From the NCBI RefSeq assembly GCF_002694385.1, contig NZ_NZMB01000005.1, forward strand, positions 254,435-301,877: a stretch of 47,443 bases of DNA, in the 5' to 3' direction. This stretch comes from Sneathiella sp. GTDB taxonomy: Bacteria > Pseudomonadota > Alphaproteobacteria > Sneathiellales > Sneathiellaceae. The position numbers and the translations under genes were made by a program. The notes under the pieces were generated by a model. It did not search any database and was not told the DNA's origin. It saw only the letters and a program-made list of their open reading frames with translations. The number at the start of each line of letters is the position of its first letter. The stretch's first letter is position 1. This document shows, piece after piece, positions 1-47,443 of this stretch.

Positions 1-396
1 ATTCCGGCGGCGATCGGTTTTGCCGATGTGCGTAATCATCTCAGCACTGAAAAGCTGACGGAGCTCATGGGCACGGATCTGTTTATCTATCACGGCTATG
101 TCCAGCTCTGGCTCGGGGACGAAACCTACAAAATCACTCCCGCCTTCAATATGGAGCTTTGCGAGAGGTTCGGTGTCAAACCGCTGGTGTTTGACGGCTA
201 TTCCGATGCCCTGTTTCATGAGCATGACATGCAGGACCGGCGGCATATGGAATATGTCAATGATCGCGGGATTTTTGTTGATATTCCGATAGATCAGTTT
301 CTCGCGGAATTCCGTACAACCTATCCGAAGCTGTGCGCCAATCTGGATAACGACGATATAGCCGAAGTAAAAGACAAATTTACGGCGTCAAGCTGA
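1..396 (+). CDS. Transglutaminase-like domain protein, 3' part
   Basis: The reading frame is already open at base 1, so the gene starts upstream of the window; 131 C-terminal residues are visible. They match the end of a bacterial transglutaminase-core (papain-like) protein: a G-F-A-D-V-R-N-H-L stretch, then the conserved His in Y-H-G-Y-x-x-L-W-L and the Asp/Asn-type site in T-P-A-F-N. The nucleophilic Cys should lie upstream, outside the window. Family members act as amidases, proteases or cross-linking enzymes, so the substrate cannot be told. A methionine at base 28 could be mistaken for the start, but homologous-looking sequence continues 5' of it. Confidence 0.75.
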   Translation: MPAAIGFADVRNHLSTEKLTELMGTDLFIYHGYVQLWLGDETYKITPAFNMELCERFGVKPLVFDGYSDALFHEHDMQDRRHMEYVNDRGIFVDIPIDQFLAEFRTTYPKLCANLDNDDIAEVKDKFTASS

Positions 397-482
397 CCGA
401 AGATATCGGCGGTTCTTCTCGCTCCGGCATTCTCCGGCGGCGGTCACATTGCCGTGCGCAATATCAAAACCGGTTGATTTGA

Positions 483-496
483 AAGGGCGTTCCCTT
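483..496. promoter_or_regulatory. Inverted repeat upstream of the tandem TetR gene (candidate operator)
   Basis: AAGGG-CGTT-CCCTT is a perfect inverted repeat with 5-base arms, 55 bases before the regulator's start and just after a -35-like TTGATT (474-479). TetR-type repressors often bind such symmetric sites in their own promoter. Binding is inferred from position and symmetry only. Confidence 0.25.
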
Positions 497-550
497 ACAA
501 CACAGGGTATATGACCGCGCAGGCCATTCGGTGATTGGGAGTAAGGCTCC

Positions 551-1903
551 GTGACATACAGTCAGAATATACGGCAGAACGCGAAACATGCAGGCAGCGC
601 CCCCCGGAAAGGGCGGGCGGTGGCGACGCGGCAGCTTCTGTTGGCGGAGGCGGCCCGTCGGTTTCGACGGCACGGCTACACTGCTTCCTCTCTCAAGGAT
701 ATCGCCGCCGGGGCGGGGATCGGCGCGGGCAGCCTTTATTATTATTTTTCCTCCAAAGAGGAGCTGCTCGACGAGGTGCTGGAAAAAGGCTGTCGGCAGA
801 TTGTCGATTTTGTCTCCCAGGCCCGGCGACAATGCGATGATGGGGGCGGAGATTTCCGGGATGTTTTCCGCGCCATGATCTATGCGCATCTTTATTATAT
901 TCTCTATGCCGGGGATTTTACCGCCGCCGGCATCCGCAATTTCTCCATGCTGCCGCCGGCGAACCAGGCCCGTCATCGCCAGGTGTTCGAAATTTACGGC
1001 AATGTCTGGGAGGACGCGTTTGAAAAGGCCCGGCAGACAGGCGAATTGAAGCCGGAACTGGATCCGGCGTTCCTTCAGCGTATCATTATCGGCGCCCTTA
1101 ACTGGGCTGTGGAATGGTTTGATACGGAGCACTATTCCATCCATAAATTCGCTGACCGGGCGGCTGATCTGCTGCTTGACGGGATGCTGAAGCCGGGAAT
1201 GTCATGGCAGGGAAAAAAGGCGGCGTGCATTCCGGTTGAACCTCTGGAGGTGATGGCGGCCCGTCAGCCAAAATTCGGCAAGTCCCGTCTCGGAATCCTG
1301 ATTGCGGCGGCCCGTGTCCTGCGCGAACGCGGCTATGAAGGGGTGACGTTACGGCATATTGGCGAAGTGGCGGGCATGGAAGCGGGCAGCATCTACTATC
1401 ATTTCTCCTCGAAGGAGGAAATTATTGATGAGGTGCTGGCGCGCGGATTGCGCGAAATCGCGGATGGTGTCGCCTCGGTGCTGGAAAACCGGGATAAATT
1501 TCCGGGTCCCGTGGATTGCATTGCGGCCGCTGTCCGCACGCATATGCTCTATCTGTTTGTCCGCAATGATTTCGTGGCGATGAATATCCGTATCTATGCC
1601 CAGCTCCCGCAAGCAGTGCAGGAACGGCATCGGCCGGTCCGACAACGGCTGGCCACTGTCTGGAGTGAATGCCTTGGCATTATCGGGGAGGCAGAGGAGT
1701 TTCGCGATAATATCGAAATTCTGCCAACGCGGCAGCTCCTGTTGGGGGCGCAGAACTGGACGGCGCTGTGGTTCAAACCCGGTCGGGCGCCGGCGTCGGG
1801 AAACCGGACGGTGGACGATCTCGTCAATATGCTGCTTGTGATGTTTCTGGATGGTATCGGGGGTGAAAAATTGAAAGACCGCGGCGATATCACGGAACGC
1901 TAG
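551..1903 (+). CDS. Tandem (fused) TetR/AcrR-family transcriptional regulator
   Basis: A 450-residue DNA-binding regulator made of two complete TetR units in one chain; normal TetR proteins are about 190-220 residues. Unit 1 has its helix-turn-helix at about residues 25-80, with the signature S-L-Y-Y-Y-F-S-S-K-E-E-L. Unit 2 starts near residue 235 and repeats it at about 280-295 as S-I-Y-Y-H-F-S-S-K-E-E-I. Each is followed by a helical ligand-binding region. The frame is continuous, so this is not a sequencing artefact of two genes. Start is GTG at 551 with a GGAG about 10 bases upstream. The neighbours do not identify a target; the fatty-acid genes nearby are possible but unproven. A single chain could bind as a pseudo-dimer, giving an asymmetric operator preference. 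Confidence 0.85.
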   Translation: MTYSQNIRQNAKHAGSAPRKGRAVATRQLLLAEAARRFRRHGYTASSLKDIAAGAGIGAGSLYYYFSSKEELLDEVLEKGCRQIVDFVSQARRQCDDGGGDFRDVFRAMIYAHLYYILYAGDFTAAGIRNFSMLPPANQARHRQVFEIYGNVWEDAFEKARQTGELKPELDPAFLQRIIIGALNWAVEWFDTEHYSIHKFADRAADLLLDGMLKPGMSWQGKKAACIPVEPLEVMAARQPKFGKSRLGILIAAARVLRERGYEGVTLRHIGEVAGMEAGSIYYHFSSKEEIIDEVLARGLREIADGVASVLENRDKFPGPVDCIAAAVRTHMLYLFVRNDFVAMNIRIYAQLPQAVQERHRPVRQRLATVWSECLGIIGEAEEFRDNIEILPTRQLLLGAQNWTALWFKPGRAPASGNRTVDDLVNMLLVMFLDGIGGEKLKDRGDITER

Positions 1904-1916
1904 TTATATCGCCCGG

Positions 1917-2480
1917 TCAGTTAAGGGGGCGCGAATATTTCCACACCCGGGCGGGCGGCAGATTTCGGATCACCGTTGCGGCGCGCATACCCGTAATGCC
2001 AAGCTCCCGCGTGAGATTCTCCGACAGCGGCGGCCGCGCGGAATAGCTATATTGGATCAGTATACCCCGTTCGTCCAGCAAGGCCAGAATCTGGGTCAGT
2101 ATGCTGTGTTTTTCGCTTTTCTTCATATTGAGAAGCGGCAGGCTGGAAAAAACGATATCAAAGGGTTGCGGTTGTTCCGTTTCGAGGATCTGCTCAAGAA
2201 ACCGCGCGTCACCGGTTATGACTTTGAGGTCGGGGAATTTGCTGGCTAAATTTGACGCCAGCCGACAGTCCCGCTCCAGCAGGGAAAGCTGCTCCGGCTC
2301 GGCACCCGCATCGAGCAGGGCTTCGGTAATAACGCCGGTTCCCGGGCCAATCTCAAGAATACGCTTGCCACCAAGCTCCGCCGCCGTTGCCATGGCACGC
2401 GCGAGGGGACGGCCACTTGGTGCGAGGGCTCCCATTCTTCGGGGGTTGCGTAAAAATGCGAATATAAAAGACTGATCCAT
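1917..2480 (-). CDS. Class I SAM-dependent methyltransferase, phospholipid N-methyltransferase-like
   Basis: A 187-residue Rossmann-fold methyltransferase. Motif I, which binds S-adenosylmethionine, is E-I-G-P-G-T-G at residues 43-49; an acidic L-L-E-R-D follows at the end of strand 2, and S-S-L-P-L-L-N takes the motif IV place. The N-terminus (F-L-R-N-P-R-R-M-G-A-L-A-P-S) is typical of the COG3963 phospholipid-methyltransferase / rRNA-dimethylase-like group, which methylates phosphatidylethanolamine in some proteobacteria. Another small-molecule or rRNA substrate is possible. It converges with the TetR gene, leaving 13 bases between stop codons, and is separated from the upstream amidohydrolase by a terminator, so it is likely transcribed alone. 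Confidence 0.7.
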   Translation of the reverse strand: MDQSFIFAFLRNPRRMGALAPSGRPLARAMATAAELGGKRILEIGPGTGVITEALLDAGAEPEQLSLLERDCRLASNLASKFPDLKVITGDARFLEQILETEQPQPFDIVFSSLPLLNMKKSEKHSILTQILALLDERGILIQYSYSARPPLSENLTRELGITGMRAATVIRNLPPARVWKYSRPLN

Positions 2481-2558
2481 ATGAACATATGGCCATGCGA
2501 GGCCTGATTATCCTTTGGTGATAAGGTCTCTTCTGTTTTGGAAGCCTGCCAGATTTAA

Positions 2559-2572
2559 TCACATTTTTGTGA
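2559..2572. promoter_or_regulatory. Inverted repeat upstream of the methyltransferase gene
   Basis: TCACA-TTTT-TGTGA is a perfect inverted repeat in the A/T-rich gap that must hold the promoter of the minus-strand methyltransferase. It resembles CRP/FNR-superfamily half-sites, but the arm orientation and spacing do not match the CRP consensus. Only the symmetry and location support a role. Confidence 0.2.
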
Positions 2573-2610
2573 CAAGTAAAACGGCTTTTGCGGTCTTTTT
2601 TGTGATGTCA

Positions 2611-2640
2611 AAAAATGGGGCTGCCGTTTTAAGGCAGCCC
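2611..2640 (-). terminator. Rho-independent terminator after the amidohydrolase gene
   Basis: On the minus strand an 8-base-pair G/C stem (GGGCTGCC / GGCAGCCC, loop of 7) is followed by CATTTTT. It begins 25 bases after the amidohydrolase stop codon, as expected for the end of that operon. Confidence 0.8.
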
Positions 2641-2664
2641 GGAAAAATATGGCCTTCACCTGTT

Positions 2665-4353
2665 TCAGGCGGCAAGGCCGCTCCGCAGCAGTTTGCCGGG
2701 CAATGCGGTTTCGATCTCTGGCGTTGTTGTATTGCGATCAATCAGCAGCTTGCCATTGACGATGACCGATTGAATGCCGCTGGCCGGGGAGATCAGCCGG
2801 TCGCTGCCATCCGGCAGATCATAGACGCGCTGAAGTGTGCCCGCCGCAATTGTCGCCGGATCGAAGATAACGATATCGGCCATGGCTCCTTCGGAAAGGA
2901 CGCCACGCCCTTCGATGCCGAAAATCTGTGCCGGTTTCTGGGTCAGCATATGGATTGCCTGCTCCAGCGTGAGGGTGCCGCGTTCGCGCACCCAGTGGCC
3001 GAGCAGATGGGTGGAATAGCAGGCGTCGCACAGCTGGCTCGCATGTGCCCCGGCATCGGAGAGACCAAGGACAAGATTATCATCGACCAGCAGCTCGGCC
3101 ACTTCTTCCTCATCATAATTGACGATGGGGAAGCGGAAGCGGGCCACAAAATCGGTTTCCAGCGACAGATCGAGTACAAAATCGACCGGATCCTTGCCGA
3201 CGCTGTCCGCAACCTCGCGAAGCGGCCGTTCGTGCCATTCCGGATTATTCGGCGCCATGGAGATGACGCAGCGGTCCACCCAGCCCGCCACGGCATTCTT
3301 GGCGTCCGCACCGGTATCCTTGCGGAAGGCATCGCGGAATTCGGGGTCGCGGTAGATCGCCTTGCGGCCTTCCGTATCCGTCTCCATGATCTGTTTGAAC
3401 AGCGGTCGCATCTCGAAGGGGAAGGGTTCGTTGAATTCGAAATCGAAGTTGATCGGTCGGCAGGCGACCTGCGGATAGATTTTGACGCCTTCGGCACGGA
3501 GCTTGGCAGTGGTTTCCTGATGGCGGCGGTGGGAGCCGGGGCCGGACATGCCCGAGAGCAGTGCGGTCCAGCTAATCGCCATATCGTGTTTTTTGGAGAG
3601 GGTGGCGAGCTGATCATGGAACAGGGTCGGGCCGACGGTCGCCTGAACAATTTTTCCGCCGCCTTCGCGCGCGGCGCCGACCAGACGGTCAATCTCGATC
3701 ATATCGGCGAGGCGGCTCGGCACCGGTTTGCCGCCATAGCCATGATGGGTTGTCGCCTGCGATGTGGAGAAGCCGAGGGCGCCCGCCTCCATCGCCTCGC
3801 GGACAATGTCGGCCATGCTTTTCATCTCATCTTCGGTCGCTTCACGTTCCACCGCATCTGTGCCCATAACATAGGTGCGGATGGGGGTATGGCCCGCCAG
3901 AACGGCCAGGTTGATGGCGCTGCCCCGTTCCTCAATGGCATTCATATATTCGCCAAAGCTCTCAAACGGCCATTCGGAGCCGAGCCCTTTGGCAAGCGCA
4001 TCAAAGGCCATGCCTTCCACCTTTTCAAGGGTACGCATGATGTTTGTCCGGTGTTCGGGCCGTGTCGGGGCAACACCGAAGCCGCAGTTGCCGATGACGG
4101 CGGTTGTGACGCCATGCCAGGGGGAGATGGACAGCATTTTGTCCCAGATGACCTGCGCATCATAATGGGTGTGGATATCGACAAAGCCGGGGGAAACGGT
4201 CAGGCCGGTGGCGTCGATTTCGCGCGCCGCGTCTTCCGTGACCTCGCCAAGTGCCACGATGCGACCATCGCGGATGCCGATGTCGCCCTTGTAGCCGGGA
4301 GCACCGGTGCCATCGATGAGGTTTCCGCCGGTGATTTTAAGGTCGAGTGCCAT
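2665..4353 (-). CDS. Amidohydrolase family protein, N-acyl-D-amino-acid deacylase type
   Basis: A 562-residue metal-dependent hydrolase of the D-aminoacylase / N-acyl-D-Glu (Asp) deacylase group. These enzymes hydrolyse the amide bond of N-acyl-D-amino acids in the cytoplasm. Visible hallmarks are an N-terminal beta-sandwich strand set, the metal motif D-I-H-T-H-Y-D (His61, His63), the G-N-C-G-F-G loop, a late L-G-L-S-D-A-G-A-H metal-Asp segment, and a C-terminal G-x-L-x-x-G-A-x-A-D-I-V-I-F-D typical of amidohydrolases. Start is supported by an AAGGAGG seven bases upstream. It is the last gene after two acyl-CoA dehydrogenases (gap 137 bases), suggesting a shared catabolic role. Exact substrate is unknown; N-acyl-D-amino-acid deacylase is the usual automatic label for this diverse family. 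Confidence 0.8.
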   Translation of the reverse strand: MALDLKITGGNLIDGTGAPGYKGDIGIRDGRIVALGEVTEDAAREIDATGLTVSPGFVDIHTHYDAQVIWDKMLSISPWHGVTTAVIGNCGFGVAPTRPEHRTNIMRTLEKVEGMAFDALAKGLGSEWPFESFGEYMNAIEERGSAINLAVLAGHTPIRTYVMGTDAVEREATEDEMKSMADIVREAMEAGALGFSTSQATTHHGYGGKPVPSRLADMIEIDRLVGAAREGGGKIVQATVGPTLFHDQLATLSKKHDMAISWTALLSGMSGPGSHRRHQETTAKLRAEGVKIYPQVACRPINFDFEFNEPFPFEMRPLFKQIMETDTEGRKAIYRDPEFRDAFRKDTGADAKNAVAGWVDRCVISMAPNNPEWHERPLREVADSVGKDPVDFVLDLSLETDFVARFRFPIVNYDEEEVAELLVDDNLVLGLSDAGAHASQLCDACYSTHLLGHWVRERGTLTLEQAIHMLTQKPAQIFGIEGRGVLSEGAMADIVIFDPATIAAGTLQRVYDLPDGSDRLISPASGIQSVIVNGKLLIDRNTTTPEIETALPGKLLRSGLAA

Positions 4354-4490
4354 TCCATTCCTCCTTGTTGTTTAGCCGGAAAATATGCTTCCGGCCATTC
4401 GGGCGGCGTTGTTGCCGCTTCTTGATCTTTGGGCATGGCCGCAATCGCGGGGGCGGCCATGCCGAGAGTGTGCCTTTGCAGTCAGACTGA

Positions 4491-5546
4491 TCAGGTTGGC
4501 CGGGTCGTCAGCCAGGACCAGATATCGTCCGCTTCCTTCTCCAGGATCTGCGCACCGATCCAGTCCGACCAGTAGCTGTCGGAGCCGAACTCATCCCGCC
4601 AGGACCACAGGCGGCGGGTTCTGAAATGCAGATCGTGTTCATAGGTAAAGCCGATGGCGCCGTGCACCTGATGGGCGTGGGAGCAGATAATCCCCGCGGC
4701 CTCGCTGACGCGGGTCTTGGCGGCGGCTGTCTCAAACCTGCCGTCAAAATCATCGGAGGCAGCCAGATCCGCCGCCTGAAACGCGCCAAGCACGGCGGCG
4801 GTGGACGCCGCCGTATGACCCGCCATTTCGGCCAGATTCTGCTGGATAACCTGCAACTTGCCGAGCGGGCGGCCGAACTGGACGCGCTCATTCGCATATT
4901 GCACCGTCGCCTCCAGCACCCATTCTATGGCGCCAGACATCTGCGATGCACGCATCATGGCGCCGAGGGTAAAGATGGAATGCATCGTCATTCCGGTGGG
5001 CAAGGGGGCTTTTTCAGCGGGCGTGGCGCCGTTGAATTCCAGCGTATCACGGGGTTCTGTCGCGATATTCTGGTTTTCCGTGACGTCATAGTCTCCCGCC
5101 TTGAGGAGGGCGATGCCGTCTTCGGTGATGACGGCCACATGATCGGCGCGGCGACCCCACGGAATGCGCGTGGCCGTCCCGGAGACGCCATCGGAGCCAA
5201 GCGTCAGCTTTTCATCGGGCCGCACCGGGGCAAACACTGTCACGCCGTCCGGCGGCGTGATACCGGCGGCGGCGAGCAGATGATTGGCGAGGATGGCCTC
5301 AACAATGGGGAGCGGCACGGAATGACGTCCCGCAGCGCGGGCAATGACTTCGGCGTCCGCGAACTGACCGCCGACGCCCCCCATATGTTCCGGTGCAAGG
5401 ATATGCAGCAGGCCGTTCTCTGCGACCGCCTGCCATAATTTTTCCGGAAACACATTGGTTTCGGCGGTTTCCTTCAGATTCTTGGTGACCTCGGCCGAAA
5501 AAAGTTTTTCCACCGTATCGGCCATGATTTGCTGTAGTTCATTCAT
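4491..5546 (-). CDS. Acyl-CoA dehydrogenase family protein (short subunit)
   Basis: A 351-residue flavoprotein of the acyl-CoA dehydrogenase fold, expected to help introduce an alpha-beta double bond into an acyl-CoA. The C-terminal half shows the helical-bundle signature A-x-x-I-C-S-H-A-H-Q-V-H-G-A-I-G-F-T-Y-E-H-D-L-H and R-V-Q-F-G-R-P-L-G-K-L-Q. The middle beta domain is less conserved than in the upstream paralogue, and the usual catalytic Glu is not obvious. Its start overlaps the stop of the upstream dehydrogenase by four bases, so the two are translationally coupled. Such adjacent, unequal pairs often form alpha2beta2 heteromers, as known for steroid side-chain FadE pairs; the pairing here is inferred. 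Confidence 0.85.
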   Translation of the reverse strand: MNELQQIMADTVEKLFSAEVTKNLKETAETNVFPEKLWQAVAENGLLHILAPEHMGGVGGQFADAEVIARAAGRHSVPLPIVEAILANHLLAAAGITPPDGVTVFAPVRPDEKLTLGSDGVSGTATRIPWGRRADHVAVITEDGIALLKAGDYDVTENQNIATEPRDTLEFNGATPAEKAPLPTGMTMHSIFTLGAMMRASQMSGAIEWVLEATVQYANERVQFGRPLGKLQVIQQNLAEMAGHTAASTAAVLGAFQAADLAASDDFDGRFETAAAKTRVSEAAGIICSHAHQVHGAIGFTYEHDLHFRTRRLWSWRDEFGSDSYWSDWIGAQILEKEADDIWSWLTTRPT

Positions 5547-6694
5547 CGTAGACCAAGCCCCCGTGCAATGATACCGCGGAGAATTTCGCGTGTGCCGCCC
5601 CGGAGAGAGAAGGAGACGGCGGCCTGTGTGATATAGGCGCGGACTTGCTCGAAGTCGGTTGTCGCACTCATGCTGGCTTCGCCATTTGAATAGCGGTGGG
5701 CGATTTCCGGCAGATCCTGCTCATATACGGCGCCGAGATCCTTGACGACCGAGGCTTCCAGCGCCGGATTGGCGCGGCTTTCCAGCTTGCCCGCGACCGA
5801 GATGGACATGCGGCGCAGCGTTGCCAGATGGGCGATCAGGCGGCCGATTTCCCGCTGGGCGCGGCGGCTCGGGTCCAGCTTGGCCTCCCGGATCATCTCG
5901 ATCAGCAGCTGGATGGAAGACATATAGCGTTCCGGGCCGGAGCGCTCAAAAGCAAGCTCCGCCGTCACCTGTTTCCATCCGTCGCCCTCTTCGCCGATGC
6001 GATCTTCATCGGGAACAAAGAAATCCTCGAATACCACCATATTGAAATGGTTTTCCCCGGCGATATTCTTGATCGGGCTGACCGTGACGCCCTTGTCTTT
6101 CTTGAGATTGATGAGGAACTGGCTCATTCCGGCATGGCGGTTTTCCGATGGCGGGCTGGTGCGGACCAGCGCGATCATCCATTCGCAGTGATGGGCCGCT
6201 GTCGTCCAGACTTTCGTTCCGTTGATCAGATAGCCGCCATCCACCTTGTCCGCCTTGGTGCGGATGGAGGCGAGATCGGAGCCGGTGTCCGGTTCACTCA
6301 TGCCGATGCAGATATAGGTTTCCCCGCGGATAATGCCGGGCAGGATGCGGTGACATTGCTCATCGGTGCCGAAGCGCAGGATTGTCGGCCCGCTCTGGCG
6401 GTCGGCGATCCAGTGGCTGCCAACGGGCGCACCGGAGGCAAGCAGCTCCTCCAACAGGGCGTAGCGTTCAAAAAAGCTGCGCTCCGCCCCACCATATTTC
6501 TTGGGCCAGGTAATGCCGATCCAGCCTTTTTCTCCCATCTTGCGGGAGAATGCGGGGTCGAGGCCGGCCCAGGAGCGGGAACGCAGCACCGCCGGGTAAT
6601 CCGCCAGTTCCTTTTTCAGGAACTCGCGCACTTCCAGACGCAGCGCTTCCGCCTCTGGTGGCAGGCTGTAGGGATCAAAATTGAAATACTGCAT
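5543..6694 (-). CDS. Acyl-CoA dehydrogenase family protein (long subunit)
   Basis: A flavin-dependent acyl-CoA dehydrogenase of 383 residues that should oxidise an acyl-CoA to the enoyl-CoA. The FAD/substrate motif I-G-M-S-E-P-D-T-G-S-D is at about residues 125-140, followed by K-V-W-T-T-A-A-H-H as in the FadE17/FadE26-like branch. The C-terminus carries R-G-G-T-R-E-I-L-R-G-I-I-A-R-G-L-G-L-R, the family's ending. Two ATGs are possible, at 6706 and 6694; the GAGAGGA element directly abuts the first but lies about 11 bases before the second, so 6694 is preferred. It leads the dehydrogenase pair and the deacylase-type gene. The substrate chain (fatty, branched or steroid side chain) cannot be told. 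Confidence 0.88.
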   Translation of the reverse strand: MQYFNFDPYSLPPEAEALRLEVREFLKKELADYPAVLRSRSWAGLDPAFSRKMGEKGWIGITWPKKYGGAERSFFERYALLEELLASGAPVGSHWIADRQSGPTILRFGTDEQCHRILPGIIRGETYICIGMSEPDTGSDLASIRTKADKVDGGYLINGTKVWTTAAHHCEWMIALVRTSPPSENRHAGMSQFLINLKKDKGVTVSPIKNIAGENHFNMVVFEDFFVPDEDRIGEEGDGWKQVTAELAFERSGPERYMSSIQLLIEMIREAKLDPSRRAQREIGRLIAHLATLRRMSISVAGKLESRANPALEASVVKDLGAVYEQDLPEIAHRYSNGEASMSATTDFEQVRAYITQAAVSFSLRGGTREILRGIIARGLGLR

Positions 6695-6791
6695 GAAAAA
6701 CGGCATCCTCTCGTCGATAGCCTACGACATTGGCTATGTTCTTGTCTTTATTACAGCCTATTTTGGGCTTAATCGCCCGACCTGGCAATGG

Positions 6792-8345
6792 CTATTCCGA
6801 CATAGCGACGGGAGAAGGCGCATTTTTACCGGGCCTTTTGAGAAACAGTAACAGCGGTGCCGCCGCCAGCATGACCCACATCATCAGGGTAAAATCATTG
6901 AGATAGGCAATCATCGACGCCTGGCGTGTGACCTCGCCGTTTAGCGCGGCAAGGCCCGATGGAATGTGATAGTTCCATGCCTGCGGCAGCCAGGGTGACT
7001 GCATGGCATCGTGGAAGGGGGTCAGGTTTTCGGATAGGGTGGCGTGATTGATCTGCGTATTCCGGCTCAGCATTGTGAAAACGATAGAAATCCCGATGCT
7101 GCTGCCGATATTGCGCACCAGGCTGAACATGGCGGTGCCGTCATTGCGGTAATGGGCGGCGAGGGTTGAAAAGGTGAGGGTGCTGAGCGGTACGAAAATG
7201 AATCCAAGCCCGACCCCCTGAATGATCCCGGTCCAGACAATGGCGGCAATGCTGACATCCATGTTGAAACGCGACATCTCATAGAGAGACAGGGCCGTCA
7301 TGCAGATGCCGAAGAAGATTAGAAAACGGCTGTCGATGCGGCCGATAACCCGGCCGATAAAGACCATGGCGATCATCGTGCCGATGCCGCGCGGGGCCAG
7401 CACATAGCCGGTGGTGAGGGCGGGGAATTCAAGCAAGCTCTGCAGAAATGGGGGAAGCAACGCCATGGTCGCCAGCAGGATGATGCCGACCATAAAGATC
7501 AGCATGAGGCCGATGGCGAAATTACGGTCGCGGAACAGGCCGGGCTCGATAAAAGGCGCCTTCGCCGTGAACATATGCACGAGGAACATATAGAAGCACA
7601 GCCCGGCGACGACAGCCTCGATGATGATCTCCCGTGAGGAGAACCAGTCCTGAGACTCCCCGCGATCCAGCATCAGTTGCAGCGAGCCGATGGCGAGGCT
7701 GAGCAGGGCAAAGCCGATATAGTCAAAATGCCGCGCCTTGTTGCGCACGGTTTCGGGGACAAAGGCGAGAATGCCGAGCAGGGCGAGAATGCCGAAGGGG
7801 AGATTGATATAAAAAACCCAGCGCCAGTTATAATATTCCGTCAGATATCCCCCGAGCGTGGGGCCGAGGATCGGTCCGACCATCACGCCCATGCCCCAGA
7901 TGGCCATGGCCGATCCGTGCTTCTCCGTCGGATAGGTGTCGAGCAGAATAGCCTGCGACAGCGGCACAAGCCCGGCCCCGAACACACCCTGTAACAGCCG
8001 GAAGACGACAATCTCGGTGAGGGAGGCCGCCGCGCCGCAGAGCATGGAGGTAATCGTGAAGCCGATCACCATGATGAGGAACAGCCGTCTGCGGCCGAGG
8101 CGGGCCGCCAGCACGCCGGTCGGCGGCGTCATGATGGCGGCGGCAACGATGTAGCTGGTCAGTACCCAGGAAATCTGGTCCTGCGTCGCCGACATGGTCC
8201 CCTGCATATGCGGCAGGGCGACATTGGCGATCGTGGTATCCAGCGCCTGCATGATCGTCGCCAGCATGACGGAGGCGGTGATCATGGCGCGGCCGAAGGG
8301 GGTTGTCTCCTCCCCCGGGGCGGGACTGGCCGTAATGATGCTCAT
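6792..8345 (-). CDS. emrB: DHA2-family multidrug efflux MFS transporter, EmrB-like
   Basis: A 517-residue inner-membrane proton antiporter of the 14-helix DHA2 family. The family motif L-D-T-T-I-A-N-V-A-L-P lies at residues 35-45 in helix 1, and the antiporter motif C region G-P-I-L-G-P-T-L-G at 157-165. W-R-W-V-F-Y-I-N-L-P-F-G follows, also diagnostic. In the Emr system it works with a periplasmic HlyD-type adaptor and an outer-membrane channel to expel hydrophobic drugs. Its ATG overlaps the stop of the adaptor gene by four bases and it is the last gene of the marR-emrA-emrB unit. The channel gene is not in the window, so a TolC-like partner must lie elsewhere. Confidence 0.92.
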   Translation of the reverse strand: MSIITASPAPGEETTPFGRAMITASVMLATIMQALDTTIANVALPHMQGTMSATQDQISWVLTSYIVAAAIMTPPTGVLAARLGRRRLFLIMVIGFTITSMLCGAAASLTEIVVFRLLQGVFGAGLVPLSQAILLDTYPTEKHGSAMAIWGMGVMVGPILGPTLGGYLTEYYNWRWVFYINLPFGILALLGILAFVPETVRNKARHFDYIGFALLSLAIGSLQLMLDRGESQDWFSSREIIIEAVVAGLCFYMFLVHMFTAKAPFIEPGLFRDRNFAIGLMLIFMVGIILLATMALLPPFLQSLLEFPALTTGYVLAPRGIGTMIAMVFIGRVIGRIDSRFLIFFGICMTALSLYEMSRFNMDVSIAAIVWTGIIQGVGLGFIFVPLSTLTFSTLAAHYRNDGTAMFSLVRNIGSSIGISIVFTMLSRNTQINHATLSENLTPFHDAMQSPWLPQAWNYHIPSGLAALNGEVTRQASMIAYLNDFTLMMWVMLAAAPLLLFLKRPGKNAPSPVAMSE

Positions 8346-9523
8346 TTGCTGCGTGGCGCCTCATCTGCGGTCGCCAGCGGTGTTTCGCCGATCCAGCCAA
8401 GCGCCGTGCGGATCACGTCCGGCATCGGGCGGCTGTAGCCGGTATCAATCTCGACAAGGCTGCTCATCCCGGCACGCAGGGGCAGTTCCTCTTGGCGCGC
8501 GTCGAGCCGGACCCGCACGGGAATACGCTGTACGACCTTGACCCAGTTGCCCGTGGCATTCTGCGGCGGGATGACGGAAAATTCCGCGCCGGTCGCCTGG
8601 GAAAGGCTTTCGACCGTGCCGTCCCATGTCTGGTCCGGATAGGTATCGACGGTGACCGTCACCTTTTGCCCCGGCCGGACATGGGTCAGGTCGGTTTCCT
8701 TGAAATTGGCTTCGATCCAGATGTCCCGGTCGGAGATCAGGCTCATGACCGCGCTGCTGAAGGCGCCGTTGCCAATCACCTGCTGGCCGATTTGCGGGGT
8801 ATTGCTGGCGATGCCGTCAAAAGGCGCGCGCACGACCGTGCGTTCCAGATCGAGCAATGCCTTGTCCTTGTCCGCCATGGCGGCAAGATAGAGGGCATGT
8901 TCCGCCACCGGAATATCCGGATTGCCGCCAAGCTGCGCCGTAATCTCGGAAATTTCCTGCTTGATGACATCGAGCTGCTGGCGCGCAACATCAAGATCAT
9001 GGCGGGTGGCGTCCAGCTTGCTGCGCGAGACGGCGCTACTGGCAATCAGCTTTTCCTGCCGCCCATATTCTTTCTGTGCGAAGGCGATATTGGTGCGGGC
9101 GAGGGCAAGTTCCCCCTGTTTCTGGCGATAATTGGCTTTCAGGCTGGCGATTTTGTCGCGGGCGTTGGCCAGGCCGGCCTCCGCCGCCGTGATGGCGATC
9201 CGGTAGGGGCGGTCATCAATACGGAACAGCTCGTCCCCCTTGGCGACATGTTGGTTCTCCCGGACAGACACACTGGCGATGAGGCCCGACACCTCGGCGG
9301 CAATTGAAACCTTGTCCGATTTCACATAGGCATTGTCGGTTTCGACGAACCGTCCGCCGGTGAAATAGAGATATCCGCCGACAAGAATCACCAGCAGCGG
9401 GCCCAGCAACAGCAGGGTATTACGAATTACCCGGGGTCTGTTTTTTACGATCGGCCGTGTTTCACTGGGCAATGAGGCCTCTTTCGTCTCGCTCATTTGT
9501 CCGTTATCGGTCTTGTTTTCCAT
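8342..9523 (-). CDS. emrA: HlyD/EmrA-family periplasmic adaptor subunit
   Basis: A 393-residue membrane-fusion protein that bridges the EmrB pump and an outer-membrane channel. It has a short cytoplasmic tail, one membrane span at about residues 33-53, then the biotinyl-lipoyl half motifs around V-S-V-R-E-N-Q-H-V-A-K-G-D-E-L-F-R-I-D and V-R-A-P-F-D-G-I-A-S-N. Between them lies a long coiled-coil hairpin rich in Ala, Lys and Gln. The beta-barrel domain follows near W-I-E-A-N-F-K-E-T-D-L, which is the EmrA hallmark. The start ATG overlaps the marR stop by one base (TAATG), so translation is coupled. Confidence 0.92.
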   Translation of the reverse strand: MENKTDNGQMSETKEASLPSETRPIVKNRPRVIRNTLLLLGPLLVILVGGYLYFTGGRFVETDNAYVKSDKVSIAAEVSGLIASVSVRENQHVAKGDELFRIDDRPYRIAITAAEAGLANARDKIASLKANYRQKQGELALARTNIAFAQKEYGRQEKLIASSAVSRSKLDATRHDLDVARQQLDVIKQEISEITAQLGGNPDIPVAEHALYLAAMADKDKALLDLERTVVRAPFDGIASNTPQIGQQVIGNGAFSSAVMSLISDRDIWIEANFKETDLTHVRPGQKVTVTVDTYPDQTWDGTVESLSQATGAEFSVIPPQNATGNWVKVVQRIPVRVRLDARQEELPLRAGMSSLVEIDTGYSRPMPDVIRTALGWIGETPLATADEAPRSK

Positions 9524-10020
9524 TAATAGGCTCTCTTCTTGGTATTGCTCGCGGAGTCGGGAAGGCTGTCGGCCTCTCCTTCAATCTGACTCTCGGCGCA
9601 CAACAGGCTCTGCTTGACCTGCTGCAGTGTGGCGATGAATTGATTACGCGCGTCATCGGTCAGGGCCATTGTCGCCTGCCGCTTTGTTTCTGCGGACATT
9701 TCCTGCATCTCGCGCAGCAGGGGCTCGGCCTTGTCTGTGAGATATAGCCGGATCGCGCGGCGGTCATTCGGGTCGGGCTGGCGGGAGACAAGGCCCGCTT
9801 CCTCCAGCCGGTCGATCAGGCGGGCGAGGGTGATGGGCTGAATTTCCAGCGTATCGGCCAGGGTGACCTGTTTCACCCCTTCCTGACGGCGCAAATAGGC
9901 GAGGGCCTGCCACTGGGCTTGCGACAGGCCGAGGTTCTGCGCCCGGCGATTGAAGTTGCGACGCATCAGGCGGGCAACATCATTGATCAGAAAGCCGATA
10001 CTCTCTTCCGGATTTTGCAT
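9523..10020 (-). CDS. MarR-family transcriptional repressor of the efflux operon
   Basis: A 165-residue winged-helix regulator. The DNA-binding region runs from L-S-Q-A-Q-W-Q-A-L-A-Y-L through V-T-L-A-D-T-L-E-I-Q-P-I-T-L-A-R-L-I-D-R-L-E to the wing D-P-N-D-R-R-A-I-R-L-Y-L-T, all as in MarR/EmrR. Longer starts are open up to 10077, but AAGGA lies eight bases before the ATG at 10020, and upstream bases form the promoter, so 10020 is chosen. As first gene of the marR-emrA-emrB unit it most likely represses its own operon and releases DNA when it binds a phenolic or other lipophilic ligand. A 14-base palindrome in the promoter is its probable operator. Confidence 0.9.
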   Translation of the reverse strand: MQNPEESIGFLINDVARLMRRNFNRRAQNLGLSQAQWQALAYLRRQEGVKQVTLADTLEIQPITLARLIDRLEEAGLVSRQPDPNDRRAIRLYLTDKAEPLLREMQEMSAETKRQATMALTDDARNQFIATLQQVKQSLLCAESQIEGEADSLPDSASNTKKRAY

Positions 10021-10029
10021 ATATGCGTT

Positions 10030-10042
10030 CCTTATATTAAGG
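10030..10042. promoter_or_regulatory. CCTTA-TAT-TAAGG inverted repeat over the marR ribosome binding site
   Basis: A perfect five-base inverted repeat with a three-base centre covers the AAGG of the ribosome binding site. It could be a second repressor half-site or a small RNA hairpin that limits translation. Evidence is symmetry only. Confidence 0.25.
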
Positions 10043-10049
10043 TTCATAT

Positions 10050-10077
10050 ATAATAAGTATAGTATACTATATTGCAA
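10050..10077 (-). promoter_or_regulatory. marR-emrAB promoter with palindromic operator in the spacer
   Basis: Reading the minus strand, TTGCAA (10077-10072) and TATTAT (10055-10050) make a -35/-10 pair with a 16-base spacer. The spacer contains a perfect 14-base palindrome TATAGTATACTATA (10071-10058). A MarR dimer bound there would block RNA polymerase, giving classic autorepression of the efflux operon. Confidence 0.65.
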
Positions 10078-10131
10078 GCCGGCATAATGTAATGCCGGTC
10101 ACATTTTCTCATAGTTCGCAGACGCAAAAGG

Positions 10132-10166
10132 AAAAGCCGCCACGGGATGACCCGGCGGCGGCTTTG
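10132..10166 (-). terminator. Rho-independent terminator after fadJ-like gene
   Basis: A nine-base-pair outer stem (AAAGCCGCC 10133-10141 with GGCGGCTTT 10157-10165) encloses a second CGGG/CCCG stem. On the minus strand it ends in GGCTTTTCCTTTT and lies about 30 bases after the stop of the FadJ-like gene. It separates this operon from the downstream marR promoter. Confidence 0.75.
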
Positions 10167-10191
10167 GTAGGTTTTTATAATATAATCAGAG

Positions 10192-12339
10192 CTATGCGGC
10201 TTTTTCTTTATCTTCCCGCAGCTTATCAAGCGCCGCGCTTGGCAAGGCGAAACGGTCGCCATAGGCTTCAGTGAGTTCGCCCGCACGTTTTGCGAAAGCC
10301 TCAACCCCGACACCCTGCACGAATTGTAGCGCGCCGCCCGTATAGGCCGGAAAACCAATCCCGAAAATGGAGCCGACATTGGCCTCCACTTCGTTGCGCA
10401 GAACCCCTTCGTTATAGCAGCGGAGGGTCTCGATCACCTGGCGGTAGATCAGCCGGTCTTCGACATCCTGCAAGGGGATGTCGCTGTTGCCGCGCGCAAA
10501 CTGCCGGATGCCTGGCCACAGACTTTTGCCGCCGTCCGCGCCATAGTCGTAGAAACCGCCGCCATACTGACGGCCGCCGCGCTCCATTTCGACCATTTTG
10601 TGAGTGACAGCGACGGTCGCGGTCATGTCCGCGGGATAGCCGTCTGTCACGCCGAGACGCTGATCCAGCACCTGATGGGTATCATAGACCTTCTTCTGCA
10701 GGATCAGGCTGACTTCATCGGAAACGGCGAGGGGGCCGACCGGCATCCCGGCGAGCCAGGCCGCCCGCTCGATCAGGACCGGATCAACCCCGTCGATGAC
10801 GAGGCTCGCCCCTTCGTCGGTATAGGTGCCAAACACGCGGGAAGTGAAGAAGCCGCGGCTGTCATTGACGATGATCGGGGTCTTGCCGATCTGCATGACA
10901 TAGTCATAGGCCTTGCGCACCGTTTCCTCGCTGGTTTTCTCACCAACAATCAGTTCAACGAGTTGCATCTTGTCGACGGGGGAGAAGAAATGAATGCCGA
11001 TGAAACGGCTCGGGTCCGGACAGCTTTCGGCCAGCAGGGAAATCGGCAGTGTCGAGGTGTTGGAGCCATAGATACCCGTGTCCCCGAGCTGTTTGAAGGT
11101 GGCGGGAATGACCTTTTCCTTGAGGGCGATATCTTCAAACACCGCTTCGATGATGATGTCGGCTCCTTTGTAGTCGGCATCATTTTCCGTCGGCTTGATC
11201 CGGTCGAGAAGGGCTTTGCCTTTCGCTTCATCCATCTGGCCGCGTTTGATGCCCTTGGTCACCAGCCCTTCGGAATAGGCCTTGCCTTTTTCCGCCTTGG
11301 CGATGTCCATATCCTTCAGCCAGGCGGGCAGGCCGCGTGCGGCATGGGCGAAGGCAATTCCGGCACCCATCATCCCGGCACCGAGGATAGCAGAGGAGCC
11401 TGCCTGCCAGCGATCTCCCGCGGGGCGATGCTTGCCGTTCTTGATGCCGTTCAGGCCAAAGAAAAAGGTTCCGATGGCGGCCCGCGCCTCCGGCGTCGTG
11501 ATCAGCTTGCAAATTCCCCGACTTTCGGCGCGCAGCGCGCTATCGAAACCCATACGCATGGAGTTGACGGCGATATCGAGGATTTTTTCCGGCGCGGGCA
11601 TCCGTCCGCGGGTTTTCTTGTAAAGCAGTGTCGGGGCGACTACAGTGGTCATGCGCACATTCGGCGCATCCGCATTGCCGCCCGGATATTTGAATCCCTT
11701 GCGATCCCAGGGCTGCGCCGCGGCATCGGGGTTTGCCTTGATCCAGGCTTTTGCCGCGGGAACCAGCTGTTCTTCCGCCCCGACCATCTCATCAACCATG
11801 CCTTCTTTCAGGGCGTCGGCTGGTTTGGCGGGCTTGCCTTCCAGCAGGCGCGGCAGAGCTTTTTCAAGGCCGAGCAAAGCGGTCAGGCGCACCACACCGC
11901 CCGCGCCCGGCAACAGACCGAGCGTCACTTCCGGCAGACCGACAATGGCCTTCGGATTATCCACAACGATGCGCCGGTTGCAGGCGAGGCAAAGCTCATA
12001 CCCGCCGCCGAGCGCCGCGCCGTTGATCGCCGCGACAACGGGGACCGGCAGTTTCTCGATCCGCCGGAAATAGCCTTTCGACTTTTCGATATAGACGAAG
12101 AAATCCGCGCTCGTCGTGCCGGTATCGAGGATGGAGTTAAGGTCCGCCCCGGCAAAAAAGGTATTCTTGGCGGAGGCGATAACAACGCCGGTCAGTCCGT
12201 CTTCTGCCTCCAGCCGGGAGATGGTCTCACTCATGAAGCCGTCATAGGCGTCGCTCATGGTATTTGCCGATTGACCCGGCATGTCCATCGTGATGGTGAC
12301 AATGCCGTCGGCGTCTTTTTCATAAATAAATCCGGTCAT
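10192..12339 (-). CDS. fadJ: Bifunctional enoyl-CoA hydratase / 3-hydroxyacyl-CoA dehydrogenase
   Basis: A 715-residue trifunctional-type beta-oxidation alpha subunit that hydrates enoyl-CoA and oxidises the 3-hydroxyacyl-CoA with NAD. The N-terminal crotonase domain (1-190) shows the oxyanion-hole F-A-G-A-D-L and G-A-A-L-G-G-G-Y-E, with the two catalytic glutamates at residues 115 and 137. The dehydrogenase domain has the NAD motif G-A-G-M-M-G-A-G at 320-327 and the I-H-F-F-S-P-V-D catalytic His segment. Its length is like FadB/FadJ. Start at 12339 is chosen because AGGGGG lies seven bases upstream; a longer frame to 12399 would overlap the thiolase. It follows the thiolase gene by 11 bases in one operon. 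FadB and FadJ cannot be cleanly separated here. Confidence 0.9.
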   Translation of the reverse strand: MTGFIYEKDADGIVTITMDMPGQSANTMSDAYDGFMSETISRLEAEDGLTGVVIASAKNTFFAGADLNSILDTGTTSADFFVYIEKSKGYFRRIEKLPVPVVAAINGAALGGGYELCLACNRRIVVDNPKAIVGLPEVTLGLLPGAGGVVRLTALLGLEKALPRLLEGKPAKPADALKEGMVDEMVGAEEQLVPAAKAWIKANPDAAAQPWDRKGFKYPGGNADAPNVRMTTVVAPTLLYKKTRGRMPAPEKILDIAVNSMRMGFDSALRAESRGICKLITTPEARAAIGTFFFGLNGIKNGKHRPAGDRWQAGSSAILGAGMMGAGIAFAHAARGLPAWLKDMDIAKAEKGKAYSEGLVTKGIKRGQMDEAKGKALLDRIKPTENDADYKGADIIIEAVFEDIALKEKVIPATFKQLGDTGIYGSNTSTLPISLLAESCPDPSRFIGIHFFSPVDKMQLVELIVGEKTSEETVRKAYDYVMQIGKTPIIVNDSRGFFTSRVFGTYTDEGASLVIDGVDPVLIERAAWLAGMPVGPLAVSDEVSLILQKKVYDTHQVLDQRLGVTDGYPADMTATVAVTHKMVEMERGGRQYGGGFYDYGADGGKSLWPGIRQFARGNSDIPLQDVEDRLIYRQVIETLRCYNEGVLRNEVEANVGSIFGIGFPAYTGGALQFVQGVGVEAFAKRAGELTEAYGDRFALPSAALDKLREDKEKAA

Positions 12340-12350
12340 TTCGTGTCCCC

Positions 12351-13559
12351 CTACACACGTTCGATGATGGAGGCGATGCCCATGCCGCCGCCGACACACA
12401 TGCAGATCAGCGCCCGCTTCAGCTTGCGCCGCTCCAGCTCGTCGAGCATGGTCGAGACGAGACAGCCGCCGGTGGCGCCGAGCGGATGGCCCATGGCGAT
12501 GGCGCCGCCAACCACATTCAGCTTCTCGTCCGGCACATTGAGGTCCTTTTGCAAGCGCAGCGCGACGGAGGCAAAGGCCTCGTTGATTTCCACAAGGTCG
12601 ATATCGTCCATGGTTAGCCCCGCTTTGGCGAGCGCCTTTTTCGACGCCGGGCCGGGGCCGGTCAGCATGATGGTCGGGTCCGTCGCGGTGAGGGCGATGG
12701 AAACAACCCGCCCGCGCGGGTTAAGGCCAAGATCCTTGCCCGCCGCCTCGTTCCCGAGCAGGATCAGCGATGCGCCATCCACAATGCCGGAGGAATTACC
12801 CGGCGTATGCACATGGTTGATCCGCTCCACATGCGGATAGCGGGCGAGGGCGACGTCATCATAGCCCATGGCGCCGGGCCCCATGAAGCTTGGCTTCAGA
12901 CTGCCGAGCGCCTGCATATCGGTGTCGGGCTTGATGAAGTCATCCCGCTCCAGAATGACGAGGCCGTTTTCATCACGAACCGGCACGACGGAGCGATCGA
13001 ACCAGCCGTTATCGCGCGCCTGGGCGGCGAGCTTCTGGCTGCGGACGGCGAACTGGTCCACATCATCGCGGTTCCAGCCTTCGATGGTGGCGATCAGGTC
13101 GGCGCCGATGCCCTGCGGCACGAAACCGGTTTTGAGCACGGTTTCCGGATCCTCCGCGAAGGGGCCACCGTCGCTGCCCATGGGCACCCGGCTCATGCTC
13201 TCGAAGCCGCCCGCGCAGACAAGATCTTCCCAGCCGCTGGCGATTTTTGCCGCCGCCGTGTTGAAGGTATCAAGGCCGGAGGCGCAGAAACGGTTGAGCT
13301 GCGCGCCCGGGACGCTTTCATCCCATCCGGCGGCCTGCAGGGCGATTTTCGGTAGCACGGCCCCCTGTTCCATAACCGGTGCGACACAGCCCATCATCAC
13401 GTCATCGACACGCGCGGTATCCAGATCATGGCGCTGCTGCATTTCATGAAGCAGGGTGGTGACAAGCTGAATGGGTTTGACTTCATTAAGCGATCCATCC
13501 GCCTTGCCCTTTGAGCGGGGCGTGCGAATGGCGTCATAGATATAGGCGGCTTCGGCCAT
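12351..13559 (-). CDS. Acetyl-CoA C-acyltransferase (thiolase), beta-oxidation
   Basis: A 402-residue thiolase that cleaves 3-ketoacyl-CoA with CoA. The nucleophilic Cys is Cys92 in N-R-F-C-A-S-G-L; the His motif is N-E-A-F-A, and the [14 protein letters not shown] and C-M-C-V-G-G-G-M-G motifs near the C-terminus complete the active site. AGGAG precedes the ATG with good spacing. It is first in the operon with the FadJ-like gene, so the two likely form the multienzyme alpha/beta complex. A FadI/FadA role fits better than acetoacetyl-CoA thiolase because of the partner, but sequence alone does not settle this. Confidence 0.9.
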
Positions 13560-13605
13560 TGATGTTCTCCTGAGGGGGGTTCCCGCGACCTGTTAGTTCT
13601 GATGA

Positions 13606-13628
13606 TTGTGTTATGTGATCGTACACAA
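13606..13628. promoter_or_regulatory. Candidate operator upstream of the thiolase-fadJ operon
   Basis: TTGTGT (13606-13611) and ACACAA (13623-13628) are exact inverted arms 11 bases apart in the promoter gap, about 47 bases before the thiolase start. Spacing of about 17 bases between arm starts fits a dimeric GntR- or TetR-type regulator of fatty acid oxidation. No known FadR or PsrA consensus was matched. Confidence 0.35.
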
Positions 13629-13726
13629 GTTTATGCCCGGCGCCCGGATGGCGTCAATGCACATAAACGAATGCTGATGTATGCCGCATCGGTCCGCGAG
13701 AAAGCGCCCGGTCGGAGGTGTGATGT

Positions 13727-14722
13727 CTATTCCCCGGAAGGATAGAGGCCGAGCATGCGCGCCTTCTGACGTAGCAGGGTTGCCACAACATCAATGGTGG
13801 GCGTTTTCCGGTCCGCGAGGATCGCAAGCTCCTGCAGGGCGGTCAGCAGCGTATCAATCTCCATCTGCCGCCCGTTTTCCAGATCGACCAGCATGGATGT
13901 CTTGTGCGGACCGACCTTGGAGGCCTGATCAAGACGCGTATCCACATCAATGTCGAAGCGGGTTCCGAAGGCTTCGGCGATGCTCTGTCCTTCGATCATC
14001 ATCTGGCGGGCGAGGGCGCGCACTTCCGGCTCCCGCGTGATGCGGTCAAGGGTCGAACCGGTCAGCGCCGAGATGGGATTGAAACTGAGATTGCCCCACA
14101 GCTTGACCCAGATGTCGGAGCGGATGTCAGGCCGCACCGGCGCATCGAGGCCCGCCGATTGCAGCAGACGCGAGAGCTGCTCCGCCCGCTCGGTTATTTC
14201 TCCCGTTGGCTCCCCCAGCAGAAAGCGCAGCCCGTTCATATGGTCGATCACGCCGGGTTCGCGAATGGCGGCCGCCTGATAGATAACGGCGCCGATCACC
14301 CGCTCGGGCCCGATCCCCTGCCACAGCAAGTCGCCGGGGTCGGTCGCGGGAATGCGCCGGTTGCTGAGCGCGCCCTCAAGCCCGAAGCAATACCACCAGG
14401 GAATGCCGTTCTGCGCCGTCACCACCACCGTTTCGGAATGCAACAGATGCTGGAGCTGATCGAGGATTGGCGCAACGGAGTAGGTTTTGAGGGCGATGAT
14501 CACATAATCCTGCGGCCCGAGGTCGGCCGGATTGTCGGTCGCGCGGATGTCCTTGATGGTGAAATTACCGGCGACACCCTCGATGCGAAGCCCCTTTTCC
14601 CGGATCGCCGCCAGATGCGGCCCGCGAGCAATGAGGGAAACGTCCGCTTCCCCTTTTTTTGCCAGCAATGCCCCGGCGATGCCGCCGATGGCTCCGGCGC
14701 CATAAATACAGATTTTGGTCAT
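13727..14722 (-). CDS. 2-dehydropantoate 2-reductase family (PanE/ApbA-like) oxidoreductase
   Basis: A 331-residue NADP-dependent reductase of the ketopantoate reductase fold. The N-terminal dinucleotide motif I-C-I-Y-G-A-G-A-I-G-G-I-A-G begins at residue 4; a typical K-T-Y segment is near residue 80, and the C-terminal helical domain holds K-L-W-G-N-L-S-F-N-P-I-S-A-L and the late K-T-S-M-L-V-D-L-E-N-G-R. In pantothenate synthesis the family reduces 2-dehydropantoate to pantoate, but paralogues act on other 2-keto acids. It lies two bases after the stop of the acyl-CoA ligase, so the pair probably serves one catabolic pathway rather than CoA synthesis; hence no panE symbol is given. Confidence 0.8.
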   Translation of the reverse strand: MTKICIYGAGAIGGIAGALLAKKGEADVSLIARGPHLAAIREKGLRIEGVAGNFTIKDIRATDNPADLGPQDYVIIALKTYSVAPILDQLQHLLHSETVVVTAQNGIPWWYCFGLEGALSNRRIPATDPGDLLWQGIGPERVIGAVIYQAAAIREPGVIDHMNGLRFLLGEPTGEITERAEQLSRLLQSAGLDAPVRPDIRSDIWVKLWGNLSFNPISALTGSTLDRITREPEVRALARQMMIEGQSIAEAFGTRFDIDVDTRLDQASKVGPHKTSMLVDLENGRQMEIDTLLTALQELAILADRKTPTIDVVATLLRQKARMLGLYPSGE

Positions 14723-14724
14723 TT

Positions 14725-16329
14725 TCAGCCTCTTTTTTCTGCCTCGATGGCGGGCAGGCGTGTCCGCAATTCATTCTTGGCGATTTTTTCAAGGGTTGAC
14801 CTTGGGAAATCTTCAACGACGATTACCGAGCGCACAACCTTGAAATCGGCAAGGTTTTGGCGGCAGACATCGATGATCTGCGTTTCAAGATCATCCGGCG
14901 CGCCCGGATTGGGGCGGACAAAGACGACGGGCACTTCATCCAGCATATAATGCTTCTGCCCGACGACGGCGCATTCCTTGACCCAGCCGGTTTCCATAAT
15001 TACGGTCTCAATCTCGGAGGCGGCGACATTCTCCGCGCCGATTTTCAGCATGTCCTTTTCCCGGTCCCCGAAGAAGAGATTGCCATTTTCATGCATGCGC
15101 ACGTAATCGCCGGTCTCGAACCAGCCGTCCGCATCGAAGGATTTGGCATTGGCTTCGGGGTTTTTGTAATATTCCTTGAACAGATTGACCCCGCGCGTCC
15201 CCCGGATATAGAGAAGGCCGCGCTCGCCCGGTTTGATATGCGCCCCGGTTTCCGGATCGCGGATGTCGATTTCAAAACCCGGGGAAACACGGCCGATTGT
15301 CGCTCCCGTTCCCGGATGGTCCATATCTGTGACAATCCCGTGCGTGATGGTTTCCGTCATGCCCCACCAGCCAAGCATCTTTATTGAAAATTTTTCCATG
15401 GCGGCCGGAATGCGGGTGCCGGCGCCCCAGACGCGGAAGCTATGTTCTGCCGGTGGCTCCTGCGCCAGCAGGGCGTTGACGCAGAAATGGATGATGGAGG
15501 CCCAGCTGCATTTGTTGCGGATGGCCACATCCCAGAATCGGGAGGCGGAAAATTTCGGCTGCAGGACCAGAGTTCCGCCGATCCAGAGGCTGCTCAGCAT
15601 GGAATAGCTTTGCGCGTTGGTGTGAAACAGCGGCAGAAAGCATTGGCAGATATCTTCATGTCGCAGCCGGATATGGGCAACATTCATCTGTGCGCCCCAG
15701 AGGGCGTTGGCATGGGTCCATAGAACGGCCTTCGGGCGCGAGGTGGTGCCGGACGTGAACTGGACCCCAAGATCGGCGAAGGGCTCGACCGGCCGGTCGG
15801 GGCAGGGGCTCTGTTCCGCCAGCATCTCGGCAAAGGGGACATGGGCGATATTCTCCGGAATTTTCGCGTCCTCTCCCGCGTTATTGTCCGTGAGGACAAG
15901 AAACTTGATGTTCGGTGCGGAGGAGGAAACCAGCTCCGCGAAGGACGGTTGCGTAATGGCGGCGACAATCTCCGCATGATCGGCGAAATAGATCATGTCG
16001 CGGGCGACCGACCGGGTATTGGTGGACACTGCCACGGCGCCGATACGGGCGCAGGCGAACCAGGAAATCATAAACTCGGGGCTGTTATCCAGATGCAGCA
16101 TCACCTTGTCGCCCTTCATGACGCCGCGTGTGTGAAGGGCGGCGCCGACACGTTCCACCTCGGCGCTGAAGCGTGCATAAGTATAGGTTTCGGGTGCCTT
16201 GTCAAATGCCTCCCAGATCAGGAACGGCTTGTCGGGGCAGCGCTCCACCCACTGGCGCAGCAGCCAGGGAATATCCCGCCCTTCGATCATGGCTTTGTGT
16301 GATTGTTCTATTTTGCTGAATAAGGTCAT
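14725..16329 (-). CDS. ATP-dependent acyl-CoA ligase, CaiC-like (AMP-forming)
   Basis: A 534-residue ANL-superfamily enzyme that activates a carboxylic acid as acyl-AMP and transfers it to CoA. The P-loop-like A3 motif is F-T-S-G-T-T-S-R-P-K, motif A5 is G-W-W-G-M-T-E-T, motif A8 lies at G-W-F-E-T-G-D-Y-V, and the C-terminal A10 lysine is in S-T-L-E-K-I-A-K-N-E-L. The overall pattern resembles crotonobetaine/carnitine-CoA ligases, which take short polar acids. It is the first gene of a two-gene unit with the PanE-like reductase. The true substrate is not evident. Confidence 0.85.
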   Translation of the reverse strand: MTLFSKIEQSHKAMIEGRDIPWLLRQWVERCPDKPFLIWEAFDKAPETYTYARFSAEVERVGAALHTRGVMKGDKVMLHLDNSPEFMISWFACARIGAVAVSTNTRSVARDMIYFADHAEIVAAITQPSFAELVSSSAPNIKFLVLTDNNAGEDAKIPENIAHVPFAEMLAEQSPCPDRPVEPFADLGVQFTSGTTSRPKAVLWTHANALWGAQMNVAHIRLRHEDICQCFLPLFHTNAQSYSMLSSLWIGGTLVLQPKFSASRFWDVAIRNKCSWASIIHFCVNALLAQEPPAEHSFRVWGAGTRIPAAMEKFSIKMLGWWGMTETITHGIVTDMDHPGTGATIGRVSPGFEIDIRDPETGAHIKPGERGLLYIRGTRGVNLFKEYYKNPEANAKSFDADGWFETGDYVRMHENGNLFFGDREKDMLKIGAENVAASEIETVIMETGWVKECAVVGQKHYMLDEVPVVFVRPNPGAPDDLETQIIDVCRQNLADFKVVRSVIVVEDFPRSTLEKIAKNELRTRLPAIEAEKRG

Positions 16330-16449
16330 GCCGGCTTCCCCTGTTTTTATTTTTGCCGATCATAAAAAGGAACGGCGGCAAATACCAGCATCCGTTAAAG
16401 GCCATGTGCGTTTTTACCGATATCACGAAGACGGGGATGAAGGGCGCAT

Positions 16450-16465
16450 AGTGTCGCTTGACACT
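16450..16465. promoter_or_regulatory. Inverted repeat with embedded -35 box upstream of the AMP phosphorylase operon
   Basis: AGTGTC-GCTT-GACACT is a perfect six-base inverted repeat, four bases apart. Its right half contains TTGACA (16458-16463), an ideal -35 hexamer, so a bound regulator would compete with or position RNA polymerase. The gap also separates this operon from the divergent acyl-CoA ligase. No clear -10 follows at 17 bases, which fits an activator-dependent promoter. Confidence 0.4.
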
Positions 16466-16523
16466 CATTCATCAGCCAGAACAAACTGCGGAAGGAGACA
16501 TAGCAGCGGGGTCCATCACGAAG

Positions 16524-18017
16524 ATGCTGAAACTGAAAAGGATCGCCATCGATACCTATCGCGATAATGTCGCGTTTCTTGCCCGGAACTGTCATCACTA
16601 TCGTCCGGAGGAATTTCAGGCTCTGCGAAAGATCGAGATCAGCGGAGACAATCGTCATTTGCTCGCAACATTACTGGTGACGGATGATGAAGCTATCGTC
16701 GGACCGGATGAGCTGGGCCTGTCAGAGCAGGCCTTCCGACGGATGGAGCTGAAAGAAGGATCGACCGTTACAATCATGCCCGCGGAACCACCGGAGAGTC
16801 TGGAGTTTCTGCGGGAGAAAATACATGGCCACACCCTGGATATGGGGCAGATCCGCAGCATTATCACGGACATTGCCGGGTATCGTTATTCGGAGCGGGA
16901 AATCGCTGCCTTTCTGGTTTCCTGTGCGGGCTTCATGACGACCCATGAAATGCTTTCCCTGACCCGCGCCATGGCGGAGGCGGGAACCCGGCTGCATTGG
17001 GACGCCCCGGCCGTTGTTGACAAGCATTGCATTGGTGGTATTCCCGGCAACCGCACCTCCATGATCATTGTGCCGATTGTTGCGGCCCATGGGCTGAAGA
17101 TCCCGAAAACATCGTCGCGGGCGATTACCTCTCCGGCGGGGACGGCGGATACGATGGAGGTGCTGGCGCGAGTGGATTTGTCGCTTCCCGAAATGCGACG
17201 GGTGGTCGAGGAATGCAACGGCTGCATTGTCTGGGGCGGGCATGTCAACCTGTCCCCGGCGGATGATATCCTGATCTCGGTGGAGCGGCCGCTTGCCATT
17301 GATACGCGGGAACAGATGGTTGCCTCCATCCTGTCAAAGAAGCTGGCGGCCGGGTCCACCCATCTTCTGATCGATATGCCGCTCGGCCCGTCGGCCAAGG
17401 TGCGTGACCACGCGGATGCCCTTCGCCTTCGCAAGCTATTTGAATTCGTCGGCGACCAGATCGGCCTGGCGATTGAGGTGATTGTCACGGATGGAGAACA
17501 ACCGGTCGGCCGCGGCATCGGCCCGGTACTGGAGGCGCGGGATGTAATGCAGGTCTTGCAAAATGATCCTGCGGCCCCGGCCGATTTGCGGGAGAAATCC
17601 CTCCGCATGGCGGGGTCTCTGCTGGAAACCGATCCGGCGCTTCGCGGCGGCGCGGGCTATGCGCGGGCGAAAGAGCTGCTGGCAAGCGGGGCGGCCCTTG
17701 CCGCGATGGAGCGGATCATCACCGCCCAGGGAAAGGCGGCGGGCGATGTCTGTCCCGGCAATCTTACTCATGACATTCTGTCCCCCCGCGATGGTACGGT
17801 CCTGGCGATCGACTGCTACCGTCTCGCCCGTCTCGCCCGTCTTGCGGGGGCGCCGATGGACAAGGGGGCGGGCATCGACCTGTACCGCAAAATCGGTGAT
17901 GTGGTCAGCGCAGGCGAGCCGCTTTACCGTATACATGCCTGTTTTAATTCCGACTATAATTTTGCGGTCAAATTCGCATCCGAGGGAAGCGGATATGTGA
18001 TTGGAGGCGCCGCATGA
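16524..18017 (+). CDS. AMP phosphorylase-type thymidine phosphorylase family protein
   Basis: A 497-residue enzyme expected to split a nucleoside 5'-monophosphate with phosphate into the base and ribose 1,5-bisphosphate. Compared with thymidine phosphorylase DeoA (about 440 residues) it has an extra N-terminal domain of about 80 residues starting L-K-L-K-R-I-A-I-D, as in archaeal AMP phosphorylases. The phosphate-binding region reads [15 protein letters not shown] (Lys167), and [16 protein letters not shown] follows; both fit the AMP group, not DeoA. A TTG at 16458 would extend the frame but lies in the -35 box, so ATG 16524 is preferred, although the GGAAGGAGA at 16489 sits too far upstream for it. 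Overlaps the next gene by four bases. Confidence 0.85.
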
Positions 18018-18907
18018 AAACAGTTTCGCTGCACTTCCTGCCGGGTTATCGGGAAATCGCCAAAGGGTTGTCCATGAGCCTCGGGGTGGATGCCTATCCC
18101 ATTGAAATTCATAAATTTCCCGATGGCGAAAGCAAGGTGCGGGTGGAGCCATCGACAGGCACCGTCGTGATTTACGCCAGCCTTGATCACCCGAACGAGA
18201 AGCTGCTGCATCTCGCCCTCGCCGCCGCCACATTCCGGGAGTTGGGGGCGAACCGGCTGGTTCTGGTGGCCCCCTATCTTTGCTATATGCGACAGGATAT
18301 TGCCTTTACGCCGGGAGAGGCGGTTAGCCAACGTCTCATCGGCCAGTATCTGGCCCGTTATTTTGACCGGGTTGTCACGGTCGATCCGCATCTGCACCGC
18401 ATCGACAACCTGCAGGATGTCTTCGGCAACTGCCGCGCCGATGCCCTGACGGCGACGGGGGTGATTGCCGAAACCCTCAGTAAAGAAGATCTGACGGAGG
18501 TGATCCTCGCCGGACCTGATGCGGAATCAGAACAATGGGTCAAGGCCATTGCAACGCCGCTTTCGCTTCCCTATCTCATCGGCGCCAAGCGGCGAAGCGG
18601 GGATCGCGAGGTTGCGGTGGAGTTCCCGGAGGGCGGCGACCTGGCTGGGCGACGGATTATTCTGCTTGATGATGTGATGTCGAGCGGCATGACCATATGC
18701 GAGGCGGTGAAGACGCTGAAGGCCCGCGGCGCCGGGAATATTGACGTCATCACCGTTCACATGCTGGCGCGGCGGGAGGATCTGGAGGCCGTGCGGGCGT
18801 CGGGTGTCCAGAGGATACGCGCCACGGACAGTATTGCACATGAAACCAGTGATATTCCCTTGCATGAGCTGCTGCTCGTGCCGCTCAGAGAGGAGCTTTC
18901 CAGATGA
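18014..18907 (+). CDS. Ribose-phosphate pyrophosphokinase (PRPP synthetase)-like protein
   Basis: A 297-residue phosphoribosyltransferase-fold enzyme, slightly shorter than housekeeping Prs (about 315). It keeps the ATP-loop Y-M-R-Q-D, the Mg site T-V-D-P-H-L-H-R, and the ribose-phosphate loop D-D-V-M-S-S-G-M-T at residues 219-227, where Prs usually has D-T-G-G-T. It should make or use 5-phosphoribosyl diphosphate. Placed directly between an AMP phosphorylase and an RNase, it may recycle the released ribose phosphate to PRPP; whether it uses ribose 5-phosphate or ribose 1,5-bisphosphate is open. Overlaps both neighbours by four bases. Confidence 0.82.
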
Positions 18908-20487
18908 CGATCAGCATCCGTTTTTGCGGCGCGGCGGGGACAGTAACCGGCTCCTGTTACTGGGTGCGCACAGGCAAGTGGCAGTTTCTGGTGGATTGCG
19001 GGTTGTTTCAGGGCACCAAGACAGTGAAGGAGCTGAACTATGGCTCTTTCCCTTTTGACCCGCGCAAGATTGATTTTGTGCTGCTGACCCATGCCCATGC
19101 CGATCACGGCGCGATGATCCCGAAGCTGATCCGGCAGGGCTTCGACGGGCCGGTCTATGCGACGGCGGCGAGCCGTGATCTGCTCGGCTATATGCTGCCC
19201 GACAGCGGCTATATTCAGGAAGTTGAGGTGGAGCGTCTTAATCGCCGCAATCAGCAACGGGGCAGGCCGACAGTTGAGCCGATCTATACCAGGAAGGATG
19301 CGGAGGCCGCGATTGATCAGATACGCGCTATCGCGTTTGAGAAATGGCTGACCCCCGCAAAGGGTGTCCGGGCTCGCTACTGGAATGCGGGACATATTCT
19401 CGGTGCGGCGTCGATCGAACTGGAAATTGCAACAGAAGGTGAGACATTGAGGTTGCTCTTTTCGGGGGATATCGGCCCTGAGAACAAGCTCTTTCACAGC
19501 GGGCCCGATGCCCCGGCCGGATTCGATTATGTGATCTGTGAATCCACCTATGGCGGGCGCCAGCGCGCGCCGGTAAGCCCGGCCCGGCGACGCGAGATAC
19601 TGGCCCGCGAGATTACGGAAGCGATGGACCGCGGCGGGGCGCTTGTCATCCCGTCCTTTGCGGTGGAAAGAACGCAGGAACTTTTGCTGGATATGGATTA
19701 TCTGATGGATAAGGGGGAGATCAGCAGCACCGCCGTTTTTCTTGATTCTCCCCTTGCCATCCGCATCACATCGGTCTTTCGGGAGCATCTTGACGAACTG
19801 ACCGATGCAGAAACAGGCGATCACCCGTTTGAAAACCCACGCTTTCATTTCACAGAAACGGTTGATGAAAGCAAGGCGATCTCCCGTTTTGCAGGACGGG
19901 TCATCATTCTTGCCGCCAGTGGAATGTGCGATGCGGGCCGGATCCGACATCATCTGAAAAACCATCTCTGGCGGACGGAATCGACCATTCTGCTGGTGGG
20001 ATATCAGGCCGAGGGAACGCTCGGCAGGCTGCTGGAAAAGGGGGTCAGAAAAGTCAAAATACAGGGCGAGGAAATTATAGTCCGGGCGCAGATCCATTCC
20101 ATAGATGTCTATTCCGGACATGCGGACGGGGCGGAGCTTGTGCTGTGGATGAAAGCGCGACAGCCGGTCCGCCAGTCGGTTTTCCTGACGCATGGGTCGG
20201 AGGAATCGCTGGCGGCGTTTCGCGATGATCTGGTCAAAAGCGGATTTGACAGTCAGCAGATCATCATTCCGAATTTGGATGATGAATTTGAACTTCCGCT
20301 GAAGGGCGGGGCGTTACAAAGGCCGGAAGTCCGTCCGCGTCTACCCTCGGAAGCCATTGGGCGACCTGACTGGCATAATGAATATGCCGAACTGAGCCTT
20401 GATATCCGCAGTGAACTGGAGAGCAAGACAGATGCGGAACGAAAAGAACTTTTGAAACGCCTCAAGTCGGCACTTTACAAGTCCTGA
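18904..20487 (+). CDS. Beta-CASP metallo-beta-lactamase-fold RNase-like protein
   Basis: A 527-residue hydrolase of the CPSF73/Ysh1-like beta-CASP group, whose known members cut or trim RNA. The zinc motif is H-A-H-A-D-H (His63, His65, Asp67, His68), with a second metal His164 in G-H-I-L-G-A and an Asp in F-S-G-D-I-G. The beta-CASP insert carries A-S-G-M-C-D-A-G-R-I-R-H-H-L at about 338-351, and the last metal segments are Y-S-G-H-A-D-G and T-H-G-S-E. No KH or extra RNA-binding domain is fused. It closes the AMP phosphorylase operon, overlapping the PRPP gene by four bases, which suggests RNA-derived nucleotides as the pathway's input. Confidence 0.85.
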   Translation: MTISIRFCGAAGTVTGSCYWVRTGKWQFLVDCGLFQGTKTVKELNYGSFPFDPRKIDFVLLTHAHADHGAMIPKLIRQGFDGPVYATAASRDLLGYMLPDSGYIQEVEVERLNRRNQQRGRPTVEPIYTRKDAEAAIDQIRAIAFEKWLTPAKGVRARYWNAGHILGAASIELEIATEGETLRLLFSGDIGPENKLFHSGPDAPAGFDYVICESTYGGRQRAPVSPARRREILAREITEAMDRGGALVIPSFAVERTQELLLDMDYLMDKGEISSTAVFLDSPLAIRITSVFREHLDELTDAETGDHPFENPRFHFTETVDESKAISRFAGRVIILAASGMCDAGRIRHHLKNHLWRTESTILLVGYQAEGTLGRLLEKGVRKVKIQGEEIIVRAQIHSIDVYSGHADGAELVLWMKARQPVRQSVFLTHGSEESLAAFRDDLVKSGFDSQQIIIPNLDDEFELPLKGGALQRPEVRPRLPSEAIGRPDWHNEYAELSLDIRSELESKTDAERKELLKRLKSALYKS

Positions 20488-20583
20488 TAGCTGTTGTTTC
20501 AGCCATAAGTTGCGAATTCTCTCTGTCGGCGCTTTGAGTCGCGACGTTGGCCATGGTAAAATCGTCCATCTTGCAGGATTGTC

Positions 20584-20597
20584 TTGATCCGTATCAA
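20584..20597 (+). promoter_or_regulatory. FNR/FixK-type anaerobox
   Basis: TTGAT-CCGT-ATCAA matches the FNR/ANR/FixK consensus TTGAT-N4-ATCAA at all ten defined bases. It lies in the only sizeable gap (20488-20684) before the exporter operon. A TAGGGT at 20620-20625 could be the -10, which would put the box centre near -41.5, the class II activator position. This strongly suggests induction at low oxygen. Confidence 0.75.
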
Positions 20598-20684
20598 TGC
20601 CCCGCTTCCGGGCCGAGGATAGGGTTGGGTCAGGGCGACGTTCCGTTCAAGGCAGTTCCATATTTGCAGGAAAGCAACAGAGAT

Positions 20685-21662
20685 ATGAAGAAATGGATCG
20701 TTGTTCTCGTTCTGCTTCTGGCACTTGTGGGTGGTGGTTATGTTTATTGGCAGAAAGAACTGGCCTCCCGTCTGCCGGACGGAATTGTCATGAGCAACGG
20801 CCGGATCGAGGCGACACAGATCAATATTGCCGCGAAATATGCCGGACGCCTTGCAGAAGTACTCGTCAGGGAAGGCGATATGGTAGAAACCGGTCAGCTT
20901 CTCGCCCGATTGGATGCCAGAGAAGTGACCGCACAATTACGGGCGGCGGAGGCGGATGTGCGTCGGCTGGAACAAAACCGCGCCGATGTGGAGGCGGCGG
21001 TCAAAAGTAGTGAAAGCCAGTTAAAACTCGCCAGGCAGATGCTGGAGAGAGCGCAAACGCTTGTCAAGGACAGCTTTGCCAGCAAGCAGACCCTCGATCA
21101 GCGAATGACAGAATATCAGGCGGCGCAATCGGCGAATACCTCGGCCCGGGCCCGTGTCGCCGAAAATGAGGAAATGATCGGCGCAGCGGAACAGCAGGTG
21201 GCGCGTATCCGCGCCCAGCTTGAAGATCTGGAATTGCGGGCCCCGGTGCGCGGCCGGATCCAGTACCGCCTTGTCGAGCCGGGGGAAGTGATCGCGGCGG
21301 GTGGCAATATTTTAACGCTTCTCAACCTTGCCGATGTCTATATGACGATATTCCTGCCGGCGGCGGATGCGGGCCGTCTCGCGATCGGCAGCGAGGCGAG
21401 GCTGATCCTTGATCCGGCGCCTGAATATGTCATTCCGGCGCGGGTGTCTTTCGTGGCGGCGGAAGCGCAATTCACCCCGCGCAGTGTCGAAACCGCTGAC
21501 GAGAGGCAGAAGCTGATGTTCCGGGTCAAGATTAGCATTTCCCCGGAACTGCTAGTACAATATGAAGATCGTGTCAAAACAGGCATTCGGGGGAATGCCT
21601 ATGTCATGCTCCCGCCTGCGGTTGACTGGCCGGATGCCTTGCAGATCAAGCTGCCCGAATGA
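20685..21662 (+). CDS. HlyD-family periplasmic adaptor, YhiI/YbhG-like
   Basis: A 325-residue membrane-fusion protein for the ABC exporter that follows. A signal anchor covers about residues 4-23; then come the first lipoyl half motif (V-R-E-G-D-M-V-E-T-G-Q-L-L-A-R-L-D), a long coiled coil rich in Ala, Glu and Gln, the second half motif (L-R-A-P-V-R-G-R-I-Q-Y-R) and a beta-barrel. The frame is open up to 20547, but the ATG at 20685 starts a proper signal anchor and has AGGAAA upstream. The stop overlaps the ABC gene's start by four bases. The gene order adaptor, fused ATPase, permease matches yhiI-rbbA-yhhJ. Confidence 0.88.
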   Translation: MKKWIVVLVLLLALVGGGYVYWQKELASRLPDGIVMSNGRIEATQINIAAKYAGRLAEVLVREGDMVETGQLLARLDAREVTAQLRAAEADVRRLEQNRADVEAAVKSSESQLKLARQMLERAQTLVKDSFASKQTLDQRMTEYQAAQSANTSARARVAENEEMIGAAEQQVARIRAQLEDLELRAPVRGRIQYRLVEPGEVIAAGGNILTLLNLADVYMTIFLPAADAGRLAIGSEARLILDPAPEYVIPARVSFVAAEAQFTPRSVETADERQKLMFRVKISISPELLVQYEDRVKTGIRGNAYVMLPPAVDWPDALQIKLPE

Positions 21663-24403
21663 GCGAACCGGCCGCATTTTCTGTTCGGCTGCAGGGGGTG
21701 ACCCATCGCTATGGCGATATTCATGCTCTTGATGATGTTACGCTGACATTGCCAGCGGGGCAAATGGTCGGGCTGATCGGCCCGGATGGGGTCGGTAAAT
21801 CGACATTGTTGGCGCTGGCGTCGGGCGTGCGGCGGATCCAGTCGGGCCGGGTTGAGGCGTTGGGTGGCGATATGGCGGACCGGGCGCATCGCCAGCGCTC
21901 CGTCTATCGCATTGCCTATATGCCGCAGGGGCTCGGTAAAAATCTTTATCCGACTCTCAGCATTGATGAAAATCTCAGCTTTTTCGGGCGTCTGTTCGAT
22001 CAGGGCCGGGCGGAGCGCGAGAGGCGCATCGACAGATTGCTTGCGGCAACCGGCCTGGCACCCTTTCGCAAAAGACCGGCGGGAAAGCTGTCCGGCGGGA
22101 TGAAGCAGAAGCTCGGTCTCTGCTGCGCGCTGATCCATGATCCGGACCTGCTCATTCTCGATGAACCGACAACCGGAGTGGACCCGTTGTCCCGCCGCCA
22201 GTTCTGGGACCTGATCGGGGATATCCGCCGGGAACGGCCGGAGATGAGCGTCCTTGTCGCCACCGCCTATATGGAGGAGGCGGCGACCTTTGATTTCATA
22301 GCCGCCATGGATGAGGGCCATGTCATCGCCGCGGGGGCGCCTCGGGAACTGCTGGAGAAAACCGGCGGCAAAACACTGGAAGAGGCCTTCATCCGCCTGT
22401 TGCCGGAAGAAAAGCAGGCCCGGCATCAGGAGGTTGTCGTGTCGCCGCGTCCCGAAACCGGAGGCGGGATTGCCATTGAGGCCATCGGTCTGACCAAGAA
22501 ATTCGGTGATTTCACCGCCGTCGATCATGTGGAATTTGCCATTGAGCGGGGGGAGATTTTTGGCTTCCTTGGCTCCAACGGTTGCGGCAAGACAACGACC
22601 ATGAAGATGATGACGGGCCTCAGCCCGGCGACCGAGGGGGAGGCGCGGCTGTTCGGCAGGATACTCAACGCCGGTGATATGGAGACGCGTCGGCGCGTCG
22701 GTTATATGTCGCAATCCTTTTCGCTTTATGGCGAGCTCACCGTTTATCAGAATATCGAGCTGCACGCCCATCTGTTCGACTTGCCGAAAGCGGAGATGTC
22801 CGCACGTATCGACGCGGTGCTGGAACGGTTCGGCCTCGCGGCGGTTCAGGACGCCAGTCCGGTTAGCCTGCCACTCGGGGTGAAGCAGCGTCTCCAGCTT
22901 GCCGTGGCAGTACTGCACCGGCCGGAAATACTGATCCTTGACGAGCCGACATCGGGTGTTGATCCCATCGCGCGGGATGATTTCTGGCGTCTGCTGATCA
23001 CGCTGTCGCGGGAGGAGGGGGTGACAATCTTCATCTCCACGCATTTCATGAACGAGGCGGAACGCTGCGACCGTATCTCCCTGATGCATGCCGGGAAAGT
23101 GCTGGCCGTCGACACGCCGGAGGAGTTGAAAGAGCGCCGTGGCGCGGCCAGTCTTGATGACGCCTTCGTCGATTATCTGAAGGAGGCGAGCGGCCTTGCA
23201 AGCGATGAAGCAGAAGACGGGCCGTCCGGTCTTGCGGATGCCGCCGCCGTCGGTGGTCCCCCCGCACATAGGGGCAGGTTCCGCCTCCGCGCCATGCTGG
23301 CCTATGCAAGGCGCGAGACGAAGGAGTTGATCCGCGATCCGATCCGTCTGGCTTTTGCGATGCTGGGGCCGATCCTGCTGATGATTACCTTCGGCTATGG
23401 CATTTCCTTCGATGTGGAGGATATGCCCTTTGTCGCCCTGGATCAGGACAGAAGTATCGAAAGCCGCCAGCTTCTCGAGAATTTTCGTGGATCCCGTTAC
23501 TTTTCAGAGCAACCAGCTGTCGCAACGCCTGAAGCGGCGGAGCAGATGCTGAAACGCGCCGAAGCGCAGGCCGTCATCGAAATCCCATCCGGCTTTGGAC
23601 GGGATCTGCTGACGGGCCGCCATCCGGAAATCTCTGTGGAAATTGATGGGGCAATGACCTTTCGGGCCGAGACAATGCGAGGCTATGTGGAAGGTGTGGT
23701 GCAACAATATGTGATTGATCTTGCTCGCCGGACATATGGCGTTGAACCGGCGGCCGGGGTTGTCGATACCAATATCCGTTATCTTTATAACCAGGCATTC
23801 AAAAGCACCTATGCCATCACGCCGGGGGTGATCATGCTGCTCTGCGGGCTGATCCCCTCGATGCTGACGGCAGTTGCCATCGTGCGTGAGAAAGAACTCG
23901 GATCGATTACCAATTTTTACGCGACACCGGTTTCCCGAAGCGAGTTCCTGCTGGGAAAGCAGCTTCCCTATGTGGTTATTTCCTTTCTCAGCTTTATCAC
24001 GCTCACCCTTGTTGTCATCGGGGTTTTTGGCGTTCCGCTCAAAGGATCGGTGGTCGCCTTGACGTGCGGAGCACTGATCTATGTCTGGACGACAACAGGC
24101 CTCGGGATGCTGGTTTCCACCTTCGTCCGCAGCCAGATTGCCGCCGTGTTCGCCGCGGCGATTGTCACGATGCTGCTGACCATGAATTTTTCCGGCTTCC
24201 TCACCCCGGTTTCCAGCCTCGGCGGTGGCGCAAAATTCATGAGCCAGTTTTTCCCCGCACCCTATTTCCAGCAGATCAGTGTCGGCAGTTTCACGAAATC
24301 GCTGGGGCTTTCCGAGCTCTGGACGGATATCGTCATTTTGATGCTGTTCGGCTTTGCCTTCCTGCTGCTCTCTGTGCTGCTGCTGAAAAAGCAGGAACGC
24401 TGA
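21659..24403 (+). CDS. rbbA: RbbA-like fused ABC transporter (two ATPase domains plus permease)
   Basis: A 914-residue protein, the same length class as E. coli RbbA (911). ATPase domain 1 has Walker A G-P-D-G-V-G-K-S at about residues 41-48, signature L-S-G-G-M-K-Q and Walker B L-L-I-L-D-E-P. Domain 2 starts near residue 270 with G-S-N-G-C-G-K-T and I-L-I-L-D-E-P, but its signature is L-P-L-G-V-K-Q instead of L-S-G-G-Q. From about residue 540 an ABC-2 permease follows with one N-terminal and five C-terminal membrane spans around a large periplasmic loop. RbbA has been described as ribosome-associated, yet gene context and domains point to an exporter with the flanking adaptor and permease. 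The FNR box upstream suggests low-oxygen expression. Confidence 0.88.
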   Translation: MSEPAAFSVRLQGVTHRYGDIHALDDVTLTLPAGQMVGLIGPDGVGKSTLLALASGVRRIQSGRVEALGGDMADRAHRQRSVYRIAYMPQGLGKNLYPTLSIDENLSFFGRLFDQGRAERERRIDRLLAATGLAPFRKRPAGKLSGGMKQKLGLCCALIHDPDLLILDEPTTGVDPLSRRQFWDLIGDIRRERPEMSVLVATAYMEEAATFDFIAAMDEGHVIAAGAPRELLEKTGGKTLEEAFIRLLPEEKQARHQEVVVSPRPETGGGIAIEAIGLTKKFGDFTAVDHVEFAIERGEIFGFLGSNGCGKTTTMKMMTGLSPATEGEARLFGRILNAGDMETRRRVGYMSQSFSLYGELTVYQNIELHAHLFDLPKAEMSARIDAVLERFGLAAVQDASPVSLPLGVKQRLQLAVAVLHRPEILILDEPTSGVDPIARDDFWRLLITLSREEGVTIFISTHFMNEAERCDRISLMHAGKVLAVDTPEELKERRGAASLDDAFVDYLKEASGLASDEAEDGPSGLADAAAVGGPPAHRGRFRLRAMLAYARRETKELIRDPIRLAFAMLGPILLMITFGYGISFDVEDMPFVALDQDRSIESRQLLENFRGSRYFSEQPAVATPEAAEQMLKRAEAQAVIEIPSGFGRDLLTGRHPEISVEIDGAMTFRAETMRGYVEGVVQQYVIDLARRTYGVEPAAGVVDTNIRYLYNQAFKSTYAITPGVIMLLCGLIPSMLTAVAIVREKELGSITNFYATPVSRSEFLLGKQLPYVVISFLSFITLTLVVIGVFGVPLKGSVVALTCGALIYVWTTTGLGMLVSTFVRSQIAAVFAAAIVTMLLTMNFSGFLTPVSSLGGGAKFMSQFFPAPYFQQISVGSFTKSLGLSELWTDIVILMLFGFAFLLLSVLLLKKQER

Positions 24404-24405
24404 TC

Positions 24406-25539
24406 ATGTGGAAGCGGCTGCGCAATATATACCGCCTTGGAATAAAGGAGCTGCACAGCGTCCGGTCCGACCCGGTGATGATTTTCCTTCTGGTGTGGGC
24501 GTTTACCTTCATGGTTTATCAGGTGGCGCAGAATGCCAAGATGGAGGTGGCGAATGCGGCGGTCGGCGTTCTGGACGAAGACCGTTCCATCATATCCCGG
24601 CGGATTACGGATGCCCTTCTGCCGCCGTATTTCAAACCGGCGGTCGAGGTGGACGGGCGGGAGGTCGACCATCAGCTTGATACAGGCGGTTATATTTTCA
24701 TTGTCAGCATCCCCCCGGATTTCGAGGCTGACCTGATTGCGGGCCGCCGCCCTGCGGTGCAGATTAATGTGGATGCCACCGCCATGGCCATCGCTGGAAA
24801 TGGTGCCGCCTATATCCAGAGCATCATTCAGCGGGAGGCCGCGCGCTTTCTCGATCCGGCTGGAACGCGGACAACGGCTTCTCCCGTCAGCCTGGTGATC
24901 CGGACAGCCTTCAATCCCAATCTCAATTCCGCTTGGTTCATGTCAGTGATGACCATCATCAACAATGTGACGTTGCTGTCCATGATCCTGACCGGCGCGG
25001 CGCTGATCCGTGAGCGGGAACATGGCACGATTGAACATTTACTGGTCACGCCTGTGACATCGGCGGAAATCATGTTGTCCAAGGTCTGGGCGAATGGGCT
25101 GGTCATCATCCTTGCAGCCATGGTTTCCCTGGTTTTTATTGTCGAGGGAATGCTGGATGTGATGATTTATGGCTCGAAATCACTGTTTCTGCTGGGCGCG
25201 GTGGTCTATCTTTTCTCGGTAACGTCCTTCGGCATCCTGCTGGCCACGCTGGCCGGCTCCATGCCGCAGTTCGGCCTGCTGGTGATGCTGACCTATATGA
25301 TTATGAATCTGCTGTCAGGCAGCACGACGCCACTTGAAAGTATGCCGGAATGGCTGCAGTTCGTTATGCAGTTCTCGCCCTCCACTCACTATGTCAGCTT
25401 TGCCCAGAGCGTCCTGTTCCGGGGGGCGGGGATCGACATAATCTGGCCGGAAATGCTGGCGATGGCCGCGATTGGGGCGGCTTTCTTTATGGCGGCCTTT
25501 TTACGATTTCGAAAAGTGCTCGACAGTGCAGGGAAATGA
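24406..25539 (+). CDS. ABC-2 type permease, YhhJ-like
   Basis: A 377-residue integral membrane protein with one N-terminal span (about residues 22-40), a periplasmic domain of roughly 140 residues, and five spans in the C-terminal half. The late segment L-L-S-G-S-T-T-P-L-E-S-M-P-E-W is the ABC-2 signature. Start ATG at 24406 lies two bases after the RbbA stop; a longer open frame upstream only runs inside rbbA. It should form the second transmembrane half with the permease fused in RbbA. The exported substrate is not known. Confidence 0.88.
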   Translation: MWKRLRNIYRLGIKELHSVRSDPVMIFLLVWAFTFMVYQVAQNAKMEVANAAVGVLDEDRSIISRRITDALLPPYFKPAVEVDGREVDHQLDTGGYIFIVSIPPDFEADLIAGRRPAVQINVDATAMAIAGNGAAYIQSIIQREAARFLDPAGTRTTASPVSLVIRTAFNPNLNSAWFMSVMTIINNVTLLSMILTGAALIREREHGTIEHLLVTPVTSAEIMLSKVWANGLVIILAAMVSLVFIVEGMLDVMIYGSKSLFLLGAVVYLFSVTSFGILLATLAGSMPQFGLLVMLTYMIMNLLSGSTTPLESMPEWLQFVMQFSPSTHYVSFAQSVLFRGAGIDIIWPEMLAMAAIGAAFFMAAFLRFRKVLDSAGK

Positions 25540-25630
25540 CAGACGCCCTGTTGCAGATGGAATTACGTTAAAAAATCGGCTTTCGCTCTGGCCATTCGTT
25601 CAAAGGAAATGTAAATCTTTGTCGGGGACA

Positions 25631-25654
25631 ATACCCGACCCGAAATGCGGGTAT
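25631..25654. other. Hairpin in the leader of the APE operon
   Basis: ATACCCG (25631-25637) and CGGGTAT (25648-25654) pair across a ten-base loop that itself holds a competing CCCG, so two mutually exclusive stems can form. It lies 29 bases before the first lipoprotein gene. No U-run follows, so it is not a standard terminator; it could be an operator or a leader RNA element. Confidence 0.3.
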
Positions 25655-25683
25655 CGCTTGAACGCCTTTGGAGGGGCAACATA

Positions 25684-26091
25684 ATGAAGAAGTTTTTCTA
25701 TCTGGCGATGGTGGTGACCATGGCCCTTTTTGTCAGCGGTTGTTTCGGCCGCGTACAGCCGGTTTATAACGTCGATGCCGGTCATGTGCCGATGAAGCTG
25801 CAGGAAGGTTCCGTTGACCGCATTGCCATGGCCATCCGCACGGCGGCCATCAATCGGGGCTGGAGCATCGAAGAGGCGGGGGCTGGCCTGTTCAAGGCGA
25901 CGCTGCACAACCGCAGCCATGTTGCCGTGGTCAATATCCGCTATTCCAAGACGACCTATTCGATCGAATATGTCAGCAGCCAGGATCTGCTGTATGAAAA
26001 TGGCAATATCCATCGCAGCTATAACAAATGGGTCCGGACGCTGGAGAATGACATCAACAAGGAACTGAATAAGGCGTCGCTCACTGCCTGA
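25684..26091 (+). CDS. Small lipoprotein at the head of the APE cluster
   Basis: A 135-residue predicted lipoprotein. The signal peptide ends in the lipobox V-S-G-C with the acylated Cys20. The mature part has a mixed alpha/beta look with the conserved-looking I-R-T-A-A-I-N-R-G-W-S, Y-S-I-E-Y and the C-terminal H-R-S-Y-N-K-W-V-R-T-L segment. GGAGGGG lies seven bases before the ATG at 25684, which fixes the start. It lies seven bases before the chain-length factor gene and so probably belongs to the pigment operon, perhaps as an envelope acceptor or chaperone for the polyene. Function is unknown; similar small lipoproteins also occur outside APE clusters. Confidence 0.75.
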   Translation: MKKFFYLAMVVTMALFVSGCFGRVQPVYNVDAGHVPMKLQEGSVDRIAMAIRTAAINRGWSIEEAGAGLFKATLHNRSHVAVVNIRYSKTTYSIEYVSSQDLLYENGNIHRSYNKWVRTLENDINKELNKASLTA

Positions 26092-26098
26092 TCTGACA

Positions 26099-26842
26099 AT
26101 GGGTGAGGTTGCATTGTCCTTCTCGCTTCAGCGTTGGTCCGCTTGGGCGCCGGGTCTGTATGACCCGGATGCCTGGCGGCAATGGGCGGAAGGCGAGGCG
26201 GGGTTGCCGACAGGGCAGGGGGAAATGCCGGATGTACGGGATTTGCCCGCTGGCCTCCGCCGTCGCCTGTCACGGCTTGGCAAGCTGGCGCTGAGGACGG
26301 CGATGGATATCGATCCTGGCCTTTCTCCGCGGCTTGTCTTCTCGTCGCGCAACGGCAATGTGACCCAGATGCTGGGGCTGCTGGAAAGCCTGGCGCGGGA
26401 GGAGCCCTTGTCTCCCACCGGCTTCGGCATGTCGGTGCATAATTCGCTGGCCGGAATGCTGTCCATCATCAGCAAGAACAGGGAAACCCATACGGCCATT
26501 GCCGCCGGTGGGGAGAGTTTCTGCCTCGGGCTGATCGAGGCACTCACAACCTTGCAGGAAGATCCGTCCTCTCCGGTGCTGTTCTTGCATGCGGATGAAC
26601 CGCTGCCCGAATTTTATGAGCCATATGGTGATGCGGAGGTGCCGCTTGCCGCGCTGGCGTTGCTGATCGCCCCGGCCGATGAGGCGGCAGGGGAAATGTA
26701 TCGCTTCGGTTTTACAGGCGCCGTCGGACGGGAGCATGGCGGTGATCCGCTCACCAGTTTTCTGCGCTTCATGCTGCGAGGGCAGGGGGAATGGCGCTGG
26801 TCGGGGGAGCAGGGAGACTGGTGGTGCCGCCGTCATGTTTGA
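26099..26842 (+). CDS. apeC: APE chain-length factor (beta-ketoacyl synthase-like, ApeC)
   Basis: A 247-residue incomplete ketosynthase homologue (Ketoacyl-synt_2 type). It retains the first half of the thiolase fold around S-S-R-N-G-N-V-T-Q and the G-M-S-V-H-N-S-L-A-G segment, but has no reactive Cys and no catalytic His motifs. Proteins of this kind act as chain-length factor: they dimerise with the active ketosynthase ApeO and shape the tunnel that sets polyene length. It is the first biosynthetic gene and overlaps the acyltransferase gene by eight bases. Confidence 0.85.
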   Translation: MGEVALSFSLQRWSAWAPGLYDPDAWRQWAEGEAGLPTGQGEMPDVRDLPAGLRRRLSRLGKLALRTAMDIDPGLSPRLVFSSRNGNVTQMLGLLESLAREEPLSPTGFGMSVHNSLAGMLSIISKNRETHTAIAAGGESFCLGLIEALTTLQEDPSSPVLFLHADEPLPEFYEPYGDAEVPLAALALLIAPADEAAGEMYRFGFTGAVGREHGGDPLTSFLRFMLRGQGEWRWSGEQGDWWCRRHV

Positions 26843-27608
26843 GAAAATAAACTATGTCTGGCGACTGATCGGAACGGGTATTGCCTTTGCCTGTTTCAGT
26901 TTGGGCGGCGCACTCATGACGTTGTTCGTCTTTCCGCCCATCGCGCTGCTCACGAAAGATGACGAGACGCGCATCCGCCGGGTGCGCCGCGTGATCTATC
27001 ATGCTTTCCGTTTCTTCGTTTTCATGCTGCGGATCGGCGGTATTATCGATTCCCGTTTTCATGGTGCGGAAAAGCTGTCGCAATTGCGCGGCGCGCTCAT
27101 CGTTGCCAATCATCCCGCGCTGCTGGATACGGTTTTCCTGATGTCGCGCATGCCCGATGTGCAATGCATCGTCAAGCATGAGCTGTGGGACAACCCCTAT
27201 CTTGGCGGGGTGATGCGCGCCGCCGGATACATCCGTAATGACGGCGATGCGATGAGCATGATGACGCAATGCGAAAAAGCCCTGGCCAAAGGGCAGAATA
27301 TCCTGATTTTCCCGGAAGGGACGCGGTCCGTCCCCGGGCAGCCGATCCGGTTTCAGCGCGGTTTCGCCAACATAGCAACCCATTTCGAAACGCCGATCCA
27401 GCTTGTCACCATCCTCTGCGATCCGCCGACGCTGGCGAAGGGAAGCCCGTGGTATGCAATCCCTCCCCGTCAGTCGCGTTTTGATATATCATTCGATGAA
27501 CTTCTGGACATGTCCGGCTACTTGAGGCATGAACCGAGGTCAATTAAAGTGCGACGGCTCACCCGGGAGTTGGAGCAATATTATATTGGGAAGCTTTGCC
27601 ATGAGTGA
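26835..27608 (+). CDS. apeD: Lysophospholipid acyltransferase-like protein (ApeD)
   Basis: A 257-residue membrane-associated acyltransferase of the PlsC fold. One or two N-terminal spans (about residues 11-40) precede the H-x4-D motif N-H-P-A-L-L-D (His93, Asp98) and the F-P-E-G-T-R-S motif at 159-165 that binds the glycerol phosphate. In APE clusters this enzyme is thought to attach the polyene or an acyl chain to a membrane glycerolipid. The frame is open from 26679, but only the ATG at 26835 gives the membrane N-terminus, and it overlaps apeC by just eight bases. It overlaps apeE by eight bases as well. Confidence 0.88.
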   Translation: MFEKINYVWRLIGTGIAFACFSLGGALMTLFVFPPIALLTKDDETRIRRVRRVIYHAFRFFVFMLRIGGIIDSRFHGAEKLSQLRGALIVANHPALLDTVFLMSRMPDVQCIVKHELWDNPYLGGVMRAAGYIRNDGDAMSMMTQCEKALAKGQNILIFPEGTRSVPGQPIRFQRGFANIATHFETPIQLVTILCDPPTLAKGSPWYAIPPRQSRFDISFDELLDMSGYLRHEPRSIKVRRLTRELEQYYIGKLCHE

Positions 27609-27870
27609 TTTTGAACTCGAAATCAAAAAGCTGGTGATCGATACTCTCAATCTGGAGGATATCACGCCGGAGGAGATCGACAGCGAGGAACGTCTGTTTG
27701 TGGACGGGCTTGGCCTCGATTCCATTGATGCGCTGGAACTGGGCGTCGCCATTCAGAAGACCTATGGCATCAAGATCAGCGCCAAGAATGATGATTTGAA
27801 AGATCATTTCTCCTCCATTCGCAATCTTGCAAACTTCATCACCGCCGAGCGGAAGGAGATGGGCGCATGA
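27601..27870 (+). CDS. apeE: Acyl carrier protein 1 (ApeE)
   Basis: An 89-residue carrier protein. The phosphopantetheine attachment site is Ser41 in L-G-L-D-S-I-D-A-L-E-L. The rest is acidic and helical, as in type II PKS/FAS carriers. Two carriers are found side by side in APE systems, one for the starter and growing chain and one with a separate loading or transfer role. The next ACP overlaps its stop by four bases. Expression is very likely coupled to the acyltransferase gene. Confidence 0.93.
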   Translation: MSDFELEIKKLVIDTLNLEDITPEEIDSEERLFVDGLGLDSIDALELGVAIQKTYGIKISAKNDDLKDHFSSIRNLANFITAERKEMGA

Positions 27871-28112
27871 CCCGCGAAGACATCTATAACAAGCTCAGCG
27901 AGTATCTGGTGGAAATGTTTGAGGTGCCGCCGGAGCAGATTTCTCCCGACGCGCAGCTTTATGAGGATCTTGACCTTGATTCTATCGACGCGGTGGATCT
28001 GGTGGTCAAATTGCAGGATCTGACCGGCAAGAAAATCCCGCCGGAGGAGTTTCGCACCGTGCGTTCCGTAGGTGACGTGGTGGACCGCGTTCATGCCCTT
28101 CTGGCGGCGTAA
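27867..28112 (+). CDS. apeF: Acyl carrier protein 2 (ApeF)
   Basis: An 81-residue acyl carrier protein with attachment Ser39 in L-D-L-D-S-I-D-A-V-D-L. It differs from the first carrier over most of its length, so it is not a recent duplicate; this supports distinct roles in chain extension. It needs a phosphopantetheinyl transferase encoded outside the window. The next gene starts 20 bases before this stop. Confidence 0.93.
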   Translation: MTREDIYNKLSEYLVEMFEVPPEQISPDAQLYEDLDLDSIDAVDLVVKLQDLTGKKIPPEEFRTVRSVGDVVDRVHALLAA

Positions 28113-28674
28113 AGTCCGGCCGCTGGATCTGCTGCTTGTCCTGATCAGCCTGGCCTACCCGTTTGTCGTCTATTTCGGATTGATGAAATTTTCCCCGCTC
28201 GTCGTGGGGCTGGCGCTGGTTGCCTTTCTGCTGCTGCGCATCGCCCTGCAACGGGGCCGCCGCATCGGCGGCAGGTCTGAAGCCGGGCTGTATCTGTTTA
28301 TCCTTGGTGCCGTTCTGCTGCTTCTGCTGCTTGATGAATTGCTGGCGGTCAAAGCCTATCCGGTCCTGATCAGCCTGTCCTTCGCGGCACTGTTCGGATT
28401 TTCCCTTATTTCGCCACCGCCAATTATCGAGCGGATCGCCCGCGCGATGGAAGGCGAGCTGGATGATCACGCCATCCGCTATACCCGCCGGGTGACGGAG
28501 GCCTGGGTGGTTTTTTTCCTGTTGAATGCAGCCGTCTCCCTCTGGACGGCGTTTTATGCCAGTCTGGAAATATGGACCCTCTATAACGGATTTGTATCCT
28601 ACCTTCTTATCGGTCTGATGTTCGGCGGTGAATATCTGCTGCGCCAGTATGTGAAGCGCCGGAAAGCGGGGTGA
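28093..28674 (+). CDS. apeG: APE-cluster inner-membrane protein, COG4648-like (ApeG)
   Basis: A 193-residue polytopic protein with about five or six hydrophobic helices separated by short Arg-rich loops (R-R-K-V-R-P near the start, R-Q-Y-V-K-R-R-K near the end). It has no catalytic motif. Homologues travel with the AMP ligase and ACP genes in APE and related clusters and are presumed to anchor the synthesis machinery to the membrane. ATG 28093 is favoured over a start at 28072, since it yields a short basic N-terminus; the overlap with apeF is 20 bases. Confidence 0.8.
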   Translation: MPFWRRKVRPLDLLLVLISLAYPFVVYFGLMKFSPLVVGLALVAFLLLRIALQRGRRIGGRSEAGLYLFILGAVLLLLLLDELLAVKAYPVLISLSFAALFGFSLISPPPIIERIARAMEGELDDHAIRYTRRVTEAWVVFFLLNAAVSLWTAFYASLEIWTLYNGFVSYLLIGLMFGGEYLLRQYVKRRKAG

Positions 28675-28677
28675 GAG

Positions 28678-30045
28678 ATGTTTGTTCCCGCCTCAAAACT
28701 GCTGACCTCGGACCGGGATGGAAAGACGCCTGTCGCCTGTCTGGCGGCGGGGCATGTCAAAAGTTTCGCTGATCTTCATGCCGAAACGGCGGACCTTGCC
28801 GCGCGGATCGTGGCACGCGGGCGGCCCCGTCTGGTTCTAGCCTGCCACAGCGGCTATGCCTTTGTCTGCGGCATGCTGGCGGCTTTTCAGGCCGGTTGTC
28901 ATGTCATTGTGCCGCCGAATGTGTTGCCCGGGATGCTGGATCTGTTCGTCAGCGGGGATAGCCCGCTTCTTTCCGATATTGTGGAACAGGACGGGCCGCA
29001 GCAGATGGCGATTGACGGGCGCAGGGGGCGGGAATTTGCTTTCCGCCCGCTCGATCCGGCCGATTGCCGGTTTGATTTCTATACCTCCGGGTCCACGGGG
29101 CTGCCGAAACAGGTCCCCAAAAGTTTGAAGCAGATTGAGGATGAACTGGTTGTCCTGCATGGCTGCTTTGGTGATCGGCTTGCAGGGTCGGCGACCCTCG
29201 GTACGGTCAGCCATCAGCATATTTTCGGCCTTTATTTCAAATGCCTGCTGCCGCTTTGTGAGGGACGGCCGTTTTTTCCGGGCATCTTCGAGATATGGGA
29301 GGAGTTGCTGGCCGCCGCGCCGCGCGCCTGTTCTCTGGTGACCAGCCCGGCGCATCTGACGCGCATCCCGCCTCTCGATCCATTGAGAGGGGAGGACCGC
29401 ATGCCGGTCATTTTCGCGGCGGGCGGGCCGCTGCCCTTTGCGGCGGCGGCGCAGGCGGCGCGGCTGTTTGGGCCGGTACCGACGGAAATTTTCGGCAGCA
29501 CCGAGACCGGCGCCATCGCCTGTCGTCAGCAGATGACAGAGGCAACGCCGTTCCGTCCCCTGCCGGGGGCCGAAACCCGGACCGATGCGGAAGGGCTGCT
29601 GCATGTCCGCGCCGCCTATACGGCAAAAGGCGAGTGGGAAGCGATGAACGATCTCGTCACGCGCTTTGACGATGGGGGATTCCTGCTCACGGGGCGGGCC
29701 AGCCAGTTCGTCAAGATTGAGGGGAAGCGTATTTCCCTGTTGGAAATCGAACAGCATCTCACCAATTCCTCGCTTGTTCGCGATGCGGCCGTTTTCATCC
29801 TTCCGGGTGTGCGCGATACCCTGGTGGCGGTGGTTGAACCGACTACGGCGGGATGGGAGATGCACGCGACACTGGGGGCGTTCCGGCTCGGTCGGGAGTT
29901 GCGCAAGGCGCTATCCGGACATCTGGAAAATGCCGCCCTGCCGCGCCGCTGGCGCTTCGTTGCGCAGTTGCCGCTGAACGCGCAGGGCAAGCGTCAGCAG
30001 ACGGTTCTCAATGAACTGTTTGCAGAGGAAGGGCGGGATAATTAG
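28678..30045 (+). CDS. apeH: APE aryl acid:ACP ligase (AMP-forming, ApeH)
   Basis: A 455-residue adenylating enzyme that activates an aryl acid (4-hydroxybenzoate-like in studied systems) and loads it on the ACP. The A3 motif Y-T-S-G-S-T-G-L-P-K is at 135-144, F-G-S-T-E-T-G-A-I at about 272-280, and the A10 lysine is Lys438 in N-A-Q-G-K-R-Q-Q. It is shorter than usual acyl-CoA ligases because the N-terminal region is compact, as typical for APE ligases. It lies three bases after apeG. No gene that makes the aryl acid is seen in the window. Confidence 0.9.
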   Translation: MFVPASKLLTSDRDGKTPVACLAAGHVKSFADLHAETADLAARIVARGRPRLVLACHSGYAFVCGMLAAFQAGCHVIVPPNVLPGMLDLFVSGDSPLLSDIVEQDGPQQMAIDGRRGREFAFRPLDPADCRFDFYTSGSTGLPKQVPKSLKQIEDELVVLHGCFGDRLAGSATLGTVSHQHIFGLYFKCLLPLCEGRPFFPGIFEIWEELLAAAPRACSLVTSPAHLTRIPPLDPLRGEDRMPVIFAAGGPLPFAAAAQAARLFGPVPTEIFGSTETGAIACRQQMTEATPFRPLPGAETRTDAEGLLHVRAAYTAKGEWEAMNDLVTRFDDGGFLLTGRASQFVKIEGKRISLLEIEQHLTNSSLVRDAAVFILPGVRDTLVAVVEPTTAGWEMHATLGAFRLGRELRKALSGHLENAALPRRWRFVAQLPLNAQGKRQQTVLNELFAEEGRDN

Positions 30046-30057
30046 ACTGAGAAGACC

Positions 30058-30438
30058 ATGCAGAGCACCTCAGAAATAACCTGGTCGGCCAGCCCGACGG
30101 AACCCCGCCTCACAATCGTGCGGCAGGATGGGGATGTGATCGAACTTGCCTTCATGGTGACGGAGGATCTGTTCCAGCTTCAGGGGCACTTCCCGGGGGA
30201 GCCGGTGTTGCCTGGCGTTGCGCAAGTTGACTGGGCGGTGAAATTCGCCCGCCGCTATCTCGGGATGACGGGGGATATCGCCCGCCTCGGCCAGCTTAAA
30301 TTCTCGCAATTGATCGTCGGAGGCAGCCATATCGGACTCAATCTTGATTGGCAGCGGGAGGCGGGACGGCTTCACTTCTCCTACCACAAGGGGGAGGAAG
30401 TCTGCTCTTCCGGCTTTTTCGAGCTGACATCCCCATGA
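30058..30438 (+). CDS. apeI: Hot-dog 3-hydroxyacyl-ACP dehydratase (ApeI)
   Basis: A 126-residue FabZ/FabA-like hot-dog dehydratase. The catalytic His44 lies in the motif G-H-F-P-G-E-P-V-L-P-G-V-A-Q, which is the standard FabZ active-site stretch. In APE synthesis two dehydratases (ApeI and ApeP) remove water from the 3-hydroxyacyl-ACP to leave each double bond, and they may act as a heterodimer. The glycosyl/acyltransferase gene overlaps its stop by four bases. Confidence 0.88.
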   Translation: MQSTSEITWSASPTEPRLTIVRQDGDVIELAFMVTEDLFQLQGHFPGEPVLPGVAQVDWAVKFARRYLGMTGDIARLGQLKFSQLIVGGSHIGLNLDWQREAGRLHFSYHKGEEVCSSGFFELTSP

Positions 30439-32141
30439 GTTTCTCCCTTGCCGCCATTGTCCCGAGCTATAACCACTATCGCCATATCGAGACGGTAATC
30501 GCGGCGCTTCGCAGACAGAATCTGCGGGTTTTCATTATCGACGATGGCAGTGCGGAACCGGCAAAGTCCGCGCTTGCCGCGCTGCATGATCCGGAGAGGG
30601 GCATCACCGTCCATCGTCAGGAGACAAATGGCGGCAAGGGCCAGGCGGTGATGGCGGGCTTCCGCCTTGCCGCGTCGGAAGGTTTCAGCCATGCGTTGCA
30701 GATTGATGCGGACGGGCAGCATGACCTGCATGCCCTGCCGGCGATGATCGAGATTGCGAAGATCCATCCGCACTCCCTGATCAGCGGCGAGCCGGTTTAC
30801 GATGACACCATTCCGCCCGCGCGGAAATTCGCCCGCTGGATCACCCATGTCTGGGTCTGGATCGAGACCCTGTCGATGGAGATCACGGACAGCATGTGCG
30901 GCTATCGCATCTACCCTCTCGCGCCAACCCTCGGGCTGATGGAGAGCGAGCGCATCGGCCATTATATGGATTTCGACACGGAGATCATGGTGCGGCTTCA
31001 CTGGCGGGGCGTCAAGATGCGCATGCTGCCGGTGTCGGTCACCTACCCGCCGGATAACAGCTCGAACTTCCGGATTGGCATGGATAACTGGCTGATCACC
31101 AAAATGCATACCCGTCTTGTCTTCGGGATGTTGTGCCGCTTGCCGATGCTGATACGGCGACGGCGCCGGCGCCGGATGGACGCGGACACGCAGCATTGGG
31201 GGCGGATTGACGAGCGGGGCATGGCATTCGGCCTTAACTTCCTTCTGGCAGCTTACCGGTTGCTGGGGCGTCGTGTCTGCTGGGCCCTGATGCAGCCGGT
31301 GCTGCTCTATTTCTTCCTGACGGGCACTGCTTCGCGCCGCGCCTCCCGCGATTACTGGCGACGAATCTTCTCGATGAAGGCAGAGGCGGGGGAGGTCAGC
31401 CTGTGGCAACTCTGGCGGCATTACCGGTCATTCGGGGCGATGGCGCTGGACCGGCTGGCCGCCTGGCTTGGCCATATCCGGCTTGCGGATCTGGACCGGG
31501 ACGATCTTCTCCGCCTTGATGGCCTTGGCACAGAGGGGCAGGGCATCCTCGTCGTTACCTCGCATCTTGGCAATGTCGATGTGCTGCGGGCGGTTGGCGC
31601 CGCGCGGGGCATTGATAATGTCACCGTCTTTGCCCATACCCGCAATGCCGCCCGCTTCACCGAAATTCTTAACCGCGCCAATCCGGCGGCGGCGGTCAAT
31701 GTCCAGGAGGTGGAGGATATCGGCCCGGCCACGCTGATCGAGCTTCAGGAAAAGCTCCAGGCTGGCAACTGGATTGTGATTGCCGGGGACCGCATCCCGC
31801 TTGGCGAATCGAAACGTATCCGGGTGATGGATTTTCTGGGCGCGCCCGCGCCTTTTTCCGAAGGGGCCTGGCTGATTGCCTCCCTGCTTGGCTGTCCCGT
31901 CTATTCGCTGCATTGCCTGCGCGAGGACGGGAAATTCCGCATCCTGTTTGAAAAGATCACGGACAGGGTTGTGCGCGGCCGTCCGCCCCGCGACGGCCTT
32001 GCCGCGCCGATGGCGGCCTATGTGCAGCAGCTTGAGCAGGGGTGTCTTCGCTATCCCGAGCAATGGTATAATTTTTATGATTTCTGGGCGCTCCCCGGGC
32101 AACGCCTGCGGCCGGAAGAAAAGAATAAGGAAACCCCATGA
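30435..32141 (+). CDS. apeJ: Fused glycosyltransferase family 2 / LpxL-like acyltransferase (ApeJ)
   Basis: A 568-residue two-domain protein. Residues 1-235 form a GT-A glycosyltransferase with I-V-P-S-Y-N, I-I-D-D-G-S and the metal motif D-A-D-G-Q-H-D. A seven-arginine run (241-247) joins it to a C-terminal lysophospholipid/LpxL-type acyltransferase, with S-H-L-G-N-V-D as the H-x4-D site and G-D-R-I-P later. It may build a sugar head group and acylate it with or around the aryl polyene, anchoring the pigment in the outer membrane. An open frame reaches 30348, but ATG 30435 overlaps the dehydratase stop by four bases and begins the GT fold properly. Confidence 0.88.
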   Translation: MSFSLAAIVPSYNHYRHIETVIAALRRQNLRVFIIDDGSAEPAKSALAALHDPERGITVHRQETNGGKGQAVMAGFRLAASEGFSHALQIDADGQHDLHALPAMIEIAKIHPHSLISGEPVYDDTIPPARKFARWITHVWVWIETLSMEITDSMCGYRIYPLAPTLGLMESERIGHYMDFDTEIMVRLHWRGVKMRMLPVSVTYPPDNSSNFRIGMDNWLITKMHTRLVFGMLCRLPMLIRRRRRRRMDADTQHWGRIDERGMAFGLNFLLAAYRLLGRRVCWALMQPVLLYFFLTGTASRRASRDYWRRIFSMKAEAGEVSLWQLWRHYRSFGAMALDRLAAWLGHIRLADLDRDDLLRLDGLGTEGQGILVVTSHLGNVDVLRAVGAARGIDNVTVFAHTRNAARFTEILNRANPAAAVNVQEVEDIGPATLIELQEKLQAGNWIVIAGDRIPLGESKRIRVMDFLGAPAPFSEGAWLIASLLGCPVYSLHCLREDGKFRILFEKITDRVVRGRPPRDGLAAPMAAYVQQLEQGCLRYPEQWYNFYDFWALPGQRLRPEEKNKETP

Positions 32142-32545
32142 TTGCGGCTGAAGTAACCGTCAAATGCCAGTTTTATGACCTCGACCCCATGGGCATTGTC
32201 TGGCATGGCAATTACCCGCGGTTTTTTGAACTGGCGCGCTGCGCCCTGCTGGACAAGCTGGATTATAACTATCAGCAGATGAGCGACAGCGGCTACGCCT
32301 GGCCGATTGTCGATATGCGTATCAAATATATCCGCTCCATCCGCTTTGCCGAGGAAGTGCGGGTGCGGGCGATCCTTGCTGAATATGAAAACCGCCTCAA
32401 GATCAACTATGAAATCAACCATAGGGACACGGGCGAGAAAATCACGCGCGGCTATACCATTCAGGTTGCAGTTGATCAGCGGACGGAGGAAATGCTATTT
32501 CAATCACCACCCGTCCTTTATGATAAAGTGGGATCCCTTTTGTGA
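32138..32545 (+). CDS. apeK: Acyl-CoA/ACP thioesterase, YbgC/4HBT family (ApeK)
   Basis: A 135-residue hot-dog thioesterase. The active-site pattern D-L-D-P-M-G-I-V-W-H-G-N-Y-P-R-F-F-E matches the D-x-D-x-x-G-V-V-Y-H-x-N-Y-x-x-F-x-E signature of YbgC. It may release the polyene chain or edit wrongly loaded carriers. It overlaps both neighbours by four bases (ATGA before, GTGA after). Confidence 0.88.
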   Translation: MIAAEVTVKCQFYDLDPMGIVWHGNYPRFFELARCALLDKLDYNYQQMSDSGYAWPIVDMRIKYIRSIRFAEEVRVRAILAEYENRLKINYEINHRDTGEKITRGYTIQVAVDQRTEEMLFQSPPVLYDKVGSLL

Positions 32546-33153
32546 AACGTCTTTTTTGTCTGCTGCTGCTGTTCCTTGTGAGCGGCCCCGCCGGTCTGGC
32601 CCCTGCTGCGCCGCAAACCCTCAAGGAAGGGGAGGCGTTGATGGGCCGTTTCGAACAGGCGCGGTATCTGCGGGGGTTTGAAAAACCGATCCTGTCAGAA
32701 GGTGTTTTTTTTCTGATGCCGAAATCGTCCCTGATCTGGCAGACGGAAACCCCCTTCTTCAGCCGCATGGTGATTGATGACGAGGGGCTCAGCCAGTCCG
32801 TCGGCGGCGCCGAGGTGACCCGCCTCGGTTTCAAGCAGTTTCCCGGTTTCAAATTGCTGCGCGAGACATTCGAGAACAGTCTCGGCGGTAACTGGCAATC
32901 GCTCGAGGAGCTGGCGGGGGCGAAGCTGATACCGGCGGCCGATGGCAAATTCTCCTTGCGCTTCACGCCCCAGGCAAGCGGGCTGAACCTGCCTTTTGCC
33001 TATCTCAATTTCTCCATCGGCGACTTTCTCGAAATGGTGGAAATTGTCAAAAGCAATGGCGATCGGGATGTGATCAGCTTCTCTGAGCAGCGCATCGCCC
33101 CGGTTGAAGAGGTGAAGGCGGCGGCGCAGAGCGCCCGGAGTGCGCAACCGTGA
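32542..33153 (+). CDS. apeL: LolA-like periplasmic lipoprotein carrier (ApeL)
   Basis: A 203-residue LolA-fold protein with a signal peptide cut after about residue 23 (hydrophobic L-L-L-L-F-L-V core, then P-A-A-P-Q). The body resembles outer-membrane lipoprotein carriers: G-R-F-E-Q-A-R-Y-L-R-G-F, P-S-K-S-S-L-I-W-Q-T-E-T-P-F. It likely carries the lipid-linked polyene across the periplasm, in tandem with the MMPL pump. Start is GTG, overlapping the thioesterase stop by four bases. Most hydrophobic-pocket residues cannot be judged by eye. Confidence 0.85.
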   Translation: MKRLFCLLLLFLVSGPAGLAPAAPQTLKEGEALMGRFEQARYLRGFEKPILSEGVFFLMPKSSLIWQTETPFFSRMVIDDEGLSQSVGGAEVTRLGFKQFPGFKLLRETFENSLGGNWQSLEELAGAKLIPAADGKFSLRFTPQASGLNLPFAYLNFSIGDFLEMVEIVKSNGDRDVISFSEQRIAPVEEVKAAAQSARSAQP

Positions 33154-35474
33154 GCCGGGTCGGCCTCTGGGTCTATCTCGGGCTGTTGATTGCCGCCGTT
33201 ATTCTCATCGGCTGGCGGCTGAAGGATGGCCTGCCGCTCGATACCAATGTCGTCGCCATGCTGCCGCAGTCGGAAAGCGCGGAGTGGGTTGTCCGGGCTG
33301 AGGCGGCGGAACGGGCGCAGGGGACGGATCAGCTGATTGTGCTGGTGGGCAATGCTAATTTTGAAACGGCGCGCGCCGCGGCGCAGATGCTTGGCAAGAC
33401 GCTGGTGGATGGCGGCGTTCTCAAATCGCTGCAAAATCATACGGGACAGTCCACATTTCGGCATATGAGCGAGACGCTTTTTCCGCATCGCACCGGCCTG
33501 CTGTCGGAAAGTGATCGCCGGTTGCTGATGGCCGGTCAGGGGCAGACGCTGATTGACCGGGCGATGGTGCAAATCGTCTCGCCGCTGTCGCTTGCCGATG
33601 CGGAAGTCATTCGCCGCGATCCGTTTCTGTTGCTTCCCAACTATCTGGCGGCGGGGGCGGAAAACAGTTCGAAACTGCAAAGCCGCGCCAATGTGCTGGC
33701 CGTTGAGGAAAAAGGCGTCTGGTATGTGCTGGTGCGGGGGCGGCTCGCGGGAAATCCGTTCGACAAGGGGTTTCAGACGCGCGCTCTCAAGTTGTTTGAT
33801 GAGACGACGCAGCAGCTTGTGAAAGCGCATGGCGATCTGAAAATCCTCAAAACCGGTGCGGTTTTTTACGGCGAACATGCCTATCGTCAGGCGGAGGATG
33901 AGGCCGGCTTTATCGGCGTTATTTCGCTTGTCGGCATCATTCTCCTGAATTTTCTCGTGTTCCGGAGTTTCCAGCCTCTGGCCCTCATCCTGGTGGCAAT
34001 TGCGTCGGGCATAACCGGCGGGCTGGCGGTGACGCTGCTGTTTTTCGGCTCCCTGCAAATGCTGGCGCTGGTCTTTGGCGTGGGGTTGATCGGTATTTCG
34101 GTTGACTATGCCTTCCATTATTTTTGCGAAAAATTCGGCAGCGGCGCCCCCACGGCGGCGTTGCGGGCGCGGGCCGTGCGGTCCGGCCTCACGCTCGGCC
34201 TTGTCAGTTCCGTTCTCGGCTTCATCACCCTGGCGCTCACGCCGTTTCCGGGATTGCAGCAGATTGCGCTGTTCTCGGCCTCCGGGCTGACGATGGCCTA
34301 TCTCTGCGTTCTGTATCTCTTCCCCTATCTGGATCGGGCGACGCCCTTCAGCCATGGCGAGAAACTGCTTGCGGCTTCCATGAAGCTGCATGATTTCTGG
34401 TGGCGGAAAGAGCTGCGCGGCGGACGGATTTTACTGATCGGGATGCTTGTCCTCGTCGGACTGTTCGGCGCCACGCGCATCACGGCGGATGATGATGTCC
34501 GGCGGTTGCAATCGCTGCCGCAGGAGTTGCAGGCCGAGGAACAGGCGATCCGTTATCTTGCCGGGGTGGACAACCAGACATACCGCTTTTTCGTGCGCGG
34601 TTCGGGGGCGGAAGAAGTCTTGCAGGCGGAAGAGGCGCTGGCGCTGGATCTGGAAGCCCTGCGGGCGAGTGGCGCGATTGGCAACTATCGTATGATTTCC
34701 CAGTTTATTCCGTCGAAAGCGCGGCAGTCTGAGAACCGGGCGCTGGTTGACAGGGCCCTGATGCCGCAACTTGAACAGCATATGGCCGCCCTCGGCCTGG
34801 CGGGAGAGCAACCCTATCCCCGCGTCGATCAACCCCTGACCCTCGATCAGTTTACCGGCGAGGGCATGCCCGAGCTGATCTCGCAGCTCCGGGTTTACGG
34901 GACGCCCGGCATTGTCGTGCATGCGGTGATGCTGTCCGGCGTCAAGGACCGGGAGGCGCTGGCCCGGCTGGCGGACAAATCCGGTCATATCGCGCTGGTC
35001 AGCCAGGCGGACAGCCTCAGCAAGACATTCGGTGCCTATCGGGTGCGGGCCCTGATCATGCTCGGCATTGCCTATGGGGTCGTGCTGGTGTTCCTGTCGC
35101 TCCGTTATGGGGTTATGGGGGCGCTGAAAGTGATGCTGCCGTCCATGAGCGCGGTGGCGCTGGCGCCCTGCCTGCTCGCCCTGATGGGGGAGCCTTTCAC
35201 CTTTTTCAACGCCATGTCGCTGATGCTGATTTTTGCCATCGGCCTCGATTATGCGCTGTTCAATCGCGAATCCGCAGGCCACCGGCAACGCCGCGCCATG
35301 TTGGCCAATGGTCTGTCGGCCCTGTCCACCCTGCTGGCCTTCGGGCTGCTGGCGCTGAGCGACACCTTCGCCATCCATGCCTTTGGCCTCACCATTCTGG
35401 TTGGGATCACCCTTGCCTACCTGCTCGCGCCGATTGCGGCGGATACGAAAAACCCCATGACGGAGCCGCTCTGA
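33150..35474 (+). CDS. apeM: MMPL/RND-type exporter (ApeM)
   Basis: A 774-residue membrane exporter. The layout is one N-terminal span, a large periplasmic loop, five spans (G-V-G-L-I-G-I-S-V-D-Y-A-F-H with the charged Asp), then the same layout again ending L-I-F-A-I-G-L-D-Y-A-L-F-N. The two internal Asp residues in helix 4-like positions fit proton-driven RND/MMPL transport. In APE clusters it moves the pigment lipid out of the inner membrane. Start GTG overlaps the LolA-like gene by four bases; the halogenase-like gene follows after one base. Confidence 0.9.
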   Translation: MSRVGLWVYLGLLIAAVILIGWRLKDGLPLDTNVVAMLPQSESAEWVVRAEAAERAQGTDQLIVLVGNANFETARAAAQMLGKTLVDGGVLKSLQNHTGQSTFRHMSETLFPHRTGLLSESDRRLLMAGQGQTLIDRAMVQIVSPLSLADAEVIRRDPFLLLPNYLAAGAENSSKLQSRANVLAVEEKGVWYVLVRGRLAGNPFDKGFQTRALKLFDETTQQLVKAHGDLKILKTGAVFYGEHAYRQAEDEAGFIGVISLVGIILLNFLVFRSFQPLALILVAIASGITGGLAVTLLFFGSLQMLALVFGVGLIGISVDYAFHYFCEKFGSGAPTAALRARAVRSGLTLGLVSSVLGFITLALTPFPGLQQIALFSASGLTMAYLCVLYLFPYLDRATPFSHGEKLLAASMKLHDFWWRKELRGGRILLIGMLVLVGLFGATRITADDDVRRLQSLPQELQAEEQAIRYLAGVDNQTYRFFVRGSGAEEVLQAEEALALDLEALRASGAIGNYRMISQFIPSKARQSENRALVDRALMPQLEQHMAALGLAGEQPYPRVDQPLTLDQFTGEGMPELISQLRVYGTPGIVVHAVMLSGVKDREALARLADKSGHIALVSQADSLSKTFGAYRVRALIMLGIAYGVVLVFLSLRYGVMGALKVMLPSMSAVALAPCLLALMGEPFTFFNAMSLMLIFAIGLDYALFNRESAGHRQRRAMLANGLSALSTLLAFGLLALSDTFAIHAFGLTILVGITLAYLLAPIAADTKNPMTEPL

Positions 35475-35475
35475 C

Positions 35476-36708
35476 ATGTCCATTGCCACAGAAGATTGTG
35501 ATGTTGTGATCATCGGCGCGGGGCCTGCGGGCTCGCTGGCGGCGACCTTGCTGATGCAGCAGGGGGTGAAGGTCTTGATGCTGGAGAAGGGCAATTTCCC
35601 GCGCTTTGTGATTGGCGAGAGCCTGCTGCCGCAATCCATGGTTTTCATGGAAAAGGCGGGATTGCTGCCGCGGCTGGCGGCGGCGGGGTTCCAGTTCAAG
35701 AACGGCGCCGATTTTGCGGATGACCGGCGCTTCACCTCCATTGATTTTTCGCAGAAATTTTCCGCCGGTCCCGCAACAACCTATCAGGTGCAGCGCGAGC
35801 GGTTCGATCAGCTTCTGGCGGAGGCGGCGCGCGATGCAGGCGCGGATCTTCGTTTCGGGCAGGAGGTGACCGGCGTTGAAATGACGGATCACGGCGTCAG
35901 GCTGTCCGGCGCGAATGCGGACGGGCCATTCGAGATATCGGCGCGCTTCGTGGTGGACGCCAGCGGATATGGCCGGGCCCTGCCGCGCCTCATGGATCTG
36001 GATGCGCCGTCCGACTTTCCGGTGCGCCATGCGCTGTTCACTCATATCGATGACCGGCTGGAGGGGCGCAATTTCGACCGCAACAAGATCCTGATCACGG
36101 TGCATCCCGCCTGCAAGGATATCTGGTTCTGGCTTATCCCTTTTCCGAACGGGCGCGCCTCGCTCGGCGTTGTGGTGCCACCGGCGGAACTGGCCAAATA
36201 CCCCGGCACCAATGAAGAAAAGCTGTGGAAGATCATTTCTGAAACACGGGATCTTCAGGCGCTGCTGGAAGGCGCGGTCGCCGTGCGTCCGGTCGCGGAG
36301 ATGTCCGGCTATTCGACAAAGGTAAAGCAGCTTGCCGGGCCGCGGTTTGCGCTGCTGGGCAATGCCGGAGAATTTCTCGATCCGGTCTTCTCCTCCGGCG
36401 TCACCGTCGCCTTCAAATCCGCCGATTTACTGGTTGATCCGCTGCTGCGACAGCTTGCCGGGGAAACCGTGGACTGGGACGCCGATTTCTCCCGCCCGCT
36501 GAAAGTCGGTGTGGATTGTTTCCGGATCTTTGTCGAGGCATGGTATCGCGGCGATTTGCAGGAAATCATCTTCAACCCGCCCGCAGATGACAATCCGATC
36601 AAGCAGATGATTGTGTCTATCCTTGCGGGTTATGCATGGGATGAAAAAAATCCCTTTGTCTCGCAAGGGCGGAAATATCTTGATATGGTGGCCCTGCAAT
36701 GCGCGTAA
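35476..36708 (+). CDS. Flavin-dependent halogenase-like oxidoreductase in the APE cluster
   Basis: A 410-residue FAD enzyme. It has the dinucleotide motif G-A-G-P-A-G at 14-19, the group motif F-P-R-F-V-I-G-E-S-L-L-P at 41-52, and Lys75 in G-F-Q-F-K-N-G-A-D-F at the place of the catalytic lysine of phenolic halogenases. The halogenase hallmark WxWxIP is present as W-F-W-L-I-P at 217-222, and L-D-P-V-F-S-S-G-V follows near the C-terminus. This suggests it can make hypohalous acid at the flavin and halogenate the aryl head, as in xanthomonadin-type pigments. The broad family also contains reductases and monooxygenases that keep some motifs, so activity is inferred. It sits between the exporter and the DUF3261 lipoprotein, overlapping the latter by ten bases. 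Confidence 0.8.
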   Translation: MSIATEDCDVVIIGAGPAGSLAATLLMQQGVKVLMLEKGNFPRFVIGESLLPQSMVFMEKAGLLPRLAAAGFQFKNGADFADDRRFTSIDFSQKFSAGPATTYQVQRERFDQLLAEAARDAGADLRFGQEVTGVEMTDHGVRLSGANADGPFEISARFVVDASGYGRALPRLMDLDAPSDFPVRHALFTHIDDRLEGRNFDRNKILITVHPACKDIWFWLIPFPNGRASLGVVVPPAELAKYPGTNEEKLWKIISETRDLQALLEGAVAVRPVAEMSGYSTKVKQLAGPRFALLGNAGEFLDPVFSSGVTVAFKSADLLVDPLLRQLAGETVDWDADFSRPLKVGVDCFRIFVEAWYRGDLQEIIFNPPADDNPIKQMIVSILAGYAWDEKNPFVSQGRKYLDMVALQCA

Positions 36709-37202
36709 AATTTATCTTCATTCTGGCCTTCCTCACTCTTGGCGCCTGCGCAAGCACGCCGGAGGAGGGGATTGAATTCGCCGCCTGGCAATTGCCGGAG
36801 GGGCAGCCGCGCGAGGTGGTCCAGATGCTGAATGGCCGGTATGGAGAGCAGCAGTTCGGATTGCAGGTGCGCCTCAGCCTGAAGGAGGAGCGGATGCAGA
36901 TCGCCGCGCTCGATGCGCTGGGGCGGCGGGCATTTGATATTCTCTGGACCGGGAAGGGGGTCGAGGCGACGCGGGCGGACTGGATATCGGAAGAACTCAA
37001 CGCGGTGGATATCCTGAAAGTGATTGTTGCGGCTTACTGGCCCGCGGATGATCCCATGCAGGCGCGGGTGGCGGACCGGGCCGAAACGCTCGACATTACC
37101 TATCAGAGTCTGCGGGCAAACGCCTGGAACGAACAGGTCCATATTCGCGATACCGAATTGCAGTATGAAATGACCATCATTTCCTACGAACTGGCGCCAT
37201 GA
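36699..37202 (+). CDS. apeN: DUF3261 lipoprotein (ApeN-like)
   Basis: A 167-residue predicted lipoprotein with lipobox L-G-A-C (Cys17). The mature domain matches the DUF3261 pattern: Q-F-G-L-Q-V-R-L-S-L, I-A-A-L-D-A-L-G-R-R, and I-L-K-V-I-V-A-A-Y-W-P. Members are found almost only in APE-type clusters and are thought to act in pigment transfer at the envelope. The symbol follows gene order and is uncertain. The stop overlaps apeO by four bases. Confidence 0.75.
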   Translation: MRVKFIFILAFLTLGACASTPEEGIEFAAWQLPEGQPREVVQMLNGRYGEQQFGLQVRLSLKEERMQIAALDALGRRAFDILWTGKGVEATRADWISEELNAVDILKVIVAAYWPADDPMQARVADRAETLDITYQSLRANAWNEQVHIRDTELQYEMTIISYELAP

Positions 37203-38374
37203 GGGAGGCCGTGTATCTCAACAGTCTCGGCATTATCAATGCGCTGGGCCAAGGCAGGGCGGCGGTGGCGGCGCGGCTTTTTGCCGGTGATGCGGGCGGG
37301 ATGAAACCGATGGCGGGGTTTCTGGACGGGCGCACAGTCATGGCCGGGGCCGTCGACGCGTCGCTGCCGGAGGTGCCGCCGGAACTCCTTCGCTTTGATA
37401 GTCGCAACAACCGTCTGCTGCTTGCCGCCGTGCAGGAGATAGAAGACGATATCCGCGCCGCCATTGAGCGGTACGGCGCGGATCGCGTGGCGGTCATTCT
37501 CGGCACCAGCACGTCCGGCATCAGCGATAATGAAGCCGGGGTGGCGGAGAAGGTCCGGACGGGGCGGTTTCCGGAGGGGTTTGACTATGACCGGCAGGAC
37601 AATGCCTCCCTTGCCCTGTTTTTAAGGCGTTACTTCGGCCTGTCGGGCCTCGCCATGACCATTTCCACGGCCTGCACCTCCAGCGCCAAGACCCTCGCCT
37701 CGGCGCGGCGGCTGATGGCGAGCGGTCTCTGCGATGCGGCCATTGTCGGCGGGGCCGATACGCTCTGCCGTCTCACCATGAACGGCTTTGCCTCGCTTGA
37801 GCTGGTTTCCGATGCGCGCTGTAATCCTTTCAGCAAGAACCGCGGCGGTATCAATATCGGCGAGGGAGCGGCCGTCTTTCTGATGAGCCGGGAAGAGAGA
37901 GGCCCGCGCGTTGCCGGGATTGGCGAAACATCCGACGCGCATCATATGAGCACGCCTGATCCGGACGGGACAGGCGCCCATGCCGCCATGGCCCGCGCGC
38001 TGGATGACAGCGGGCTTAACGCCGCCGACATCGGCTATCTCAACCTGCATGGCACGGCGACGGAACTCAATGACAGCATGGAGGCGAAAGCCGTCCATCA
38101 ATTGCTCGGGGCCGTGCCCAGCAGCTCCACCAAGCCGCTGACCGGCCATACGCTCGGCGCGGCGGGCAGCACGGAGCTGGCCTTTCTCTGTCTCGCCCTT
38201 GAGAGCGGGGAGGGGCTGTTGCCGCCGCATGTCTGGGATGGGGTGGTGGATCCTGATCTGCCGCCGGTCCATCTGGTGAAGGCGGGGGAGCGGCGGGAGA
38301 ATGCCCGCGCGATGATGAGCAATTCCTTCGCCTTTGGCGGCAGCAATATCAGCGTCATCCTGACGAAGGACTAG
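37199..38374 (+). CDS. apeO: Beta-ketoacyl-ACP synthase (ApeO)
   Basis: A 391-residue elongating ketosynthase. The nucleophile is Cys159 in S-T-A-C-T-S-S-A, with His284 in L-H-G-T-A-T-E and His317 in K-P-L-T-G-H-T-L-G-A; all three catalytic residues are intact. It should pair with the Cys-less ApeC as a ketosynthase/chain-length-factor heterodimer and carry out the repeated malonyl condensations of the polyene. It overlaps the lipoprotein gene by four bases and is followed after three bases by the second dehydratase. Confidence 0.92.
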   Translation: MREAVYLNSLGIINALGQGRAAVAARLFAGDAGGMKPMAGFLDGRTVMAGAVDASLPEVPPELLRFDSRNNRLLLAAVQEIEDDIRAAIERYGADRVAVILGTSTSGISDNEAGVAEKVRTGRFPEGFDYDRQDNASLALFLRRYFGLSGLAMTISTACTSSAKTLASARRLMASGLCDAAIVGGADTLCRLTMNGFASLELVSDARCNPFSKNRGGINIGEGAAVFLMSREERGPRVAGIGETSDAHHMSTPDPDGTGAHAAMARALDDSGLNAADIGYLNLHGTATELNDSMEAKAVHQLLGAVPSSSTKPLTGHTLGAAGSTELAFLCLALESGEGLLPPHVWDGVVDPDLPPVHLVKAGERRENARAMMSNSFAFGGSNISVILTKD

Positions 38375-38377
38375 CCC

Positions 38378-38797
38378 ATGGAACCCTGCCCCTATGATGT
38401 CACGGAAATCCTCTATCACGCCCCGCCGATGATCCTGATCGACCGGGTGCTCAGCTATGATGCGGAGACGGTGACGTCGATTGTCGATATCACGGAGCGG
38501 ACGCCGTTTCTGGCGGCGGACGCGGTTCCCGCCTATGTCGGCATTGAATATATGGCCCAGTCCATCGCCGCCTATAGCGGCATCATGGCGCGCAATGCGG
38601 GCGGAGAGGTGAAGATCGGCTATCTTGTCAGCACGCGCAATATGAAACTCGGCTGCCCGTCCTTCGCGATTGGCGAGCGGCTGAAGATCACCGTCAAGCT
38701 GGTCTATAACGAAGCGCCGATGGCCGTCTTCGATGGCCGCATCGAACGGGATGAAAAGCTTGTCGCCGAAGCGCGGCTTAATGTATACCAACCCTGA
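38378..38797 (+). CDS. apeP: Hot-dog dehydratase (ApeP)
   Basis: A 139-residue hot-dog protein with H-A-P-P-M-I-L-I-D-R-V at residues 14-24 (His14) and the helix P-A-Y-V-G-I-E-Y-M-A-Q-S (Glu57, Gln61), typical for ApeP. It is the second dehydratase of the pathway and probably works with ApeI in a heterodimer. Both are much shorter than fused FabA types. The ketoreductase gene starts 18 bases after its stop. Confidence 0.87.
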   Translation: MEPCPYDVTEILYHAPPMILIDRVLSYDAETVTSIVDITERTPFLAADAVPAYVGIEYMAQSIAAYSGIMARNAGGEVKIGYLVSTRNMKLGCPSFAIGERLKITVKLVYNEAPMAVFDGRIERDEKLVAEARLNVYQP

Positions 38798-38815
38798 ATT
38801 TTCGGGTGAAAGCGG

Positions 38816-39541
38816 ATGCGAAAAAGAATGTTGGTCACAGGGGCGAGCGGCGGTATCGGCCGGGCAATTGCCCTCCGGCTTGCGAAGGATGGCTTCGAGA
38901 TTGTCGCCCATTGCGGCCGTAACCATGCGGCGGGGATGGAGACGGTCAGCCTGATCGAGGCGGCGGGCGGCGCGGCGCGGCTTGTCCAGTTCGATATTGC
39001 CGATCGCGATCAGTGCCGCGATATCCTGGAGGCGGAGACGGAGGATTTCGGCGCCTTCTACGGCGTTGTGCTGAACGCCGGAATCACCCGCGATACCGCC
39101 TTTCCCGCCATGATGGATGATGAATGGGACGCGGTGATCCACACCAATCTCGATGGCTTCTACAATGTGCTGAAGCCGCTGACCCTGCCCATGGTGTCGG
39201 CGCGGCGGGGCGGACGGATTGTCGTCATCTCGTCGGTCTCCGGGGTGATGGGCAATCGCGGGCAGGTCAATTACAGCGCATCGAAATCCGGGCTGATCGG
39301 CGCGGCGAAGGCGCTGGCGCTGGAGCTGGCGAAGCGCAAGATCACCGTCAACTGTGTTGCGCCGGGCCTGATAGAGACGGCGATGAGCGAGGAACTCCCG
39401 CTCGATGAAATCATGAAGATGATCCCGTTGCGCCGCCTTGGCGAGGCGGAGGAGGTGGCGGCGACCGTTGCCTTCCTCTGTTCGGACGGGGCCGGGTATA
39501 TCACGCGGCAGGTCATCTCGGTAAACGGAGGCATGGCGTAA
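38816..39541 (+). CDS. apeQ: 3-oxoacyl-ACP reductase, FabG-like (ApeQ)
   Basis: A 241-residue SDR reductase that uses NADPH to reduce the 3-keto group after each condensation. Cofactor motif T-G-A-S-G-G-I-G lies at residues 8-15; the catalytic set is Ser140, Tyr153 and Lys157 (Y-S-A-S-K). The N-N-A-G position reads L-N-A-G. The ATG of apeR overlaps its stop by one base (TAATG). Confidence 0.92.
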   Translation: MRKRMLVTGASGGIGRAIALRLAKDGFEIVAHCGRNHAAGMETVSLIEAAGGAARLVQFDIADRDQCRDILEAETEDFGAFYGVVLNAGITRDTAFPAMMDDEWDAVIHTNLDGFYNVLKPLTLPMVSARRGGRIVVISSVSGVMGNRGQVNYSASKSGLIGAAKALALELAKRKITVNCVAPGLIETAMSEELPLDEIMKMIPLRRLGEAEEVAATVAFLCSDGAGYITRQVISVNGGMA

Positions 39542-40773
39542 TGAAGCGGGTTGTGGTGACGGGGATGGGCGGGGTGACCTCGCTCGGTGAAGACTGGGCG
39601 GCGATCTCGGCCAATATGCGGGCCGGAAAGACCGGTATCCGCCGCATGGAAAGCTGGGATTTCTATGACGGCCTCAACACCCGCCTCGCTGGCCCGGTGG
39701 AGGGCTTCGATGTTGATGGACGCTATCCACGCAAGGCGCTGCGCAGCATGGGTCCGGTCTCGAAAATGGCCGTTTACGCAACGGAAAAGGCGCTCACCAT
39801 GGCCGGCCTGCTGGATGATCCGGTGCTGAAGTCGGGCCGGATGGGGGTTGCCTATGGGTCTTCCTTCGGCAGCACGAAGCCGGTTGTCGCCTTCACCGAC
39901 CTGATGCGCGATGGCCATTCCCGCGATCTCACCGCCACCAGCTATGTGCGGATGATGAGCCATACGACGGCCGTTAATATCGGCGTGTTCTACGGCCTGT
40001 CCGGGCGCGTGATCCCGACATCGAGCGCCTGCACTTCCGGCAGTCAGGGCATCGGCTATGCCTATGAGGCGATCAAATACGGGTTGCAGGATCTGATGGT
40101 CGCCGGCGGGGCGGAGGAACTCTGCCCGACCATGGCGGCGGTGTTTGACACCCTCTATGCGACCAGCACGAAAAATGACACGCCGCATCTTTCCCCGCGG
40201 CCGTTTGACAAGGACCGCGACGGGCTGGTGATCGGCGAAGGGGCGGCGACGCTGGTGCTGGAATCCTATGATCATGCGGTGGCGCGGGGCGCGCCGATCC
40301 TGGCCGAGATTGTCGGCTACGCCACCAATTCCGATGGCCGCCATATCACCAACCCGACGCAGGCGACGATGGAGGTGGCCATGCAATCCGCCCTCGACAA
40401 TGCCGGGCTCACCGCGGCCGATATTGATTTTATCAGTGGCCACGGCACGGCGACGGAGCAGGGCGATGTGGCCGAATCCCACGCGACGCGAAAAATCCTC
40501 GGACCCGATATCCCCTTTCATTCCCTGAAAAGCTATTTCGGGCATAGCCTTGGCGCCTGCGGCTCGATCGAGGCCTGGCTCGGCATCGAGATGATGCGGG
40601 AGGGCTGGTTCGCCCCGACGGCCAATCTCGACAATGTGGATGCGGCCTGCGCCGAACTCGACTATCTGATGGGCGCGGGGCGCGAGATCGGCGTCCGGCA
40701 TCTGATGAGCAACAATTTCGCGTTCGGCGGCATCAACAGTTCGCTGATCTTCCGCAACGCGGCGGAATTATAA
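39541..40773 (+). CDS. apeR: Beta-ketoacyl-ACP synthase (ApeR)
   Basis: A 410-residue FabF-type ketosynthase. Catalytic Cys164 lies in T-S-S-A-C-T-S-G, His301 in G-H-G-T-A-T-E and His335 in Y-F-G-H-S-L-G-A. It is probably a homodimer that does the first condensation on the aryl starter, separate from the ApeO/ApeC heterodimer. It is the last gene of the cluster; its stop overlaps the convergent PilZ gene by six bases. Confidence 0.92.
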   Translation: MKRVVVTGMGGVTSLGEDWAAISANMRAGKTGIRRMESWDFYDGLNTRLAGPVEGFDVDGRYPRKALRSMGPVSKMAVYATEKALTMAGLLDDPVLKSGRMGVAYGSSFGSTKPVVAFTDLMRDGHSRDLTATSYVRMMSHTTAVNIGVFYGLSGRVIPTSSACTSGSQGIGYAYEAIKYGLQDLMVAGGAEELCPTMAAVFDTLYATSTKNDTPHLSPRPFDKDRDGLVIGEGAATLVLESYDHAVARGAPILAEIVGYATNSDGRHITNPTQATMEVAMQSALDNAGLTAADIDFISGHGTATEQGDVAESHATRKILGPDIPFHSLKSYFGHSLGACGSIEAWLGIEMMREGWFAPTANLDNVDAACAELDYLMGAGREIGVRHLMSNNFAFGGINSSLIFRNAAEL

Positions 40774-41154
40774 GGATATATTCTGCGGGTTGGGATCGAG
40801 GGAGATGCCCGGCAGCGCCGAAACTATGGCGTTATAGATAAACTCCGGTGGCTCGACAAAGCTGAGACCGACGATTTGTCCTTCCTTCCAAATGAGATGG
40901 CAGTTGAACGCGCCGAAGCGCGGCAATTCCAGCACCACGTCATCCGTCGGCTGGAAATCATGCCGGGTCTGAAAGCGCGCGCCGCTGACCGACAGGTCGC
41001 GGACGACGCCCGGGACGCTCTGCGCCCTGTCCAGTAGGCGGGCGCCCCATAGCAGCGACAGCGTGCCGCTCCACATGACGGTCTTGCGGCGATATATGCG
41101 TTTTTCCACGCCGGGGGAACCGGCCTCTGTCATCTGACTAATTGTTCCGCCCAT
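40768..41154 (-). CDS. PilZ-domain protein
   Basis: A 128-residue protein with one PilZ domain. The c-di-GMP N-terminal loop is seen as R-I-Y-R-R-K near residue 20, and the second motif D-L-S-V-S-G-A-R at about residues 54-61 matches D-x-S-x-x-G. So it should bind c-di-GMP and act as a signalling effector. No output domain is fused, which is common. It overlaps the end of apeR and has no partner on its strand; M8 is an alternative start. A role in controlling the pigment is not shown. Confidence 0.82.
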   Translation of the reverse strand: MGGTISQMTEAGSPGVEKRIYRRKTVMWSGTLSLLWGARLLDRAQSVPGVVRDLSVSGARFQTRHDFQPTDDVVLELPRFGAFNCHLIWKEGQIVGLSFVEPPEFIYNAIVSALPGISLDPNPQNISL

Positions 41155-41451
41155 CCTGCTCTATGCATAACATTCCTCATGGGTGAGCGGGCACTCTAGC
41201 AAAAAGAGATTAATTCTGTATAAAGAACTGACGGCAATTTTTACGAAAATCGCTTCATTCCGGTTGCATAAAGCGCGGCCTGACGCGCAGGGGCAGGTCT
41301 GGCGAAATTGTCGGGCGCGATGTCATTCATCCGGATTTTATGCGGATAAAGGACATGTGAACTGGACTCCGGCGGAACGGGGCATTACTTAACGTTCAAT
41401 ATAAGATATTTGATGTTTCGAGTTATATTATATGACGTATGTCCGGGGTGC
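41155..41451. other. Divergent intergenic region between the PilZ gene and tamA
   Basis: A 297-base non-coding gap that must hold the promoters of the minus-strand PilZ gene and the plus-strand tamA. The stretch 41385-41445 is A/T-rich (TTAACG, AATATAAGAT, TATATTATATG), the best place for the tamA promoter, but no convincing -35/-10 pair was found. No hairpin, repeat or small gene stands out. Confidence 0.5.
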
Positions 41452-43374
41452 ATGTCCGGGCCGCTTCCGGAGAAACGACCCTTGTCGTCACGATATTTTC
41501 CATCTGTGCATCTGATGCCGGCACTGGCCCTCCTGGCGGGGTTGGCGGGGGTGGTTCCCCTCGCGCCGGTCCGGGCGGCAGAACCGGCAAAGACCGCGGC
41601 ACCGGCGGCAGAGACAAAGACGGAGACAGCCACAAGGGCAGAGGCAGAGACAGAGACGATCCCCGCCGCGCCGGAATATCGCTATGAAGTGAAGATCAAC
41701 GGCGCCCCGACCGAGGAAATCGGCGATCTGCTGGAAGAATCGTCGCGTCTTCGCCAGCTTGAAGGCAAGCCGCCGCCCAGCCTCGCCTCGCTGCGCCGCC
41801 GCGCCGATGTCGATGTGGAAGGATTTATGAAGGTGCTGCGCTCGGAAGGCTATTATGGGGGAGAGGTCGCCTATAAGCTGGAGGCGCGCGATGATCTTCA
41901 TGTCATCACTTTTGAAATCACGCCAGGCCCACTTTTCCGCCTGACGAAATTCGATATCAACTTCAAGGGTGCGGGTGAACTCCCTGAAAAACCGGCGCTT
42001 TCCGATATAGGTATTGAAAGGGGCATGCCCGCCCGATCCGAGCCGGTGGTCACTGCGGCAAGCGATGTCATTGCCGATCTGGCCCATCATGGCTATCCCG
42101 ATGCGGCCATCGAGAAACAGGACGTTGTCGTGGATTTCGCGACCGACGCCATGGAGGTGACGCTGAATGTCAATACTGGCGCGCGCCTCTATTTCGGCGA
42201 TCTGCATATCGAGGGCCTCAAACAGGTGGAGGAGGAATATATCCGCCGCCTCGCGCGCTGGCAGCCAGGCATCCTCTATGATACCCGCGTCATCGACGAT
42301 CTGCGTCGCCGCTATCTTCGCTCCGGCCTGTTCGAGAGCGTGCATCTGAAACCGCGCGGCGAGATTATTGACGGGAAGACCGTCCCGATCACGCTTGCCT
42401 TTACCGAGCGGGATCACCGGTCCGTCGGCCTCGGCGCCAGCTATTCGACGAGCGAGGGCTTCGGTACCCAGTATTTCTGGGAGCATCGCAATTTCTTCGG
42501 CAATGGCGAGAAGCTGCGCACTGACCTCACCATCGCCCAGATCAAGCGCGAGCTGTCGGTGAAATTCGTCAAACCGAACTTCATCAGTCTGGATCAGAAT
42601 CTGAACGCCAATTTTGATATCCGTCAGGAAGAGACCGACGCCTATGATGAGGACGCCGTAGCGGCATTTGTCGGGCTGGACCGGCGCTGGCGTAAACGCT
42701 GGGTGATCGGCGCGGGCGGCTCGCTCGAATATTCGCGGATTGACGAAGATGGCGTCACCAACAACTACGCGCTGGCCGGATTGCCGCTGACGGCGCGCTA
42801 TGACCATACGGATGACCTGCTCGATCCCACCAAAGGGCGGCGGTTCAGCTCCACTTTGGTACCCTATATGGGGCTGAACGCCAATACGCCCGATTTCCTC
42901 CGGCTGGAGATGGACGGCTCTGTCTATTATCCGGTCGTGGGGGAGGGTCGGGTGGTGCTTGCGGCGCGGGGCAAGCTTGGGATGATGGTGGGGGATGACG
43001 CGAGCGACATCCCCGCCAGCAAGCGGTTCTATTCCGGCGGCGGCGGCTCCATCCGCGGCTATAAATTCCAGAGCGTCGGACCGCTGGATGCGGATAACGA
43101 TCCGCTCGGCGGCCGCTCCCTGCTGGAGGTCGGGTTCGAAGCACGCACCAAAATCACCGACAGCATCGGCCTTGTGCCCTTTATCGAGGGCGGCAATGTC
43201 TATGACAGCATGGCGCCGGATTTCTCGGGCGATTTTCTCTGGGGTGCGGGCCTCGGCTTTCGCTATTATACGGCCATCGGCCCCATCCGTTTTGATGTGG
43301 CGCTGCCGCTCAATCGCCGCAAGAATGTCGATGACGCCTATCAGTTCTATATCAGCATCGGGCAGGCGTTCTGA
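41452..43374 (+). CDS. tamA: TamA, Omp85-family outer-membrane assembly factor
   Basis: An Omp85-type outer-membrane barrel of up to 640 residues. A signal peptide with core L-M-P-A-L-A-L-L-A-G ends at A-P-V-R-A. A Thr/Glu/Ala-rich linker and three POTRA-like repeats follow, then a 16-strand barrel with the L6 signature G-G-G-G-S-I-R-G-Y and a C-terminal aromatic strand ending I-G-Q-A-F. TamA works with TamB in inserting some outer-membrane proteins or in lipid transport. Start is uncertain: ATG 41452 has poor spacing to GGGG, while an in-frame TTG at 41482 has GGAG nine bases upstream and gives a neater signal peptide. Its stop overlaps tamB by one base. Confidence 0.92.
   Translation: MSGPLPEKRPLSSRYFPSVHLMPALALLAGLAGVVPLAPVRAAEPAKTAAPAAETKTETATRAEAETETIPAAPEYRYEVKINGAPTEEIGDLLEESSRLRQLEGKPPPSLASLRRRADVDVEGFMKVLRSEGYYGGEVAYKLEARDDLHVITFEITPGPLFRLTKFDINFKGAGELPEKPALSDIGIERGMPARSEPVVTAASDVIADLAHHGYPDAAIEKQDVVVDFATDAMEVTLNVNTGARLYFGDLHIEGLKQVEEEYIRRLARWQPGILYDTRVIDDLRRRYLRSGLFESVHLKPRGEIIDGKTVPITLAFTERDHRSVGLGASYSTSEGFGTQYFWEHRNFFGNGEKLRTDLTIAQIKRELSVKFVKPNFISLDQNLNANFDIRQEETDAYDEDAVAAFVGLDRRWRKRWVIGAGGSLEYSRIDEDGVTNNYALAGLPLTARYDHTDDLLDPTKGRRFSSTLVPYMGLNANTPDFLRLEMDGSVYYPVVGEGRVVLAARGKLGMMVGDDASDIPASKRFYSGGGGSIRGYKFQSVGPLDADNDPLGGRSLLEVGFEARTKITDSIGLVPFIEGGNVYDSMAPDFSGDFLWGAGLGFRYYTAIGPIRFDVALPLNRRKNVDDAYQFYISIGQAF
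41608..41660. repeat. GAGAC-type purine-rich microrepeat in tamA
   Basis: Imperfect GAGACA/GCAGAG units run in tandem and encode a Thr/Glu/Ala-rich linker between the signal peptide and the POTRA domains. In-frame copy changes would alter linker length without breaking the gene. Confidence 0.45.
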
Positions 43375-46300
43375 TGTCGCGGCGGGCAAAAATCATAACG
43401 GCGGCGGTGGTCTCGCCCCTGCTTCTGATCTTGCTGCTGATCGGCGGGGCGTTTCTATTCCTGCAAACCGACAGCGGGCGCGGTTTGCTCACCTCCCAGA
43501 TCGAGGGCGCGGCGAGCGATCCGGCGGGTCTGACCGTTGAGCTCGGCACGCTTGAGGGCAATATATTCGGCGACTTCACGCTGTCCGATGTCCGTCTCAG
43601 CGATCCCAAAGGCGAGTGGCTGACGATCGGGCAGATTGCCGCCTCCTGGTCGCCGTTTGATCTGCTGGCCGGCCGGCTCACGCTCAATGCCATCACCGCC
43701 GAGACGCTCAGCGTTGCCCGCAACCCGGAGCTGCCCCCGGCGGAGGAGGAAAACGAGCCTTCCACGGGTCTGCCAAAGCTCCCCATCGCCATTCGCCTTT
43801 CGAAATTCGCGATTGAGAATATCCATCTTGCCGAGCCGGTGATCGGCCAGAGCGCGGATTTGCAGCTTCTGCTCAATCTGAATGCCGAAATTGACGATGT
43901 GATCCATAGCGAAATCCGCCTGACGGAGCGGGACGATAAAAGCCGTCTCCTCGGCACCGTCGATTTCCACCCCGTCGAGGAAACGCTGGCCATTGATATC
44001 AATCTGGAGGAGCCGGAGGGCGGGCTTATCTCACGGCTGCTGGCGTTGCCGGGCTATCCGGCGATCCGCGTCAATATGGTGGGCGACGGGCTGCTTAACG
44101 CCTGGCGCGGGCAGCTTGAGGCGGGCGCGGGAAAGCTGTTCGATGCGGATTTCGCCATTGCCACCAAGGGCGATGAAAAGATCGCCCTGGATCTGAACGG
44201 CGGCGCGTCGCTCGATGCGGCGCTGGCGAAGGATATCCCGCTCGTTGACGACTCCCGTATCAGTATTGACGCGGCGCTGAGTTATGACCGGGGGAATTCG
44301 GACATCGTCCTTTCCGGCCTCAATGTGGAAAATGCGGCGCTGCGCGCAGGCTTGAGCGGTTCTGCCAACCCGGACCGGCAGACGCTGGACCTCCGGTTCA
44401 CCACCAATCTTCGCGATACGGCGGAGGTCAATGAGCTGATTGCCCCGGCCCGCCTTGCATCAGGGGACATCACTCTCGATCTCAAGGGCACGTTCGAGAA
44501 GATGGTGGCCAGCCTGCTGCTCAATCTTGGCGGCCTTGAGGTAGAGGATAGCCTGACCGCGCGCGAGGTCACCGGCACATTTACTTCCGATCTTGACTTG
44601 GCGGAATTGACGGATATTCCGGTCCGCGGTTCGGCGGCGCTGGTCGGGATTGACAATCTCCCGGCGGAGGCCGCAAAGCTGGTCGGCGAGACGCTGGATG
44701 TGGATTTTGATCTGCTCTATGGCGTTGACAGCGAGACGGTGACGCTCAACTCCCTGCGGTTGCTCGCCGCCCATCTGGGCGCCAGCGGCTCGGGCGCGGT
44801 CAATGTTTCGAGCCTGGAGACAACGGCGGATCTCTCCCTCACCCTCGATGATCTGGGGCAGGCCCTGCCCATGGGCGGCCGGCTGATCGCCGATCTGCAT
44901 GTCTCCGGCCCCGATATCAGCAAGGAGATGGCGGGCACGCTCAACGCGCATGTGGAGAATTTCGATTTCCGCGATCCGGCCCTGCAACCGCTTGTGGGCG
45001 CGGCGCCAACGCTGGACGCCCGCTTCGCTCTGAAGGAGGAGCGGCTGTCCCTTTCCGATATCCTGCTGAAAATCGCGAGCGGGCAGGTGGCGGGCACGGC
45101 CACCCTGCCGATGACATTCGAAACCCTGAACGCCGACTTCACCGCGACGTTGCCGCGGCTTGCGGCCCTCAATGCGCTGGCCGGGGTGACGCTTGGCGGC
45201 GATGCAACGCTCGCCACCCGCTTCTCCGGCGCGCTCACTGATCCGGATATCGCGGGCAAGCTGATCGGCAACAGGCTGAAGGTGAATGACATGCCGCTCG
45301 GCCGTCTTGTCACCGATTTCAACCTGGCGGCGCTCGCCACCTCACCAGCGGGAGAGGTTGCCGCAACGCTTACCCATGATCAGCTCAGCGCCGATCTTCG
45401 AACGAAGATCGCCCTGCCGGACTATGCACGGCTGGACCTTACGGCGCTGACCCTGCGGGAGCAGGATAATCTGCTCAGCGGCGATCTCCGCGTGCCCTTT
45501 GACGGCGCACCGATGACCGGGGAATTTACGGGCAGTATCCCCGATCTGGCCTCCTTTGCGGCGCTGGCCGGGCAGGATATGTCGGGCATTGTTGATCTGA
45601 CGGCGCGGCTGCAGGACCGGGGCGGCGCGCAGGCCATTGACGCGACGGTCACCGGCAAATCGGTCAATCTTGCGGGCGGCAGCGTCGGCATTACGGATAT
45701 CACGGCGACGGCGGCCATCACGGATGCCTTCGCCAATCCCGCCATTGATGCGACGGCCACGGCCCGCAAGATCATTGCGGGCGGACAGAAAATTCAAGAG
45801 CTGACGGCAGAAGTGGACGGCGGCCTTGCGGCGCTGGATTACCGCTTTGACCTCACGCGGGGGGAAGAACCGGACCTCACCCTCACCGGCAGCGGAGAGG
45901 TGCAGCTTGAGGAAGCGGAAACCCGCATCCGGCTCACCGCCCTTGACGGCAATTTCGCCGAGCGGCCCCTCCGCCTGACGGAACCGCTGTCGCTCCGCCT
46001 TGCCGGGGAGACGATGGAGCTCGCCAGCTTCGGCCTGTCGCTAGGCGAGGGGAATATCCGGGGCAATGCCCGGCTGACCCCGACCGAGGCGGCCGCCGGT
46101 CTTGATATTGCCGCGCTGCCGCTGGATCTGCTGGAACTGGTCAGTCCCGATCTGGCGCTGGACGGCGCGCTTAACGGCGCAGTCAAGCTGGCCGCCACGA
46201 AAGGCGCGCCCGCCACCGGCACGGTCGTTCTCACCGTGTCGGACATCCGCTTCGACGGGGAGGAATATGGCGAGCTGCCCACCTTCGCAAGCGCGGTCAA

Positions 46301-47443
46301 TGCCGAATTGAAGGACGGGGAGTTGACCTTCAATGCCGATATCACCGGCCTTGAGGCGACCAGCATAAAGGCCAGCGGCAGCCTGCCGTTCGATATCGCG
46401 CTGGACCCGGCCGCCGTTCTTCTCGATGACAATAAACCGGTTAAGGCAAGTTTGAATATTGACAGCGATGTCAACAAGATATGGCCGCTTCTTGCCCTTG
46501 ATACGCAGGTTTTGCGCGGCCTTCTGAAGGCGGATTTCACCGTTGCGGGAACGATCAACGCGCCGCGCCTTGAGGGGCAGGCGACGCTGCGCGATGGCTA
46601 TTTTGAGGAAACCGAACAGGGCACGATCCTCAAAAACCTGACGCTGGACGCCGATCTTGCCGATGGGGAGACGCTGACCATCAACCTTTCCGCCAATGAC
46701 ACTCAGGGCGGAACGCTCAAGACATCGGGCAGTATCGGGTTTGAAACGCTGACCAATCCGGCGGTTGATCTGAAGATCGCACTCGCCCGCTTGCAGCTTG
46801 TCAATCGCGACGACATCATGGTGATCAGTGATGGCGACATCGCGATTAAGGGCGCGGCGCTCGATCTTGATGTGACCGGTGACATCACCACGCAGGAGGT
46901 GGAGTTGAATATCGGCGGCTCCGTCGCGCCGAGTGTCGTCGATCTCGATTATCAGGCGGTGAACAAGCCGGGCGCGCCGGTGAACGGGGCGGCGGAACCG
47001 CAGGAGCCGTCGAAAATAGCGCTTGATCTCGCCCTGAATATGCCGGCCCGCGTGTTTATCCGCGGCCGCGGCCTCGATTCCGAGTGGCAGGGCAATTTCA
47101 CCATCACGGGCACGGCGAGCACGCCGCGCATTGAGGGCAAGCTGAAGCCGGTGCGGGGGCAGTTCACCTTCGCGGGCAAGGCGTTCGTGTTGCAGGAAGG
47201 GGAGATATCGCTGCTGGGCGGCGATACCATCAATCCGGAACTCGCCCTTTCCGCGCAATATGTGGGCGCCAATGTGACGGCGATTGTCTCCATCACGGGC
47301 ACGGCGACAAATCCGAAGATCAGCTTTACCTCGCCCGACGGATTGCCGCAGGATGAGGTGCTGGCGCAGGTGCTGTTCGGCAAATCCTCGGGCAAGCTGA
47401 CGGCGATTGAGGCGGTGCAGCTTGCCGAAACGGTGGCGACCAT
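43374..47443 (+). CDS. tamB: TamB, translocation and assembly module (3' truncated by the window)
   Basis: The frame stays open from ATG 43374 to the last base: 1356 codons, none of them stops. An N-terminal inner-membrane anchor (about residues 8-30) is followed by a very long repeated beta-strand structure rich in L-x-L-x-G-x-A and D-x-x-A patterns, as in TamB/AsmA-like bridges. The last visible part (D-E-V-L-A-Q-V-L-F-G-K-S-S-G-K-L) belongs to the DUF490 domain at the C-terminus, so little should be missing. It spans the periplasm as a hydrophobic groove, passing lipids or nascent outer-membrane proteins to TamA. TGATG overlap with tamA. Confidence 0.9.
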   Translation, partial: MSRRAKIITAAVVSPLLLILLLIGGAFLFLQTDSGRGLLTSQIEGAASDPAGLTVELGTLEGNIFGDFTLSDVRLSDPKGEWLTIGQIAASWSPFDLLAGRLTLNAITAETLSVARNPELPPAEEENEPSTGLPKLPIAIRLSKFAIENIHLAEPVIGQSADLQLLLNLNAEIDDVIHSEIRLTERDDKSRLLGTVDFHPVEETLAIDINLEEPEGGLISRLLALPGYPAIRVNMVGDGLLNAWRGQLEAGAGKLFDADFAIATKGDEKIALDLNGGASLDAALAKDIPLVDDSRISIDAALSYDRGNSDIVLSGLNVENAALRAGLSGSANPDRQTLDLRFTTNLRDTAEVNELIAPARLASGDITLDLKGTFEKMVASLLLNLGGLEVEDSLTAREVTGTFTSDLDLAELTDIPVRGSAALVGIDNLPAEAAKLVGETLDVDFDLLYGVDSETVTLNSLRLLAAHLGASGSGAVNVSSLETTADLSLTLDDLGQALPMGGRLIADLHVSGPDISKEMAGTLNAHVENFDFRDPALQPLVGAAPTLDARFALKEERLSLSDILLKIASGQVAGTATLPMTFETLNADFTATLPRLAALNALAGVTLGGDATLATRFSGALTDPDIAGKLIGNRLKVNDMPLGRLVTDFNLAALATSPAGEVAATLTHDQLSADLRTKIALPDYARLDLTALTLREQDNLLSGDLRVPFDGAPMTGEFTGSIPDLASFAALAGQDMSGIVDLTARLQDRGGAQAIDATVTGKSVNLAGGSVGITDITATAAITDAFANPAIDATATARKIIAGGQKIQELTAEVDGGLAALDYRFDLTRGEEPDLTLTGSGEVQLEEAETRIRLTALDGNFAERPLRLTEPLSLRLAGETMELASFGLSLGEGNIRGNARLTPTEAAAGLDIAALPLDLLELVSPDLALDGALNGAVKLAATKGAPATGTVVLTVSDIRFDGEEYGELPTFASAVNAELKDGELTFNADITGLEATSIKASGSLPFDIALDPAAVLLDDNKPVKASLNIDSDVNKIWPLLALDTQVLRGLLKADFTVAGTINAPRLEGQATLRDGYFEETEQGTILKNLTLDADLADGETLTINLSANDTQGGTLKTSGSIGFETLTNPAVDLKIALARLQLVNRDDIMVISDGDIAIKGAALDLDVTGDITTQEVELNIGGSVAPSVVDLDYQAVNKPGAPVNGAAEPQEPSKIALDLALNMPARVFIRGRGLDSEWQGNFTITGTASTPRIEGKLKPVRGQFTFAGKAFVLQEGEISLLGGDTINPELALSAQYVGANVTAIVSITGTATNPKISFTSPDGLPQDEVLAQVLFGKSSGKLTAIEAVQLAETVAT

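Follow-up and report, generated by a model that had tools for sequence, protein, structure and literature searches.

A halogenase-like flavoprotein gene in the aryl polyene operon of a Sneathiella sp. and its relatives in other aryl polyene clusters

The stretch of 47,443 nucleotides that was analysed (hereafter the window) carries, between 25.6 and 40.8 kb, a run of genes that matches the E. coli aryl polyene (APE) proteins ApeA and ApeC to ApeR in the same order (17 of the 18 proteins), and inside this run lies a gene for a flavoprotein, P0001, which the first-pass annotation had indeed placed in an aryl polyene operon. The labels of the run rest on the proteins of E. coli CFT073 and of Pseudoalteromonas as the sole queries, and most of them are supported by Pfam.

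25645..26091, + strand: candidate ApeA-like lipoprotein (E. coli ApeA match of 65 bits; without a Pfam family)
26099..26842, + strand: ApeC-like chain length factor, PF13723 (Pfam, E. coli match)
26679..27608, + strand: ApeD-like acyltransferase, true start probably downstream of 26679 (Pfam, E. coli match)
27529..27870, + strand: ApeE-like acyl carrier protein (Pfam, E. coli match)
27867..28112, + strand: ApeF-like second acyl carrier protein (E. coli match)
28072..28674, + strand: ApeG-like protein (E. coli match)
28678..30045, + strand: ApeH-like ligase, AMP-binding (Pfam, E. coli match)
30058..30438, + strand: ApeI-like dehydratase (E. coli match)
30438..32141, + strand: ApeJ-like glycosyltransferase/acyltransferase (Pfam, E. 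coli match)
32138..32545, + strand: ApeK-like thioesterase (Pfam, E. coli match)
32542..33153, + strand: ApeL-like LolA protein (E. coli match; flexirubin LolA2 weak, below cut-off)
33150..35474, + strand: ApeM-like MMPL transporter (Pfam, E. coli match)
35476..36708, + strand: P0001, halogenase-like FAD flavoprotein of 410 residues (ORF, Pfam, PDB search, motifs, model)
36699..37202, + strand: ApeN-like DUF3261 protein (Pfam; E. coli ApeN match weak, 22 bits)
37199..38374, + strand: ApeO-like ketosynthase (Pfam, NCBIfam, E. coli match)
38378..38797, + strand: ApeP-like dehydratase, PF22817 (Pfam, E. coli match)
38816..39541, + strand: ApeQ-like ketoreductase (Pfam, NCBIfam, E. coli match)
39541..40773, + strand: ApeR-like ketosynthase (NF006587 above cut-off; Pfam, E. 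coli match)

The P0001 gene sits between ApeM and ApeN, starting 2 bases past the MMPL gene and overlapping the DUF3261 gene by 10 bases at its end. ApeC/O, R, P, Q and H, the acyl carrier proteins and the L/M/N genes, by which an ape-type cluster is recognised, are all found in this one run. No match to ApeB or to an ammonia-lyase was found in the window, and ApeB had none in the whole genome at 1e-30. The run is immediately preceded by genes for an HlyD-type membrane fusion protein and two ABC-2 type transporters (20547-25539, + strand) and closely followed by one for an Omp85 superfamily protein that has a POTRA match (41410-43374, + strand), with a PilZ protein gene on the opposite strand between the APE run and the Omp85 gene. 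Farther away (551-1903, + strand), a frame of 450 residues with two TetR_N and two TetR_C_24 matches corresponds to two TetR-type regulators fused in tandem.

The reading frame of P0001 is open from an ATG start in the ORF check of the window, and a single internal stop interrupts the reverse strand when it is read in that register. The frame is not a chance one, for 14 of the genus's 23 other genomes contain a match (50-74% identity). Four features, with coordinates obtained by arithmetic from the ORF start, stand out in the protein.

35515..35532, + strand: GAGPAG dinucleotide-binding motif, residues 14-19 (motif scan)
35698..35700, + strand: codon of Lys75, which aligns with the lysine of PltA, ChlB4, Mpy16, CndH, FasV and 3NIX
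36124..36141, + strand: WFWLIP (WxWxIP), residues 217-222 (motif scan)
36373..36399, + strand: FLDPVFSSG (Fx.Px.Sx.G), residues 300-308 (motif scan)

The first-pass annotation had called the enzyme halogenase-like on account of WxWxIP at 217-222 and of a lysine at position 75, the catalytic place of phenolic halogenases, and both signatures are confirmed, as WFWLIP stands there and Lys75, in the context FQFKNGADF, aligns with a lysine in six of six solved chains. The lysine of PltA-type halogenases that aligns with Lys75 is the catalytic one. GAGPAG at 14 and FLDPVFSSG at 300 come in addition to these signatures, and the latter also fits the tunnel motif FX[DE]PX[EFL]; the halogenase motifs are those given in excerpts of PMC8407142 and PMC12645471. 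P0001 is a real, intact flavin enzyme gene with halogenase sequence signatures.

In 397 other genomes of the phylum we obtained 46 strong matches (at least 285 bits) and 15 weaker ones that were the best of their genome (125-198 bits). The APE chain length factor (PF13723) lies within 20 kb in 45 of the 46 strong and in 10 of the 15 weaker matches, as counted without the second G434 match, the window's own genome and the sub-cut-off chain-length-factor matches of G183 and G361. Because 45 of 46 strong matches are so placed, an APE is the probable substrate of P0001. A strong chain length factor, scoring at least 130 bits, is present in 68 genomes; 44 of them also have the strong flavoprotein, and 11 of the 24 that lack it belong to a single family (f81). 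Within the genus, 14 members scanned for the chain length factor include seven with the flavoprotein and seven with the factor, six having both, and the two that have just one of them are fragmented assemblies. Among 34 surroundings of strong matches, four of them from the genus, the recognised gene closest to the flavoprotein is ApeM in 29 cases and ApeB in three, and two differ; these loci were labelled with a mixed query set that includes the window's own proteins, and the labels of the window were rechecked without these.

At least 536 relatives exist, many of them in APE clusters, and this halogenase-like lineage is thus ordinary and large. In the best 80 of them, labelled with the same mixed query set, 41 lie between ApeM and ApeN or ApeO, and an ApeB-type gene is in the stretch of 24 and is the recognised preceding gene in 23, the latter mostly from Vibrio, Photobacterium, Grimontia and Aliivibrio. 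The genus of Aliivibrio sp. S4MY1 has strong matches in 12 of 14 genomes. Hosts among the matches listed include Vibrio, Shewanella, Cupriavidus, Stutzerimonas, Achromobacter and Rodentibacter, and those in the plasmid collection include Pseudoalteromonas, Acinetobacter and Aureispira. The suggested link to a marine-like host is weak, as strong matches are also found in Cupriavidus, Stutzerimonas, Achromobacter, Rodentibacter and Acinetobacter. We also considered a strict rule by which a cluster either methylates or halogenates, and rejected it: ApeB-type genes, counted by eye, occur in seven of the 46 strong genomes (in one of these, G081, on another contig) versus eight of the 24 genomes with a strong chain length factor and no flavoprotein. 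That Vibrio-type clusters carry the flavoprotein, often next to an ApeB-type methyltransferase, is one of the main doubts about a halogenase function, and the published APE of A. fischeri is said to be methylated and not halogenated.

Several loci depart from the usual arrangement. In Photobacterium sp. SKA34 and Moritella dasanensis (L118 and L120) no APE gene was recognised in the 10 kb flanks of a strong flavoprotein, and none was recognised around a halogenase-like gene with the three motifs on a plasmid of Variovorax sp. PDNC026 (L189; H27). In one genome (G259, locus L057) the flavoprotein gene is split over two frames (127 and 346 residues), perhaps through a frameshift or decay. Two APE-like clusters (L077 and L091, in G116 and G285) have two different halogenase-like genes each, one kind of which reads FIDPIFSFG in place of FLDPVFSSG, with a MipA-like gene next to them.

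In the phylogenetic tree the strong matches, 3NIX and an Aureispira sequence form one group of 44 rows, hereafter clade A, with 100/100 support, while ChlB4, Mpy16, PltA, CndH and FasV form a separate group (96/89) and the weaker matches ('clade B' rows) fall into three further small groups. The tree was built without the two L057 fragments, L082 (a frame of 695 residues) and L095 (a QhpG with an ambiguous frame), and it warns of long branches; the order of some forks between its groups is open. Out of six solved chains in it, clade A holds 3NIX only and no characterised halogenase, which is a main doubt on the halogenase reading.

The weaker kind directly adjoins a XanB2-type chorismatase in four genomes (G088, G209, G419 and G038), although not in all, since in G268 the chorismatase gene is on another contig and in G434 it lies 13 kb from the second match. 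None of the 46 strong genomes has a XanB2-type match within 20 kb on the same contig, three having one elsewhere, and the window's genome gave no match to this chorismatase (PF21168). Judging from these sequences, APE clusters appear to hold two kinds of halogenase-like gene, those of clade A and those associated with XanB2, a distinction that we did not find stated in the excerpted literature on APE halogenases. The expected pigment had been compared to xanthomonadin; the comparison stands as a chemical analogy and fails as one of descent, as P0001 groups with 3NIX and the XanB2-adjacent genes are placed elsewhere, and orthology to the xanthomonadin genes is rejected as far as it is testable. 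A Roseomonas plasmid carries a further cluster, with MipA, an antiporter, a ketosynthase, a chain length factor and a gene annotated as tryptophan 7-halogenase.

At the level of family scores, the top Pfam match of P0001 is Trp_halogenase (82.4 bits against a cut-off of 21), and the best NCBIfam match, the CmlS equivalog NF033113, stays below its cut-off (139 bits against 900). A PDB search with the single sequence gave 3NIX at 312 bits followed by ChlB4 (144) and PltA (142), and with a profile of 26 sequences it gave 3NIX at 473 bits, 13 halogenase sequences at 217 to 91 (12 so named, and CmlS, named an alkylhalidase) and then a reductase at 65. The AlphaFold2 model of P0001 (mean pLDDT 91.2, pTM 0.91) retrieved 3NIX first in Foldseek (TM 0.94), and VIA-align superposed it on the same structure with Z 54.7 and an rmsd of 1.6 over 400 aligned residues. 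ChlB4 (Z 47.1), PltA (46.6), Mpy16 (46.1), Bmp2 (45.1-45.9) and FasV (45.1) came next, and RadH (40.6), CndH (40.5), the best hydroxylase HspB (37.5) and the halogenase CmlS (37.3) lower down, in a ranking that does not exclude families missing from the list. The halogenase-like character claimed at first is therefore borne out in motifs, fold and lysine alike.

The name of the top structural match, 'flavoprotein/dehydrogenase', together with a score of 118 bits to the geranylgeranyl reductase family TIGR02032 (cut-off 158.8), could indicate that P0001 performs a flavin reductase or dehydrogenase-type step on the polyene with no oxygen chemistry. We regard this as very unlikely, given that the name is a structural-genomics label, that the solved reductase comes far lower in the profile search, and that Lys75, I221 and P222 are invariant in the clade A rows aligned.

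The invariance of these residues also bears on another possible role of P0001, that of a monooxygenase whose hydroxylation or other oxygenation would fall on the aryl head or the polyene, in the way that QhpG, of a related fold, hydroxylates tryptophan. Class A hydroxylases do share the fold, with p-hydroxybenzoate hydroxylase reaching a Z of up to 37.2 besides the value of HspB, and the QhpG hydroxylase family NF049967 is the second-best NCBIfam match of P0001, yet its 120 bits are under the cut-off of 240. A control alignment of 64 rows shows Lys75, W219, I221 and P222 unchanged in all 42 other rows of clade A, in all 8 'clade B' rows and in all six solved chains (3NIX and five halogenases), whereas Lys75, I221 and P222 occur in none of the seven hydroxylase-side rows. 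The four places (75/219/221/222) read Q, W, A and R in the three QhpG rows that pass the family cut-off, and A/G/C, Y, A/T and D/A in the four QhpG sub-cut-off rows, provisionally labelled 'Lod-like'; WxWxIP was found neither in four QhpG loci nor in four sub-cut-off loci. D302, P303 and G308 do not discriminate because they are common to all groups, and S306 is likewise present in the four rows below the QhpG cut-off. The minus-strand loci L012 and L015 are out of the alignments, and the later ones (A1-A3) are without most minus-strand loci of that list. Of the best 80 of the at least 536 relatives, all named, every one retains the lysine, WxWxIP and F..P..S.G; only the lysine count is independent, as the scan that found them used the other two stretches as patterns. 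WxWxIP has further been suggested to prevent monooxygenation (PMC8407142, in excerpt), and the head-group hydroxyl usually comes from the precursor (excerpt of PMC8253772). Taken with these points, an oxygenating role is quite unlikely.

That a halogenase-like gene is found in an APE cluster is already known. According to excerpts of PMC3691225, two Xanthomonas species, whose pigments carry 0-2 Br, have a halogenase gene in their xanthomonadin clusters, Lysobacter enzymogenes lacks it and has a pigment without the bromine pattern, and some other genera also have halogenase genes alongside the ketosynthase pair. A figure legend in PMC3838355 (seen in part) places a 'putative reductase/halogenase', XanB1, just before XanB2, plus a separate halogenase gene, and an excerpt of PMC8776678 links a 'probable halogenase' to APE genes in Acetobacteraceae. 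In the aryl polyene and halogenase literature covered, mostly titles and the openings of abstracts, no clade A enzyme was found to have been assayed, which is no proof of absence, and the parts consulted on chlorinated flexirubins and on 3NIX or Cytophaga hutchinsonii held nothing usable on this protein.

The APE cluster of Azoarcus BH72 has a 'halogenase' gene, and the pigment, C41H52O4, is non-brominated and without halogen (PMC3949708, in excerpt). Judged by this case, the presence of a halogenase-like gene does not guarantee that the pigment is halogenated, which we count as a main doubt; P0001 could halogenate through HOX while the mature pigment is normally unhalogenated, the product being condition-dependent, a minor species or made from another substrate. 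The range from no bromine upwards in Xanthomonas and the frequency of strong matches in bacteria not known as marine are compatible with such a situation, but the linkage of the strong matches to the chain length factor points to an APE substrate, and we consider it unlikely. The same paper, in the part available, has arcA adjoining arcB, and as the Azoarcus 'halogenase' thus adjoins a XanB2-type gene it is probably of another lineage than P0001.

With slightly better than even confidence, we assign P0001 to the flavin-dependent halogenases of the PltA/ChlB4/Mpy16 type, as an accessory APE tailoring enzyme that would act on the phenolic head. In the scheme that we infer as regards activity, reaction steps, halide, substrate, timing and halogenated pigment, free FADH2 supplied by a flavin reductase encoded elsewhere (a two-component system) would bind P0001, oxygen would then give a C4a-hydroperoxide on the flavin, and attack by halide would yield HOX, which would travel past the WxWxIP/FxxPxxSxG tunnel to Lys75. 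The lysine would deliver the halogen to an electron-rich ring, most likely the 4-hydroxyphenyl head of the pigment, carrier-bound or already extended, and possibly bound to an acyl carrier protein as with PltA-like enzymes. Halogenation would occur at the positions ortho to the head OH, which should be free because the genome gave no ApeB match. In E. coli and X. doucetiae 4-hydroxybenzoate is loaded on the acyl carrier protein, and APE head groups are tailored by methylation or halogenation (PMC8253772, in excerpt). A chlorinated or brominated pigment in the window's host, as was first anticipated, is plausible.

More tentatively, and as a possibility that we would not yet lean on, clade A as a whole may be a dedicated APE halogenase lineage, apart from the XanB2-associated genes and present in about two thirds (44/68) of the genomes with a strong chain length factor and in Bacteroidota. 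Much of the commonest bacterial pigment family might then carry unnoticed halogen at those ring positions where E. coli ApeB places methyl groups; APE clusters are the most abundant family of bacterial biosynthetic clusters (excerpt of PMC8253772). Should halogenation prove real, the structures given for many APEs would be incomplete; should it not, three halogenase motifs would be insufficient to call an enzyme a halogenase. With a conserved lineage, a solved, functionally unassigned structure (3NIX) and mostly one slot in the APE cluster, pigment chemistry with and without the gene is readily comparable.

Compared with known systems, the E. coli CFT073 cluster is like the window in its matched proteins and identical in order around the slot of P0001 (thioesterase-LolA-MMPL-DUF3261-KS-DH-KR-KS), where a counterpart of P0001 is absent, and it has the ApeB methyltransferase and no flavoprotein, the reverse of the window. 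As E. coli keeps this order while lacking the gene, P0001 is accessory and the backbone can be built in its absence. 3NIX, from Cytophaga hutchinsonii (Bacteroidota), is 41% identical over 400 aligned residues and shares the lineage, the motifs and the lysine of P0001; its Aureispira relative lies 7 kb from a gene for an MMPL/acyltransferase/methyltransferase fusion. PltA, ChlB4 and Mpy16, which act on carrier-bound rings, share with P0001 the whole-chain fold (Z 46-47), the lysine, WxWxIP and DPxFSSGV, but differ in their 27-28% identity, separate tree group and other pathways. Finally, the halogenase-like genes in or near XanB2-type (xanthomonadin/arcuflavin-type) APE-like clusters have the fold family and motifs of P0001 at 31-37% identity and belong to other tree groups, to which Azoarcus ArcA and the Xanthomonas genes are tied by published gene order alone.
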